Positions 1 to 64,000 of a DNA stretch of 64,000 bases are shown one piece after another; the stretch's first letter is position 1; each line of letters opens with the position of its first letter. Below the pieces are notes generated by a model. The model was not told the DNA's origin, searched no databases, and saw nothing but the letters and a program-made list of their open reading frames with translations. The translations under genes were made by a program, and so were the position numbers. The stretch spans positions 38,035-102,034 of the forward strand of contig CAUJNA010003775.1 of the NCBI GenBank assembly GCA_963377175.1, read 5' to 3'. Source of the DNA: Effrenium voratum (Eukaryota; Sar; Dinophyceae; Suessiales; Symbiodiniaceae).

Positions 1-339
1 AACACACCACTTGGGAGGGTATGCGTCATTGAAATCATCTTAACCCCTGATTAATAAGCCCCCAAATACGTATTAATCAGGCCCCCCTTGAAGAAAGGCT
101 TTCCCACAAGGGCACCCGCCTCTATAAGTAGGGGATTTACCAACAAAAAGGTCGGCATTCACGATGTCTAACAACCACTTTGGGAGAATATTCATTAAAT
201 CATACTCGTCGCCAACGTTGGACTAACGAATTCTGGCATTGACGAGTCCCCGAATTCGAGCCGCTCCGACCGCGGCTTGCAACCCAAGGGACTCGTAGAG
301 GTGGGGATAGCCTCCGTCCTCCGAGCGGCTCCGGTGCAC
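1..339. other. No gene recognised
   Basis: I see no supportable gene, RNA or repeat here. The short open frames have no coding character. Confidence 0.5.
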
Positions 340-756
340 CTAAGCCAATGAGACCCCGACGTTGGAGGAGGGGTGGGACGATTTTTCGTAAAGGGCTCCA
401 ATGGTAGACACGAGGGCATGTTGGTAGCCCGCAATCAGCTTCCCAATGGGTGATTTGGAGGCATGTTGGGCTTGTCCACTCGGAGCCAGATCTAGATGGA
501 ACGCAGTCTCAGAGGTTGGCTGAATGCGCCCCCTGCTCCCTTGCATTTTCCACTGCAAAATCAACGGTTAAAGCTTGACACGTTAGCCTATCCATGGTGT
601 CCAACCCAGTTTGAAACACGATCCTTCGTGACCAACCTTGGGACGTCGGGACGTTCAGACCCGCAAGCCGCGCCTGGCACAGGGTGTAGCAGTCCGTGGC
701 AGTGAGCCACTTCTGCTGCTTCAGCGTGGCATCTTCCAGCAAGGCCTGCAAGGTCT
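340..756 (-). CDS. Candidate two-exon gene fragment, unknown product
   Basis: Two adjoining minus-strand stretches read like protein. The upstream one (about 637-756) follows a T-rich CAG acceptor (complement of 757-759) and encodes a helix-like segment with LQALLEDATLKQQKW and TDCYTLCQARL. The downstream one (about 340-552) follows a second acceptor, TTGATTTTGCAG (ending at 553), and encodes KSPIGKLIAGYQHALVST and a TAG stop at 340. A GTTGGT at 636 could be the donor, which would give an intron of about 84 nt, but that junction does not keep the better frame downstream. The exon joint is therefore unresolved, or the fragment is decayed. No family is recognised. Confidence 0.27.
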
Positions 757-3424
757 CTGCCACGAAGAGTTCCTTAATATAGTGTTGTGGTTTCTGAGGG
801 TACCATTGTTGGGGTTGGTTGAAAGGGAACTCAAAGAAACACCACCCATCTTTTTTGACTGTCCCCCCAGTCCCCCTATTTTGACACAGACCCCCTCAGC
901 ATGACTGAACAATGGATTCTGCGAAAGGGTCTCCCCTCCACTGTGAAGAAACTAAGTGGCAATTTGGGCAGGACTGGCCCGTCAATTGCCACAGACTCAA
1001 AGAAGAAAACGGATTCAAATCTTGACGTTCTCTCGTGCCTCCGGGTGAAACTATCCCTCGGCACAGGCGTTAGCCCTCGGTTTCCTTCACTCGCCCCGCG
1101 GATGCCCACAACGCTCCGAAAAGCCACTGAAAGGCCATCTACGACTAGCTACCCAAGGCTTGCGCTGCAGCCATCTAATCTGAGCAAATTACTGTAAGTT
1201 GCAACCAGAAATAAGGAATACCCAGTCAGGCATTGTCATCCTTGAGCTCGTTTTGCGCCTATGTGAGCTTGTAACGGAGCCTGCAAGTCAGGTTTCCTAG
1301 CTTCTCATGTCGGACGGTGGTTGCTTCACCAGGAACCTCAAGCAACCGAAGCTGCTAGGATCCAATGACATCATTGCAAGCGTTCTCCCAAGTTTGGCAA
1401 GACTAAACACCAAATCGCAACATCAGGGTTCCTTCAAGGACACATCCCAGAAACCACGAGTCAAGGGTAAACAAAAAGAGAATTCAAGTGGAGTTATTTC
1501 GATTTTGATGAGGGAGCGAAATGGATTTTGCAATCATCCACACTAGGACTCACAATTGCCTGCTCCCCGTGCAGAGAGAAGGCGCCTTTGAAAGCACCTT
1601 CAAAGGCGTCTTGCAGACCGAGCGGTGCGCCAGAAACCCACCTACGCCGTGGAGCAAAAGGCACAAGACTCATGGGAGGTCATCCGTAGACTGCTCTGAT
1701 TGGGAACTGGTGGAAGGGGTAATCATGACATATGTCCGTGCCTGAAATGTCCTTCAGTCAGCCTTGATTGTCTGATTGGGTATGGCACGGTAAAAGCAGC
1801 TGCTACGTGAACACACACACAGGCACAAAAACGGATTTAGTGAAGAGCGTCACAGCTCATGTTCTTAGGTGAGGCTGGGCGGTGCCCCCCACATGGCAAG
1901 AACACGGAGGACATCTACAACACCTCGCTGGTTACACAGAGCATTTCACTGTCAATGAATATTGCCAGTAACCATCAGTGATGTCAAACAGCCAGAAAGG
2001 ACAAACGCTAGCTTGCTTGAGCACGTTGATCTCAAAACCCTACTGTGCTTCCACCAGTGCGCAAGCAGGCTGCAGCCAACCAAGCCGGTTCAAATCTGAA
2101 GCTTTACACGGAGGACCTGCAACCGATGTGTTTCAACAATCAGTTGGGCATACATTTTAATAGGGGCCCTTTGATGGACACAATGTAGGTGAGGATTCAG
2201 GTCGCTTTCACCAGGATCGTCCAAAAACAATGAGAGTGTCCTTTAGGTGGGAGAACGAAGAAAAGAAGAAAAAGAACGGGAACAAAGAACCAACCGAAAC
2301 TCTGGGCTATTTACCCTCCCACCATTTTGTTTGTAACATCTCACATTTTAAATGGGCCCTGGTTTCGACGTCATTTTCCTTTTAAAGGGACCCCCCCGAA
2401 CGTCAGGTGGCAGAGCGCGCTTGCCCCGCATAGCCCCCGCGGCCTTTGAGCAATCGCACCTCCCCGGAGCCATTGAGCCACTCCTCCGGGACCTTCCGAA
2501 AAGCGCCACGGTGATGGGCATGGCGTTTCACCAGGCGGTGGTCAGACATGGGGTACCAACATGGGCTACCCGTTCGGCCAATGGAAAGGACTGGAACCGG
2601 TCCACATCCTGGGTTGATTTTTTGTCTCATACATTGTGGACAGTCTCGATTGAGAGGGCTGAAAGGAACATCACTCCGATTTTGAATGTGCTGTAGACAA
2701 ATCTGGAGAGCTGGGTAGACATTGATTCCTGACAAACAAATATCTCATGGTTGCCTGCCATCTTCGTCCGCGCCAAATGGGAGAAACGTGGGTGACATGC
2801 GCGTTTGTCATATGAGCTCGCCCTACGTTCATCGCCCAAGTGCAAGCAGCTCTTGATTCTCGCTGGTGATGTCCGCCTTGTCTTCACTCAAATTTGCATT
2901 GGGCCGGTGGTCATAGACGCCCTGCTGCTATGTTGCAAACATGTCTATATTTGACCTGACTTAGACCCACAACTCTAACTTTCTGCTGGTTGAAGGGAAA
3001 ATGGCGGAAAACCAAACAGGATCAAAGTCAAACGGGCAAGCTCAACCTGGCAATGCAGTTTGATGCTTTTGAGGCACTTGACAAATCTTTGTTGTAGCAG
3101 GGGTTAAACACAAAACAAGCTGGGGCTTTGTCTGATACGGACCCTGTAGCCAAGAAAACCCTCCTGATGTTGTGGTTCATTCGCTTGCTCACCCCTTGAA
3201 TCAACCGTCGCTTGCCCAAGTCAAGGTGAAGAAAAGAACGGTTGCACAACGGAAAGGAGGTGTATCTTTCCTTATCTCTCTCGCTTGCTCTCCAACGACG
3301 GTCAAGCATGCCAGCTGAAGCCCCGCTGGCATTGCACAGCGTCTCGCGTACGCACCTGAGAAGCCGAACAATTAATGTCTTCTCTCTCAAGGCTACGCGG
3401 ATACGACTGCTCCAGTCCACTATG
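757..3424. other. Gene-poor stretch
   Basis: No ORF here is convincing; opposite-strand frames overlap at 2352-2735 and neither looks clearly coding. Positions 2161-2215 hold a diverged copy of the short interspersed family D (a GGGCCCTTTGATGGACA start), which recurs at 21738, 33660, 35075, 55050 and 57858. Confidence 0.45.
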
Positions 3425-3429
3425 CGCCA

Positions 3430-3800
3430 GGCTGCAACTTCTAACCAAACAACAAAAGCACCAACAACGACGACGGCAAGAAAAAGAACAAGAACAAAAC
3501 CAAGACCACGAACATGACCAAGACCAAGAACACGGACAATCACAAGAACCAGAAGAAACACAACAGCAAGAGCAAAAAAACAAGAGAAACAATAACAACA
3601 ACAACAATAAGCAGCAGTAAAACTCAAGTAGCAGTAGCAGTAGCAGTAGCAGTGGCAGTGGCAGTGGCAGTGGCAGTAGCACTAACAACAACGACGAAAG
3701 TCATGACCACGTCACGACCACAAACCACAACAGCAACAAAAACAGCAACAAAAGCAGGAAAAACGAGAAGACCGAAATAGTAAGAATAACAAGAAACGCA
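3430..3800. repeat. AAC/CAG-rich low-complexity tract
   Basis: The plus strand is almost free of T. It is built of CAA/AAC/AAG triplets followed by a GTAGCA/GTGGCA hexamer array (about 3628-3690). It gives long repeat-driven open frames (poly-Q/K/T/N on plus, poly-L/V/C on minus), which I do not regard as genes. Confidence 0.85.
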
Positions 3801-3844
3801 AGACAATAATGACACAAAGAAATCCCTATATTGTCGTATCAAGT

Positions 3845-4530
3845 TGCTTACGCGCGAGCTTGCGCTTTCCTTACGCGACCCAAGTTTAAGCTTTCGGGGC
3901 AGTCAGCGAGCATGTTAAGCTTACGCATGGCTTACGCGTGGGCGTTCTGAGCGTCTCTCCTCAAAGATTGCTTACGCGAGCTCCATGCAGCCGCCAGAAC
4001 TGTTCAAGATGATGTGGATGACCCTGAGGAAGAAGATGACGAAGAACTACCCTCACGAGTTTCAGCGACTTGGCATTGTTGTTCTTGCTGCAAGTCAAGA
4101 AACGGGTTGTGCGGCAGCAGCATCCATCGCGAGGGCTAGTGGGCAGCCCAGCTAGGCGAGCTTACGCGCACCTTACGCGCCTGCTCTCGCGAGCTTGCGC
4201 GCCCGAGCCCCTTTAGTTTTAATGGATCAGCGCTAGTAAAGGTTGCAACAGCACCTGGCATGAGCCCCAAGAGCTCCCAATCAAGGTTCGGCTGGTTTTG
4301 TTTTCTAATGGTGTGCACATGCGGTCTTAGACGTCTTCCTGCAACCAAAGTCTCCGGGCAAGTTGCCAAGCTCGACTAGGTTGCAACAGCACAAGCCACC
4401 AATAATATCATAAGCACAACTCTTCCGAGCATGCTTACAAAGCTTACCAAGCAATCACGATCAAGAGCTTACGCAGGTGCTTACGCAGCTTGTTTCCCCT
4501 AAAAGTGTTTGCGCCGCCGGCTTACGCCGT
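3845..4530. repeat. Cluster of the CTTACGC motif
   Basis: The heptamer CTTACGC, usually as GCTTACGCG, occurs about ten times in under 700 bp (near 3847, 3871, 3920, 3930, 3970, 4162, 4172, 4469, 4480 and 4521). All copies have the same orientation and irregular spacing. Related GCTTGCGC words are mixed in. No ORF explains it. It is not a tandem array, because the sequence between the copies is unique. Confidence 0.75.
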
Positions 4531-4614
4531 GCAGGGTTTTGCTTGCGCGGGGCCTTGGTATGACACAACTCTTCTTGGGATGTAACGGGGGGTTTTAGAG
4601 CTGCTCAGGAGGAC

Positions 4615-5065
4615 ACGGACAAAAATAATAACATCCATAACAGTAAGAACGAGAAGAAAGCTACTGACAAGAAACATAGCAACATCGCGAAGAACAATAA
4701 TAACAACACGAAGAACAAGAACAACAACACGAAGAACAATCATATCTAGAGTGACAAGAAGAGCAAGAAGAAAAAAGAGAAAGACATAAGGAACACGCAA
4801 AACAGCAATAACAATAACAACATGACACTCATCACAATACTAACAATAACAATCATAATGGCAAAACAAGCAGCAACAAAATAATAACACCAATAACACC
4901 AATAACACCAATAACACCAACAACAACGACAATAATAACGTCAAGCACAGTGAGAACAATAAAATAATAACAATAACACAAGCAAGAACAAAACCAAGAA
5001 CCAGAACCAGAACCAGAACAAGAACACCGCCACCACCACCACCAGCAGCAGCAACAGGATCACAC
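4615..5065. repeat. AAC/AAT/ACC-rich low-complexity tract
   Basis: This is a second T-poor purine/C tract made of AACAAC, AATAAC and ACCAAT words, ending in a short CCA/CAG run (about 5028-5055). The minus-strand open frames (poly-V/L) are repeat artefacts. Confidence 0.85.
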
Positions 5066-7267
5066 AAGCTTCAAAGCCCGGCCACTTCATTGAACCATTT
5101 CCAGTCTACAGCAAGATGCGCATGGTCATCTAAGTACACTTTGTCACAAGCCGTCATGATTGATCCAGGGATAGTGTGGTCCTTCTTCCTCTGTGACTAT
5201 CGGAGAGGCGGGCCATCCTACTTTGAACCCTGAGCAATAAGCACCCTGCCAGTATGCTTGCCGCAGCATCTCTCCGTCGCCGATAGCCTCACACATTCGT
5301 CAAACGCAAACCCAAGGTGTTAAAAGCCAACTGCTTCGACACGATCCAAGGGCTCCTCGTTGGCTTCTAAGCCGACTCTTCAGGCTGCCAAACAATAACT
5401 CTCTCAGCGTTCCTCTGCAAACGGGGTCAGACAAGAATGCAATCAAGGGGCCCCTCTCTCCAAAACTCATAGGCCAAGGGACAAACAAAAAGCGGGAGCC
5501 CACATGTCCATCCCAAATGGACCATGGACAACTGCAGCTTACTATGAGCCATGGCAGCCGGCAGAAAGGATCGGTGGATGGCTTCCCTCGGCACAAAAAC
5601 CGAGGCCAGTGCATGGCCCACGCCAAGAACCAAGGCCACCTCGGGGCTGGGGAGGCTGTCTTCTGTGAAAAGCACTTGCGCAGAGCCTGCCAAGGTCAGA
5701 AACAACACGTATTATGTATAGATATATATATATATACATATATTGTCTCTATCCCTGTATATACAACACAAATACATATTAACTTATATATGTATAGATA
5801 GAGGGAGATAGAGAGGTATCTGTCAAAATACGAGGACCCCAAAGATGCTGCTTTCCTTGTGGCTTCCCATGTACTCCAGCGTACCCTCAAAAAGACACAA
5901 CTATGCCGACAGAGCGATTTTCCGAGGTCTGCCCACGTGTCAATCGATGAGCTTCTGTCCGAGCACTTGGCCTCCAAAAAATGCCTCGAGTGTTGGAAGA
6001 CTTCCCCAAGGGTTGTAAAAAGCAAAGGTAGACAATGTGTCTTTTCACCCATTGGTTTCATGGTTTTTATGGTTGTTGGAATCCCAGGGCACATGTCAGG
6101 GTTGTATGAAGCCCCGTGGTTTTAGTGGTTGGAATCGGGTTTCTTCGTCTCCGAGAAACCGCCGACCTTGAGAGCCAGTCGCATCTTTCGGACAGCAGCA
6201 CGTAGATGATATTGGCATGTTTTTTGAGTTTACCCCCTTGTTCGAGTTGGTTTAAAGGGAAACCACGAGGAAAACCAGCATTTCGGATTGGTCCCCGAAA
6301 AAAGCCACACCCATATGATTGTCAACATCCTGGGTACATCTGTGAATCCACCTAGGAAGGCGTGGCAGTCGGCGATTCACTCTTGGCTCTCATCATCCCG
6401 GGGTGCGAACTGTATACGAGAAATTGGGCAGCAGCGTTGAATAAGGGTCAAAAACAAATCACAACCCATCTACATAATATGTTTCTATATCTTTACACAT
6501 AGCAATTACCAGCAGTTGAGCCATGTGGAGAGTAAATGGGGGCAAATATGGCATACATGGGGTGCTTGAAAATGTATAGCGATTCGTGTGAGTACACTCG
6601 CTGGCTTGAGTTGTGTGTGGCCTTCCAACGATCCATCTTTTCAGGGAGAAAATGAATCCAACCAAGTTCTGAAGGACCGTCCCAACATCTGAAATGAAGA
6701 ACGCATCCCACCTCTGAAACCGGTCTCTCTGACGTCCACAGGTGCGCCCCCTTTCCCTTGGGCTCGGGCCGTGGAGATGTCGAGCTGCTGCAGCGCCAAG
6801 TTGCGACATGCCTGCAGCCGATGGCGTCACAGGACATATCTTCAGATGTTTCATATGTTTGGTCTACCCTCAAGCCGAATCAGAATCATGGTCTTGGAGG
6901 AGACCCATGTAATTGCGCTTCCAATTCCCATTGCGAAGGCTTCCTTCGTCTCAGTAGCCAAAGCTCCATGCCGGCCAGATCTGCCCTTTCGGGCAGGTGG
7001 GATTCTCGCATTGGTATGCCAAAAAACACCCCGCAACACATGGCTTCTCTCATGTCCTGATTGTGCTCTAACAAAGGCTCAGTCAATCCTCTTCCTGAAA
7101 CCTTTTCGTGCCGTGGATCTTGAACGAGAAACTCTTGGTGGTAGAGATGAGATGACAGATATTGACCGTAGGTCATTCCAACAGCAGTGCAGGCTGCCTG
7201 TCGCCGAAGCCTGCGAAGCCAATGGAGTTGTGCTTGCATCGCTCAACTTCAACTGCCTTTGCGAATC

Positions 7268-7299
<32 letters not shown>

Positions 7300-7690
7300 C
7301 ATAATTATATTTATGTGTATGCAATATGCATATATGTATACAGATATGGATGTGGCCTGCCTACATTGCGCCTTGTGAGCATCCAAGTTTAGTTCTTCCT
7401 ACCCTCCCGCGAACAAACACTGCGCACAGTCCCATTCCAAGCATGTCGCATACTTCCATGCTTGTTGATGGGGGGGCACTTCATTTTGCCAAACAATACA
7501 TGGAACACTTTTTAGTAAAATATACTTTTTGGTTTTTGCCAACCAATCACGGGACTTTTGGTGGAGCTTGGTTTGCGCCAAAGCAGTCCTTTCGCCTTTT
7601 CCCCACAAACCTTTCACTTTAAGTACCCATAAACGCCAAACCACCGGTCCATGTGGGACGTGACTTCTCTTTGGCTTCCAATTTCGCCCG
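5066..7690. other. Gene-poor stretch with TA microsatellites
   Basis: No gene is recognised. TA-rich microsatellites lie at about 5715-5800 and 7266-7350. The overlapping ORFs at 6771-7304 on both strands have no recognisable domain and run into the TA repeat. Confidence 0.5.
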
Positions 7691-7691
7691 G

Positions 7692-7771
7692 AAAATATAT
7701 ATATATATATTAAAAGCACACACACACACCACACACACACACCACACACACACACACGCACACACACACAC
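7692..7771. repeat. TA then CA microsatellite at the element's edge
   Basis: A (TA)n run (about 7695-7710) is followed by (CA)n with interruptions up to 7771. The CA run directly abuts the left end of the large element that starts at 7772. The short derivative at 36821 is likewise preceded by (CA)n (about 36803-36820), so the element seems to sit in CA microsatellites. Confidence 0.8.
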
Positions 7772-8117
7772 ACTTAAACTCCAAATGGAGAGTGCTAATC
7801 TTTCGAGTACAACTGATGAGTCTCGAGTACAACTGACAAGTCTCGAGTATGATGAGGTTCGACTCGCATAACGCTTGGCTTCCCTGTAGTTACTTTAACA
7901 GGGACACACAGAAGCAACGGCAGTTCAGGGGGGGACCAAAAGGACATTCAGAACAACACAACCATCTCGGCAGGTACGTCTGACTGATCAGGTCAGATAT
8001 CAGCGCAGGTCACGACCCTCTTCGTTGGGTCACCGGTCGTGACTGCGGGTGACCCCCCTGCTGAGAAACCGAAAGGGTGGTGACAGGGCATTCTGTCACT
8101 CCGCACACACACGCCCC
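7772..8117 (-). repeat. Element left end (3' terminal region)
   Basis: It starts ACTTAAACT right after (CA)n and ends at CCGCACACACACGCCCC, where similarity to the 36.8-kb and 37.8-kb copies stops. It contains two and a half copies of a 20-bp direct repeat (CGAGTACAACTGATGAGTCT and variants, 7800-7860). The other two copies share the start, the TTTCGAGT box and the CTCCGCACACACA end. It has no ORF, and is probably the 3' untranslated end of the minus-strand transcript. Confidence 0.75.
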
Positions 8118-8177
8118 TCAATGAGGGGCGAGAAGTCTCCTTTTCCGCAGGAAGATCACATGCTCAACCCCGTGTCC

Positions 8178-8690
8178 CTATCGTTGACCAAAAAATCCAC
8201 CGCGGCGAGGGGAACGAGAAACAGCCCTAAACCGCTCAGAAGACGGGAACGAGAGATCACCACGTTGAGCATTACGAGTGTCGCCATAGAGGACTGAAGC
8301 GAGTTGTGAAGCAGTCGAGCGATCACCATGAGAAAACGGAGTAGCATAGGTGAACGTCTCCTCAACTGGAATGGCATCGGAATTCCGAACTTCACCAAGA
8401 GATTGATCATGCGAATGATGAGTTGTGAAGGACTCCATTCGAGACAGAATGCGCTGGTATCCCTGATGCTGCCAGTCGCGGATGGTCCATGCCTGACCGT
8501 GCTCACCAGTGCGCCCATTGGGATCAGTCACCCGCTGCCATTCCCGAAAAGAATTGTCTGGTAGATCAGGTACAGTTTCTCCGTGGTGCCATTGCTGAGG
8601 CTGTCCTGCAGTGTAGATCCGCACCCACTCCTGATCCTGCCAGACCGAGTATTCGAGCCATGGGTGCTGCTTCGAATCCTCGATGTCCAT
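8178..8690 (-). CDS. Paralog 4 of the W-R-Y repeat protein family
   Basis: 170 aa from the ATG at 8690, which lies 42 nt downstream of a T-rich CAG acceptor (complement of 8732-8734). The open frame runs further upstream, but only through acceptor-like sequence. It has the family signatures EWVRIY (residues 21-26), FREWQRV (48-54), WTIRDW (68-73) and GYQRIL (77-82). An acidic/serine linker follows, then a C-terminus with SRSPRRG. It is the last of four tandem paralogs and the most diverged together with its upstream neighbour. The product is unknown; the domain is small (about 80 aa), rich in W and R, and may bind nucleic acid or protein (inference). Confidence 0.65.
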   Translation of the reverse strand: MDIEDSKQHPWLEYSVWQDQEWVRIYTAGQPQQWHHGETVPDLPDNSFREWQRVTDPNGRTGEHGQAWTIRDWQHQGYQRILSRMESFTTHHSHDQSLGEVRNSDAIPVEETFTYATPFSHGDRSTASQLASVLYGDTRNAQRGDLSFPSSERFRAVSRSPRRGGFFGQR

Positions 8691-8731
8691 GTCGAAGTAA
8701 GAGGCAAGGCGTATCGCGGGCTCCGATCCAG

Positions 8732-8760
8732 CTGATAGAGGAACAGGCACCATGCACAAC
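8732..8760 (-). promoter_or_regulatory. Probable splice/trans-splice acceptor
   Basis: A T-rich tract ending CTCTATCAG lies 42 nt before the start codon at 8690. Confidence 0.4.
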
Positions 8761-8840
8761 CATGTACAAGCAACAACCAAGCAAGGTAATGCAAGTGTGG
8801 AAACCACCCTTATTTTGTATGCTACCCCACTCGCGTGCGT

Positions 8841-9422
8841 CTAGTCCTCATTTAGCTCGAAGATAGGTCTCGCCTTGGCTTTGCAGCTGTCGGGAGGATT
8901 AACAGGCCGGTATGGGTCGGAGACCCCAACAGTCTCCGATGGTGTGATTCCACGTGATGCACGTACAGGTTGATGAAGTTGGGAAGCGTGACGTGCGCGA
9001 GCTGTCAGTTGTTGAGAAATCCCCTCTTGGAGACGAGTCAGTTCTTCGGTAGAGAAATCCGCCGCATCCGAGGATCTAAGGATCGCTTCTAACATCTGCG
9101 GTGACATACTCAATGCCGCGGATTGCGTGGCCACGCTGTGATGATCAGGAAAAGACATAGAATCAAAGTCATGACCAGCTTGAGGGGCAGCGACTCTCCG
9201 ATAGCCCTCTGTGGCCCAGTCTCTTTTGTACCACATGGTGACATTGAGCTGCTCACCGTCTTGGTCCGGGTTGGGAGCATAGAACTCCCTCCACTCTCTA
9301 TACGTGTGCGGTGGAGGTGGAGCATCATGTTCTTCATGTGGAGTCCATGATCCCGGATGAAAGATCTTGACCCACTGGGCATCTGGTTGTTGAGGATCCG
9401 GACACCATTCCAGCCACGGCAT
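8841..9422 (-). CDS. Paralog 3 of the W-R-Y repeat protein family
   Basis: 193 aa from the ATG at 9422, 40 nt after a CTGCAG acceptor (complement of 9461-9463). Family signatures: QWVKIF (16-21), PGSW (23-26), TYREWREF (40-47), KRDW (66-69) and EGYRRV (72-77). It lacks the DSTGG loop of paralogs 1 and 2. A charged C-terminal half (about 90-193) has a predicted helix rich in E, Q and R (STEELTRLQEGISQQLTARA) not seen in the other copies. Function unknown. It lies in a same-strand series with 100-170 nt spacers. Confidence 0.68.
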   Translation of the reverse strand: MPWLEWCPDPQQPDAQWVKIFHPGSWTPHEEHDAPPPPHTYREWREFYAPNPDQDGEQLNVTMWYKRDWATEGYRRVAAPQAGHDFDSMSFPDHHSVATQSAALSMSPQMLEAILRSSDAADFSTEELTRLQEGISQQLTARARHASQLHQPVRASRGITPSETVGVSDPYRPVNPPDSCKAKARPIFELNED

Positions 9423-9460
9423 GACAACGCAAACCCGGAAAGACAAATTGATAGGTACGG

Positions 9461-9490
9461 CTGCAGACAACAATTACTGAAAGAGACACA
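9461..9490 (-). promoter_or_regulatory. Probable splice/trans-splice acceptor
   Basis: TTTCAGTAATTGTTGTCTGCAG, a T-rich tract plus CAG, lies 40 nt upstream of the start codon at 9422. Confidence 0.4.
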
Positions 9491-9602
9491 ACTACCACAG
9501 TGCAAGAAATCACTTTTGCAGCAATGCACTGCTCCGGTATCGAAGTCAATCTCCCGAATCGAATTGAACTGAACAGACTCCCCAGGAAGGCGAGGACGAG
9601 CA

Positions 9603-10031
9603 TCAGCCACCATCCGAGTTGGAGGATGCCGATGAAGAGGTCAATCCAGCGTACATGAGGTCCGGTGCGCCCGAAGCGAAAACTGGCCGCGCAATGCTAG
9701 GGTGTGGGCGACCCAGCCGTTGGTATCCCCTGGTGACCCAGTCTCTATAATGCCAAGTATAGAAGGATGCATAAGATACCGGCTGCGAAACAGCACCTGT
9801 ATTGGTGCCGCCTGTGCTATCCCTCGGCCAATACACTTCGAAGTGGTAAACCTTGCGCCATTCCCGATAGGTGGTTGAGTCATCCGGGGCTGGTCCCAAG
9901 GTGTTCTCGGCGACTGGATGCCACGGACCCGGTACATAGATCCGAATCCATTCTACACTCGTATTCGCGGGGCCATTGACGATGTCGTAGTCAAAGTAGC
10001 GAGGCAGGACCCATCGTGCTGCGCTATACAT
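9603..10031 (-). CDS. Paralog 2 of the W-R-Y repeat protein family
   Basis: 142 aa from the ATG at 10031. Signatures: RYFDYDI (11-17), EWIRIY (27-32), PGPWHPV (34-40), TYREWR (54-59), VYWPRDSTGG (66-75), WHYRDW (93-98) and RGYQRL (101-106), then a Ser/Ala-rich tail ending SNSDGG. It is very similar to paralog 1, so the duplication is probably recent relative to paralogs 3 and 4. The conserved W, R and Y positions with low similarity between them point to a folded domain under selection. No family name can be given. Confidence 0.72.
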   Translation of the reverse strand: MYSAARWVLPRYFDYDIVNGPANTSVEWIRIYVPGPWHPVAENTLGPAPDDSTTYREWRKVYHFEVYWPRDSTGGTNTGAVSQPVSYASFYTWHYRDWVTRGYQRLGRPHPSIARPVFASGAPDLMYAGLTSSSASSNSDGG

Positions 10032-10191
10032 TGTACAATTGAACATATCAACCAGGCAAACCGCTCAGAGTCAAATGAAAGCGGCGAACAACTGGAGACG
10101 GAACGCACAACACCAAGCAAGACAACTCAACATGGAATCGCACACAAAGCAAGCACAACCGCGTCATTTTATCCGACATGTTGCTCAAGTA

Positions 10192-10614
10192 TCACTCCGA
10201 ATCGTTCCAAGGATCATAGAATGGTGGTGGTGACGGCTCTCGCCACGCCCCATCCGGAACCGATGAGTCCACCGAGGAATTGGCGTCTGCATTCACGAGC
10301 ATCGCGAGTCCAATGGCTGGTAAAGGAGCTCCAAGTCGTTGATACCCTCGTGTTTGCCAGTCTCGGTACTCCCACACGTGGTAGGACACATACGAACTGG
10401 GCGTGACAATGGGATCCGCTGTTGTTCCTCCGGTGCTGTCTTCGGACCAGTACACTTGGAAGCGATATGACCTGCGCCACTCCCGATACGTGGAAGCGTA
10501 GACCGGGGCGAGCACTGGAGCATCATCGGGAACGGGTCGCCACGTGCCCGGTGAGTAAATTCGAATCCATTCCACTCCTCTCTCGATCTGGTACTCGAAA
10601 TATTGAGGGTTCAT
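10192..10614 (-). CDS. Paralog 1 of the W-R-Y repeat protein family
   Basis: 140 aa from the ATG at 10614, 47 nt downstream of a TTCGCCGCAG acceptor (complement of 10661-10663). Signatures: YFEYQI (5-10), EWIRIY (15-20), PGTWRPV (22-28), TYREWR (42-47), VYWSEDSTGG (54-63), WEYRDW (81-86) and RGYQRL (89-94). The tail is Pro/Asp-rich. A longer upstream frame is open, but it reads through the acceptor tract and is unlikely to be translated. It is the first of the four tandem copies, and its role is unknown. Confidence 0.72.
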   Translation of the reverse strand: MNPQYFEYQIERGVEWIRIYSPGTWRPVPDDAPVLAPVYASTYREWRRSYRFQVYWSEDSTGGTTADPIVTPSSYVSYHVWEYRDWQTRGYQRLGAPLPAIGLAMLVNADANSSVDSSVPDGAWREPSPPPFYDPWNDSE

Positions 10615-10660
10615 AGCGGCAAGACAGGCTATCGCGCGGCCGCTAAAAGCAATCGAAAAT

Positions 10661-10700
10661 CTGCGGCGAAGACACACATGCAATGACAACCGCGCGCAGC
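10661..10700 (-). promoter_or_regulatory. Probable splice/trans-splice acceptor
   Basis: A T-rich tract with TTGCATGTGTGTCTTCGCCG precedes an AG 47 nt upstream of the start codon at 10614. Confidence 0.4.
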
Positions 10701-10797
10701 TGAAGTGTCAACCAAAGCAATGCAAGGCAACTTTTCAAACTCAAGGTGAGACACAGCAGCGAGGTTTGTAATATACGACTTATACGACGCCTAAGCT

Positions 10798-11367
10798 TCA
10801 CCGCCGTTGATGCCGCGCACACCTGCAATGATAATGTCCTGGTCGTCTACGAGCACAAGGGGAAAGACATTTCCGCCCATGGCGCAGGAAGGCATGACAG
10901 TAATGCTTGCAATTTGCCGATGGGGACAGCGATGGACGGTCAGCACGTTTGGAGGGGAACACGGTAAAGGGCCGCCGAGATCTCCGCGGTGCAGAAGCGG
11001 ATGCTGTCCGAGATCGTTTGGATGAACGCCCTGGACTGCGTAGCTCTTCATCACGGGAATTGTCAGTGCTGTAGATCGAGCGGCGTGTGCGCTGCGATTT
11101 CGATGTGGCAGGGCAGGATTGTCCGCGAGGAGCTGAGATCGAGGGGCTCCGTACTGAGGGCATAAACTGTGGGTGTAGAATCACCGGTGGTGGTGGCGGT
11201 GGAGGAGGCGGAGGTGGAAGAAGCAGTGGGAAACTTGGTGGGGGCGGAGGTGACGTAGTCTGCCGAATGGGTCTGTCAAGCAGGGCACCAGGTCCGTGAA
11301 ACTGTAACCACGTCGGCTGCGCTCCATGGGTCCAAGTAATGTACGTCTGTACGACTTGTTCCGACAT
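10798..11367 (-). CDS. Proline- and RS-rich protein
   Basis: 189 aa from the ATG at 11367. Residues 1-33 form a short folded-looking head (TYITWTHGAQPTWLQFHGPG). Then comes a polyproline stretch (about 40-62), then a basic Ser/Arg-rich half with RSSKRSRTAS and PRRSRRP, ending in a Cys/His/Arg-rich tail. A second minus-strand frame (10791-11054) overlaps the last 85 codons and reads more like an ordinary globular protein, with VLVDDQDIIIAGVRGING. The true C-terminus may therefore lie in that frame through a small intron or frameshift. The head, with two W residues, is weakly reminiscent of the W-R-Y paralogs next to it. Confidence 0.58.
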   Translation of the reverse strand: MSEQVVQTYITWTHGAQPTWLQFHGPGALLDRPIRQTTSPPPPPSFPLLLPPPPPPPPPPPVILHPQFMPSVRSPSISAPRGQSCPATSKSQRTRRSIYSTDNSRDEELRSPGRSSKRSRTASASAPRRSRRPFTVFPSKRADRPSLSPSANCKHYCHAFLRHGRKCLSPCARRRPGHYHCRCARHQRR

Positions 11368-11596
11368 GATTTGAGCAACTCAGTCATGCATTCAATTCAC
11401 GTCAGCGGCAACACCCACAACGGCAAGCAATATTACCCTGGTAAAATGCCAGTCAAGTGCAAGCAAGCAAATTTCATGTGATCAATAATGACTGCAATCC
11501 CAACCGTCGCAACAACCTGCAGCGCTAACCGAATACACCGCCACGGCCTACCATTTAGTCCTCCTGTGGTCGCTGTTGCATTTGATGACCGGGTTC

Positions 11597-12325
11597 CTAG
11601 CCGCGAGCCTCAAGTTGCTGATAGACCTTCCATGCCTGCTTGACTTCCTCAATGGGCTTCTGAAGGAACCGAGCAATGGTTTTGTAGGTGGGCCTGGAAT
11701 CCTTGTCTTTCTTCCGTCGCACCATCTCATCCAGCTCACCCTGTGTCCATGCCGTGAAAGGTTCACGGTGTGCATTGCGAAGTGCAATGGTGAATTCTTG
11801 TAGAAGTTCCCGAGGTCCATGAACCACCGTAGGAGACGGTCGGAACGACGAGGCACCTGGATGTGGACGCACTGAACCATCAGAATCCGAGTCAGGTGTC
11901 GTAGGCGTCATCTGTCCCGGTTCTCGTCCGCCGTGTGGGGCTAAGGGAGCAAGCGGCCGTGGTGGTGGCAGGTGATCCAACATCGATTCAGGCCGACGAC
12001 CAGAATTGTTGTCAGCGGCATCCCGATGTGCCGCACGAGGCGGGGATAAGGCCGGTATATACCAGGTGGATGAAGTGTCCAAAGGTCGGGTTCGAATTCG
12101 AGTGGGAGAGCGGGATCGGTCAGACGAAATGCGCTCTGTGATGATGCGAGGGCGCAGCCCATGTCTGGAGTTCCGTGGTGCCCTGGGAGACACTCTAGTG
12201 TCTGACGGATGGCTTCGCTCGGTCATCAGGGCAAAGTTCAGGGTGTCCAGAGCTGTCGCAACTTGGGATGCAAGGACATTGAGTACCGCCACCAGGTTAT
12301 TCACAAACTCGGCTGACAACTGCAT
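11597..12325 (-). CDS. RS-rich protein with SANT/Myb-like C-terminus
   Basis: 242 aa from the ATG at 12325. Residues 1-33 are a hydrophobic/heptad-like helix (FVNNLVAVLNVLASQVATAL). Residues 40-85 are Arg/Ser-rich (SDRSRSPTRIRTR), and 100-170 are Pro- and acid-rich. Residues about 190-237 read WTQGELDEMVRRKK then TYKTIARFLQKPIEEVKQAW, the spacing of tryptophans and helices expected of a SANT/Myb-type DNA-binding domain. An acceptor-like CATGCAG overlaps the start codon. With the GTGAGT donor at 12660 it could splice this exon in frame to the upstream ORF, so the two may be one gene. Confidence 0.66.
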   Translation of the reverse strand: MQLSAEFVNNLVAVLNVLASQVATALDTLNFALMTERSHPSDTRVSPRAPRNSRHGLRPRIITERISSDRSRSPTRIRTRPLDTSSTWYIPALSPPRAAHRDAADNNSGRRPESMLDHLPPPRPLAPLAPHGGREPGQMTPTTPDSDSDGSVRPHPGASSFRPSPTVVHGPRELLQEFTIALRNAHREPFTAWTQGELDEMVRRKKDKDSRPTYKTIARFLQKPIEEVKQAWKVYQQLEARG

Positions 12326-12444
12326 GGCAAATGAACACACAGCAAGGACAAATCAAGCAAGTAAGGCTGCGGAACTGCGAAGACATGATGCTTGCGAACA
12401 TGCATGCGCCGAAATACTGAGGTCCTTTTGCCGCTGGTGTTCCG

Positions 12445-12948
12445 TCAACGGTCATACGACAGACCTGATGGTCGACACGCCGGCATGGCCTTGACTGCCG
12501 GCGGGTACTTCGGATTGTAGGCATGGCGGCGGGACGTGGGAACCGCGTCGTCAGGTCGGCCAGGAAGCCGCCGGTGATGACTGCGAGATCGACGCCGATG
12601 AGGCTCCCGATGTCTGGACCTTCTCCTCCGTCTGTGCTCCCAGGAAGTACTGACACTCACCGTGCGGACGTGAGCAGGGTGCTCCGTACGGTTGTCTGAG
12701 GTGGCCACAAGAGTGACCGGTGCTGTCATGTAATCTGGCCGGACTGATGTTGCCGGCAAGGGCGGTGGCGTCGTAGATGGCGGGGGTAGCGGCGGTAGTT
12801 GGCCGTCAGGAACCGGTGGCGGTGGTGGCGGCTGTGGATGCCGCTGCTGGCCTTCAAGACGTTGCAGTCCGGCCAGAAGAAGACTGATTTGCGACGAGAT
12901 GGCAAGCAGCATGTGCCGACATTCACGTAAAAGGTCCCCATGATCCAT
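12445..12948 (-). CDS. Polyproline/RS-rich protein
   Basis: 167 aa from the ATG at 12948. It has an N-terminal amphipathic helix (about 4-32, with MLLAISSQISLLLAGLQRL), a polyproline stretch (39-64), then an Arg/Ser/His-rich block (about 104-130: RRRRRSRHREPHRRRSRS). The layout helix-proline-RS parallels the next ORF downstream, suggesting an old duplication. A consensus GTGAGT donor lies inside it (intron start at 12660, phase 0). Removing 12320-12660 would fuse residues 1-96 in frame with the SANT-like ORF and drop the RS block. Both readings are possible; RS blocks in sister ORFs favour the unspliced one. Confidence 0.6.
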   Translation of the reverse strand: MDHGDLLRECRHMLLAISSQISLLLAGLQRLEGQQRHPQPPPPPPVPDGQLPPLPPPSTTPPPLPATSVRPDYMTAPVTLVATSDNRTEHPAHVRTVSVSTSWEHRRRRRSRHREPHRRRSRSHHRRLPGRPDDAVPTSRRHAYNPKYPPAVKAMPACRPSGLSYDR

Positions 12949-13183
12949 CACAATGCAGGTGAAGATGCGACAGAGAGGGCCAAGTCAATCAGTAATCTAC
13001 TCAAAATGCGGCGACGGCAAGCAACACAACAAGCATGCAACACACTTCATCAAGACATGAGCCTCAGGCAACCCCATACGCTTTTTCCGGAAGAGGAGCG
13101 TCATGATGTACACCATGAAAGTCAGGGCACAAACCACGGTGGGCCTGTGCAAAAGGGTTGTCAGACTGCATTGCCATAGTCGT

Positions 13184-14557
13184 TCACCAGAACATGCCCA
13201 TGTAGCTGGGCACCGCAATCGATGATCGGAGTTTCCACCTGCCATCTTTGGCGTGAATGCAGTCATAGTAATGGGAAGCAGCTATGTCAGCGTACACTCC
13301 GCCACGGGGTATGGTGCAATGCTGTTGCCGGAGTCGTGCAGTTCCACCAATGCACACGGGGCGATCCGTGTGAATTCCCGCGAACTGCGCTGCTGATTGG
13401 ACTGCCGCTTCCTGAGATTGAAGGCTGCCCCTGCAGTAAAATCCCATCGGAGGCAACCAGACTTCGTTCCAGTTTGAGCACTCGCGGTTGGGGGAAGGAT
13501 GCTCTTGCCATTTTGAGGGTCTGATCAGCTCTTCATCACGCAGGATGTTCATGGCCGCCTGCATATTGGTATTGTGGGACCAGAAAAACGTCGACTGTGA
13601 CTGAGTGCGATGCTTGTCCGGCAGCAATCGGCGCGGCTCAAACGAGAAGATGATCCCGAAGAGGTTCTTCTGGGAGTTCTTTTTGTCCGTCGAGAAGTGG
13701 TGATACGTCCGTGCAGTCCTGCGGATATATGGCCATTTTTCTTCGCAAATGCCAAGCTGTACGATGAGTTGCTGCGGCAGTGACTTCGGGGAGATCTGGA
13801 AGTAGTCAGACATGTCTCTGACCACTTGATCCGTCCAACGTCCCGGGACGCCATGTGGTGGCGGAGAAAACGGAAACTCCGAAATGGACTTGACCCGCTG
13901 CTCATCTTCGATGATGCTGCGGCGATGCGGCATGAGGCTCCTGTAGACCGTCTCCCACGATTTCTTCCACTGCTCAGGTTCAGGAAATACTAAGGCGGCA
14001 ATCGAGGGCAAGGTGTAGTAAAGGACATCGTTCACTACGATGGCAATTTCCTCGACCCGGCAACCAGTGCGCAGCTTGAAGCGATGACTGCCAAAATCGG
14101 GTACATGCTGTCGAACTGAGAGAGGAAGCAGCACAATGCGGTTCTCGGATGGACTGACTTGAGCGGGAGGCAACGGAGGCGAGCGGGGCCTCCTTTGATC
14201 ACCATGAGCACGCCTCCCATCACTTTTCCATTCACCCCAGTCCTCCTCCTCATCTGACTTTCCCTGTGGGCCTGGGGTGAGCTTGATCCGGGAATGGCGG
14301 GACTTGGGTGAGCGCGAACGTGACCTTCCGGTGTGATTGCGTACCGCTCGGATTTTGGCCTCGGATCCAAGTGCCGGAGCGTCACGGGATGGGCCGTGGG
14401 ATTGTACACTTTGCTGGTGTGCTAGTCCGTGTGTCCGGATGAACATTTGCATCTCATTGCCGTTGATAAAGTTGGGAAGGTGCTCCAGCGTCACGCGGCT
14501 CGTAGTTTGCACTGATCCGTCTGAACGTAAGAGACTGGTGACCGTGTACTCCGCCAT
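13184..14557 (-). CDS. Large RS-containing protein with possible ART-like C-terminus
   Basis: 457 aa from the ATG at 14557 (context ACCATGG), 14 nt after a CTGCATGCAG acceptor. Residues 77-100 are RS-rich (RSRSRSPKSRHSR), 101-140 acidic/Pro-rich, and 141 onward globular. Residues 325-350 (SHNTNMQAAMNILRDEELI) resemble the H-x-T/S plus IL..G.. helix start of ADP-ribosyltransferase/PARP folds. MGFYCRGS (371-378) fits the place of their G-x-Y strand, and YADIAASHYYDC follows (422-433). A catalytic glutamate cannot be assigned with confidence. If real, it would modify protein or nucleic acid using NAD+. This is a remote-similarity guess; an unknown fold is equally possible. Confidence 0.68.
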   Translation of the reverse strand: MAEYTVTSLLRSDGSVQTTSRVTLEHLPNFINGNEMQMFIRTHGLAHQQSVQSHGPSRDAPALGSEAKIRAVRNHTGRSRSRSPKSRHSRIKLTPGPQGKSDEEEDWGEWKSDGRRAHGDQRRPRSPPLPPAQVSPSENRIVLLPLSVRQHVPDFGSHRFKLRTGCRVEEIAIVVNDVLYYTLPSIAALVFPEPEQWKKSWETVYRSLMPHRRSIIEDEQRVKSISEFPFSPPPHGVPGRWTDQVVRDMSDYFQISPKSLPQQLIVQLGICEEKWPYIRRTARTYHHFSTDKKNSQKNLFGIIFSFEPRRLLPDKHRTQSQSTFFWSHNTNMQAAMNILRDEELIRPSKWQEHPSPNRECSNWNEVWLPPMGFYCRGSLQSQEAAVQSAAQFAGIHTDRPVCIGGTARLRQQHCTIPRGGVYADIAASHYYDCIHAKDGRWKLRSSIAVPSYMGMFW

Positions 14558-14570
14558 GGTTCTGAGCCAG

Positions 14571-14600
14571 CTGCATGCAGACACAACGCAATACATCAAC
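14571..14600 (-). promoter_or_regulatory. Probable splice/trans-splice acceptor
   Basis: TTGCGTTGTGTCTGCATGCAG lies 14 nt before the start codon at 14557. A GTGAGC donor-like site near 14647 could pair with it as an intron of about 75 nt. Confidence 0.45.
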
Positions 14601-15045
14601 AACAATCACAAGCGTGCGCAAGAAGAGACAACATGACAAGCTCACATGCAGATTTTGTCCCGAGTCGACGCCGAACGTCACGGAGAAGGTGGGGGTCGAA
14701 ACCTTTGGCCTCATAAAGGCGCTTGAGAGCGTTAAGTCCTTGCTGTTGCTGAACCGCAGGTTGTGCACCACGTATGATGAGCCAGGAGCGAGAAGACCAA
14801 GAAGAATAAGTAAACATCTGATCATTGGCACTCCGAATTCCTTTGATTTGGGAGGGATGATCAGGTAGCTGTGGTGTAATAGTTCTGGAAGAAGAATCAC
14901 ATCGATAGCCCAGCACTTTGTCATCATGTTGAACCTCAAGCATCACTGGTGGGCGATAAAATTCCAGGGAAAGAAAATTCATTGGTCGGCTTTGGAAGGA
15001 TGCGAGCTGTGGGCAACGGTGCTTGAAGTCGAAGTCCCCATGCAT
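14596..15045 (-). pseudogene. Fragment resembling the C-terminal tail of a reverse transcriptase
   Basis: 149 codons overlapping the end of the upstream ORF in another frame. From about residue 30 it reads as protein: FYRPPVMLEVQ, then QIKGIRSAN, then SWLIIRGAQPAV and LNALKRLYEAKGFDPHLL. The last piece has the L..L...Y...GF/Y....L pattern typical of the thumb-side end of retroelement RTs. Upstream, the other frame ends just after an RT-like first motif (ILPKPTNEF). The YxDD palm, which should lie between, is missing, so I read this as what remains after an internal deletion plus frameshift. A separate small gene is the alternative. Confidence 0.42.
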
Positions 15046-16350
15046 ATCGCTGACGTAGGAGGGAAGGTACCGTAGTCACCACTTCAGAGCGAAAAGATGC
15101 TGCGGATTCACGGCATAGCGAAAAGACATCTCCCGAGCAAAAGGTCTTCCGCATCAGTATGGCAAACAGGGACGGACAAATCACATGTGCGCGGGAGGGG
15201 AAATGATCCGCGGGGATTACAACCCACGATGACAGAGAAGCCACGGTGCGCTGCAACGATGTCGATGACCAATAAGCACGATCTTGAAGGTTAGCTCGAT
15301 GAGTGTCCATCAACTGAGTCAAAACCGGCTGCAGATCAACAAGAAGACTGGAACCATGCACATGCCAGCGACGAGCAAGTTTGCGAAGTTGCGTAGTGAA
15401 ACGTTGATGTAACAAGTCGACATCACCGAAATACTGATCCTTCATTGACGCGGCCATGATTTCCATGTCAATGTCCGCATTGATGCGTGAGAACTCATCA
15501 ACCATTACAGCATGTCCATGTGCTCGGTGTATATGGTGATCATCGATGTCCAAACAGCGACACGGAAAAGATGTTTCAGGAGTCCATCTGCGCTGCCATG
15601 TGCGGTAGTTGTAGATCTTGTCGCCCAACGTGGCACTGCGAGTTTCCACCACCCGGATCTTTGGAAGGAAAAGGGAGGGAAACAAATCACGATGAGAAGT
15701 AATCCAGCTTTGTAACCATGTGCCAAGTAGAGCTTTCCAATTCCGGACATGTAGAGGCGGTAGGAGTAGTTGTGTCAAAGTGGTGGGTGATTGTAGCTGT
15801 CGTTTGCGTAACACCTGGGCGAGGAGTTTCTGCGCCTTGGAGCGGAAGGGCTCGTTGACAAAGACGGAGAGCCGCAGAAAGTAGTAAAGCTGAGTAGGAG
15901 GGAAAGCTGCCGACAGAAGGTCACGCATGGCTTGGAACGATGCACCTGTATTGGATCCCAGCTGATAGAGAATAGAGTAATGGGCCTGAATGTCATCCAG
16001 CATGTCGGGACGTAGTTGCCGTTGAAGATCCGGATGTAGTCGTCGTCGAAAGCGTTTGTGCAAGCCGAGGGAAGTGGGAGACGACAACGAGTGACGTCGA
16101 AAATCAACGAGGTGTTCCCGGAAGCCCACCTTTCGCAGAAGTCTGTGTACCCAGGGTGCATTCAAATGCGGGCGTAGCAGGTATTGCCATTTGCTTTCCT
16201 GGACCCAAACCGAGGAAACGGGAAGTTTGATCTCAACCGGAACAGCACAGAAGAGCCAGTAAGTATTGGATCGCTTCCAGTAGTGAAGCGCGGGTTCGAA
16301 GAAGGCATGACGTCCCGAAGTAGTTGTAGAAATTTGCGACTGCGTGAGTG
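14936..16350 (-). CDS. Linker and start of RT domain; continues the GIY-YIG gene in another frame
   Basis: The frame is open from about 16350. The 409-codon part after 16165 begins at a TTG, so there is no own start. The first 60 codons carry FFEPALHYWKR, VPVEIKLPV and QESKWQYLLRPHLNAPWV. The last has the E...L...P.LN pattern expected at the end of a GIY-YIG nuclease domain whose first half lies in the frame of the preceding ORF. Further on come a helical linker, a PCRCLDIDDHHIHRAHGH segment (CxC plus histidines, possible zinc binding), and near the end ARILPKPTNEF, resembling the first RT motif, before a TGA at 14936. One original gene broken by a frameshift is the best reading; programmed frameshifting or a sequencing indel cannot be excluded. 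Confidence 0.6.
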
Positions 16351-16980
16351 TTCACGTCGTAGAACATCCTGATCAGTCGCACCAACGTAGTAAGGTGTGT
16401 GCCATGGGGAAAGTCGGATGTAGACGCACGGTTGTTGATGATGACCTGGATCGTGAATGAAGTCATAGAGGTCCGGAAATCGTGCTCGCAATGAGCGAAG
16501 ATGTCGCGTGTCGGCAAAAGTGGAGTGCATAATTTCACACAAGAGAGAAGCCTTGTAGAAGTGAAGGACTTCAAAGAACGGCGGAAAGTAGCCATGATCT
16601 TGGGAAATGAGACGTTGTAAGAAACTGATCAATAAATAGGCAGTGCACCGACATCTATGACATCTATGAATCTCATACCTGTTGGCCACAGTGTGTTGAG
16701 AGTGTGACATAGCGTGATTCGGAATCTGAAGGGCAATCCGGACCACAACTAAGACTTCCAGAATGAGGCCCAACCACGGTAGTTGTGTGATTGATTCGTA
16801 CTCACCAGCTGGTATCGACGGTGGTGGTAGTCCAGGGAAGCAGTATTGCCAGCACGTAGAGAACATGGTCAACGAGTGTAAAAAGTTGCCCAGAGACTGC
16901 CATTGTGCAACATCATCATAGATTCCACAGCGGCGAAGCTCATCCAACATGGTGAAAATGCAACCAATGAAATCTACCAT
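16162..16980 (-). CDS. GIY-YIG nuclease domain protein, N-terminal half, with probable intron
   Basis: 272 codons from the ATG at 16980, 23 nt after a TCTGTGCAG acceptor (complement of 17003-17005). The GIY-YIG core is visible as CVYIRL (185-190), YYVGAT (197-202) and RREHSRSRKFL (208-218), i.e. the strand pair plus the R...H helix. GIY-YIG enzymes cut DNA with a tyrosine/arginine/glutamate site. The last part of this frame (SSNPRFTTG onward) looks non-coding, while the next frame continues the domain, so the gene is frameshifted between about 16290 and 16350. A consensus GTGAGT donor (16805) and T-rich CCCAAG acceptor (16599) would remove 207 nt and join IPA to DHGYFPPFF in frame. Confidence 0.66.
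   Translation of the reverse strand: MVDFIGCIFTMLDELRRCGIYDDVAQWQSLGNFLHSLTMFSTCWQYCFPGLPPPSIPAGEYESITQLPWLGLILEVLVVVRIALQIPNHAMSHSQHTVANRYEIHRCHRCRCTAYLLISFLQRLISQDHGYFPPFFEVLHFYKASLLCEIMHSTFADTRHLRSLRARFPDLYDFIHDPGHHQQPCVYIRLSPWHTPYYVGATDQDVLRREHSRSRKFLQLLRDVMPSSNPRFTTGSDPILTGSSVLFRLRSNFPFPRFGSRKANGNTCYARI
16599..16805 (-). other. Probable intron in the GIY-YIG gene
   Basis: It starts CTG/GTGAGTACG and ends TTTCTTACAACGTCTCATTT then CCCAAG. It is 207 nt, phase 1, and splicing preserves the frame. It contains no in-frame stop, so the ORF runs through it, but the encoded piece (a CHRCRC cluster) looks less protein-like than its flanks. Confidence 0.5.
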
Positions 16981-17002
16981 AAGGCGGCGACATGGATACA
17001 AG

Positions 17003-17040
17003 CTGCACAGACAATCACGCACAAGGCAATGCAAGCACAA
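17003..17040 (-). promoter_or_regulatory. Probable splice/trans-splice acceptor
   Basis: A TTGCATTGCCTTGTGCGTG tract followed by ATTGTCTGTGCAG lies 23 nt upstream of the start codon at 16980. Confidence 0.45.
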
Positions 17041-17162
17041 CCAAGCACAAGATCAAACTGATGCAACGCAAAAAGATGACGGACGAGTTTTAACCTTGAC
17101 TCATCCGTGACACGGTTGCCGCTCCGGGCTCATAAGAGAACGAAGGTCGTTAAGATGCCTGC

Positions 17163-18203
17163 TCATCCGCTGAGTAAGCGAGCGGTCACGATGAGGTGAC
17201 TCAATGCCTTCTCAGTGAGCTTGGTGAGATAGCCGGGCTCCAGTCCCCACGAAGCCGCCATCGCCCCGAGAGTAGGTGCGTCGCCTTTCGGCATGCGTTG
17301 ACGCGCTTGAAGGAGCTGCGTCGCCATGGAATCTAATGACTTGTTGCCGTTGAGCCGGGACGGGTGATTGGCCCACTTGACCAGTGACGTCAAAGTTGTG
17401 GTTGTGGGCGATTGCTTGAGATAAAGGCGTGGCTGGTCACTGGTCCATGTGTAGTACTTGACAACTTCTTCCGGCGTGCTGTGCATGGTGAGCACTTGTG
17501 ACGCCGCCGGCTTGGACGGCGGTGAAGACACTCCGTGAAGAGACTGAATGATCCGGGGTTGCACCGCGCTATCAAACGACTTGCCATCAAGGGCCGCTGC
17601 GCTGGCGGTAGGGAGGGAGCTGGCAGGTGACGAGGATTGTGTGTGGTTGACCGGTGGCGGTGTAACCAACTCTGCATCATCTTTCTGGCTTGCCATCGTG
17701 GGAGAGGTCGAAGCGCGCAGCGATGCTGAATACTGAGCCTGGAGCAGCTCATGCGCACGATTTGGATCATTGTACTTCTTGACCATGTCATCTGTCTGGG
17801 TGGAAGGTGTGAGAGAAGCGTGGTGTTGCTGAAGAAATTGAAGTACCAAGCTGGCCAAATGGTCATGAACCTTGATCCGCTGATTGAAGTCATCGATGTT
17901 GAGACCCAGCGAGTTGGCAAGGTCCTTTTCCAGGGTGAGCAGGTTGATCGACTGTGATCGTCGTAGTAGTTTGGAACAGGTACTCCAAAGTAAGGCCTCT
18001 GTGCGAGTGCGAAAGCCTTCCCATGTCACGAATCTGCCGTGAGCGAACGGTCGGAGCAGCCAGTTGGTGAGGCCCCCATGAATAACCTGAACCAGGCGAA
18101 CGTCACGAATATCCATGCCTGACATGTCGCGCAGGTTGCCATGCGGAGTGTTGGCAACGTTCATGGGCAGGCTGAAGTTGTAGAGCTGATTGACATCAAA
18201 CAT
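17163..18203 (-). CDS. Large ORF downstream of an in-frame TAG; gag-position protein of unknown fold
   Basis: 346 aa from the ATG at 18203. The eight codons before it (PDWTPGEG) are also open back to a TAG, and the ORF upstream of that TAG is in the same frame, so this is probably the second part of one longer protein. N-terminal third: globular (VIHGGLTNWLLRPFAHGRF, then helices with LLTLEKDLANSLGLNIDDF). Middle: Ser/Pro-rich linker (about 160-215). C-terminus: short helical domain (LTSLVKWANHPSRL, LGAMAASWGLEPGYLTKL). Its position ahead of the nuclease/RT gene is that of a gag-like protein in retroelements, but no gag motif or zinc knuckle is seen. Confidence 0.68.
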   Translation of the reverse strand: MFDVNQLYNFSLPMNVANTPHGNLRDMSGMDIRDVRLVQVIHGGLTNWLLRPFAHGRFVTWEGFRTRTEALLWSTCSKLLRRSQSINLLTLEKDLANSLGLNIDDFNQRIKVHDHLASLVLQFLQQHHASLTPSTQTDDMVKKYNDPNRAHELLQAQYSASLRASTSPTMASQKDDAELVTPPPVNHTQSSSPASSLPTASAAALDGKSFDSAVQPRIIQSLHGVSSPPSKPAASQVLTMHSTPEEVVKYYTWTSDQPRLYLKQSPTTTTLTSLVKWANHPSRLNGNKSLDSMATQLLQARQRMPKGDAPTLGAMAASWGLEPGYLTKLTEKALSHLIVTARLLSG

Positions 18204-18227
18204 GCCCTCTCCAGGTGTCCAGTCAGG

Positions 18228-18629
18228 CTATGGTGTAAGCCAGGCTTTCTGAGGACGAACCGGTAGAGCCGCAGGAGGTCCAGGTGGCGGTGTAGGTTGC
18301 GGGGTAGTGACCGGTGGTGGCATCACGGGTGGCATGAACTTCGTTGGCGTGGGGTCTGGAGGGATCGGCATCATGTAGTTGATTGCTGGATGTTGGAATT
18401 GCTGTGTGGGACTATGAGTCGATTGAAAATTGGTGGGCATCATCGGGAAATTGTTGGCAGAGTTGTAGCCGGAATTGTGTTGCCAAGATACCAGGTTGTT
18501 CCAATCCATGCCTTCCGAGACGTGGTGGTCATTGTGTTCACGTCGGTGTGCTTTACGCGCCTGAGGAGAAGTACTCCGATCACGTCTGCGCCGAGTCCTG
18601 GATCTATCACGATCTTCACGTCGAGACAT
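18228..18629 (-). CDS. RS/proline-rich N-terminal ORF ending at TAG
   Basis: 133 aa from the ATG at 18629 (ACCATGT). Residues 1-32 are Arg/Ser/Asp-rich (RREDRDRSRTRRRRDRS). Then comes an Asn/Gln/Met/Pro-rich disordered stretch and a polyproline end (about 97-126). It ends QKAWLTP-TAG, and the next codons in the same frame read PDWTPGEG into the 346-aa ORF. Alternatively the TAG is removed as the last bases of an intron (CACCATAG), is read through, or is a mutation. It is the first ORF of the element's transcript. Confidence 0.62.
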   Translation of the reverse strand: MSRREDRDRSRTRRRRDRSTSPQARKAHRREHNDHHVSEGMDWNNLVSWQHNSGYNSANNFPMMPTNFQSTHSPTQQFQHPAINYMMPIPPDPTPTKFMPPVMPPPVTTPQPTPPPGPPAALPVRPQKAWLTP

Positions 18630-18775
18630 GGTTACACAATCGACTCTCAATCTTCACGCTTCCATCTTGAGAGACACGTATCAGACAACAAGCAAATCCA
18701 TGCAACGGCAAGGTATCAACGAATCCAACAAATGGCAAGCAAACATCGATGGTGAGACGTCTCTATGATCTGACC

Positions 18776-18900
18776 GCTGTCTTCCCTTTAGTGAGACCTC
18801 GTTCCTGGTTAAATGTGAAATTCCGCTGTTCTATGATAAGCACGTTGAGGTCAATTTTTCCGACAGAGCCGGCCCGGGGTCACACAATGGGTACACCCGA
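18776..18900 (-). repeat. Element right end (5' terminal region)
   Basis: It matches 37677-37800 at roughly 90% identity with one 1-bp indel, from GCTGTCTTCCCTTTAGTG to GGGTACACCCGA. The match stops only because of the assembly gap. In the short copy a further 25 bp with a CCCCACGAATGGGG hairpin complete the end. As the 5' end of the minus-strand transcript it may contain the promoter. Confidence 0.8.
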
Positions 18901-19000
18901 NNNNNNNNNNNNNNNNNNNNNNNNNNNNNNNNNNNNNNNNNNNNNNNNNNNNNNNNNNNNNNNNNNNNNNNNNNNNNNNNNNNNNNNNNNNNNNNNNNNN
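18901..19000. other. Assembly gap (100 N)
   Basis: One hundred undetermined bases hide the element's right terminus and its junction with the satellite beyond. The round length suggests a gap of unknown true size. Confidence 1.
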
Positions 19001-19750
19001 CACAACACAACACAAAACAACACAACGCAACACCACACAACACACCACACAACACACCACAACACAACACAACACAACACAACACAACAACACAACACAA
19101 CGCAACACACCACACCACACAACACACCACAACACACCACAACACAACACAACACAAAACAACACAACGCAACACCACACAACACACCACACAACACACC
19201 ACAACACAACACAACACAACACAACACAACAACACAACACAACGCAACACACCACAACACAACACAACACAAAACAACACAACGCAACACCACACAACAC
19301 ACCACACAACACAACACAACACACCACAACACAACACAACACAAAACAACACAACGCAACACCACACAACACACCACACAACACACCACAACACACCACA
19401 ACACAACACAACACAAAACAACACAACGCAACACCACACAACACACCACACAACACACCACAACACAACACAACGCAACACAACAACACAACACAACGCA
19501 ACACACCACACCACACAACACACCACAACACACCACAACACAACACAACACAAAACAACACAACGCAACACCACACAACACACCACACAACACACCACAC
19601 AACACACCACAACACAACACAACACAAAACAACACAACGCAACACCACACAACACACCACACAACACACCACAACACAACACAACACAACACAACACAAC
19701 AACACAACACAACGCAACACAACACAACAACACAACACAACGCAACACAC
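19001..19750. repeat. CACAA/CACACC satellite
   Basis: A 750-bp array of CACAA, CACACCA and CGCAA words, with higher-order repeats of about 60-120 bp (for example CAAAACAACACAACGCAACA recurring). Long open frames (H/N/T-rich on plus, C/V-rich on minus) arise only from the repeat. Confidence 0.95.
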
Positions 19751-21737
19751 CCACACCACACCACACCCATCTTCCGACCTCCGCGTCTTCCGTTTTCGGG
19801 GCGTTTTCGGGGGCGTGGTCGGCCTCCCCGAGCTCCGGGAGCTCCAGCACCACCGCCCAGAGGAGGATACTGAAGAGCTGGACGCCGGCCTTGGTTTCTC
19901 TTCAAGTTCTGGAAAAAGCACTAAATCCATCAGCCCAGGGGCCCAGCTGGCGTATCGTAAAGCCCGACATGGGGAACTCAAAGGTTACCTTGGCAAGTTG
20001 CAAAACATCTGGGTGAAGGTAGGTATGGAAAATCAGCTCCTCTCTATTCTCTAGTTGGTGGCTTGGATGAGGTGTTCCGAAATCGGACCCGCCAATCCCA
20101 ACAGGGGCTTTTCTCAACTGATAAGGCCTGGAGGCTTTCTTGTGGGAGCTTTTGCGGGGTCCCCTCGAACGCCTGCCATTCTCATTCTTGCCAGCCACGA
20201 CATCCTATACTTGAGGGAACTGGTTCCATGCACGCAGCACTACTCCCAGCTCATGCTCCATAAAAGCGGCGCCGCCCTTGGCACCCCGCGGTTCCAATGT
20301 GCAACAATTTGGCCGCACCAAAACAACAAGCTGCCATGACTGCTGTATGAATTCAATCAACAACATATGATATTCCAAGTTGTTCTTGTGAGGTGTCTTC
20401 ATATTGTACAACGCTGGGTGAGTTGATTGGCCACTCATGGCGTCTCTTTCGAAGGCGCCCTTTCTGCACTTGCGGGTATACCAAATGGAAACCAGCACTT
20501 CGGGGGGAATGGCCGAGTTTTGGACAAATCCCCAAGCCCAAACAAACTCTCCAAACCCAGCGCGAAGCTGAGCCACTGGGGGCCAGGCAAGGCCGGCTGC
20601 GGCCACTTTGCTCCGCAGCGACATGGTGCCCTGAGCCCATCGACTCGAGGCTCCACCGAGGATATTGGCACCATTCCCTCGGCAAAGGGGCGTGACCAAA
20701 CCAAACTGGGGGAATAGGTTTCGCCCACATGAGGTATCTTGAGATGCATAGCAAGGTTCTACAAGCGATGATCGTGCACCCAAATGGCCCCAGTCGAATC
20801 AACTGGACACCTCAATGCCAAAAGGATGGATATAAAACATGACAGCAGCGCGTGGCACGGTGACTTCTCAGCTATGGCCTGTGTTCATGTTTAGCGAGGG
20901 TATCGGTCAATGACACATGAGTTAGGCTTCCCCTACAACTGTCAAGGGAGCAAATGTATCCAGGAAGAGGTGGCAAACGGGAGCACTTGCAGCACTAATG
21001 TTGACCCAAGCTGAAGAATTGAAGAAACCCCTGGTTCATGAATAGGGGCGTCCCTTTTTGTCAGGGCCCATCGCTTTCCTCATAATAACGTCTTGTCCGC
21101 TACGAATTCTCAAGGGACAAGCCGCCCGGCCAAACACCCTGCGACTATGGCCAGCGGAAAACTTTGCCAAGGCTCCACAGGCGCGCAAAACTCCAGGCCT
21201 CAGCAAGAGCGACCCTCCCTCCAACCATGGGATCTGCATTTGTTTACCATAATTCCAACAGCCTGAATTGAGAGTTGGATTCCCAAGTGAAGGACCTTTA
21301 TCATGGTGAGCTCGCTCTACCTCCGGGTGAGCTCGCTATACAATAGGCAGATGGAGTTCTATGGAAGCTGACCTTTGGGGAAGCCCCATCTACACTTCCA
21401 TGATTGTTGCAGGGAGGGCTAGTTTGGTGTTTTTTTTTGAGAGAACCCTTTTTGGGTTGCTTTTAAAAGGAAAACTAAAGGGAAGCCACTGGTTTCGGGG
21501 CTCCTCAATAAAAAGACACACCCAGATTATAGAAACCAAGGGAAGCACTTGAGAGCTGCTCCAATCATAGCCTCCTTTCACCAGCTTTGTTTCTTTCTAG
21601 ATGCGGCTGCAGTGAAGCTGGAGCAGCAGCTACATCTCGTGTTTTTTTTTTTGGGGGGGGGGCGGACTGGACAGATGCTCTTCAAGCAACCCAAAAAATG
21701 GCTCTACATAATATGGGTGTGAACTTTTTATTTGAAT

Positions 21738-21800
21738 TTATGTCCACCAACTACTTTTGAGGTGGTTTCCCATTGAAATTCATAGGTCCTCCAGTAGAGA
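21738..21800. repeat. Family D short interspersed repeat
   Basis: It contains ATGTCCACCAACTACTTTTG then GAGGTGGTTTCCC, shared with copies at 33660-33725, 35075-35130, 55050-55105 and 57858-57892. Confidence 0.55.
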
Positions 21801-22908
21801 GGATAGAATAAGGGTACCAACTTTTTTCTGTAGTCTATTTTAGTAGGGGAACCCTCCCCCAAAAAAGGGTGGGAAAGGGCACTACTGGGGGACCTAGATA
21901 TGTGTTGCACAAAGCACTTGGTTGCGTTTGGATACTGCAGGTCCCTCAGCCCATCTCCTCGCTCAACCGTATTTTTGTGCCCCAAGTGCTGGCCGAACTC
22001 CTCGATTTTGGACCCTCCCGCAGAATTCACCGACCAACAAGCAGGTGTGGGATTGTCCTGGCCTGAAAACTGATGGAGTGATATACGCGATATCGCGGTT
22101 TGCTCTACGGAAACCAAGCAATGCTTCTGATCAGCGCCCTTGGCTGACTGAGAAACGAATGGTGGAGGTATGAAAACCGTTGGCCAAATGGTTTCAATAA
22201 GCCACTCTCGATCACTCTCGATTTGGATGGGCTGGGCTTGCACATACACCCTGGATATGAATCGCCATGACAGGGAATGCGACTAGGTGCTCCTGCCCCT
22301 GGGATACTTAGAGTACGTCTGTCGCTCGACACCATTGAACGGTGTTCATTTACGACCTGCAGCACCGGTTCAATTGTTGAAACACATTCCCCTCATTCCC
22401 AGAATTGGGTGTTTCTTTCGGATACGAGAGACGTGACGCTCTGCAAGTTATCGGAACCCGTGTGTCTCTCCGATACTCAACGGCCGCCATGACTCAGTGC
22501 CACCAAAACAGAGTCTTGCCTTGGGCTTTTTGGAAACCAAAGAAGGGCTTGGAACTTATAACAAATTCACAGAATCGTTGACCTGCCGCTTTTGGAGCTC
22601 CACTTCGTTGTCCCGGGCTGTGGTTCCTTTCTTTAGGTTGGAATTGCAAGATGTTGTTCCTCTTCTCCTTACAACCCACAAACAACAAACACTGGCGCCA
22701 TGAAACAAGATGCTTTGATGGCCTCCCATGCCAACGGTTGACTTCATTCGATGGAACACCTCAGCGCAGCACACTGCAAGAGGCTGGCTGGCGCCAGGAG
22801 CTTGTGTCCTGTGCGCGTGGCTGGGAAATCTCAGGGCTGGTTTTTGGGGCGTGTCTCATGAGGAAACCCCTTTGCGTTTTCGCCCCCTGGCAAGAACAAC
22901 ATCATGTG

Positions 22909-22977
22909 TCCAGTAGTGATTGATTCCCTTTAAAACCAACAAGGGACAATCACGCATACTCTTAAGAAAATGGAAGG
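22909..22977. repeat. Family C short inverted-repeat element
   Basis: GTCCAGTAGTGATTGATTCCC then TTTAAAACCAACAAGGGACAA ends at AAAATGGAAG; 60842 and 61262 are sister copies. Confidence 0.6.
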
Positions 22978-24736
22978 TTTGAACCAAGCTCAAAAAGGGT
23001 ACAATCAACTCCACAAAAAGACACCCCCATTTCCCTCATGAAACATCAGCCCAGGGACCCTCGATGGCATGAATGGGTGCAAGGAAAGAACTCGCCACCA
23101 GTTGCCCTTTTTGGACAAGAATACAATCTCAATTCAGAGCTCGCCCAAATTCTCATTCTGATTGCATGGGCGAATCCCATAGCATAGTGCTACAAAGCCA
23201 GTTGTTGAGCGCCTGGTCTGCGCTCGCTGCATTGTTGTTGTGTCCAAGGACGAGTCCCCAGCTGCACGAGCACCAGCTAGTCCGGAAGCTTGCTCGTTAC
23301 GTGACGAAGGTTGGCCCACGGGCCGTTGCGGCCATGAGTGTCTGGTGCACGCTGCATGGCATAACAACGAGGTGAAAGGAGGGCCTCCGAGCGGGCGCAA
23401 TTCGAAAAACCCCAGACATGCCTGAAAGCAAGCGACTGGGATTCTGGTGTTTTCGGTGGTGCAGGATACGAACACGCTGCGTATCGCCAGCTTTTTCTTT
23501 ACCTTTTTTTTAGGCAAAGATATTGGGCCAGTTGATGCGCATGTCGGTTCGACATGGTTGAACCACTTTTACAGTCACTTCACGCTTGACCACGTTTACC
23601 GTGACAAACTCTCATGTTCAGAACAAGATATGCACGTTGCGTTTTCTACCCTTCGATACAAAGTTTCTCTACAAAAAAAAACACGATCTGTTTGGCGTGA
23701 GGGCCTTCTACCGATCACTGCCCGCACAGCCCTGTAGGGAAGCACGCCAGCCAGCGTGCGTCTTGCTTCTCAACATGGGGACGCCCCACCCGCTCCCCCT
23801 TCTGGCAGCTGCCCCAAACCCCGAGACGGGGCTTGCTTCCCAAGTCCCAAACACCGGGCCCAACTGCAGGCGTTTCCAGACCCCAACGATGCTCGAGCCT
23901 GCGCCGCGGGAGGGCATCTTCAGCTCCAAGCTGTTCGGCGCAAACCTAGGCGCCAGTGACACAAATGGCATCAAAGAATCAAAAAAAGCAAGAAAGTGGG
24001 AGCCCGGGACTTGTCAAACTAAAAACTGTCGGACAACCCAATAGCTGCTCTTTCTTTTGATCTCTGAGTGAAAAGAGATCCCTGGTTGATAGTTGGAGTG
24101 CCCTTTGTTGGAGGCGGTCCTGCACTGGTCTGGATCTGCCAGGTTTATCAATTCGGGGACGTTGATTCCGGCAGGTTGACTAGCTCAAGAGATGGGAGGC
24201 GCGCTGACTACTGGGGACTCACTGGCGCCAGCTTCCTATTAACAAGGCACGTGGGAATCACATGGCACAGAGCAGCAAATGAGCTGGGGTTCTGAAAAGA
24301 TTTGCCAAAGGAGCCTGGAGCAAAGGATTGGATTTGACTGTCCATGAAAAGGCAGGACCCGTGGGTTGTGCCTGACTTCGACCGGGTTCCAAGAGACCTC
24401 AGAACCTGTCGTTTCCATCATTCATGAAGTCACTCTTGCAGCGATCCAAGGATGTCCAGCAAAAGCAACCTGCCCAAGCTTTAGGTGAGCTCATGAGTCC
24501 TCCCGTCCGGCCATCTTCAAGTTCTCAAGTCCAAGCACTAAGATCTTGATGCAGCCTGCGATCAATGCAGCTATGCCATCGTGACAAACTTTGGCCAGCT
24601 TCAGGCCCCTGGTCTCCATTAACCTTCTCAATGTGGCTCGTTGAACGGCGAACGAATGACGACCTTTTGGATGCGAAGAAGACAACAGCATGTTTGGCCT
24701 TTGCAAGCGAATCTGAACTGCTTATCAGAGCCCCGG

Positions 24737-24762
24737 AAAAAAAAAAAAAAAAAAAAAAAAAA
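24737..24762 (+). repeat. A26 homopolymer
   Basis: A pure 26-base A run. No retroposed mRNA body was identified upstream. Confidence 0.9.
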
Positions 24763-26469
24763 CGGCCCTTGACAAAAGGGCTGGTTCGCTCCAAGAAAAC
24801 AATTGCTCCACTGGGTGCCCCGCTTTCCGCACGCCACGCCGCACCCTTGCCTCAGAACAACGGCAGAAAGCAAAATTGAGGGACGTGACAAAATACAAAC
24901 ATGGTTCCTCTGCGGCGCCTCTTTTGTGAAACCTGCAAGCATGAACAACTTATGAACCTGCATTTTGCAGCCGGATTTTGGTCAGAGGAGCGCGGGCAAA
25001 CACTTCAGCCTCCCTGTTCGTGCGTCTTGCCAGTCCTGATAGGGTGCTTTTCTTGCTGGTGGTTCTGACTTTCGCGGGCTGCTTAGGTAGTTTGAGCTCG
25101 GCGTGGGAGCATGGATTTGCTACGAACAGGTACTTTAATGGACAAAAGTGCAGGTGTGGGAACAAATCCCAGCATTGTCTCCATTTCGCATGAAAAGAAA
25201 CCTTGTTGAACATTATCCGTGAAACTCCGCCGGTATTTGGTGGTTGCGGCTGCTTGTTGCTTTGGTCATGTTCAGCCGCCTTGCATAACAGGTGTGTGGT
25301 GTGCTCTTGGATGGCAACATGTGTGCTTTTCCAAGAATATCCATGATAGTGTGTATCCCTAGCACCTGGACACGAGATGTGGGAAACTCGATATGAGGAA
25401 ACTCCGATGCATGAGCGCGCCCCGACGCATCCTCAACACGGATCTCGTGATTGGTTCTCATTGTGTGGTAACTTGCTCTATCGTGAGACATGTCTCGTGT
25501 TTTCATGTTGCTTTGGGAACAAGCAAGGCCACGAGACCGAAATAGAACGGCACACTATGCAAAGTAAGGGTCGTCATGTTTTGACTGGGGGTGGGGGAGG
25601 GGGGGAGAGCTGCCCCCAACCATCCATTTGAGGGAGAGAGTCCTGTGTGTGGAATTCAGATCCTGGACCTCACTGATCCAGGTCTCACCTGTACCATCAG
25701 CATTCTGCTTGTTTCTGTGTCTGTCGATATGGGCTTTCCAAATGGAGCACCCCCAAAATAGGTGTTGCTTTTTCCTTGACTCCATTTAGAAATGGGGAAT
25801 GCCTACTTCGGATTGTGCTCCTTTTAGTGGGGGCATGATCCATTGCAAAGCAAACCATGGATGGTGTTGGTCCCGGAAAAAAGGGAGGAAAAACACGTTG
25901 GCATTGCAAAAGTCATCCCACACCGGTATCAGGGATCGTCTCCAAATCGATATGGAACCCCGGCCCGGTTTCTTGGACTTTTTTTGAACACATTTTTGCT
26001 TTTTTTTCAAATCAGGTGATATCCCCAACAGCATGCGGTGCTCTTTTTACTGTTGTAACAGGAAGTTGCTTCAACTTCTCGCCGGGATTCTTGCCCCCAT
26101 GGAACGCTGCACACCAACAGCCCCGGAAAGCCACCTCAACTTTTTCGGCCACTGTAACGTCGCGATATGTGTCAAGTTTATTAGCCAACGATGTTTTAGT
26201 CACCTCAAAATCCGCGTTGCCTATGCGATTGTGAATCAAGCAAGCACTTCGTCGCAAATGTATGCGCGGGCTTTCGACAAATAGTCCAAATGAAGCGCCC
26301 TTGGCGATGTTCTGAAACCTAAACTCGCGATTGCGCAACACAGCTTGCGCCCACCTCTCTCTGCCAGCCCGCGACGAGATCCAGAAAAGACCCGCACGAG
26401 ATCTAGACGAGATCACTTGGCTCTGCCAAGCCAGCCCGTCCTCGCTGAATCCTGCTCGGAATTGTTGTG

Positions 26470-27080
26470 TGCATCCACAGAACCCTCGCAGAACCCTCGC
26501 AAAACCCTTGCAGAACCCTGCAGAACCTTGCCTGAAAGCCACCCCGGACCCACCCCGGAGCCGATCTGGTGCTGAGACCCCATCGCTTTCAGCTGTTCGG
26601 AAGAATCTTGTGAAACACAATGCATGACACTAGCGGTTAGCGGCTACATGACAAGACAAAATCCGAAACTTGGAAGCTCGAGTGAGCACCCCCCCATGGC
26701 ACGACACTTCTCTTCTTCCACAAGCCTTTCTGGCAAACACAAATTGCCAATAACAAGTCGGCATTTGGCACGCAGAAGCAGCTCCCCACCCGCGAGCACA
26801 CCTGAGTTTTCATCACACATGAGCTGCTTCCCCACTGTTAACGCAAGTTGATGCGAAGTACCCTGACACCTTCCCCCACTGGCACGCTGATGACCGCAAG
26901 CAATTGATGCGACTTCCCGGGCTGACAGTAGTGCTCGCAGCACCCCGCAGCCCTCGCAGAATCTCGTGGAACCCTGGTGAAAACCCTCGTGGAACCCTCG
27001 TGGAACCTTACCTCAGGGCCGCCCCGCACCACCCCGGAGCCTATCTGGGCTGAGACCCCAAAGCTTTCAGCTGTTGGGGG
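26470..27080. repeat. Pair of direct repeats rich in AACCCTCG
   Basis: Copy 1 (about 26470-26605) and copy 2 (about 26940-27080) share runs of GAACCCTCGCA/GGAACCCTCGT. They then share an alignable block with CACCCCGGAGCC, ATCTGG, TGAGACCCCA and CTTTCAGCTGTT. Minus-strand open frames in both (for example 26012-26620) derive from this repeat and are probably not genes. Confidence 0.65.
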
Positions 27081-29437
27081 AAAAAACATAAACAAAAAAA
27101 AACAAATCTGCTCTTGAAAAGGGCAAGCCTCCAACAGAAACCCCGCCCATACCCGACAATGCCACCAAAAACCGACATGGGACTATCCAACACGGATACC
27201 CATGAATAAACCAACCAAAAAGACTTCAAACCAACATTCTTTGCCTACTCAAACCGATCATCTGTGTGTCTTCGTCCTTCCCTTTCAGGTTTCACGGGGA
27301 AAACTCATAATATGCCAAACGCACTGTTCGCCCCCCTCTCCCCCTCCCCCTGGACAAGGCGGGAGGTAGACCTCTCACAGGCCCTGGCTGATCCTCCAGG
27401 CCAAAGATCTCCTGACGTCCAAGGGCCCCGAAGAATCCTTTACTCACTTGGGTGTGGGTGAAAATTAAGCCAACAAAAAACCGCAGATTTTAGTCTTTGG
27501 CTCCATTTACCAGGGTTCCATTTTGAGTACCTATTTTTGACCCACAGCCACTTCCCATCGAGTGGATTGGCCAGAAAAAGTCACCAAACCGTTTGCTTAC
27601 CACTAGAATGGTCTACCCAGAAAGTGACTAAAGTCCAGGAGCTCAGGAAGTAAGGTAATTAGTTCCCCGCAAAGAGGTTGTTTGGAGTCCGGTGGGTTGG
27701 TGGTTCAGGAGGGGTGTCCCATTTACCCTCTACAAAAGCCAGGGCTTCAAGTCCCCAAACCACCAATCCAAACCACCAACTAAGGGTTAGCTGACATGTT
27801 GATCTCAACGGACATGTTGATCTCGACGAAACAGGTTGATGTCAAGAAAACACCAATGCACGTGATGATTGCGCAGCCCATTTTGCGTGTTTTTTCAAGG
27901 CAATCCAAAGGAAGCTATGAATTCATCTGCATGAGTTGTGACATCCGGCACCTGGAACCGTGACCCTTCCAGCTACACATGCTTCCTTTCTTTGCTGGCA
28001 TTCTCCTGGGCTGATGCACTTCTACCTGTGCTTGCTTCTCGCTGTGCATGGCGCAAGCCCGCCCCTGTTATCGGGACTTCTCCGCACAGACTTCCTGCTT
28101 CACCGTGCCGTGCTGTTTGCGGATCATGACGGTGCTCCTTCTGGCTGGATCCACTTCAACTTGGTACGTGCTCCACTCTGTACTTGCTCCACTCTGTTGA
28201 TCCAAGCCAGATCCTGTTTTCTGGATTGTTTCGCATGGTCATTTCTGCGGAAACCTCTGCATTGCTGCTTCACCACCCTGGCTTCCGATCATGAATGTGC
28301 TCTTTCTGATTTGATCCACTTGTGCTCGCTCCACGCTGGCTGATTGACGCCCTCGCCGTCAGGGGAATGGGCCTGGGTGATTTGCAAGGCAGCCAGGACC
28401 TTGACCCTAGACTGGCTGCTCTCCCTCTTTGCAAAGGTGCTAGCTACACGCAGCGGCTCCTGAGAGGAGCGTACGTGTCGCAGCCGCCTTTTTACTGGGT
28501 GGCTTTGCCTGTGGCGTGACAGAGAAGAGTGTCTCGGATCGCCGGGTCATATATCCACTTTGCCTGCGCAAAGTGTCTCAGGCTGAACCAGGTCGAAATA
28601 ACCTTGCAAACAACAATGATTGCTCGCCTTCAGGGGCCAACAATATGGTCAGGCAAAGCAACAGCATCTTGTTGGAGCAGATATCGGCTTGCCTGAATGG
28701 CGCTTTGCCCAAAACCTCGCATCGCTCACCTGAGATACTGGTCAACCCAATTTTATCATCGCTAGAGAGGAGCCTCTAAAGTTCCAGCTGCGCTTTGGTT
28801 TTGCACCGTGTGTTACAGCAAGATCCTCTCATGTGCACTATGCCTCAATTCATGGAACCAAGCCTTGTTGTTTGTCTCTGACACCTTAAGATTTCCTTTC
28901 CGATTGACAAATGTGGGGCGCCAACAAGGCATAAGCTCCGGCACACAAAAGGTAGATGTGGATGGCAACAGGATACAGGGTGCTTCGTCTACTGTCCATC
29001 GCTGCACGGCACGGTAAACACCATGAACACCGAATTGAAACAAACAGGAGTATGGACGGCATAAGATATTGATGAGCATGAGTTGAGCACAATCAAAGGC
29101 ATGGAACACTTCAGTGGATGCCTCTGCCATGTCTCATGTCGTGACGTTCCAAACACTGCAGTGTACCGACACTCTGCTCACTTGGGTCTCAGAGTGCGAC
29201 GAACCTTTGTCGCCCCAATGTCAAAGCTAGGGCTCTGACGATCAGAGTTGACGCGACAGTTTAGAAAAAAAAGGCAAACATTCCTACCCTCGGGCATCAG
29301 CACGCCTTTGGGCCAATGTGCACCCTAAGCCAACACAAGGAATGAATAGACATGTCCACCCTAGTTCTAGAAAGGTAAAATGTTGCAGCAATTGGTTGCT
29401 TTCCAACAATCATTGAAGTGGACATTTCGGGGCCTTT

Positions 29438-29830
29438 TCAACATGGGCGTTCCATGCTATATCGTCTCCGTTGCCCAGCTTGCCTTTCCGAAACTCCGTC
29501 CTCAAAGTCCTCCTCCTCGGTACTTGCCAAGGAGCGGCTGACCAAAGCGCCTGACAAGCGCGACGGGCGCGCTTCCGATGCCGAGAGAAAGCGCATGATG
29601 CTTCCCGGCTCGTCCAAAATCATGCCGCAAAATGGGGGGAGAGAGAAGTCGCAGTGGAAGCAAACCATCTTGAGATGTCCTTCCACGGCGTCGAGGCACT
29701 CTGTGAGCCAAGGGCTCCTGGAGTCAACAGCCCAGCAAAAACAAGCTGCCCGCAAACACCTCAGACCTCTACTCACAGCGACATGAACCACAGCGTTGGC
29801 AGTGGCAAGCAGCAGCAGTAGCGCCCGCAC
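29438..29830 (-). CDS. Candidate small gene with hydrophobic N-terminus, unknown product
   Basis: A minus-strand frame of about 130 codons. The first codons encode LLLLLATANAVVHVA, like a signal peptide or membrane anchor. They end at a GTGAGT that could be a donor, with CTGTTGACTCCAG as acceptor, so the middle may be a short intron. The rest reads well as protein: SPWLTECLDAVEGHLKMVCF, then PPFCGMILDEPG, RFLSASEARPSRLSG, and an acidic then basic tail ending at a TGA. There is no ATG at the start of the frame (GTG), so an upstream exon is likely. No family is recognised. Confidence 0.4.
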   Translation of the reverse strand: MRALLLLLATANAVVHVAVSRGLRCLRAACFCWAVDSRSPWLTECLDAVEGHLKMVCFHCDFSLPPFCGMILDEPGSIMRFLSASEARPSRLSGALVSRSLASTEEEDFEDGVSERQAGQRRRYSMERPC

Positions 29831-31709
29831 CCATGCTTCCTTCCTGGGGTTTCGAAGTCGGATGTATTTATGCTTATTTAGCTTTGGGGTTTAGGCGCTT
29901 TGGTTTTGGAGTTGCTCCATGTCAGCCCAGTTGAGGTTTGGGTTTTTGGCTTACGGTCAACACAGTTGTTGATCTCAGCCTGCATAAATGAAGCCGGTAG
30001 CCGCTGCCAACTGCTGGATTTGCATTTCAGCACTTGCCCACTGCAAGCAGGCCGCATGGCCAACTTTTCCTGTGTGGGGAAAGCCATATCTTTTTGGGCG
30101 GTCTCCCTGGTGGTCGTCCCATGTAATGTTGACCCCGTATTCATCAACCCCAGTTTATTACTAGGGGGGTGTCGCTGGGTTTAGTGGGGAATCATCACTT
30201 TTGGAGGGGAACCTATCAACAAACTGGGGTTGACTAATATGGGGTCACTATTTGCGAGGAAAGCCATCTTTTTTGGCGGTTTCCCTGATCGTGCCATCGG
30301 ACCTTTGGATCAATCCCAAAGGAACATGACAAAAATCGAACTGGAGGCCTGCCAAAAAGTCGCGAAACGAACCATAAGCTCAGGTTACCCTTTAGTGGGT
30401 TGGAGCCGGTGGCTTACCCAACCGGGGGGGAAGAAAGAAAAAACAGCGCTTGATTTTGCCTGGTTTGCACATGGTACACTTTAGGACGGCCTACCCAAAG
30501 CCCTTCCTTGACACATTTGAGGCAAAGGTGCACATTTGCCGGGAACGTTCCCGGAAATTCATTTCTACCCCAAGCATTTCTTCAGGACCCGTGCAAAGCT
30601 TTGCCTGCATTGCCTCTCTTCGCGTTCCACACTTCGCGCACTTCACCAAACCCGTCCAAAATGACTGCATCGTCAGTCCGCACCGACCCCAATCAACAAG
30701 TCCACATCTGCCGAATTAGCGCTTCAATCCCCTCACGGGACACTCCAATTGGAAGGGCAAGAAAATGCAAAATCAGCACAGGCCACCGGAGAATTCATTA
30801 AATGGATCTCAGAAACGAGGTATACCGATTTCAAACTTCAACACGCCGCATGTCGTCTTCAGGTCCTGCGCGCGAGGGTTTCATCAATCCAGGAGGCCAC
30901 TGTGGTGGCGCAGACGTTCATGGGTATCCTCAGAAGGGCCAACGCCCCCAAGGGAGCGCCTTGAAATGGTTTACCATGAGTGGCCCTTCACACACCACAA
31001 GGTTATCAAGATACACTGCCTTCTAATGGGACGGTCAACATATATGTGTGTGATGATATGTCCCGTTATGTTCTTTGCGTCAAGGAATATTTATAAACAA
31101 AACAGAATGGCAGTAGCCATACATGGTCATAGTCGACAAGCGAAAAGTCGGTCAGCATTTTGAGCGCTGCAGGTCTGGCTGAAACCAAAGCCACTCCAGA
31201 AGGGTGGCCTGGTAAAAGGCCTGGTAGCAAGGCTTGCAAGGTGTGAAGACAAGGGCACTGACGTATTTGAATCAGCGCGTGGGATGGAAAATTTCAGATC
31301 GGTGTTTTGTGCGGGTCAAGATGCAGAAAAAGATCCCCTGCTTCTCCCGTCAGCTGTGCAGACGCACAAAGGCATTGCAATGCCGCCGTTAAAAATGAAT
31401 CGTGCAGGATTTCTGGGCAAATTGTTAATTCCCAGATCGGGAGGAAAAGGAATTCCCCAAGCAACAACTTTCATCCAAGACTTCGTTGTGCACCCAATCG
31501 GTGAGCTTGCTATAATTTGCCCAGACGATCGTGGGAAAAAGTTTAAGCCATTGGCTTGCTTCTGACCCTCATCCTGAGTAGCGGCAAAAACAACAGCCAC
31601 GCTTGATCCGTGGTAATTGCATCCTTTTTAGCCTTCCCAAATGTTCTTTCCCTGTACTTATTGAAGCTTCGAAGATCCGTGTCATTTTTGACAGGCCGAC
31701 TGGCCAGTC
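29831..31709. other. Gene-poor stretch
   Basis: Nothing recognisable. Open frames at 30450-31163 lack coding features. Confidence 0.45.
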
Positions 31710-32168
31710 TCAGTCTGTCTCATCAAGCATGCCAATTGTCAACGAGCGTGCGTAGGGGCTTCGCCCGGCAAAGGATTGCAACTCCGACTGCTTGACAGTC
31801 GTGTCCTGAACATTCTGCATCAATTCTTGGAGCGCACCCTTAAGCCTGTCCCGTGTACTTTTACGAGGACGCTTGTTCAAGGTGGTCTCATGCGCGCCAT
31901 GGCAGAATCCACATTCCTTTTGGCACCCACGGATGGACAAAAAGAACACGCAAGGATTGCAGGTCTCACTGCTCGGGGACTCGTCCCCATGGGCTGAAAC
32001 CGGTGGCGAATCCGGCCTGGGCTCCTGGACCTGTTTGGCTTCTGCCAAACCGCCCAGAGTACACGAAGGCTCAGACCAGCTCTGACTTCGCTTGAGCTTC
32101 GGAGCGTACATTTCCTCCGGGCAAGACAACTCCAAGAACGTATTCTTCTCGATCCAAACAAGTTCCAT
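31710..32168 (-). CDS. CCCH-type zinc-finger protein
   Basis: 152 aa from the ATG at 32168 (context ATCATGG); the frame is open further upstream, but that part does not read as protein. Residues about 77-102 carry CNPCVFFLSIRGCQKECGFCH, a CCCH finger (C-x8-C-x3-C-x3-H after an extra N-terminal Cys pair), followed by GAHETTLNKRPRKSTRDRLKG, the basic stretch that usually follows it. Upstream are LKRSQSWSEP and a Ser/Pro/Glu-rich linker. Small proteins of this layout are abundant in dinoflagellates and presumed to bind RNA. The C-to-C spacing of three is shorter than the classic five, which may weaken zinc or RNA binding. It is likely a single exon and ends at the TGA at 31710. Confidence 0.72.
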   Translation of the reverse strand: MELVWIEKNTFLELSCPEEMYAPKLKRSQSWSEPSCTLGGLAEAKQVQEPRPDSPPVSAHGDESPSSETCNPCVFFLSIRGCQKECGFCHGAHETTLNKRPRKSTRDRLKGALQELMQNVQDTTVKQSELQSFAGRSPYARSLTIGMLDETD

Positions 32169-32577
32169 GATGGAACTGGTCAAGATGTTTGATACCACTT
32201 TGATCTTTGAGCAAAATGCTTCGGTGATGCAAGAGGTCAAAAGGGCCTCCAGCATTTGCAACACGGTGCGCAACCCAAAATTGCACCACAAAGGACATCC
32301 AGAGGCGTTGAGTTCAACATGTGCAGTAATTAACACGTAGGAGCAAATGATTGTTCAAGAAACGCACAAGACTAACAACTGACCATGCAAGAGGCGATGG
32401 GTCGCTGCTCAACTGGTTGGCATCACAGACTCGAATTGTGCCAACCTCTTCTTGGCAGATTCTAGTCGGGATACTCGGGCGTTATTTACCTGCAATCTGC
32501 GTATGGCGACAAAGCATGAAAGGCTCACAACCATTCAATTCAACAGCCACTCAACGGTGCCAAAGATAATGAATGAC

Positions 32578-33006
32578 TCACGGCAATGCAACGTTCACCT
32601 TGCAAGTCGTGTATACAGCTCCAGGCTCAGCGGGATCCCTCCGCTGATTTGTTTGGCGCTTTAAAATCGTTCGCACCCTTCGGCGTCCGAGCGGCTCCGG
32701 CTTCCCTTCCCCGGAGGCCCACACCTGCCAGGTTTCAGAGGGCTTGGGCAGTGAAGCAATGGATCCGCGGGACACGACCCCCGGACAAGGTGGCCCGAAA
32801 GGGCACAAAAAAAATGGCCTCCCAGTCCCAAGCCACACCAACATCGCAAAAGAGCTTCGCAACGGCCCAGAGTCTTGCTGTGCAGGTTCCTCCGTGTGTA
32901 CGCAGCCTGTGCTTGGACAGTGACGTGCAGCAAACACTCTTCCGCACTGAAATGACTCATCCATCACTTCACAATTCTTGACAGAAGTTTGTTTTTGTAT
33001 ACACAT
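32578..33006. other. Overlapping open frames, coding status unclear
   Basis: Both strands are open for more than 130 codons (GC-rich, positions 32586-32981 on plus and 32578-33006 on minus). The plus frame (with FQRAWAVKQWIRGTRPP) looks somewhat more protein-like. No start context, splice signal or domain decides it. Confidence 0.2.
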
Positions 33007-36000
33007 GGCGGCCAGTAAGACTGAAGGTGCTCAGAGTGCGCGCTGTGTTCGTGCTCACTGGCATCGCAACACGGTTAAAAGCCGAGCCTTCTTTTCCTCT
33101 CAGGATCGACATGTTTTGCGAATAATCAAAACATAACACCCAGAAAATCCTACGTGTATATTTTTTGCCGAAGAATCAAAACAGCATATTGACCCCCCTG
33201 TGCCATCTCTGGAGGCCTGGCCCCCACAACTCAACCGGCAATAGAAAAGCACTTCTCAGACCTGTTCAGATTGGTTTGGGGATTTGATCCCCTGGTTCTT
33301 GCAAGGTTTGCTGGGAAACCATCCCCATCCCTAACCCCAAAACCAATTCCAAGCACGGGGAAGCTGAACTTGCCCGAGCCAACTTGTGGACAGCTAACCT
33401 TTGTTCAAGCAATCAACAGGTCGTGTCATGATCAAAACCCGGCATTAAAACGGTCTTCCCAGAACCATGTAAAGGATTAAGAAGGCGGCCGCAACCATTT
33501 ATAGTTGGGATTGCCCCTTACGAACCTTCATCTATCCAGGTTTTGGTTGTGGCTCAGGTCATGTCAATGCCTTTCAAGCTGCAGGCTTTGGCGGAGTCCA
33601 TACACGAAAAGGCGACTTGTCCAGGCACCATGGTGATGTTTGGGTGCGAATTTTGACGAAGGACCCTTTGATGGACATTGTTTACGTGGGGATTCCTGTC
33701 CGCCAGCCACTTGTGAGGTGGTTCCCTATTATGCAAGGAGTTGGCTGTGCATTTTGTTCGCCTTTTGCCGAATACACATCGAATCTGCAAATTTTACTAT
33801 ACTTCCAAAACCTGAAATTGAGGGGATCCCCAAGCAAAGAGCCTTTGTCATGGCGAGCTCGTTATCCGAATCTGTGAGATCGCGGGCAAATGGAATGCTT
33901 GCGCCTCGTAGCTGAGGTTCGCGTCTTCTCTGCGCTGATGGATCTTCAGAAGCACCTGTCAACACCGCCGGCGAGTTTTCGGGCGCGGGCAACAGCAAGC
34001 CTCCGGATCGATCCTTACCTTTGGCCCGACCAGTGCTGATGGACGAAATCCATTTCGCACGAAATGAAACCAAGGGAAACCATAACGTTTGTTGGTATTT
34101 ACAGGGGAATCAACACATTGCGGGGTTTCTTAGGTGGTGCAGCATTTCCATCTACAGTAGGTCATGCAAACAAGAACCAATGTAAACCTTGGCTGACATC
34201 CTTGTAGGCTTGAACACTACGGCCACAAGCAGCCACGAGTAGCCTCGAGCCAGCTATTTCGAACCAAGCCAGCTGTCCACGAACACCCACAAAGTTCAAA
34301 GGTCAAAGGTCCTTACCTTTGGCCGCTGGCCCGTACCAATGGGAAAGGGACCCTGATCCTTATGTTCCCTTGCAACCAGCAGGGGGTTCAAAGGCATCCA
34401 AATCAGGGCTCCCTATAATTTCCCTTGAAACCTCACCCCCCCCCCAAAAAAAAACTCACCTTTGGGCCAAAAAGGTGATGATTAAAACCAGCAAGGGAAA
34501 TCTAGGGACTGCAACTCGGTGCCCCGTGAAACCGCCGCCCGCGCCGCCCGCCTTCCCCTCCTCCGCCGGCTCGGCGGACCGGTTCTCCAGGCGTGGGAAA
34601 GCAGACCGGGCCTCTTCCAGGGAGCATTTGGTTCGCTTTGGGTGGGCAAACCCAGTCTGCTCAAACATGGGACGGGAAATGGAAAGGAAGACCAAAGACC
34701 CGCAAAACCCTAGCTCTGGAAGAACTAGAGCCACATCCAATCAACGAATTCAGGTTGATCCTGTCCAGTATGAGGGTGTTTTCCCTCTTTCCCTCTGTGC
34801 GGTTCGCAGCCTTCAGGCATAGGCGCAACATGGAGTCAATGGCCTCCGATCCGAGACATTGTTGTGACTTCAAAGGCGAGGTCGAGATTGGTTTTGGGTG
34901 TCAGGGTGGTCTTAGGGCTGATTTGGGCGCGCAAATGGATAGATGCGCTGAGGGAGGGGGGGGGGTTCAGGGTCTCAGGGCGCGTGAGATGTTGGTTGAG
35001 GGTTGCAGCCAAGTGAAGGGCTGACTTTATTGCAATGCAAATCCTTTACATGGGCATGAATTTAAATTGGGGACCCCTTTAGTAGACATCATTTAGGTGT
35101 GGATTGATGTCCACCAACTATTTCATTCATAGCCATATGTTGCTTACAATTGATTTTTGAAGGGTGGCTTGTTCCTCTGTTTGCGGACCCATCGAGCGAG
35201 CGACCGGCAGCTGCGTGGGACGGGACGCTATGACCACCAAACCTAGGGAAGCAGCAGACTGGGCTACCCTCCCATCCACGAAAATGGAACCTGACTGAGG
35301 GATCCTGGAAGACTCGTTTCCTTCAAAAGCAACCCTCTGGTGGGTCCATAGCGGACAGGCGGATACACCGCATGGGGTGAGCCCGTCCCATCTCCCGGCT
35401 GTGTGCTGCATGCGATGGAATCTTCTCCAGGGCCCCGTGCGTCATCGTCGTCATCGGCGCAGCCGTAGCCCTCGGCTCATCAAACTAACTTGGGTGTCGT
35501 GTACACCTCAAAAAGTGCAATGTCAAGACATGTCAAGACATGTCAAGACATGTCAAGACTCAAAAGCAGGTACAGGTTTCACAGCTGGCAATGCAGGAGC
35601 AGCTGACCGCAGCATTGCCATTGCAAGAGCATGCCTGGAACATGTGAGAGACCTAAATGTAGATGCAGGCCCTTGTCACGCAGCCGTTTGTGTCGGTGTT
35701 ATGCACCTGATATTCAGTAAAGACTGTGGCACGCAAGTATTGAAAGGGCGGAAATTACTTCCAGCACTTAACCAAGGGTCACATCTACTCACTTCCTGAG
35801 TAGATTGGTCAAAAATAAGTTCAAACTTTCTGTTTGCCACCAAAATGGTCTGCCCAAAAAGTGTAAAGTTCAGAACTCAGGAACTCAGGAACTCAGGAAC
35901 TGAGTCTAAAATCCTTGAAAAGCAAAAAGAACGTGAGAAACTCCGCAACAAGGGTCACATCAAAAGGAAAACCTGCTTGAAAACAACACCCAGCCACTTC

Positions 36001-36340
36001 AAACAAGCCCAGGCAATCTGCGCGCCCGTTCTAAACGCTCACATTCAGAATCTTAAGGTCGCGCGGCCACGAACATGTTTTCTATGCATACATATGGCTG
36101 TGGGTCAAGAATAGGTACCCAAAGTGAGTGGGAATGGTTTTTTTCGACCTGTGGCTAAAACCCGGGTCTATATCCTGGTGTAATTTTGACCCATATCTAT
36201 GTACTATGCTCACTGTCCAAAGGAGTGTCGGTCAAAACACACTGGTTCTTTCCAGTGTATTCGACGCATTCAGCCACCAGTCGCCCACCCCACTGAACCT
36301 GGATTCCCCAAACACTCCCCCTGCCTCTGGAGGAACCCGC
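33007..36340. other. Gene-poor stretch with small repeats
   Basis: Family D copies lie at 33660-33725 and 35075-35130, and a family A copy at 34036-34159. Minisatellites are TGTCAAGACA x4 (35520-35560) and CAGGAACT x4 (about 35878-35905). No gene was recognised. Confidence 0.5.
34036..34159. repeat. Family A MITE-like element, copy 1
   Basis: Starts CTGATGGACGAAATCC, contains CCATAACGTTTGTTGG, and ends in the degenerate inverted match TTTCCATCTACAGTA. Diverged relative of 36345 and 39478. Confidence 0.65.
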
Positions 36341-36344
36341 AACA

Positions 36345-36450
36345 TACTGTGGATGGACGAAATCCTGCACCACCTGAGAAACCCTGGAATGATGTTCCCC
36401 AGTAAATACATTGGTTTCCAGCTGGTGCAGGAGTTCGTCCATCCACAGTA
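36345..36450. repeat. Family A MITE-like element with near-perfect 28-bp terminal inverted repeats
   Basis: TACTGTGGATGGACGAAATC at the left pairs with TTCGTCCATCCACAGTA at the right. 27 of 28 bases match as inverted repeat over a 106-bp unit. The interior is in opposite orientation to the copies at 34036 and 39478. Confidence 0.85.
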
Positions 36451-36820
36451 GCTAGAGCAAATGTACTTGCTTGGACCCTTTTCCTTTGTTTCTTGTGGTC
36501 AATAGGGGAGATAAGGCAGCCTGCAAACGTGCAAATGTAAGGTATTCGTGGTGACTTTTCCCGAAATCCAAGAAGGGTCCCTGTTTTTGCCTTGTTCAAG
36601 TCTACCATAAACAGGAGCAAAGCAACATTTGCTCTCTAAGTTACCCAACAGCTGCCCGAAGTTTGTCAATGGCACAACACACAAATCAACAATATCATAA
36701 TGGCGATCCGCCAAGTCCACTCTGCCACCTTTGTCCAAGTCAGCTATGCACTTCGCGCAAGTGCCAGTGAAGTGATGCCACGGATATTGAACAGTTGAAC
36801 GTGCACACACACACACACAC

Positions 36821-37825
36821 ACTTAGACTCAGATGGAGGGCTCTAATCTTTCGAGTGCAACTGGCAAGTCTCGGCTTGGATAAGGTTCTGCATGAATAAG
36901 TTTCGGCTCGCAAAGCACTCGGTTTCCCTCTAGAGGCGAAAACGTTACAGAATCAACATGAAGCACACACAGTGGCAAAGAAGAGGGCCAAAAAGACTTT
37001 CAGAATCACTCAAATGGTGCAGGTACACAAGGCAGATCAGGCCTTGCTTCCCACTCTCACCCGCAGCTTCATTGCGTGTGGTAGGATGAGAGTGCCCACG
37101 CCCCTGCATGTTGAAAAGTTGGCATCAGGGTAAATCTGATGCTCCGCACACACACGCCCCCACTGTCAGACGACTTTGAAACGGACCTATGCCAGGCGTG
37201 GCTCAGCCTGCCAGACGACCTTGAAACGGACCTATTCGAGGGGGTGGCTCCGCCTGCCAGACGACTTCGAAACTATACCAGGGGTGGCTCTGCCTGCCAG
37301 ACCAGACCTACGCAAGGGGTGGTTCAGCCTGCCAGACGACCTTGAAACGGACCTATTCGAGGGGATGGCTCTGCCTGCCAGACGACATCGAAACGGACCT
37401 ATGCCAGGGGTGGCTCTGCCTGCCAGACGACCTTGAAACGGACCTACGCAAGGGGTGGCTCAGCCTGCCAGACGACCTTGACAAGACGATCCGCCACATC
37501 ATGGAACAAGCATTGCGCAAACAGAACATGCACGCGCAACCCGAGCATTGCACAACCAGAACATCAAGTTCAACGGCATTGATGCAATCAGCAAGCAGCT
37601 CCCATCACAACGCAAGGCACAAAGGAATCTGCCAGCAGCGACATCCAGGATTGTGAAACTTAACTATGAAGAGGTGGCTGTCTTCCCTTTAGTGAAACCT
37701 CGTTCCTGCTTAAACGTGAAATTCCGCTGTTCTATGATAAGCACGTTGAGGTCAAATTTTCCGGCGTACCGGCCCGGGGTCACACGATGGGTACACCCGA
37801 GGGTCCCCACGAATGGGGTGTTCAC
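36821..37825 (-). mobile_element. Short, ORF-less derivative of the 7.8-18.9 kb element
   Basis: Left end 36821-37155 and right end 37677-37825 match the ends of the large element. The about 10.5-kb coding interior is replaced by a 45-bp tandem array and about 190 bp of spacer-like sequence with TTGC/GCAA words. The right terminus is complete here: GGGTACACCCGAGGGTCCCC, then ACGAATGGGGTGTTCACAC, with a CCCC/GGGG hairpin. It is flanked by (CA)n on the left and followed directly by another left end at 37826. A non-autonomous, MITE-like or deletion copy mobilised by a full element is the simplest explanation. Confidence 0.8.
37160..37490. repeat. 45-bp tandem repeat array
   Basis: About seven and a half units with CAGACGACCTTGAAACGGAC, then CTATTCGAGGGG or CTACGCAAGGGG, then TGGCTCTGCCTGC. 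Units vary from 35 to 46 bp and stay open in one plus frame (a 15-residue repeat LPDDLETDL...). This is probably an accident of a unit length divisible by three. Confidence 0.9.
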
Positions 37826-38165
37826 ACTTAGACTTCAGATGGAGGGTTCTAATCTTTCGAGTACAACTGGTAAGTCTCGGCTTGGATAAGGTTCTGCATG
37901 AATAAGTTTCGGCTTGCAAAGCACTCGGTTTCCCTCTAGAGGCGAAAACGTTACAGAATCAACATGAAGCACACACAGCGGCAAAGAAGAGGGCCAAAAT
38001 GACTTTCAGAATCACTCAAAAGGTGCAGGTACACAAGGCAGATCAGGCCTTGCTTCCCACTCTCACCCACAGCTTCATTGCGTGTGGTAGGATGAGAGTG
38101 CCACACGCCCCTGCATGTTGAAAAGTTGGCATCAGGGTAAATCTGATGCTCCGCACACACACACA
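37826..38165 (-). repeat. Extra tandem copy of the element's left end
   Basis: Nearly identical to 36821-37155 and placed head-to-tail right after the short element's right end; it stops in a (CA)n run (38152-38175). Such partial tandem copies are typical of Penelope-like elements (pseudo-LTRs) and could also arise from unequal crossover. Confidence 0.85.
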
Positions 38166-38527
38166 CACACATGCACACATGCACGCCTCTGGAGTGCATG
38201 ACTGCGCATTCCCAAAATGGTTGTCAAGTTCGTGTGGCTTACAGAGAATCTGCAAGTCAATGACAGCTCTTCCATGCACTCAGTGCTGCCAGGGAACGCC
38301 GTGGCGCGTCATGCAGGCAGAATGCCACTCACATCCACGGGCGGAACGTCACGGTGGACCGCTCTATCGTATGGCTGTGCACGTGTCAGACTTGGGAGGG
38401 GTTCCCTGAGGGTTTTTTGCAGGCATTTGCCTTTCTGGCATCACGCCCAAGTTTCTTCTGCGTGTCTGTCTTTGTGCAGTACGTGCTCGTCAAATTTGAC
38501 TGACGTGCTGGTTGGTTGCCGCGGCAG

Positions 38528-38690
38528 GGGGCCGCAACTATGTCATGCCAACAGCAGTTTGGGTGGCGACAGTGGTGACTTTGCCACAAGGAGCTTCAGG
38601 TTCCGCAATGGTACTTGAGATTCCCGATCTGCTCAATAACATGCATGCGGTACGCCTTTTGATTCAAAGGCAGTTGACCAATGATGAAGT
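38528..38690 (+). CDS. Candidate internal exon, possibly ubiquitin-like
   Basis: Follows a GCCGCGGCAG acceptor and ends at a GAA/GTGAGC donor. The frame reads VATVVTLPQGASGSAMVLEI then PDLLNNMHAVRLLIQRQL. The pattern (strand, turn, strand, then helix V..L...L, then RRRYVLRSG if read on) recalls the small ubiquitin-like domains found at the start of many dinoflagellate ankyrin-type proteins. No flanking exon was found, so this is weak. Confidence 0.25.
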
Positions 38691-38829
38691 GAGCCGACGA
38701 CGATACGTGCTCCGTTCTGGCTCAAGGAATCAAACCCCTTGCGACTCGACAACACACACACGCACTCGTGCCAAGTCTTTCACAAAAGACAAAAGGGGAG
38801 CGAATGACTGGCCGAATTGAGAAGAAACC

Positions 38830-41800
38830 ACTGAATGATGAAAAGATCTTGCACGTGTGTGCGGGTCAATTCTTTGCGACATGCATCCACATCTTTTTGA
38901 ACGAAAGGGCAAGCAAACACCAAAGATCCCCTTGTCGCCCAAAACATCGCATCCCCAGATCTCCAGAAACCGTAGCAATATCCCACCTTCCATGAAACAC
39001 GGGAACAAACACACGTACACTGGCTTTGTCTTCGAGCCCCTGCAATTTTGGGCGTCTTGCTGGTTAGTGTTACGTGGGAAAACAGACATGTTCCAAACAC
39101 CTCAAGGCTGAACTATCCAAGGGTTTGTGTATTGCACCCTGGGATTACACCCACTGGGAAATGACCCCCGTTTAGGCATATTGCTGGATAAAGCCGTGGT
39201 ATTTTGAACCAAGTTGGGTCAGGTGTACTCCCATAATGTAGTACAACAACCCCTAGATAGTTAAGCATCAAGCCGACGACCACGCAACCACCAAGGTCAC
39301 GTCTCCAGCTCTGGCCAGCTCCGGGCTAGGCGCACCCGAGGTTGAAGGCAAGGGAAAAAACGCTGGACCACCGTCCCGCAGATGCAAACCTCCTGGAGGG
39401 CTTGCGAGGCGAAAATCCTTTTCGAGCGGTTCCTTGATGCGTGTTTTACCAAGGCAACTTGATTTGAAACGTCCACACTGATGGACGGAATCCCTTCGCA
39501 CCACAAAATAAAGCCATGGTGGAAACCATAATGTTTGTTGGCATCTAGGTTGGGAAATCGAGTCATTCCAGGGTTTCTGAACGGTCCATGATTTCGTCCA
39601 TCCACAGGTCATGAATCCAGTGCAGGTCCCACGGAGATTAACCATTCCCAAAGACATAAAGGCCTTTCAGGACCGAGACTTGGCGTCGCAGCATCGCTCT
39701 CATGCCAAGCCTCTACGACCAATTCCCTTCGACCGTACTCCTAGCTTTGCCCATGGAATCGGACGAAGATCATCCAATCTGGGCATGTCGAATGGGTTCC
39801 TATGGCAGGTAGACTCTCTCTTTGCAAAAAAAACACCGGCCAGCGGCTCGTTCCCGCCATTCGCGGTGCCACTCCTCGTCGCTGTCCAAGACGCGGCGTT
39901 GAAGCCTTGAGGACCCTTTCCCAAGGAGGTGTCTAGCGGCAATGTTTGGGGAACATCCTCGGGTGCCCCTTCAAGCCAGCAAGGGAAAGCCGCCAGACAG
40001 CGAGTTTGGCTCCATGAGCAGTGGTAATCCGATGCGAAAACAAGGGCGGACAAGAAGGCAGCCTGATATGTCGACAGCGACTTGTGATGCCCGTGAAACT
40101 GCATACCCTGAACGTGTCCCTTTGCAAAAGTTGTGGACGCATGGGGCAAGAAGTGATTGCTCAAAAGCCACACGTTTGGCATCCATCCAGATGAACATAC
40201 ACAAATCTCTACGAAACAACCTACACGACTGGCTGCCTCGCAGGTTTATATACATTCGATACCGGGGACAAGCTGTGGACCCGAAGCGAATGCATGACAC
40301 AAAATAAACTGGGCCAACGACAAAGCTGCTAGGACTTGTTTGCCAGGGCAATAGGAGACACATGCTGAGGCACAGACTGTTCTTGCAGCCTGGGCTGGGC
40401 ATGTGGCAGGGCGCGTGTTGACTCTCATTGGCATCATTGAGAAGTGAAGGCGCTGGAATCTGGCCACAGTGTGGCTCCTTATGCGCGCTCCTTCGCTTCA
40501 GCGGTTGATTGAATGGCCCGCCCGTCTTAGCACCCAAATGGTGTCCATATATGTTGAAATTGCGCCCCAGTCTTGTGGCGGTTGCACAGTTAGCCCTTGC
40601 ATATCACACCATGTTAGTGGAATATCACTTAAAGTTGACGCGCTGGTGTCATGATCAATTCATACTAAGACTGTTGACAAGCTTCCTTTGGGGCTCTGAA
40701 CTGCGCCTGAGGTTCTGAGGTTGGGGGGCCTGAGATGTTGATAAGAGACTCTGCCTCTCTCCTCTGCTCCAGTATCGACAGCTACCAAGAAATGGGTCAA
40801 AAGTCATCAGGATGACAGGTAGCAAGGCAAAGGCTGGCAAATCAAACACGGATGCAGAAACTTTAAATGAGCATGGTTGAGAACTAGCAATCAGCTCGAT
40901 ATGTAGCACGCAAGGGTGCTCCAAAAGATACCGGCACAAGGTTAGCATCCGGCTTCGGCAAATCACACGGAAGAAAATGTGTCGACCCGGAAGTCAATTG
41001 CACTCTCATGCTTCAAACTACTTGGTAGTCACCCAAGCGGCGCGAGTAGCTGCAACTAGCATAACATCTTGCAGTCAATTACAAGTGAACTTCACAAGCG
41101 CCCTCTGCGGGGTGCCAAATGCAACTTTGAAACATGAGCCAAGCCTTCAAGGCCATGTTGTTTGTCAGGAACATATGCGGCATGCACCAAGCACGCGTGT
41201 GCTGAGATACCAACCCGTATTGTTTGGAACACACCAAAGGTGGACTGGTTACAAAGCTGTTTTGTGGATGCCCTAAATATTGCAAGTAGGGAACAAGGGC
41301 AACCCTGTAAATTCCCATGGTTTGGGGTTCAATTACACAAAATTACGGGACATGTTCCACCGTGTGTCACGTTTTTCCATTTTGGCAGCAGCCCAGGCCT
41401 TGCTCTTTTTCACGAGTTGCATTGCGTCTTGCAGCTTGAATATCTCGAGCTTCAAAAGGGTCTTCGATACTCGCCCTGCTGTTGCCTCGCTCAGTTTGAG
41501 ATCGATGAATGAGTGCAAGCAAGCCGGCATCAGTTCGGCCAACGTGAGCATGCAAACGATCTTTCTTCTCAGGTGCACCCTTCATCAACAAGAAGGTATT
41601 CCCGCAACTCCAGCACAAAACATTGGGAACAAGTAACTTGGATGATCTTCGATTCCTGTACAAGCGGATTCGCGCTTTTGGCGCTCCATGTTGGCTTCCA
41701 GCAAGCGCAGTTTCCTAAAATTTCCCTCAACGGCTCGCCCCGCAGAGATAACCCTGTGTCCCTGCCAGGTGGCTGTGGGTCGATGAAACGCGCGGGCCTA

Positions 41801-42330
41801 GGTGGCAATGGCGAGGTACTCTGGGGACAGTGCCCAATTGAGATGCGGCTTGCTTTTGGCGCCCTTGTTAAAAACACTTGATGTGAGGGACTGCGTTGAT
41901 TGGCCATCAAGCCAGGGATCAAACGAGTTGAATTGAAGGTACCCGTTCTTAGGGTTGGAGGAAAAGAACCTGAGAGGACCACCACTTTGGGGGGGGCGGC
42001 CGGGGCCCCTCATTTCAGCGCAATGCAACACGCGGCACGGCAAAGTGCGCGGCTCCGGAAGCTTCTCGGGAGAGCCTGGTGGCTCGGGCCCGAAGGCATC
42101 AGCTTACCCGAAGAGCTGGGCAGTATCGACCGAGTCAACTTTTTAGGGATCCGGATGCATGAAAAACCACCGATCGAACATGGCAACTTGTAAATGGCGG
42201 TGTCCCTTCTTGGTGTTGAAAAATTGCCATGGTTCAAATGGTTGCAACATGGTATCTTTTAAGGAGCCCTGTTTTTGGCATGCAGATTCAATCTCAAAAG
42301 CATTGCCGATAAAACTGTACCGTGTCACAA
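38830..42330. other. Gene-poor stretch
   Basis: A family A copy lies at 39478-39608. No convincing gene. Opposite-strand frames around 41500-41985 are open on both strands and undecided. Confidence 0.45.
39478..39608. repeat. Family A MITE-like element, copy 3
   Basis: Begins CTGATGGACGGAATCCC, contains CCATAATGTTTGTTGG and TCATTCCAGGGTTTCT, and ends GATTTCGTCCATCCACAGG. Confidence 0.75.
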
Positions 42331-42335
42331 CAAAA

Positions 42336-42393
42336 CTTGCTGGTGCTCAGTAGGGAATGCGGGAGTGAACCCATACTCGTTCCCTGCACCAAC
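42336..42393. repeat. Family B element, internally deleted copy
   Basis: CTTGCTGGTGCTCAGTAGGG start and TTCCCTGCACCAAC end, only about 58 bp long. Confidence 0.6.
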
Positions 42394-42689
42394 TCAATGT
42401 CGCGGATAAACAACTGACATGGGCCTCCGAAAGGAAGCAAAGCAGGCAAAAGGGGTTCTGGCATTGCTTGCAAGCAAGAAACAACATACGGGTCGGGGAC
42501 CCCAATACATGGTTGGCTTCCTTTTGGTTCTCCTTTAACACATGTTGAAACGCAAAAACGGGTACCCTGAAAGAAAGACACCCGTACTCCTCCAAAGAGA
42601 GCGATCCTTGAACTCCAAAGCCGACGCGATCAACAACGAAATGTGTAATAAAGACACATTGCCGGCTGGGAGAGGTTTTAGTGATAAAA

Positions 42690-42700
42690 CCAAAACACAA

Positions 42701-42760
<60 letters not shown>

Positions 42761-43140
42761 GCAGGCAGGCAGACAGACAGACAGACAGGCAGGCAGACAG
42801 ACAGACAGACAGACAGAACAAACAAACAAACAAACAAACAAACAGACAGACAGACAGACAGACAGAGAGACTAAACAAACAAACAAATGAAACAAACAAA
42901 ACCACAACCGAGCAAACAAGCAAACAAACAAACAAACAAACAAACAAGCGAAAAGGACAGCTCAAAACAAGACAAAGCAGAACAAGACAAAACAAACAAA
43001 CAAACAAACAAACAAACAAAGACACAAAGACACAAAGACATAAAAACACAAACAAAACAAACGGCAAAAACCAACATTTCTGGTAACACACAAAACAAAG
43101 GAGTAAGACAGAGAGGCAGAAAGACAGACAAACAAAAGGA
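42690..43140. repeat. GACA and AAAC microsatellites
   Basis: (GACA)n with GGCA variants is followed by (AAAC)n and degenerate CAAAGACA. Long Cys/Leu/Val-rich minus-strand frames are artefacts of the repeat. Confidence 0.95.
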
Positions 43141-43300
43141 CGGCCGGAGAGGCAAGCAAACTGCACATATGTGGAGACACGGTTGAATCACGGTCTGTCT
43201 TCCTGACGGGAGAGCTGGTTCCATTTCTCAAGCCCGCGTCGTGCCCCAAGTAGCCAGAGTTGCTCGGAAAGAGCTCCGATAGAAACTCGGAATGCAAAAG

Positions 43301-43420
43301 CTTGCTGGTGCTCAGTAGGGAATGTGGGACTGAACTGGAAGGGGGTTCCCTTAAAGGAAACTACCACTTGGACGGTTTCATAAGGATCATTCCAATTCTC
43401 ATTCCCTGAGCACCAGCAAG
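43301..43420. repeat. Family B MITE-like element with terminal inverted repeats
   Basis: CTTGCTGGTGCTCAGTAGGGAATG at the left is mirrored by CATTCCCTGAGCACCAGCAAG at the right; the interior holds GGGGGTTCCCTTAAAGGAAACTACC. Sister copies are at 55941-56070, 61112-61235, 42336 and a fragment at 62333-62360. Confidence 0.85.
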
Positions 43421-45790
43421 AGAGGGCATCGACTAGTTTGCCCTCCCCACACTTTGGCCTCCCCTTTGTGGTCAAGGCTCCCAGACCGAGACCGGCTCCC
43501 GGCCTGGCTCGCCGGACCTGACGACCGGAATTTTGAGGCGTCATTTTTTTCCGGAACTCGACGGAGGAACTCCAAAACCATTCGGCAAGTCCTCTCGAAG
43601 CTGTCATTACAATCCCCAAATTCACAGAGCCCATGACAAAATCAGATGCACCCAAACGCAGGCCAAGAGCAGCTACGTTGGTGGAAACTCATGAAGTCAT
43701 GATAAGTCATGTGTACTTTTGGAGAGCGAAGGAAAACAAAAAGGCGAGTCTCTGCCCCAAATGCTCGCATCCCACCGCGCTCGCCTCTTTGCACGGCATT
43801 CCTGAGAACCAGGCAGCGCAAGGACCTCCGGTGCATCGGTCGCGGGTCCCACCCCAGTTTTGGACCTTGGCGCTTTATTTGTTCCACAAACGGGGCAAGG
43901 GGGCATCCCCTTCTGAACAACGGCTTGTCTTGGGAAAATGGCAACAAGGTGTCCTGGCCAAAGTGTATCGAGCTTGAGCATGCATAATCTTTACTGGTTC
44001 AAGCAGCACAAACACAGCAGGGTGAATGGACATGTTCAACAACTTGGGCCTCATGCCAATTGCACCCTACTTGACGCTGGGGCAGCCACATTCAGAAACA
44101 CGACGTTGCAAGGAGATTCAGTTCGAATGGAACTACAACTTGCTCCCTCTGGCCTAGATGTTGCTGGTTTGCACGGCCTCGAATGAATCGCTTGGAGTTA
44201 GGGGAAGACCAGCTAGAGCCAGCAAAGCCTGTCATGACGCTTTGCGCGACGCTTTGCTCAGCTCGGATAACCGTCTCCGACGTTATTTGCCTCTTTTGCC
44301 ACCAAGCTGCGTGTCTTTTCACAATTCCCAAATTTGTGTCCAGAACATATACGGAAACTGCATATGACCATGACTCGTATAGCTTCCCGTGAGAAAGGCA
44401 ACCACTACCTGAATGGAATCGCTCACAGTCAAGTGGAAAAGGCCTGAGTCGTGGAGATGGCTCAAGAGGCCAAATACATGTTGCCAGAAAGTGGCCACAC
44501 CCTACATGGACATAGTAAAACTCGTGAGCGCCCAGATTGTGTAGGAAACTTAGCGAGTTCCCCCTGATATCCCTCCCAAATCGACCATGGACTACTCATA
44601 TTTTGACAGGATAGGAATCCCTGCTTGATTTCTTGCCTAAGCCTGGTATGAATCTGAAATACGTGAACGGCCAACTACGGCCAATGTGATACTCGCCTGT
44701 ATTTGGCCTTTCTTCTCCAACGCAAAGCAAGCACGGCAAATCTGCCGTGGCCCAACCTGGTTTATAGCTGAGCACCCAAAAGCCGATTTTTTTGAGACCA
44801 GCTCCAAGAAAGCACCAGGAAGGAAGCCTAAAAATTACTCTCTACCCCTCAAAGGTTCGGAAAGAACCTTCTCAGGGGTTCACTCAGAGCTGAGAATGTT
44901 CTACAGATCTCTCCTATTTACACCTTTCGGAAAAAGGGGTCCCTCTTTGTGGTGCTTGACTATACAGTGGCCCAAAAAAAAAAATGGAACATGAGCATTT
45001 GCCCGGGAATCGATCGAACGCCACCCGAGCCCACGCCTGCAATTGCTCCGGCTCCTCTGGCTCCTCTGGCTCCTCTGGCTCCTCTGGGAGCTCGGTGCCT
45101 GACCATCAACGCAGGTTGAGGCCCAAAGACACCACTGCCGACCACACGAGCTTCCACCTCTGCAAGTCGGCCTTATCAAGGTTTGTATGGTTTTGTAGTC
45201 CAGCCAGGCTAATCCTCATAGAAGGCCAAGTTGCAAGGCAATCTAGACGCCTCAGGAAGTCTCCAAAGCCGAGCTTTCTTTGCACAAGATCCCTTCATTT
45301 GCCGTCATCCCTGTGCCTAGTGTTGATGTAGATGGCTCCAACATGCTTGAACCAAAGTAATGCAGGTTTCTCTGCATCCAAACAAGTCAGCCACGAATTG
45401 TGACATCGGAGTGACAGGATAAGCCAACCATTCAAACAATCACGTGCCAGCCCGGAAGGAAATGTAAGGAAGGGTAGCCATCACTCACCATCCTAAATTA
45501 TCCACAGGCCAAGCCCTAGATGCGACTCGAGCAACCGAGAGCCCTGCTCAAAGTCGCGGCAAAGGCCATCCTTAGCGTTCCAAAATTGAGCTCCCTGAGC
45601 AAAATTGTGTCTCCGGCTGGCAAATGGCAAAGGACCCAAACAGCAAAAGCCAGCCAAAGTTCAATGCAGGGCTAAACATACCAGCGCATGTCCTTGTGAT
45701 TGCTGTGCACCTATACATGGGGGTTCATCAAAAGGTCCCTGACACATTGGACGAAAAAAGGGGGAAACCACCAGTTCACCATGGTCAAAA
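43421..45790. other. Gene-poor stretch
   Basis: No recognised gene. Four to five copies of a 9-bp unit GGCTCCTCT lie at 45050-45092. Confidence 0.45.
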
Positions 45791-46229
45791 CTGGGGGCCC
45801 TAAATGGAATGGGTGCGGATTTATTTTGGGATTTTTTTTCGTTTTTTTTTTTGGGATTTTTTTTTCGTTTTTCGTCCGGGCCAGCAAAATGTCGTATTTT
45901 ACAGCATTTTCTCGCGAAATTGACGCATTTTACACTAGCTCGTCAACATCCCCAGCATCATTTTCAACATCCCCCGCATGTCCGACCAACATCCCTAGCA
46001 TCACCAACAAATCGTGGGTAACAAAATCCAAAAATGTAGCTGGCGGGTTGACGGGGTCAAAACAATGATGCTTCAAACAGGAGGGCATTTCAATCCCAGC
46101 AAAAAAAATACAAAAAAACAATTAAGAAAAACAGAGCGGGGTAGTGATGATTCGAACAGGGGTGCAATTAAATCTCTGCAAAAAGTCTAAAAAGTAGCGG
46201 GGGGGTTGGGGGGGGCGGCAGCCCCCCCC

Positions 46230-47690
46230 ATGATGTTCGAAGAATTGATGATTCAACTAGGGGTGCAATTAATTAAATCTCTGTAGAAAATCTAAAACGT
46301 AGCGGGGGGGTTGGGGGGGGGCGGCAGCCCCCCCATGATGTCGGAAGAAGTGGTGATTCAAGTAGGGGTGCAATGATTCAAGAAAGGGTGTGATAGAATT
46401 TACAAGGCAGCGGGAGGGTTGGCGGGGGTGGCTTCCCCTATAATGTTCGAAGAAATGCATACATACAGACATACACGGACTACACAGATTACCTAAAATG
46501 TCGTATTTTGCAGCATTTTCTCGCGAAATTGGACGCTCAAAAAAGTGATGATTCAAACAGGGGTGCAATTCAATCTCTGCCGGGCCAGTAAAGTGTCGTA
46601 TTTTACAGCATGTTCTCGCGAAATATACCCCGCATGTCCCACCAACATCCCTAGCATCACCCACAAATCGTGTGACGGGGTCAAAGAAATGATGATTCAA
46701 GTAGGAGGGCATGTCAATCCCTGTAAAAAAATATAAAAAGTAGCGGGGGGGTTGGGGGGGGCGGCAGCCCCCCCCACGATGTTGTTTGCAGAAGTGATGA
46801 TTTGAATAGGGGTGCAATTAAATCTCTGCAAAAAGTCTAAAAAGTAGCGGGGGGGTTGGGGGGGGCGGCAGCCCCCCCCCATGATGTTCGAAGAATTGAT
46901 GATTCAACTAGGGGTGCAATTAATTAAATCTCTGTAGAAAATCTAAACGTAGCGGGGGGGGTTGGGGGGGGCGGCAGCCCCCCCATGATGTCGGAAGAAG
47001 TGGTGATTCAAGTAGGGGTGCAATGATTCAAGAAAGGGTGTGATAGAATTTACAAGGCAGCGGGAGGGTTGGCGGGGGTGGCTTCCCCTATGATGTTCGA
47101 AGAAATGCATACATACAGACATACACGGACTACACAGATTACCTAAAATGTCGTATTTTGCAGCATTTTCTCGCGAAATTGGACGCTCGAAAAAGTGATG
47201 ATTCAAACAGGGGTGCAATTCAATCTCTGCCGGGCCAGTAAAGTGTCATATTTTACAGCATGTTCTCGCGAAATATACCCCGCATGTCCCACCAACATCC
47301 CTAGCATCACCCACAAATCGTGTGACGGGGTCAAAGAAATGATGATTCAAGTAGGAGGGCATGTCAATCCCTGTAAAAAAATATAAAAAGTAGCGGGGGG
47401 GTTCGGGGGGGCGGCAGCCCCCCCCACGATGTTGTTTGCAGAAGTGATGATTTGAATAGGGGTGCAATTAAATCTCTGCAAAAAGTCTTAAAAGTAGCGG
47501 GGGGGTTGGGCTGCCGCCCCCCCTCATGATGGTCGAAGAATTGATGATTCAACTAGGGGTGCAACCCCCCCATGATGTTCGAAGAATTGATGATTCAAAA
47601 TTGCAACTAATTAAATCTCTGCAGAAAATCTAAAACGTAGCGGGGGGGTTGGGGGGGGGGCGGCAGCCCCCCCATGATGTCGGAAAAACG
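46230..47690. repeat. Tandem duplication of a 650-bp block with G-run/C-run hairpins
   Basis: Copy 1 is about 46234-46883, copy 2 about 46884-47530, and a rearranged partial copy runs to about 47690. The copies are nearly identical. Each holds several modules built from GATGATTCAA, AGGGGTGCAATT, AAATCTCTG, GTAGCGGGGGGGTT and GGGGCGGCAGCCCCCC. The region 45890-46230 is a diverged outer copy. The recurring ORFs are by-products. Confidence 0.88.
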
Positions 47691-47739
47691 CCACCTGCCG
47701 AAGAGGAACTGGGAATGCAGAGGATGCGAAAAGCCAAAA

Positions 47740-47965
47740 AGCCACCAAAAGCCGCATAAACCAGCAAAAAGCCGAAAAGCCTAGAAGCCGAGAAGCCAAG
47801 AAGCCGAAAAGCCAACAAGCCAAGAAGCCAAGAAGCCAAGAAGCCAAGAAGCCAAGAAGCCAAGAAGCCAAGAAGCCCAGAAGCCGAGAAGCCGAGAAGC
47901 CAAGAAGCCAAGAAGCCGAAAAGCCAAGAAGCCAAGAAGCCGAGAAGCCAAGAAGCCAAAAGCGA
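47740..47965. repeat. GCCAAGAA minisatellite
   Basis: About 25 units of GCCAAGAA/GCCGAGAA/GCCGAAAA, 8 bp each. The repeated L/A/S/W/G open frames on minus are artefacts. Confidence 0.92.
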
Positions 47966-48367
47966 AAAAAAATCCCCCAAAAAAACGGAAAAAAATCCTA
48001 AAATAAATACCCCTCCAAATGGAATTTTGATCACCTCCCATATGTGAAAACCCGTGCATTGACCATCCAGCGCATGCGCTGGCTAGCAGGTCGCATCGTA
48101 AGACATGGGCTCAGTTGGTGTAGTCATCCCACGTGTCACCATCCTACATGTCATCATTTGCAAATCTCAACCAGTTGTTGATTGGAATCATCAAACCTAG
48201 TTGCTCCAATAATCCATTCTCTTGTGTACCATTCTAAACTTCTTCGCATTCTCTACACAATATTCTGAATTCAACATGGATACGTGTCAAAGTCAGGGCC
48301 CCAAAAAATGGACTTTGGTTTTCTTTGTGTGTTCCTTTTATTTGAATCAACCTAAAAAAGACTTTCT

Positions 48368-48370
<3 letters not shown>

Positions 48371-48458
<88 letters not shown>

Positions 48459-48483
48459 GCACGCACACACACACACACACACA
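48371..48483. repeat. (CA)n microsatellite, about 113 bp
   Basis: A nearly pure CA run with two CG interruptions. No element end is seen next to it. Confidence 0.97.
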
Positions 48484-51400
48484 GGTTGTTTGGTTCTCTT
48501 CCAGCTTCACACAGCATAAGCGATGCCGGCTGAGTGCCCTACACTTCAGGCTCCTGCAGCATGCTGGCCACTTGTGTTTTTTTGGCGAACGCAACTGGCC
48601 AAAAAGGATTTGATGGTACGTTACCACCTCCCAAAAAAACACAGTGAAATAGGGGAATCCCGGAGAAGAAAAAAAACTTCCTCCGACAGAGAGTCCTCCT
48701 GCTTGAAGTTCTGGGGTTTCCGAACAAGTTCTCAACCAATGGACACTCCCCTGATCGCGGAAAAAACATCTTGCGGTCTCCAAAAAGCGACCCCGTCTTA
48801 GACCTCTATTGGCTGAACCTTCAAAGTCGAAACTTGAAAATTGGGAAGGCCGTCTCTTCTTCTCCATTGCATCTGTCAATTTTCGGGATGCACCAAGTTG
48901 TGTTTTACATCTGACGCAACCAGAAGCAGCTCCATGCAACCTGAGGACATGTCTATGCGCCAATCATGTGATTTGTTGTACCTCGCAATAGTAGGCTGTA
49001 TACAAACGCTGCTGCTGGTTGTGGCATGGATGTTGAGGCCTACAAGGATGTCAGTCAAGGTTTACGTTGCTTCCATTTGCTTAGGTCCCCAGGAAAAAGT
49101 CTATATTTCTATTCATGATAGATTCCCTCTGAAACCAAAGGGGAAAATATACAATATTGATAAGCAACTGGAAGAATGGTTCTTGGTGGATTGAATTATC
49201 AATGAAACGGTGGAAGACCTGTTGTGGTTCGGGCGGAGGAACGGCTGCGATGTTCTGTCGAGTTACTCTTCCTGGAAGCAAATCAAGCCGTTCCATTAGG
49301 CACATCACTAAACCCAAGCTATCTCACTATGGAGGACTCGGTACGACGAAAAGCCATCCCTTTCAGCAAGTGGTCTGTGGCTCCAAAAATGGGGGGACCC
49401 GAAAGGGTGAGTTCATAAAGGCAACCAGCGCTCTTAGGGGTTGCCACCGGACACGAACCCAAAATCCGTGCTAAGCCAAAAAGTGCTTCTCAAAATGGGG
49501 GGACTTGTCGTTTTCAATCTGTTACCCCTCAAAGCCTCCCCAAGAAGGGTACCCCAACAAAAACGCGCACCAGCCCCCAAGCGCGAGCCACGCCTCGTCC
49601 GAGTCAGAGAAGGCAGCCCTGGCCTGGCTTGCACTTCAGGATTGAAGCGTATGAACCTGATGGCATCCTAAGACGTCTAGGGCTTGGGGGAAGAAAGCCG
49701 CTGGCAAAGCACTCAACATGGTTCGGGCACCTCCCAACTCAAGTATTCAAATGAATGTTTACAGAGTGGTTGCCACCATCTTTTTCATGTGTACAAGTAA
49801 TATATATATATATATATGTATACATGTCACATTTATACGTTTGTCTTGGGACACGCAGACAATATTAATGAGATGCGCAAGCACGTATGCGTCGCGTGGC
49901 CTCAGGTCAGAAGCAGGGGTATAATATACTTGATCGATTTAATTGAGATGCCATGAACAAGAACACATTACATTCCGTACCTCTGCATGAGGGAGCGAGC
50001 TTGCGGATTTGTTTGTGTTTTGCCTTTGACATGGTGACAACGGATGAGAGCGCCGATCCCAGTAGCCAGTTTTCAGGATATAAATTCGAGTTTGCCCAAA
50101 ATGTAGGTTGGTTTTACCATGATATACCAATACATATGTATATATCTTTACTGCTGTTGGTATGCATTTCGTTCTGTGTTTGGTTCTGTTCGGCTGCAAA
50201 AAACAAACTGTTTTGCTACCATATCACGGGCTGGAAAGACATATCATAGATCTTTACGTACCCACAGACCAGCAAACACCGCCGCCGCTTCACCCGGTAG
50301 CAGCTTGTTGGTGTTTCGTGTTCCATGATCCCTGCTTTTCAAGACAGGGCCGCTTCCCACAGATGCATGTTGCACAGATGAGTACGGGCAGTATGTGAGC
50401 CACGATCAATATTCACCGTCGTTTATGGTGACATGGGGCACTCTTGCCAAATTACCATTAGGAAGTCCCATGTTGGAAGACAATGAGTCTTGACAGTGAT
50501 GTGTGCTTGTTGGAAGGTCAATGGATTTGTTTGTGTCTGTGGTATCGAACAGCGCTCGTTGATCAATCCAGTATGAAAGCCGAGACTAGTGTCGTGAACC
50601 CAACCTATCGCGATGGCTGGACAACTCATCCTCACTTGGAAAAGTTGTCTGTCTGTGTGTGTGTTTGGTTCGTGCTAGGTGTAATTACATGTGTATATAT
50701 ATACATATATATATATATATTATTATATACAGTATACATGTGTGTGTGTGTGTGTCTGCGTGCGCTGGCAGTGGTTCTTGTCACTCTTGCATTCTGCGTT
50801 GCATGTTTTCTAGTGTTGCACTATGCCCGTGAAAGTTGTTCATACACTTACTTGTGTATTTATGAATTTGTGAATCCGCATATGTAGAACTTGTGTGTGT
50901 TGTGTTAGCTGTTTGCCACCTGGCCTTGTTCGGGGGTCGGAGTGCACCCAACCCAACCCACCCACGCACCCACGCCCTCACCCCACCCACTAGTAAGACG
51001 ACGGGCCAATGGATCTCAACGGCTCGAGACTAAGCAAAAAAAGCGCACACACACACACACAACGCTGGCACTGGCGAGTGGGAAACCCCGCACAGTGCCA
51101 AGGGTCCACATGTAACTTTCGTAAAAACGGCAACGTCCGACACCCCCGAAAACAGCGCGACTCTGTCACGCCTCTTCGCTCATCAGCACCTAGCCAGAGA
51201 GAAAGCTGAAGCTTCAAAACGCCATCTACAGAACAGTCTGCCCGCCCCCCTTTGTTAGATGTCAGCTCAGATGTCCAGTGGCCATGGGAAAAAAGGCATC
51301 TTTTCTTTGTTGTTTGACTTTAAAGGGGAACCCTTCCCGAAAAAAGGGCACCACTGGGCAGCTGGGTCAGAAGTTTGTCAGATTGCGACAAGCTACAACT

Positions 51401-54241
51401 TTGCATGGCTGCGCAAGTAGTTTGCTTGCCCACCATTTTTCTTCAGCCACACCCCTCGGCGCGAAGAGCGCGCCTCTGCATGCTTGGCCATGAAGCTCTG
51501 TCCAACCTCGCAAAAGCGTCCCCCCCGAAACGGCTTCGCGCGCGAGCCAACTTGGCTGCAAGCCTCGCAGCAAGTCCAGCCAGGAGCCTCGTCCTTGCCT
51601 TTAATGGGTGGAGGCCGTGACCTTTGCCTAAGGGAACCTTGCTTTTACAATCACTGCCTTGTCTTGTCGTGCTAAAGAAGTGTTCTTCCAAAAAGTTAGC
51701 CCACGCCGGTGGCAGAATGGCACAAGATTGGTCTAGCTTGAGCTTTTCTCACGCCTCTCTTCACTACTGCTTTGATAAGGATACCCCCAGGCATGTGAGT
51801 TGTGCGGCCACACAGGTCATTTCCAGCTTACATAGCCTAAATATAGCGCCTAGCCTCATAACTGATAATTGGACTGGCATCTTCCCTTCACTCAATGACT
51901 CAATCACATTCTAGGCCGGCGCACAAAAAACCAATCTGCTCGATCGCATGTTTCGTCGCCCTGAATCTGGACAAACATGTCCCGGCACTCTCCTGGCGCC
52001 TGCCTCTGGAGTGCACTCGGCGGATGAGCAGCTGCACTCGAAATCCTGCGGGGAAATGACCGCTGAGTAAAGTCCGGTGTCATATTGTGCTAAACGTCCG
52101 GTTGCTGGCACGGAACTGGAACAGTGCCTTGCGTGCGCGCACATGAAGGCAACCAAATAGGTGACGGTGTCAACAAATAGTAGTCCCTGGCAACTGAAAT
52201 ACAGTACAACCAATCTAAACCAGTGCCATCTATGTTTATCCAAACTAACCAGTATGGCCCTCACAGTATTCCCAAAATCCTGAAAAACCGCAGGGCTGGG
52301 CAGGGATGCCTGCAGCCTGACTCGGCAACACACAATCATACCCCGCTTGCAGGCCAGCCTGCAACGCTCCCAAGTGCCCATTTGATTGATGTGCAAGGCG
52401 TATGACCTAGCTACAATGTTGTAGGTCCGTTTTCGTGCGCATGGGCTTCCATCGGTCATTTGCTCTTGTGAGGGGTTATCCCCAGCCTTCCAAAGAACAA
52501 GTAAACTAGAATGTTTCATAACAATTACGATTTAAAAGGGGGCAGGCCTGTGTGACTGGCATATTCACACGTCAGTTCGTGTGCTGTGGGCTAGATCGGA
52601 GATTTGTCCTTCGCCTCCAATCATTTCTATTTCAGGCCAAACAAGCAAGTTGCAGGGCGCATTCAAACAAGTGTCAAAGCCGAACATGTTTCTTTCGGGC
52701 CGGCTGCTCGCGGGGTCTTCAGAAGGATTTTTTACTCGCTTTCAGGCTCCAATTCTCTCCAAGTTTTGTTCCTCAATTGTTCGAAAAGGTTGCAGCAAGG
52801 CTGCTAATCGCTTAACCCACCACGCCCTACCAACTTTGCTTGGCCCAGGTTTGGTAAGTCGCGGGATCTCGGATTGAGTTGGGCCAAGTGTTTCGTCTGC
52901 CACTTCAACGAGCAGTTGAAAGTTTTAGGCTAGTTGCTAAAATCCAACAAGATCAAGAGGTCACAAGACCCTTCACATGCCCTCAGTTGCCAAAGGACCT
53001 AGAAACAAAAGGGTTAACCTTTGGGGGCCATGAATGGACCAAGGCCAAGGGGAAACCAAAAGGTCAGTTTCCAATTCGCTTTAGAACAGTGCGTGCCCCC
53101 ATGATTTCACCTCAGACTCCAACGGGGCAAAGCCGTGGGAGGTAAACCTTCATGGCATTTTTCGAGCGAGCACGTCTCCAAATAAGAAAGCAGTGCTCAA
53201 CCGATTCCCCGGAAGCAAGATAAAGTCAGTAAGCATCTCAATGGGCGACCAACCACACAACACTTTCTGGGTGGACAAATCAAATCCCGGGTGCAGCATC
53301 TCGCCGGCATGTTTTTTTCCTTCAGCCTTTGTGCGGCCATTTTTGCGGCATGCTTCGCTCACTATCTGTCGACTCCCTTGAGGAAGTGCTGACTACATCG
53401 CAACACCTGAGCCATGCTGGGCATTAGACTTTTCGGGGGAGCTGCTGCTGCTGCTGCACTTCCTTGCACGTCAATTCCCAAACACAGCACTTGGCCGTAT
53501 GATCGCTGTCTCTCTAAACCAAAGCGCTCTCCGCGGGAAAAATGATAGGCAATCTTTGAACAGGGCCACCCCCTTTTGATACAAGCCCAGGTTGGAGAGC
53601 TGCAACTTTGCCACCAACAACTCTGTTTGTGCTCGCCCCTGCCAGTGCACTGTGGTGTTGGCTCCAGTGTTGCGGGTATGGAATTAACATCGACCCGGTG
53701 CTTCTCGCGTCGGCACAGGGGTGAAGCTTGGTCAGGGCGTTGTTTGCGCCCCTCTCCAGGAATATCGCAAAGTGGCGAGTCATCAGCAAACAATGCACAA
53801 CTCTTAGAAGGGCGACGCGATGCAAACGGGTCAAGTGGCCCTACCTTTCCATGTCTCCATCCGTGAGCAAAACAACGCTGAGTTGAAGACGCCGCCGCGA
53901 ATGGTAAGCTCTCTTGCTGGAATCAAGCATTATGAATAGTTAGACTAAGAGGTCTAAGTCTATTCCCCTCGCATGAGTTTGAACATGAGCTGAACCATCC
54001 AACAAGTCGATCAGGAATACAAATTCTCAAAACGCCTCTCTGCAAGCTCAGCACCACCAACTTGTGGCAATGAATTCCAAAACCTCCCTTTGAATCGGTT
54101 GTCGTTAAAAAAAAGAAAAAGAAAAGCAACTACAGAGGCAAAACAAAGCATGTCACAATTGTCCCTGCCTTGCCGGCGAACACTTGCTGCGACCTTGTTC
54201 CCGCACATCCGTTGCTCTGTTGCGTCACAGCTGTAAACATC
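48484..54241. other. Long gene-poor stretch
   Basis: TA microsatellites lie at 49798-49820 and 50694-50730, and a weak family C copy at about 49102-49177. A 202-codon minus frame (51911-52519) and overlapping frames at 53362-53834 were examined and not accepted as genes. Confidence 0.45.
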
Positions 54242-54608
54242 TCAATCTTCTGCCCTCTCAACCCGTTTTGGAGCGACACGTGGCCGACGTGAGCCACGAG
54301 GGATTCCAATCTGAACACTCGTCACGCCCGGCGCCAGCTGAAGCTCGGAGAGGGCTTCGCGACGGGTCCCGGAACTGCCAACTGCCACATCACTCGGGTT
54401 CTCGGCTGTCACCGCTCTCGACGCTCGGCTGCGAGCTGGTGTCTGCCCGGCTCTGAATGCCTCAGCAACTCGGCGGGCCAATGTGACGAAGACTTTCTCT
54501 TCAGTCCTATCTGAAACATGCCACCATTCTTTCAGCACAAGTGGAAGATTCCGGGTTTTACCCAGTGACCAATAGATGCCGTACTTCAAGGCCGCAAGAA
54601 TGAAACGC
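54242..54608 (-). CDS. Candidate last exon of an unidentified gene
   Basis: A minus-strand frame open through the TGA at 54242. A likely acceptor is TTCCCATTCGTGGCAG (ending near 54609). The exon encodes VERFILAALKYGIYWSLG, then LPLVLKEWWHVSD and KVFVTLARRVAEAFRAG, which read as two amphipathic helices around a WW pair. A Ser/Arg/Ala-rich stretch follows, then LQLAPGVTSVQIGIPRG and a basic end. Composition and lack of stops argue for real coding. Earlier exons beyond 54610 were not found. No family is recognised. Confidence 0.5.
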
Positions 54609-54829
54609 TCAACGCCTGCCACGAATGGGAACTTGGGACATACACCATGCCAGGTGCGTCCACCATTCCTTGCACGTCGTTTGAAGTTTCACCAACCAAA
54701 GGTGAAAAAGGGAACGCGACAAACTTATAAGGAATCTCAGATTGTAGCAAAAACGCCATAGATTCCATGTGGGGGCCATTGAATGAATGAACCTTGGCCA
54801 AGTTGATCATAGACGGTTGTCTTCACCCC

Positions 54830-56400
54830 AGCAAGTACTGGATCTTTTGTGTTCATTTAGAAACCTTTGAGAATTGAGATCTTCTTTTGCAATTCACATT
54901 AGATAACTGAACACAACATCTAATGACACGGCTGGTCAACCATTGGTTCTCAAAATGGGTTATCCTGGTTAATGGAAAGGACTAAAACCTGCGGTCCATA
55001 TCATGGTGGCTTCGTTTTGACCCACACCCATCTGGGTGGTAAATTTACGTCTGGGACCCTCTGGTGGACATCCTTTAGGGGAGTTACGTCCACCATCTAC
55101 CCTCCCTCCCACCTTGCCATGGCAACCAGGGACCCGGTCCCTTCAAAAGGAAACTCGTCTTCCAGGTACCTCCCCACAGGTGCCACGTTCTGTTGGAAGG
55201 GTCTCCCTTGGGACGCCCCAAAGTCCATTGCTTTCCGAGCTGCTGGACACCAGCCGCTTGCCGGTCGGCGCCTCGGCTTGGGCAAGTGCCAGGCTTCAAG
55301 CCAATTTGGGGCGACCTGGGTGGCTCGTCTTCTTGGGGTACCCGCCTTCTTTTCTTGGCGGCTTCAAAGGGAAGCCAAAAGGAAAGCCACCATTCTTGGG
55401 GTCCTTTTTAAAAGGGACATATCCACCTGCATGTCAATGTGTGTGTGTGTGGTGTTGTGTTGTGGCATGTGTTGTGTTGTGGCATGTGTGGTGTAAATGG
55501 GGGATGCTATATGCGCCAATTCCACCAATTCTTTTGCAACACCCCTGTGCCTCGCAAACAAGCCTCAAGCCACCGTGCCTTGCCAGTTCCTTGCTAAGTC
55601 TGACATACGTACTGGTCTCCTTTTTTGACTGTCCCCGTGGCCAAACATATATCGGCCAACGACACATATATGAGTGCGCCTTTTTTACGGGACCCCCCAA
55701 AATGGTGGATTTCCTTGAGGTTTCCAGTTAACACAACCAAAACAAAGGCTACCAACTCCAAAAAGGACAATCGAGCCACCCACAGGCAATTAAAGTGCAG
55801 AACTCGCCAACCACGGGCCCCGACAGGCCGAGTGATCCTGCCTGCACCCAAATGATGATGATTCTGCAAACTTTACGATCTCAGTTCTCATGACTGCTGA
55901 AAAACACAACGGGCAAACAATAAAGGACAGGCCCGCAAATCTTGCTGGTGCGATAGGCAGGGAATGACAACCAGACTAGTGGTTGACAGAACCGTTTGGG
56001 GATTCCCGAATAAAGGAAACCACAGGGGATTGCTTTCTTGGCGTCATTCCAACTCATTCCCTGCAGCAACTTCTATGATGATTCACAACTCGTTGAACGA
56101 CAAAGAAACCCCTTGTCAAGCTTCACGAGAACCTGATGACCCCATGCACAGCTGCTTCTGGAAGCTATATTTGAGTCGTCTACGGAACCATATCTGAGCA
56201 TTTGGGGGATCCAATGTCTAGTCTCCAAGAGGAAGTGTTGCTCGCCTCCAACAACCTCTAGCTTACGGAAAAGTGTCGCAACCGGACCTTCGATGTACGG
56301 AATACTACTGTTCATACATTTGGCAGCCTGCTACCAATAAGCTTTACATGATCGGAAACGGATGTTTGATTCAGTGCAGGACTTCAAGCAGGGCAATTGA
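54830..56400. other. Gene-poor stretch with interspersed elements
   Basis: A family D copy lies at about 55050-55105 and a family B copy at 55941-56070. No gene supported. Confidence 0.45.
55941..56070. repeat. Family B MITE-like element
   Basis: CTTGCTGGTGCGATAGGCAGG start, GGATTCCCGAATAAAGGAAACC interior, CATTCCCTGCAGCAAC end. Confidence 0.8.
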
Positions 56401-56419
56401 AGCACAGAACCCCACTGTC

Positions 56420-57230
56420 GACCGACACTGCACTCCGGTCTGAAGAACAAACACGTTGGCCGCTTACTAGTATCTGCTTGTATTTGTCACGTGCACGTCA
56501 GGCCGCAGAACCACATGAATCTCCCTTCAGAATCCAAGAAGGCCACTCAGACAGTCCCCCTTTGCACTCAACCGCGCCTGTGGAAGGCTGCCGAGCTCAT
56601 CCTCCTGAGCATGGAACAACGACCATCAGCCTTGCAGGTGCCTCTCCAGTCACAAGCACGACCGCTCAAGTGCACACACATACACCCATCACAGCACACA
56701 AGTCTGCCAAGTGATACGCGCACTTGTTCAATAAAAGATGCACTCCATCCTCGAGCACATCTGCTCAAGACCATGCACGCAGCACTGAGCGTGTGCCGAC
56801 CACGCGATAAGCCTTTCTGCCAAATGATAAGCGCACCCGCGCAAGAGCATGCGCTCAGCAGCACGCACACCCTTTCAACATGATGAGCACCCCGGCTCGA
56901 AAGCACATACAATGCACATACTCCCCAATGCAAACACGTCTGCCCAACAAGAAGCACGCCCACTCAGGGACATGCGCCCAGCAATTTGCACATTGTGTCA
57001 AAATAATAAGTATGCCCGCACAAGGGCACACGCACACAAACTCCACTACACATGTCTCTGCCACGCCCGGCCAAGAGCATGCGCTCTCGCGACACACACA
57101 CACACACACACACATCCTTTCCACATTGTAAGCACGCCCCTCAAGAACATGGGCTCAGCAATGCACAAATCCTTTCCAAACGATAAGCACACCTGCTCAC
57201 CGGCACGCACATGCCTGCCAATATTTATCA
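56420..57230. repeat. Degenerate tandem repeat of about 60-65 bp
   Basis: Units share GATAAGCACGCCC, GCTCAAGAGCATGCGCTCAG and CAATGCACA. At least ten diverged copies are recognisable. Frames on both strands (for example 56568-56963 minus) follow the repeat and are not called as genes. A (CA)n run sits at 57095-57113. Confidence 0.7.
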
Positions 57231-59320
57231 CATCGTACAAGACAGAAATGCCCTGAATCCAGAAAGCAGAATACCCCAGAGGGCCAAATTGCCACGTAGC
57301 CAAACAAGAAGCCAGAAAAGCCGAGCCAGAAAATACAGACAGGCCAAGAACAAATACTTCCAACAATAGGACACATCCTTTTCATCTTCTCACAATAGGT
57401 CTCAATAAGCAATGGCTCTTGGAAGATATTTCGCAAATCCGCTGCACCGAGGTACGCCCGACTGCGCCACGAGCCCATCAAACGAAATGTGCTGCGTTTG
57501 GGCTCTGGTCCGCAAACGTACTAGAGTAGAGTCAATCCTTCTCACGTGCGGGCGGGCAACATGTTTTTTTCGTGTTGTTTGGTGAGTATGCGGAGCGGTT
57601 CATGTCCTCCCCATATGAACAGTTGACATTGACAATAGGTTTCTTCACACCTTCACAATAGTGCCATCCAGCTGAACATAAGGGCTCCTCACAAACAACA
57701 CTTCATTCTGGATGAGCTCGTTTGACCCCCCGCTGTTCGCTCAGCCAATGCCCCATCAGACTGTTCCTAGAATGTCTCCATTTGTGGCTAACAGGGGGCA
57801 AAAAGGGTTCCATGGCCAGCTTGCTTCTGTCAACCTGTCTGTGGCTGTGAATTCTGATAGGGCCCACCAACCACTTTGGAGGTGGCTCCCCATGAATCTC
57901 ACAGTGGCATTTGAGGCCCGCGCGCCCTCTCTTTCGCCGGCCTGTTGCCCTAGCGAATGCGGGCATGGGCCCGGCATGGCCATTTTGTGCAAGTGGTGAG
58001 TTTCTGAAAGACCAATGGTTGAACATGCTGTAAGCAATGTCAGAGATGTTACTTAGGATGAAACACTGTCATTAGGATACGGCAAGGAAAGCAATAAAAA
58101 CGTTGGAACGACTGCGCTGCCTAGAACAACGCACGGTTTCAAAAACAAAAAACGCCTGGTAAAAGAAAACGCTCACGGTGTCAAAATGCATGCTCGGGTG
58201 CAGAGATCGGATGATCATTCCAATTGTGGCTGTTCACAAAACTGGAATGGCAACCCTACGAACGCCATTATTAAGCTTAAACAAGTTATGTATATATATA
58301 TATATATATATATATGGCTCGCTGCCCAAACAGGCACCTGGGGGATGCGACCCCATCTGTCAAGTTTCCGGAGTCAAAATACCAGGATGTCTCAAATTGA
58401 AACGGGACGCTGTAGCTTGATTTGGGTACACCAGAAAGAAGCGAGACATCCCTAGCCCCTTAGGCTTGAGCTGTCATTGGCGGGGTCAACCCGTCGGCAA
58501 ACATGTGGTGCGTATTGGATCACGTGCTGCAGAGGAAGAACATTGGTCGCAACCACACACCTGCAATGGTACAACACTTGGCACGCTCTTGTAATCCCCC
58601 CTGAAAAGGCGGGGGAATATGTTGCCAGGCTATCAAAAAAGCCCGCATGGTTGACAAACTGGCACATATCCTACTTGCTACCGGTTGATGTTCATCATGA
58701 GCACGGGGCCAATCAAAATTGAAAGCAAATGGAAGCAGTGAGGATCGCCAATTGAGAAACCAAAGGCCAGAGAAAGGCATAAAAATGCATAAGAAATCGA
58801 CAACTCATATCACAAAATCTGCCCTCACGTGCGTGACAGCATGCATACACCCTGCAGGCATATCAGAATCCAGGTCACACATACCACTGGGCCCCCCTCA
58901 ATTAAACTATATTGGGGCGATCCCTAGAATTCAAGAACCCTCACTGGTGGGGCAAACATCGGTCCACCAATCAAGCCTGGGCCTTATTTCAATAATAATC
59001 ACGCTTGGGGCGTGTGCACCAAGCATTAGCCCTCAGACACCCTTTATATATATATACCTCATGTGTCTATGTATGTACGTGTGTATATAATCTATATTTT
59101 CTTTATACATATTCTTCTGTACGTGGGTCTGTCTCAAGCAGGCAGGCCCACGAGTTAGTGCCTTCCTTTGGTTCCCCTTTACACCAATCCCGAATAGCGT
59201 ATACAGAAAGGACACCCCAGCCCCATCTGTGTGGACCTGCTCGACTGCAGGCCAGCTACCCGAGAACATCCCACTCCCCAACTTTCGCCCCTCGCGGCGA
59301 TGGATGTCCATGGGGAAATC
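57231..59320. other. Gene-poor stretch
   Basis: A (TA)n run lies at 58288-58314 and a partial family D sequence at 57858-57892. No gene recognised. Confidence 0.45.
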
Positions 59321-59324
59321 GCAG

Positions 59325-59695
59325 CACTCTTTTTGCTGGTTGATGTCAAAGGGTTTCGCCCAAAAATATACAGAAGGTCAAAAGCTTCTGTTGGTTGATT
59401 TTAAGGGGTCTCATCCCTCAAAAAACAAAGTAAAAAGCTTTTATTGGTTGATTTTGAGGGGTTTCGCTCTCAAAACAAAAAGGATAAAAGCTGTTGTTGG
59501 CTGATTTTAAGGGGTCTCATCCCTCACAATAAAAGATCAACAGCTTTTGTTGGCTGATTCCAAGGGATTTCACCCCTCAGAATCAAAAAGGTCAAAAGCT
59601 GTTCCTGGTTGATTCTAAGGGGTCTCACCCCTCAAAATACAAGCTAAAAGCTGTTGTTGGTTGATTTTAAGGGCCCCTCACAACAAAAGAGTCAA
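59325..59695. repeat. 60-bp tandem array with a hairpin in each unit
   Basis: Six to seven units: AAAAGCTGTTGTTGGTTGAT then TTTAAGGGGTCTCATCCCTCA plus an A-rich spacer. The GAGGGG/CCCCTC arms (for example AAGGGGTCTCACCCCTC) can fold into a short stem in every unit. Confidence 0.88.
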
Positions 59696-60841
59696 AATGA
59701 ATGAACCCACTGCAGATCATCTTCCAGCGACCGGTAAACCGACTGATCCATGAAGTGCCTGCGGCCAGAAAGGCGCCGGCTGCGAGGCCCTTTGCAAGGG
59801 CGATGCGTTGCCGCGCAACGCTGCGGTGGCCTCGTCAAGGGGGTTGGACCCCCTACTGATAGGTGGTTTCCAGTTGGTTTCCCTTTCGACCCACCAAAAT
59901 GGGCACCAACCAGCCAATGATGACACACCCGCAAAAATGCAATTGCGGGGAACTTCAACATCAAATGGGTAATAAAGGTTGGGTTTCTTTTCATCCAACC
60001 CCAAGAGGGTACCCTCAAAAAACACATACCCACATTAGGTCATGACCATGGGAACATATTTTTCTTTAACCCCGTTACGTTTCGGGTGGGGGATCGGGCG
60101 GGTGTGGATGGCAAGATCCACTTCGCGCCACTGGGTCTCCCAGTGAAGGTTTCATCCAACCGGTGCGAAGCAGATTTTGCCCGCTTTCCGTTCTTAGAAG
60201 CCTCTTGGCTGTGGCTCAAAAAAGTGGTGCCAAAACGGCGCGAAAAGGTAAATGGAACCAAAGACTAAAACCTGCGTAGCCCTAGCTCTTTAATTTTGAG
60301 CCATACCCTCTTGAAAGTGGAGGATAGGGAGACCCTCAAGTCTCTCCCTGGGCCCTAAAAGGACCATTGGGATGGCCAGATTCGAAGTGATTCAAAGTGC
60401 TCACCTAGCAAGGACCTGCCAAACATGTCTTCTGCGCGTAACTCATGATAATCATAGGTGGACTTTTGGAAAAATAGATGGCCTTGGCAAATGGAATAAA
60501 GCCAATCTAAACTATCTCAACCAGTGCCATCCATGTCTAACCAAACAAACCTGAAAAGGGCCCCTATGATGACAATTCACCAAGCTGACATATCAACAAT
60601 CCGTCGAACTCCATCATACCGCTTGCATATACCCCCAGCGTGTTACCAAAGCGGGAAAGCTCCCAACACTAGTTAAGCATCAATGGGTCTGGATTCTCTG
60701 GCAAGTGAACGATTCCTTGCTCTCTTCGCCTCCGCGTGCAGTCAAGCACGTTTTGGGCACCCTCAACTTTTGCTGAGCAAGAGCCTCATCTGAGTCTGTC
60801 AAAACCTCCATTCGCTTAAGCCCCTGGAAAAAATAAGCAAA

Positions 60842-60908
60842 TTTCCAGTAGTGATAGATTCCCTTTAAAATCAACAGGGGAAAAAACAAAATCTTAATCA
60901 AATGGAAG
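60842..60908. repeat. Family C short inverted-repeat element
   Basis: TTCCAGTAGTGATAGATTCC, then CTTTAAAATCAACAGGGG, ending AAATGGAAG; TTCCA/TGGAA form the ends. Confidence 0.65.
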
Positions 60909-61111
60909 AAAAAAGGATTTTGGACCCCAAATGCCTCTGAAGAGGGCCCTGAAGCGCTCCATGTAGATGACTCACGCCTCTGTGATCTCTCATATCTGTG
61001 ACTGCTCCACAACGAAACAAACACGCCTGGCGATCTCAGTACTCGTGCCTGTTGAAAAAACAAACGGGCAAGCAATGAAGGACAGGCTCCAAGACCCAGA
61101 GAACCCCAAAA

Positions 61112-61235
61112 CTTGCTGGTGCGACAGGTAGGGAATGACCAAGACCGGGTGTTGGGAATGAACCGGAAGGGGATTCCCTTTAAGAAAACCACAAGTTGGA
61201 TAGCTTTTCGCGGGGTCATTCCCCTCCCTTTGCTT
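61112..61235. repeat. Family B MITE-like element
   Basis: CTTGCTGGTGCGACAGGTAGG start, GGGGATTCCCTTTAAGAAAACC interior, GGTCATTCCCCTCCC end. Confidence 0.75.
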
Positions 61236-61261
61236 TAGACCCCTGGGAAAAATTAAAAATG

Positions 61262-61329
61262 CTTCCAGTAGTGATGGATTCCCTTTAAAACCAACAGGAG
61301 GAAGAAAAACAACTTAAGCACATGGAAGC
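61262..61329. repeat. Family C short inverted-repeat element
   Basis: CTTCCAGTAGTGATGGATTCC to CACATGGAAG; nearly identical start to 60842. The shared upstream flank (CCCCTGG(A/G)AAAAAT) suggests both lie within a longer duplicated unit. Confidence 0.7.
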
Positions 61330-62699
61330 TCCAACTCCTTCCCTTGCGCTCCAGCAAGCCAGCAAGAAAACTCGACATCCACAAGCTCGGCCTCGGTTCT
61401 CCCTGGGTGTCACCAGAGGCTCGCGCACTCCTTGAGGTGCCTCGCAAGAAGCAACATGGCTCGTGCGCAAAGAGGATCCCCCCGTTGTTGGTGGCTTTTT
61501 GAAGGGAACCAAAGGGTCTTTGAAGAGGATCCGTTGTTGGTGGCTTTTTGAAGGGAAACCAAGGGAAAACCACCATTTTGGGGGGTCGCCTTAAAAAGAC
61601 ACTCCCAAAGAAGGCCTTCTGTGTCCTTTGGAGTTTCAGCGTGACTTTCGCAAGTGGGGAGCCTACTGGGAGAATGCACAAGGGAACCCGCTGGACAAAA
61701 GGACACAGGGAACCAGCTGACATTGCCAGAAACATGGAAAGGGGGCGCCAGCTGGAAAAAGGATGAAAAAGGGACAAAGAGAATCGTCGGAACAATGGGC
61801 TTCTGGCCGCATGTGTGAACCTTTTAATCAGAATAAATCAGAATCAGAATGGATGCTAAAAAGAAACAAGCGAGGAAACCATACCAGTCACATTGATGGA
61901 GTGGTGGGCAGGGGCGCTCCAGTATGCATAGTCTCATGACAAGTCGCTCACGTGCAGAGTTGCAGCCAGTCTGTTATTGCACGAAAGAGTGAACAAATGC
62001 TGGCACAAAGTGAAATGGCTGGTACGCACCCATCCATGTTCGGAGCTTTCAACATTCACCATGAGTACATGTGAATCCATGTGTCTACCTGCTCATGGGC
62101 GTCCATGAATAAATCTACATCTACGTATATTTTCTACCTGGCCATCTACCCATCTATCCCTCTATCTATCCGTCTGTCTATTGTGCAACTTTACGCGTGA
62201 CGAGATTCGCATCGTCAGATTCGCATCGTCGACTCGGCGCCCGGGGGAGGCCTTTGCTTTGGCCTCCTTCACAGCCCGGCGCTGGTTCAGGCACACCTGG
62301 GACTTCGGTCTCGGAAAAACGCGAATCCCAACCTTGCTGGTGCGATAGGTAGGGAATAACATGAACACAAACAGACAAACAGTGAAACAGGGAAACAGGG
62401 ACGGACAAGCAGTAACAAAACTAACGAGCAGACAAACAAAAAGAGAAACACGGAAACAGACAGAACCACATCACACAAAGAGCAGGGACAGACAAAGACA
62501 CACAGACATGCACAGGACTGCACAAACGCAGACGCAGACGCACAGATAGATACAAACACAAACGCGCAAATACGAGAGAGACGGAGACGGAGAGAAAGAG
62601 AGTGAGAGGAGACACCAACACGACATACACCGAAAGAAACGCGCAGAAGCAGACACACACGGAAGGCCACACACGCGCAAGCCAACAACATACAACATG

Positions 62700-62726
62700 C
62701 ACAGAGCGAGAGAGAGAGAGAGAGAG

Positions 62727-62769
<43 letters not shown>

Positions 62770-62796
62770 AAGAAAGAAAGAAAGAAAATACAATGA

Positions 62797-62844
<48 letters not shown>

Positions 62845-62900
62845 CAAACAGAGAGAGAGAGAGAGAGAGGGAGGTAAGAGAGAGAGAGAGAGAGAGAGAT
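62700..62900. repeat. GAGA/GAAA microsatellites
   Basis: (GA)n, then (GAAA)n twice, then (GA)n. Minus-strand F/L/S-rich frames are artefacts. Confidence 0.97.
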
Positions 62901-63468
62901 GTTTGGCTCAACTCTGGCCATTTTGCGCGAACAATGGTCAGCTCCGACATGCTCTTCTTGCTTTCCTGGAATGCAATTGCAACGCACATTCCTTGCCGAC
63001 AAGGATTTAGACTCGTTCTTCAAAGATTATATTGAGATCCCGGTATTTAGCCGCATGACTCGCCGCATGACCTACATCGCTTATCTCCTCTCAGGGATGT
63101 TAAGGGTTGTGGTGCAACAGAGCACTGAGAGTGTGTGAGCTATCTTTGGGATAACACGACGACTTTTTTTGAGGTGTCCGGGAAAGGGGGGACAATCCTG
63201 TCGGAAACAGATCGGCGGGAGCCCAGCGATTGTTTCGCTTGGTAGTGACCCATAGGTTGGCCTCATGTTAACCCGTAGAACACTATTATGACTACGCCTC
63301 GTCCGTGTGAAAGCCTTCCCACCTTTCTTCCAGCTAGGCCTAAACAGAGCACGTGTCTTGTTGTCTTTGCCAAATTGTTTCAAGCGAGCGTTTCCGGGCT
63401 TCCGTCTGAGACTAATCTATGTAGATACGGGGACACCCCTTTGCACCCCAAAGCTGCCTCGACGCTGC

Positions 63469-64000
63469 TCATCTGGAAGATGCGCGAATTTGATCCTCGG
63501 GGCTGGAGCAGTTTGTCGAAAAGGCAACCGAAGCATCACTCGTCCTGGTGCACTTTCTGAGGGTTACTTGACGGTTACTTGTTTGGACTCCGGCGGCTTC
63601 CCTAGACTCTTCTGACCAGACGCGAATAGTAGGAATTGAAACGGGCAGGGACAAGCCTTTCACATCAGCATGTTTCCATGCCATCTTACTCCTCTGGAAG
63701 GCTGCCAAGCTGGCAAGATCGCGCGCAAGGTCAGCGGAGCGCATCAGCGAGGACATCCACAAAGCAGTTGGCAACTGAGCGAACGCTAAGGTTTCTGTCG
63801 AGCTGCCCACCCCGAGTCAGAACACGTGGACTTGCCAAGCGCCCAGTCTCAGAGTAGTGTCTGACCTACAAGACGCTGGCAAGGAAACCGGCTTCTCGTC
63901 CTTAGCCGCAACCGAGGCGGTCATGGGTATTTTTGCAGCCCAGCGCCTGCTCGTCTTCCAGCCCTCAACTCCCACCACAGCCTCCAAGGGCCCAAGGTCA
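63469..64000 (-). CDS. Possible gene running in from the right edge, with one in-frame TGA
   Basis: A single minus frame stays open from the window edge to 63469, except for one TGA (63817-63819). Before it come LEAVVGVEGWKTSRRWAAKI and AAKDEKPVSLPA. After it come FAQLPTALWMSSLMRSADLA, ARDLASLAAFQRSKMAWKH and LPVSIPTIRVWSEESREA. Both parts look like protein. Either it is two exons with an intron spanning the TGA (AG and GT/GC candidates exist on both sides), or a decayed gene, or chance. No family is recognised. Confidence 0.33.

What the first reader, a model, noticed from the sequence alone, without database searches (positions are those of the whole stretch)
7772..18900. About 11-kb multi-ORF element joining a GIY-YIG/RT remnant to a dozen undescribed RS-rich and W-R-Y ORFs
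Both ends recur in a short derivative 18 kb away, so the segment is a unit. It contains a mobility-type gene (GIY-YIG before the RT start) plus ORFs that I cannot match to any retroelement protein. Established knowledge: permuted Penelope-like elements (Chlamys/Naiad) have GIY-YIG at the N-terminus and can sit at CA repeats, but are not known to me to carry so many extra genes. Inference: either a giant Penelope-derived element or a virus-like/composite element.
Basis: partly seen in the sequence, partly recalled or inferred. Interest (0 to 1): 0.9.

Follow-up and report, generated by a model that had tools for sequence, protein, structure and literature searches.

The report
Giant Penelope retroelement with ten genes
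The segment is a damaged copy of a 12.2-kilobase repeat, present many times in this genome, that joins a reverse-transcriptase gene of likely Penelope type to nine other genes, eight of which show natural selection keeping their proteins; it likely spreads by copying itself through RNA into TG repeats, and matters because Penelope elements with this kind of enzyme are described as 4-6 kilobases long with one gene.

Summary
Window 7768-18900 is one copy of a repeat family whose full length is 12.06-12.18 kb (nine pairs of end repeats); an assembly gap cuts its 5' end. The full unit: 5' pseudo-LTR, ORF1 (488 aa), a 1019-aa GIY-YIG + reverse-transcriptase ORF, eight further ORFs (E, P13, S12, P11, A, B, C, D), 3' pseudo-LTR, in mostly TG-rich flanks. 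In 63 of 90 ORF E copies ORF C lies downstream on the same strand, 58 at 3.2-3.9 kb; none upstream or on the other strand. The eight extra ORFs show dN/dS mostly 0.06-0.45. The window copy is dead (RT-core deletion, endonuclease frameshift, stop in ORF1). A related 8-kb family in the same genome has the same enzyme type and pseudo-LTRs, but none of the eight ORFs was detected in the copy read. Functions of the eight ORFs are unknown. T-rich tracts before all ten ORFs, with a conserved YAG before A, C, D and E, point to trans-splicing of one transcript (inferred).

The parts
7717..7773 (.). CA/TG microsatellite, target site at the element's 3' side
   Evidence: tandem repeat; CA-type junction seen also in L001
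7768..8112 (-). 3' pseudo-LTR, 345 bp
   Evidence: 99.7% to the 5' pLTR of copy C691; 40 full-length hits scored
8178..8690 (-). ORF D (W-R-Y family), 170 aa; an earlier ATG at 8753 is possible
   Evidence: dN/dS
8841..9422 (-). ORF C (W-R-Y family), 193 aa
   Evidence: 150 copies scored; dN/dS; AlphaFold model of low mean confidence with an all-beta core at pLDDT about 70-88
9603..10046 (-). ORF B (W-R-Y family), 147 aa
10192..10614 (-). ORF A (W-R-Y family), 140 aa
10798..11367 (-). ORF P11, 189 aa, proline- and RS-rich
   Evidence: dN/dS 0.08-0.19 in 6 of 6 copies, one a partial alignment
11597..12325 (-). ORF S12, 242 aa, RS-rich
   Evidence: dN/dS 0.12-0.27 in 6 of 6 copies, four of them partial alignments, one of these with a stop
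12445..12948 (-). ORF P13, 167 aa, proline- and RS-rich
   Evidence: pN/pS 0.309; dN/dS 0.06-0.30 in 6 of 6, one partial
13184..14557 (-). ORF E, 457 aa, RS-rich
   Evidence: 90 copies scored, 4 of 90 with an inside stop; pN/pS 0.208
14596..16980 (-). EN-RT gene, broken here: 683-bp deletion of the RT core (junction with 4-bp overlap at 14979-14982) and a frameshift in the endonuclease half
   Evidence: comparison with L038 and with proteins P0016, P0185
16162..16980 (-). GIY-YIG endonuclease half of the EN-RT gene
   Evidence: motifs VYI / YYVGAT / RREH in this frame, E and P.LN in the next frame; all in one frame in C691
17163..18629 (-). ORF1, SR-rich then proline-rich, interrupted here by one in-frame stop; open (488 aa) in C691
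18654..18900 (-). 5' leader; the 5' pseudo-LTR would lie beyond, in the N gap 18901-19000
36818..38170 (-). short non-autonomous derivative: pLTR, 45-bp minisatellite, 5' leader, pLTR

Best explanation
This is a damaged copy of a 12.2-kb repeated element, found with paired 345-bp end repeats at nine other places, that joins a gene with GIY-YIG endonuclease motifs and a reverse transcriptase to ORF1 and eight accessory genes under purifying selection, and that likely copies itself through RNA into TG/CA repeats. Shown: the unit, its ends, gene order, multiple near-identical copies, mostly TG-rich flanks, selection on the eight accessory ORFs (ORF1 and EN-RT were not tested), and a shorter sister family in which they were not detected. 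Inferred: (1) one RNA starts in the 5' pseudo-LTR and runs through all genes; (2) spliced-leader trans-splicing at the T-rich tracts before each ORF would give separate messages; (3) the SR-rich ORF1 protein would coat the RNA; (4) the EN-RT would nick TG/CA repeats, and the exposed CACAC end would pair with the GUGUG at the RNA's 3' end to prime reverse transcription; (5) the RS-rich proteins E, P13, S12 and P11 are predicted to act in the nucleus on RNA processing or RNP assembly, and the four W-R-Y proteins as small beta-sheet subunits of that particle. Step 5 is the weakest.
For: Full-length pairs: 9 of 12 neighbouring pLTR pairs span 12,056-12,182 bp, from 40 full pLTR hits on 28 contigs. 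Pair identity 99.1-100% in five of the six two-ended copies (the sixth, C3005, 92%, beside a gap) and 99.7% in C691. Synteny: 63 of 90 E copies have C downstream on the same strand, 0 upstream, 0 opposite; 30 of 30 fetched E loci have the RT gene's 3' part directly upstream. RT identity: family member P0185 matches Pfam RVT_1 at E 0.0032, relatives P0271 and P0272 (31% and 26% identical) at 7.2e-5 and 0.0024, all below Pfam's cut-off; the C691 EN-RT frame matches a PHROGs reverse-transcriptase family at 0.0081. Selection. Trans-splicing: mean T 0.374 in the 100 nt before 10 starts against 0.246 background, 0 of 200,000 random draws as high; YAG kept before A, C, D in relatives and TGCAG before E in 29 loci. 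Sister family.
Against: Pfam gives no GIY-YIG match in any protein of the family tested and mostly no RT match (the weak exception is P0185). No hammerhead ribozyme, a known PLE feature, was found by Rfam or by pattern in the left pLTR or the derivative. 27 of 90 E copies had no C in the capped lists. No transcript data. RT motif C reads YVDN, not the usual YxDD (recalled norm), so activity is not assured.
Confidence: 0.82

Rival explanations
1. An LTR-type or virus-like element: true LTRs and integrase-type insertion, with accessory ORFs being structural or envelope-like genes, and the GIY-YIG motifs incidental.
For: Two near-identical terminal repeats bounding one internal region, and many ORFs.
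Against: No integrase, protease, RNase H, capsid or envelope recognised by Pfam or PHROGs in the ten ORFs (weak, since the RT is barely recognised too); GIY-YIG motifs in line with the RT; preference for TG-rich sites.
Confidence: 0.08
2. A composite: a small Penelope element of the 8-kb type picked up a block of host genes (E to D), which merely hitch-hike.
For: The copy read of the related 8-kb family lacks the block, so a gain (or loss) happened; RS-rich proteins resemble host splicing proteins in composition.
Confidence: 0.1
3. The ORFs are one spliced or frameshifted polyprotein rather than separate messages.
For: Several predicted proteins run from RT into E (P0005, P0008, P0037, P0038, P0041, P0166); these may be gene-model joins.
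Against: In the 29 of 30 fetched E loci where the start motif was found, an in-frame stop lies 16 codons before it; the RT-E linker differs in frame among relatives (P0163 and P0165 leave the E frame); each ORF has its own ATG and T-rich upstream tract.
Confidence: 0.1

Closest known systems
Permuted Penelope-like elements (Chlamys/Naiad clade; Craig et al. 2021, not held, known to me from its title in the reference list of PMC11167929 and from recall)
   Different: 12.2 kb with ORF1 and eight further conserved ORFs; no hammerhead ribozyme found.
Terminons (Athena PLEs of bdelloid rotifers; passages of PMC6431247 and PMC5408684)
   Same: A Penelope-type RT inside a giant element with many accessory ORFs.
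   Different: Terminons are endonuclease-deficient, attach to telomeres, reach 40 kb and carry DEDDy, GDSL and Rep genes; here the endonuclease motifs are in line with the RT, sites are mostly TG/CA repeats and the accessory ORFs are of unrecognised types.
Canonical Penelope/Poseidon elements (passages of PMC11167929)
   Same: RT + GIY-YIG, pseudo-LTRs.
   Different: Endonuclease is C-terminal there, single ORF; PLEs are described as typically 4-6 kb (passage of PMC6431247).
P0271 family in the same genome (this work; copy C3246:364759-372733)
   Same: Homologous EN-RT (31% identity), an ORF1-like protein (tblastn 2e-6), 289-bp pLTRs 99% identical, TG-repeat flanks.
   Different: 7,975 bp; none of E, P13, S12, P11, A-D detected at E 1e-4.

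Membership tests
Penelope-like elements | Telomerase-like (PLE-type) reverse transcriptase | tested here: inconclusive
   RT motifs in order in C691 (ARPIIS, DLSGFF, GVAMGSP, RYVDN, KVLGY); Pfam RVT_1 below cut-off for P0185, P0271 and P0272. It is an RT; that it is of PLE type was not tested by a tree with reference PLEs.
Penelope-like elements | GIY-YIG endonuclease | tested here: inconclusive
   Motif level positive: VYI..YYVGAT..RREH..E..P.LN in C691, same pattern in the P0271 family; motif definition recalled. Pfam gives no hit and no fold was predicted.
Penelope-like elements | Pseudo-LTRs at both ends | tested here: met
Penelope-like elements | Hammerhead ribozyme in the pLTR | tested here: inconclusive
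   No Rfam match in window 7600-19000 or in L038, L039, L072; no consensus pattern in the left pLTR or derivative. Not every PLE need carry one.
Permuted PLEs (Chlamys/Naiad) | GIY-YIG N-terminal to RT in one ORF | tested here: met
   If the motifs are accepted: C691 has GIY-YIG motifs at residues 207-295 and RT motifs at 693-941 of one 1043-codon open frame
Permuted PLEs (Chlamys/Naiad) | Insertion at CA/TG repeats (recalled for some members) | tested here: met
   TG-step fraction of the 60-nt flank 0.41-1.00 on the 5 readable of 6 5' sides (the sixth is N) and 0.24-1.00 on 7 3' sides (C423 3' lowest); window background mean 0.19; also C691, L001 and the window copy.
Terminons | Endonuclease-deficient RT | tested here: not met
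   EN motifs are in line with the RT
Terminons | Attachment to telomeric repeats | not tested
   Flanks read were mostly TG-rich; the telomeric repeat of this genome was not determined.
LTR retrotransposon / retrovirus | Integrase, RNase H, protease | tested here: inconclusive
   No Pfam match in the ten ORFs, but Pfam barely recognises even the RT here.

The most novel reading that the evidence does not exclude
A retroelement operon: an endonuclease-bearing Penelope lineage that has grown into a ten-gene, virus-sized replicon, whose single transcript is cut by the host's spliced-leader trans-splicing into ten messages, with eight dedicated accessory proteins (four of one new beta-sheet family) forming an RNA-processing and delivery particle.
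Probability: 0.4. Interest if true: 0.87.

Novelty: new variant of a known kind. Interest (0 to 1): 0.75.

Why it matters
It would show that a retroelement with an in-line endonuclease of the Penelope type can carry and keep eight extra genes, which was known to me only for the telomeric, endonuclease-free Terminons. With a sister family in the same genome in which the block was not found, the gain or loss of the genes can be dated and the question 'what do accessory genes do for a retroelement' becomes testable. If each ORF is trans-spliced, it also explains how an element without internal promoters could express ten genes.
Full report
1. What was claimed and what is there. Self-comparison of the window confirms it: 7755-7889 matches 36804-36933 (74%) and 18748-18900 matches 37649-37800 (87%); the derivative is bounded by 346/348-bp direct repeats, 36818-37163 and 37823-38170, 96% identical, set in CA repeats. 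The right edge of the segment is an N gap (18901-19000), so the segment is cut, not complete.

2. The unit. In the window's own genome (1.156 Gb, 3699 contigs) the 345-bp end repeat gave 40 full-length scored hits on 28 contigs (1390 first-look candidates, so a lower bound). Of 12 neighbouring same-strand pairs, nine span 12,056-12,182 bp; the others are 2,288, 21,157 and 30,539 bp. Copy C691:1050118-1062299 was read in two stretches: 5' pLTR, ORF1 (488 aa), EN-RT (1019 aa from the first ATG), then E, P13, S12, P11, A, B, C, D, 3' pLTR; the pLTRs are 99.7% identical. Its S12 frame ends differently from the window's. Nine further copies were sampled at the predicted ends: six showed both pLTRs (pair identity 92.1, 99.1, 100, 100, 99.2, 100%), one (C3580) only the 3' one because its 5' side is N, and two (C3652, C999) ran into N gaps. 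Flanks are TG-rich on most sides read; the C423 3' flank is the weakest (0.24).

3. The genes travel together. ORF E had 90 scored copies (1214 candidates), 4 of 90 with an inside stop. ORF C had 150 scored copies (2026 candidates). 63 of 90 E copies have C downstream on the same strand within 15 kb; 58 of these at 3.2-3.9 kb (window: 3714), two near 4.5 kb and three at 10.4-11.0 kb; none lies upstream or on the opposite strand. The 27 unpaired copies may be truncated, in gaps or outside the capped lists. All 30 fetched E loci have the 3' part of the RT gene directly upstream. A second long copy, C3138 (L001/L002), keeps window 7745-12294 (99.6%) joined to 17306-18368 (99.2%): it has lost P13, E, the EN-RT gene and the adjoining ends of S12 and ORF1, and runs into a gap.

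4. The proteins are kept by selection. Among indel-free copies of the 30 fetched E loci, pN/pS is 0.208 for E (29 copies, one with a stop) and 0.309 for P13 (24 copies). Against more distant copies, dN/dS is 0.06-0.30 for P13 (6 of 6), 0.12-0.27 for S12 (6 of 6, of which four are partial alignments, one of these with a stop) and 0.08-0.19 for P11 (6 of 6). For A-D, eight loci were compared with the window: all have B, C and D in order (B is split in L065) and seven have A (split in L059). dN/dS was obtained for A in 7, B in 7, C in 8 and D in 8 of the 8 loci; in the 15 comparisons with dS of 0.2 or more it is 0.12-0.42. Three values of 0.62-1.06 come from pairs with dS of 0.034 or less. Stops were seen in B of L058 and D of L059. 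These comparisons all use the window copy and are not independent. ORF1 and EN-RT were not tested for selection.

5. Enzyme. Predicted proteins from public assemblies hold pieces of the gene in line: P0185, GIY-YIG motifs with RT motifs; P0016, GIY-YIG with the middle part; P0166, RT with E. In C691 the GIY-YIG motifs (VYI, YYVGAT, RREH, E, P.LN; pattern recalled) lie at residues 207-295 and RT motifs at 693-941 of one open frame. Pfam's RVT_1 is reached weakly by P0185 (E 0.0032), P0271 (7.2e-5) and P0272 (0.0024), all under the curated cut-off, and by none of the other family proteins tried; PHROGs gives a reverse transcriptase at 0.0081 for C691. No search gave a GIY-YIG match. Motif C reads YVDN in the aligned members of both families. 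The window copy is dead: 683 bp of RT core are missing with a 4-bp overlap at the junction, the endonuclease half is frameshifted and ORF1 has a stop; C691 is open in these genes. That deletion was seen in none of the other 29 fetched loci, though L018 and L032 have other gaps and L023 matches only the last 750 bp of the gene.

6. W-R-Y proteins. A, B, C and D are paralogues (31-51% identity to A). A profile search found 212 proteins (120 listed); of the 161 proteins then held, 48 are closest to D, 46 to C, 20 to A, 6 to B, 39 to E and 2 to the EN-RT. The AlphaFold model of C has a beta core at fair confidence and no confident match.

7. Expression. The 100 nt before the ten ORF starts average 37.4% T against 24.6% in the element; none of 200,000 draws of ten positions, nor of ten ATGs from 223, reached this. 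YAG sites before A, C and D persist in relatives, but none is evident before B; TGCAG precedes E in the 29 loci listed. This fits spliced-leader trans-splicing, called pervasive in dinoflagellates (passage of PMC5029490), though reviews call polycistronic transcription rare or limited there (passages). The organism was not identified by me, and the spliced-leader sequence is not in the window.

8. Sister family. P0271 (31% identical RT) has 54 matches (1864 candidates). Copy C3246:364759-372733 is 7,975 bp with 289-bp pLTRs 99% identical, TG flanks, open frames of 639 and 519 codons (the second ORF1-like, tblastn 2e-6) and EN-RT; no match to E, P13, S12, P11 or A-D at E 1e-4. One copy was read in full. 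So the eight-gene block was, on this evidence, gained by one family or lost by the other.

9. Mechanism. Both pLTRs end in GTGTG and are bordered by short TG runs on their inner sides too. I infer that EN-RT nicks TG/CA repeats and that the CACAC 3' end primes on the RNA's GUGUG end. This is untested.

10. Verdict. A giant, endonuclease-bearing, permuted-Penelope-type retroelement with ten genes: a new variant of a known kind. Literature: PLEs with endonuclease are described as 4-6 kb with one ORF, and giant PLEs (Terminons) as endonuclease-deficient (passages of PMC6431247). None of eight searches listed such an element, in a library that lacks the key 2021 paper.

Noticed in passing
P0041, P0037, P0038, P0005, P0271, P0272; L038:3379-6507: The RT catalytic motif C reads YVDN, not YxDD (recalled norm), in both element families, although copies look young (near-identical pLTRs). 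The second acidic residue may be dispensable here.
   Followed up: partly
L072, L073 (C3246:364759-372733): A second abundant Penelope-type family (about 8 kb, three ORFs, 54 matches) with its own pLTRs in TG repeats.
   Followed up: partly
window 37163-37481: A 45-bp minisatellite makes up much of the interior of the short derivative.
   Followed up: no
window 45966-47688: Diverged head-to-tail duplication (86%) containing 104-105-bp tandem repeats.
   Followed up: no
window 19001-19765: A 5-bp (CACAA)n array of 765 bp lies just beyond the gap, a GT-rich flank on the element's 5' side if the gap is short.
   Followed up: no
C118:111759-144736: Two element copies lie close together on one strand (three pLTRs, two E genes), perhaps one inserted at the end of the other.
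   Followed up: no
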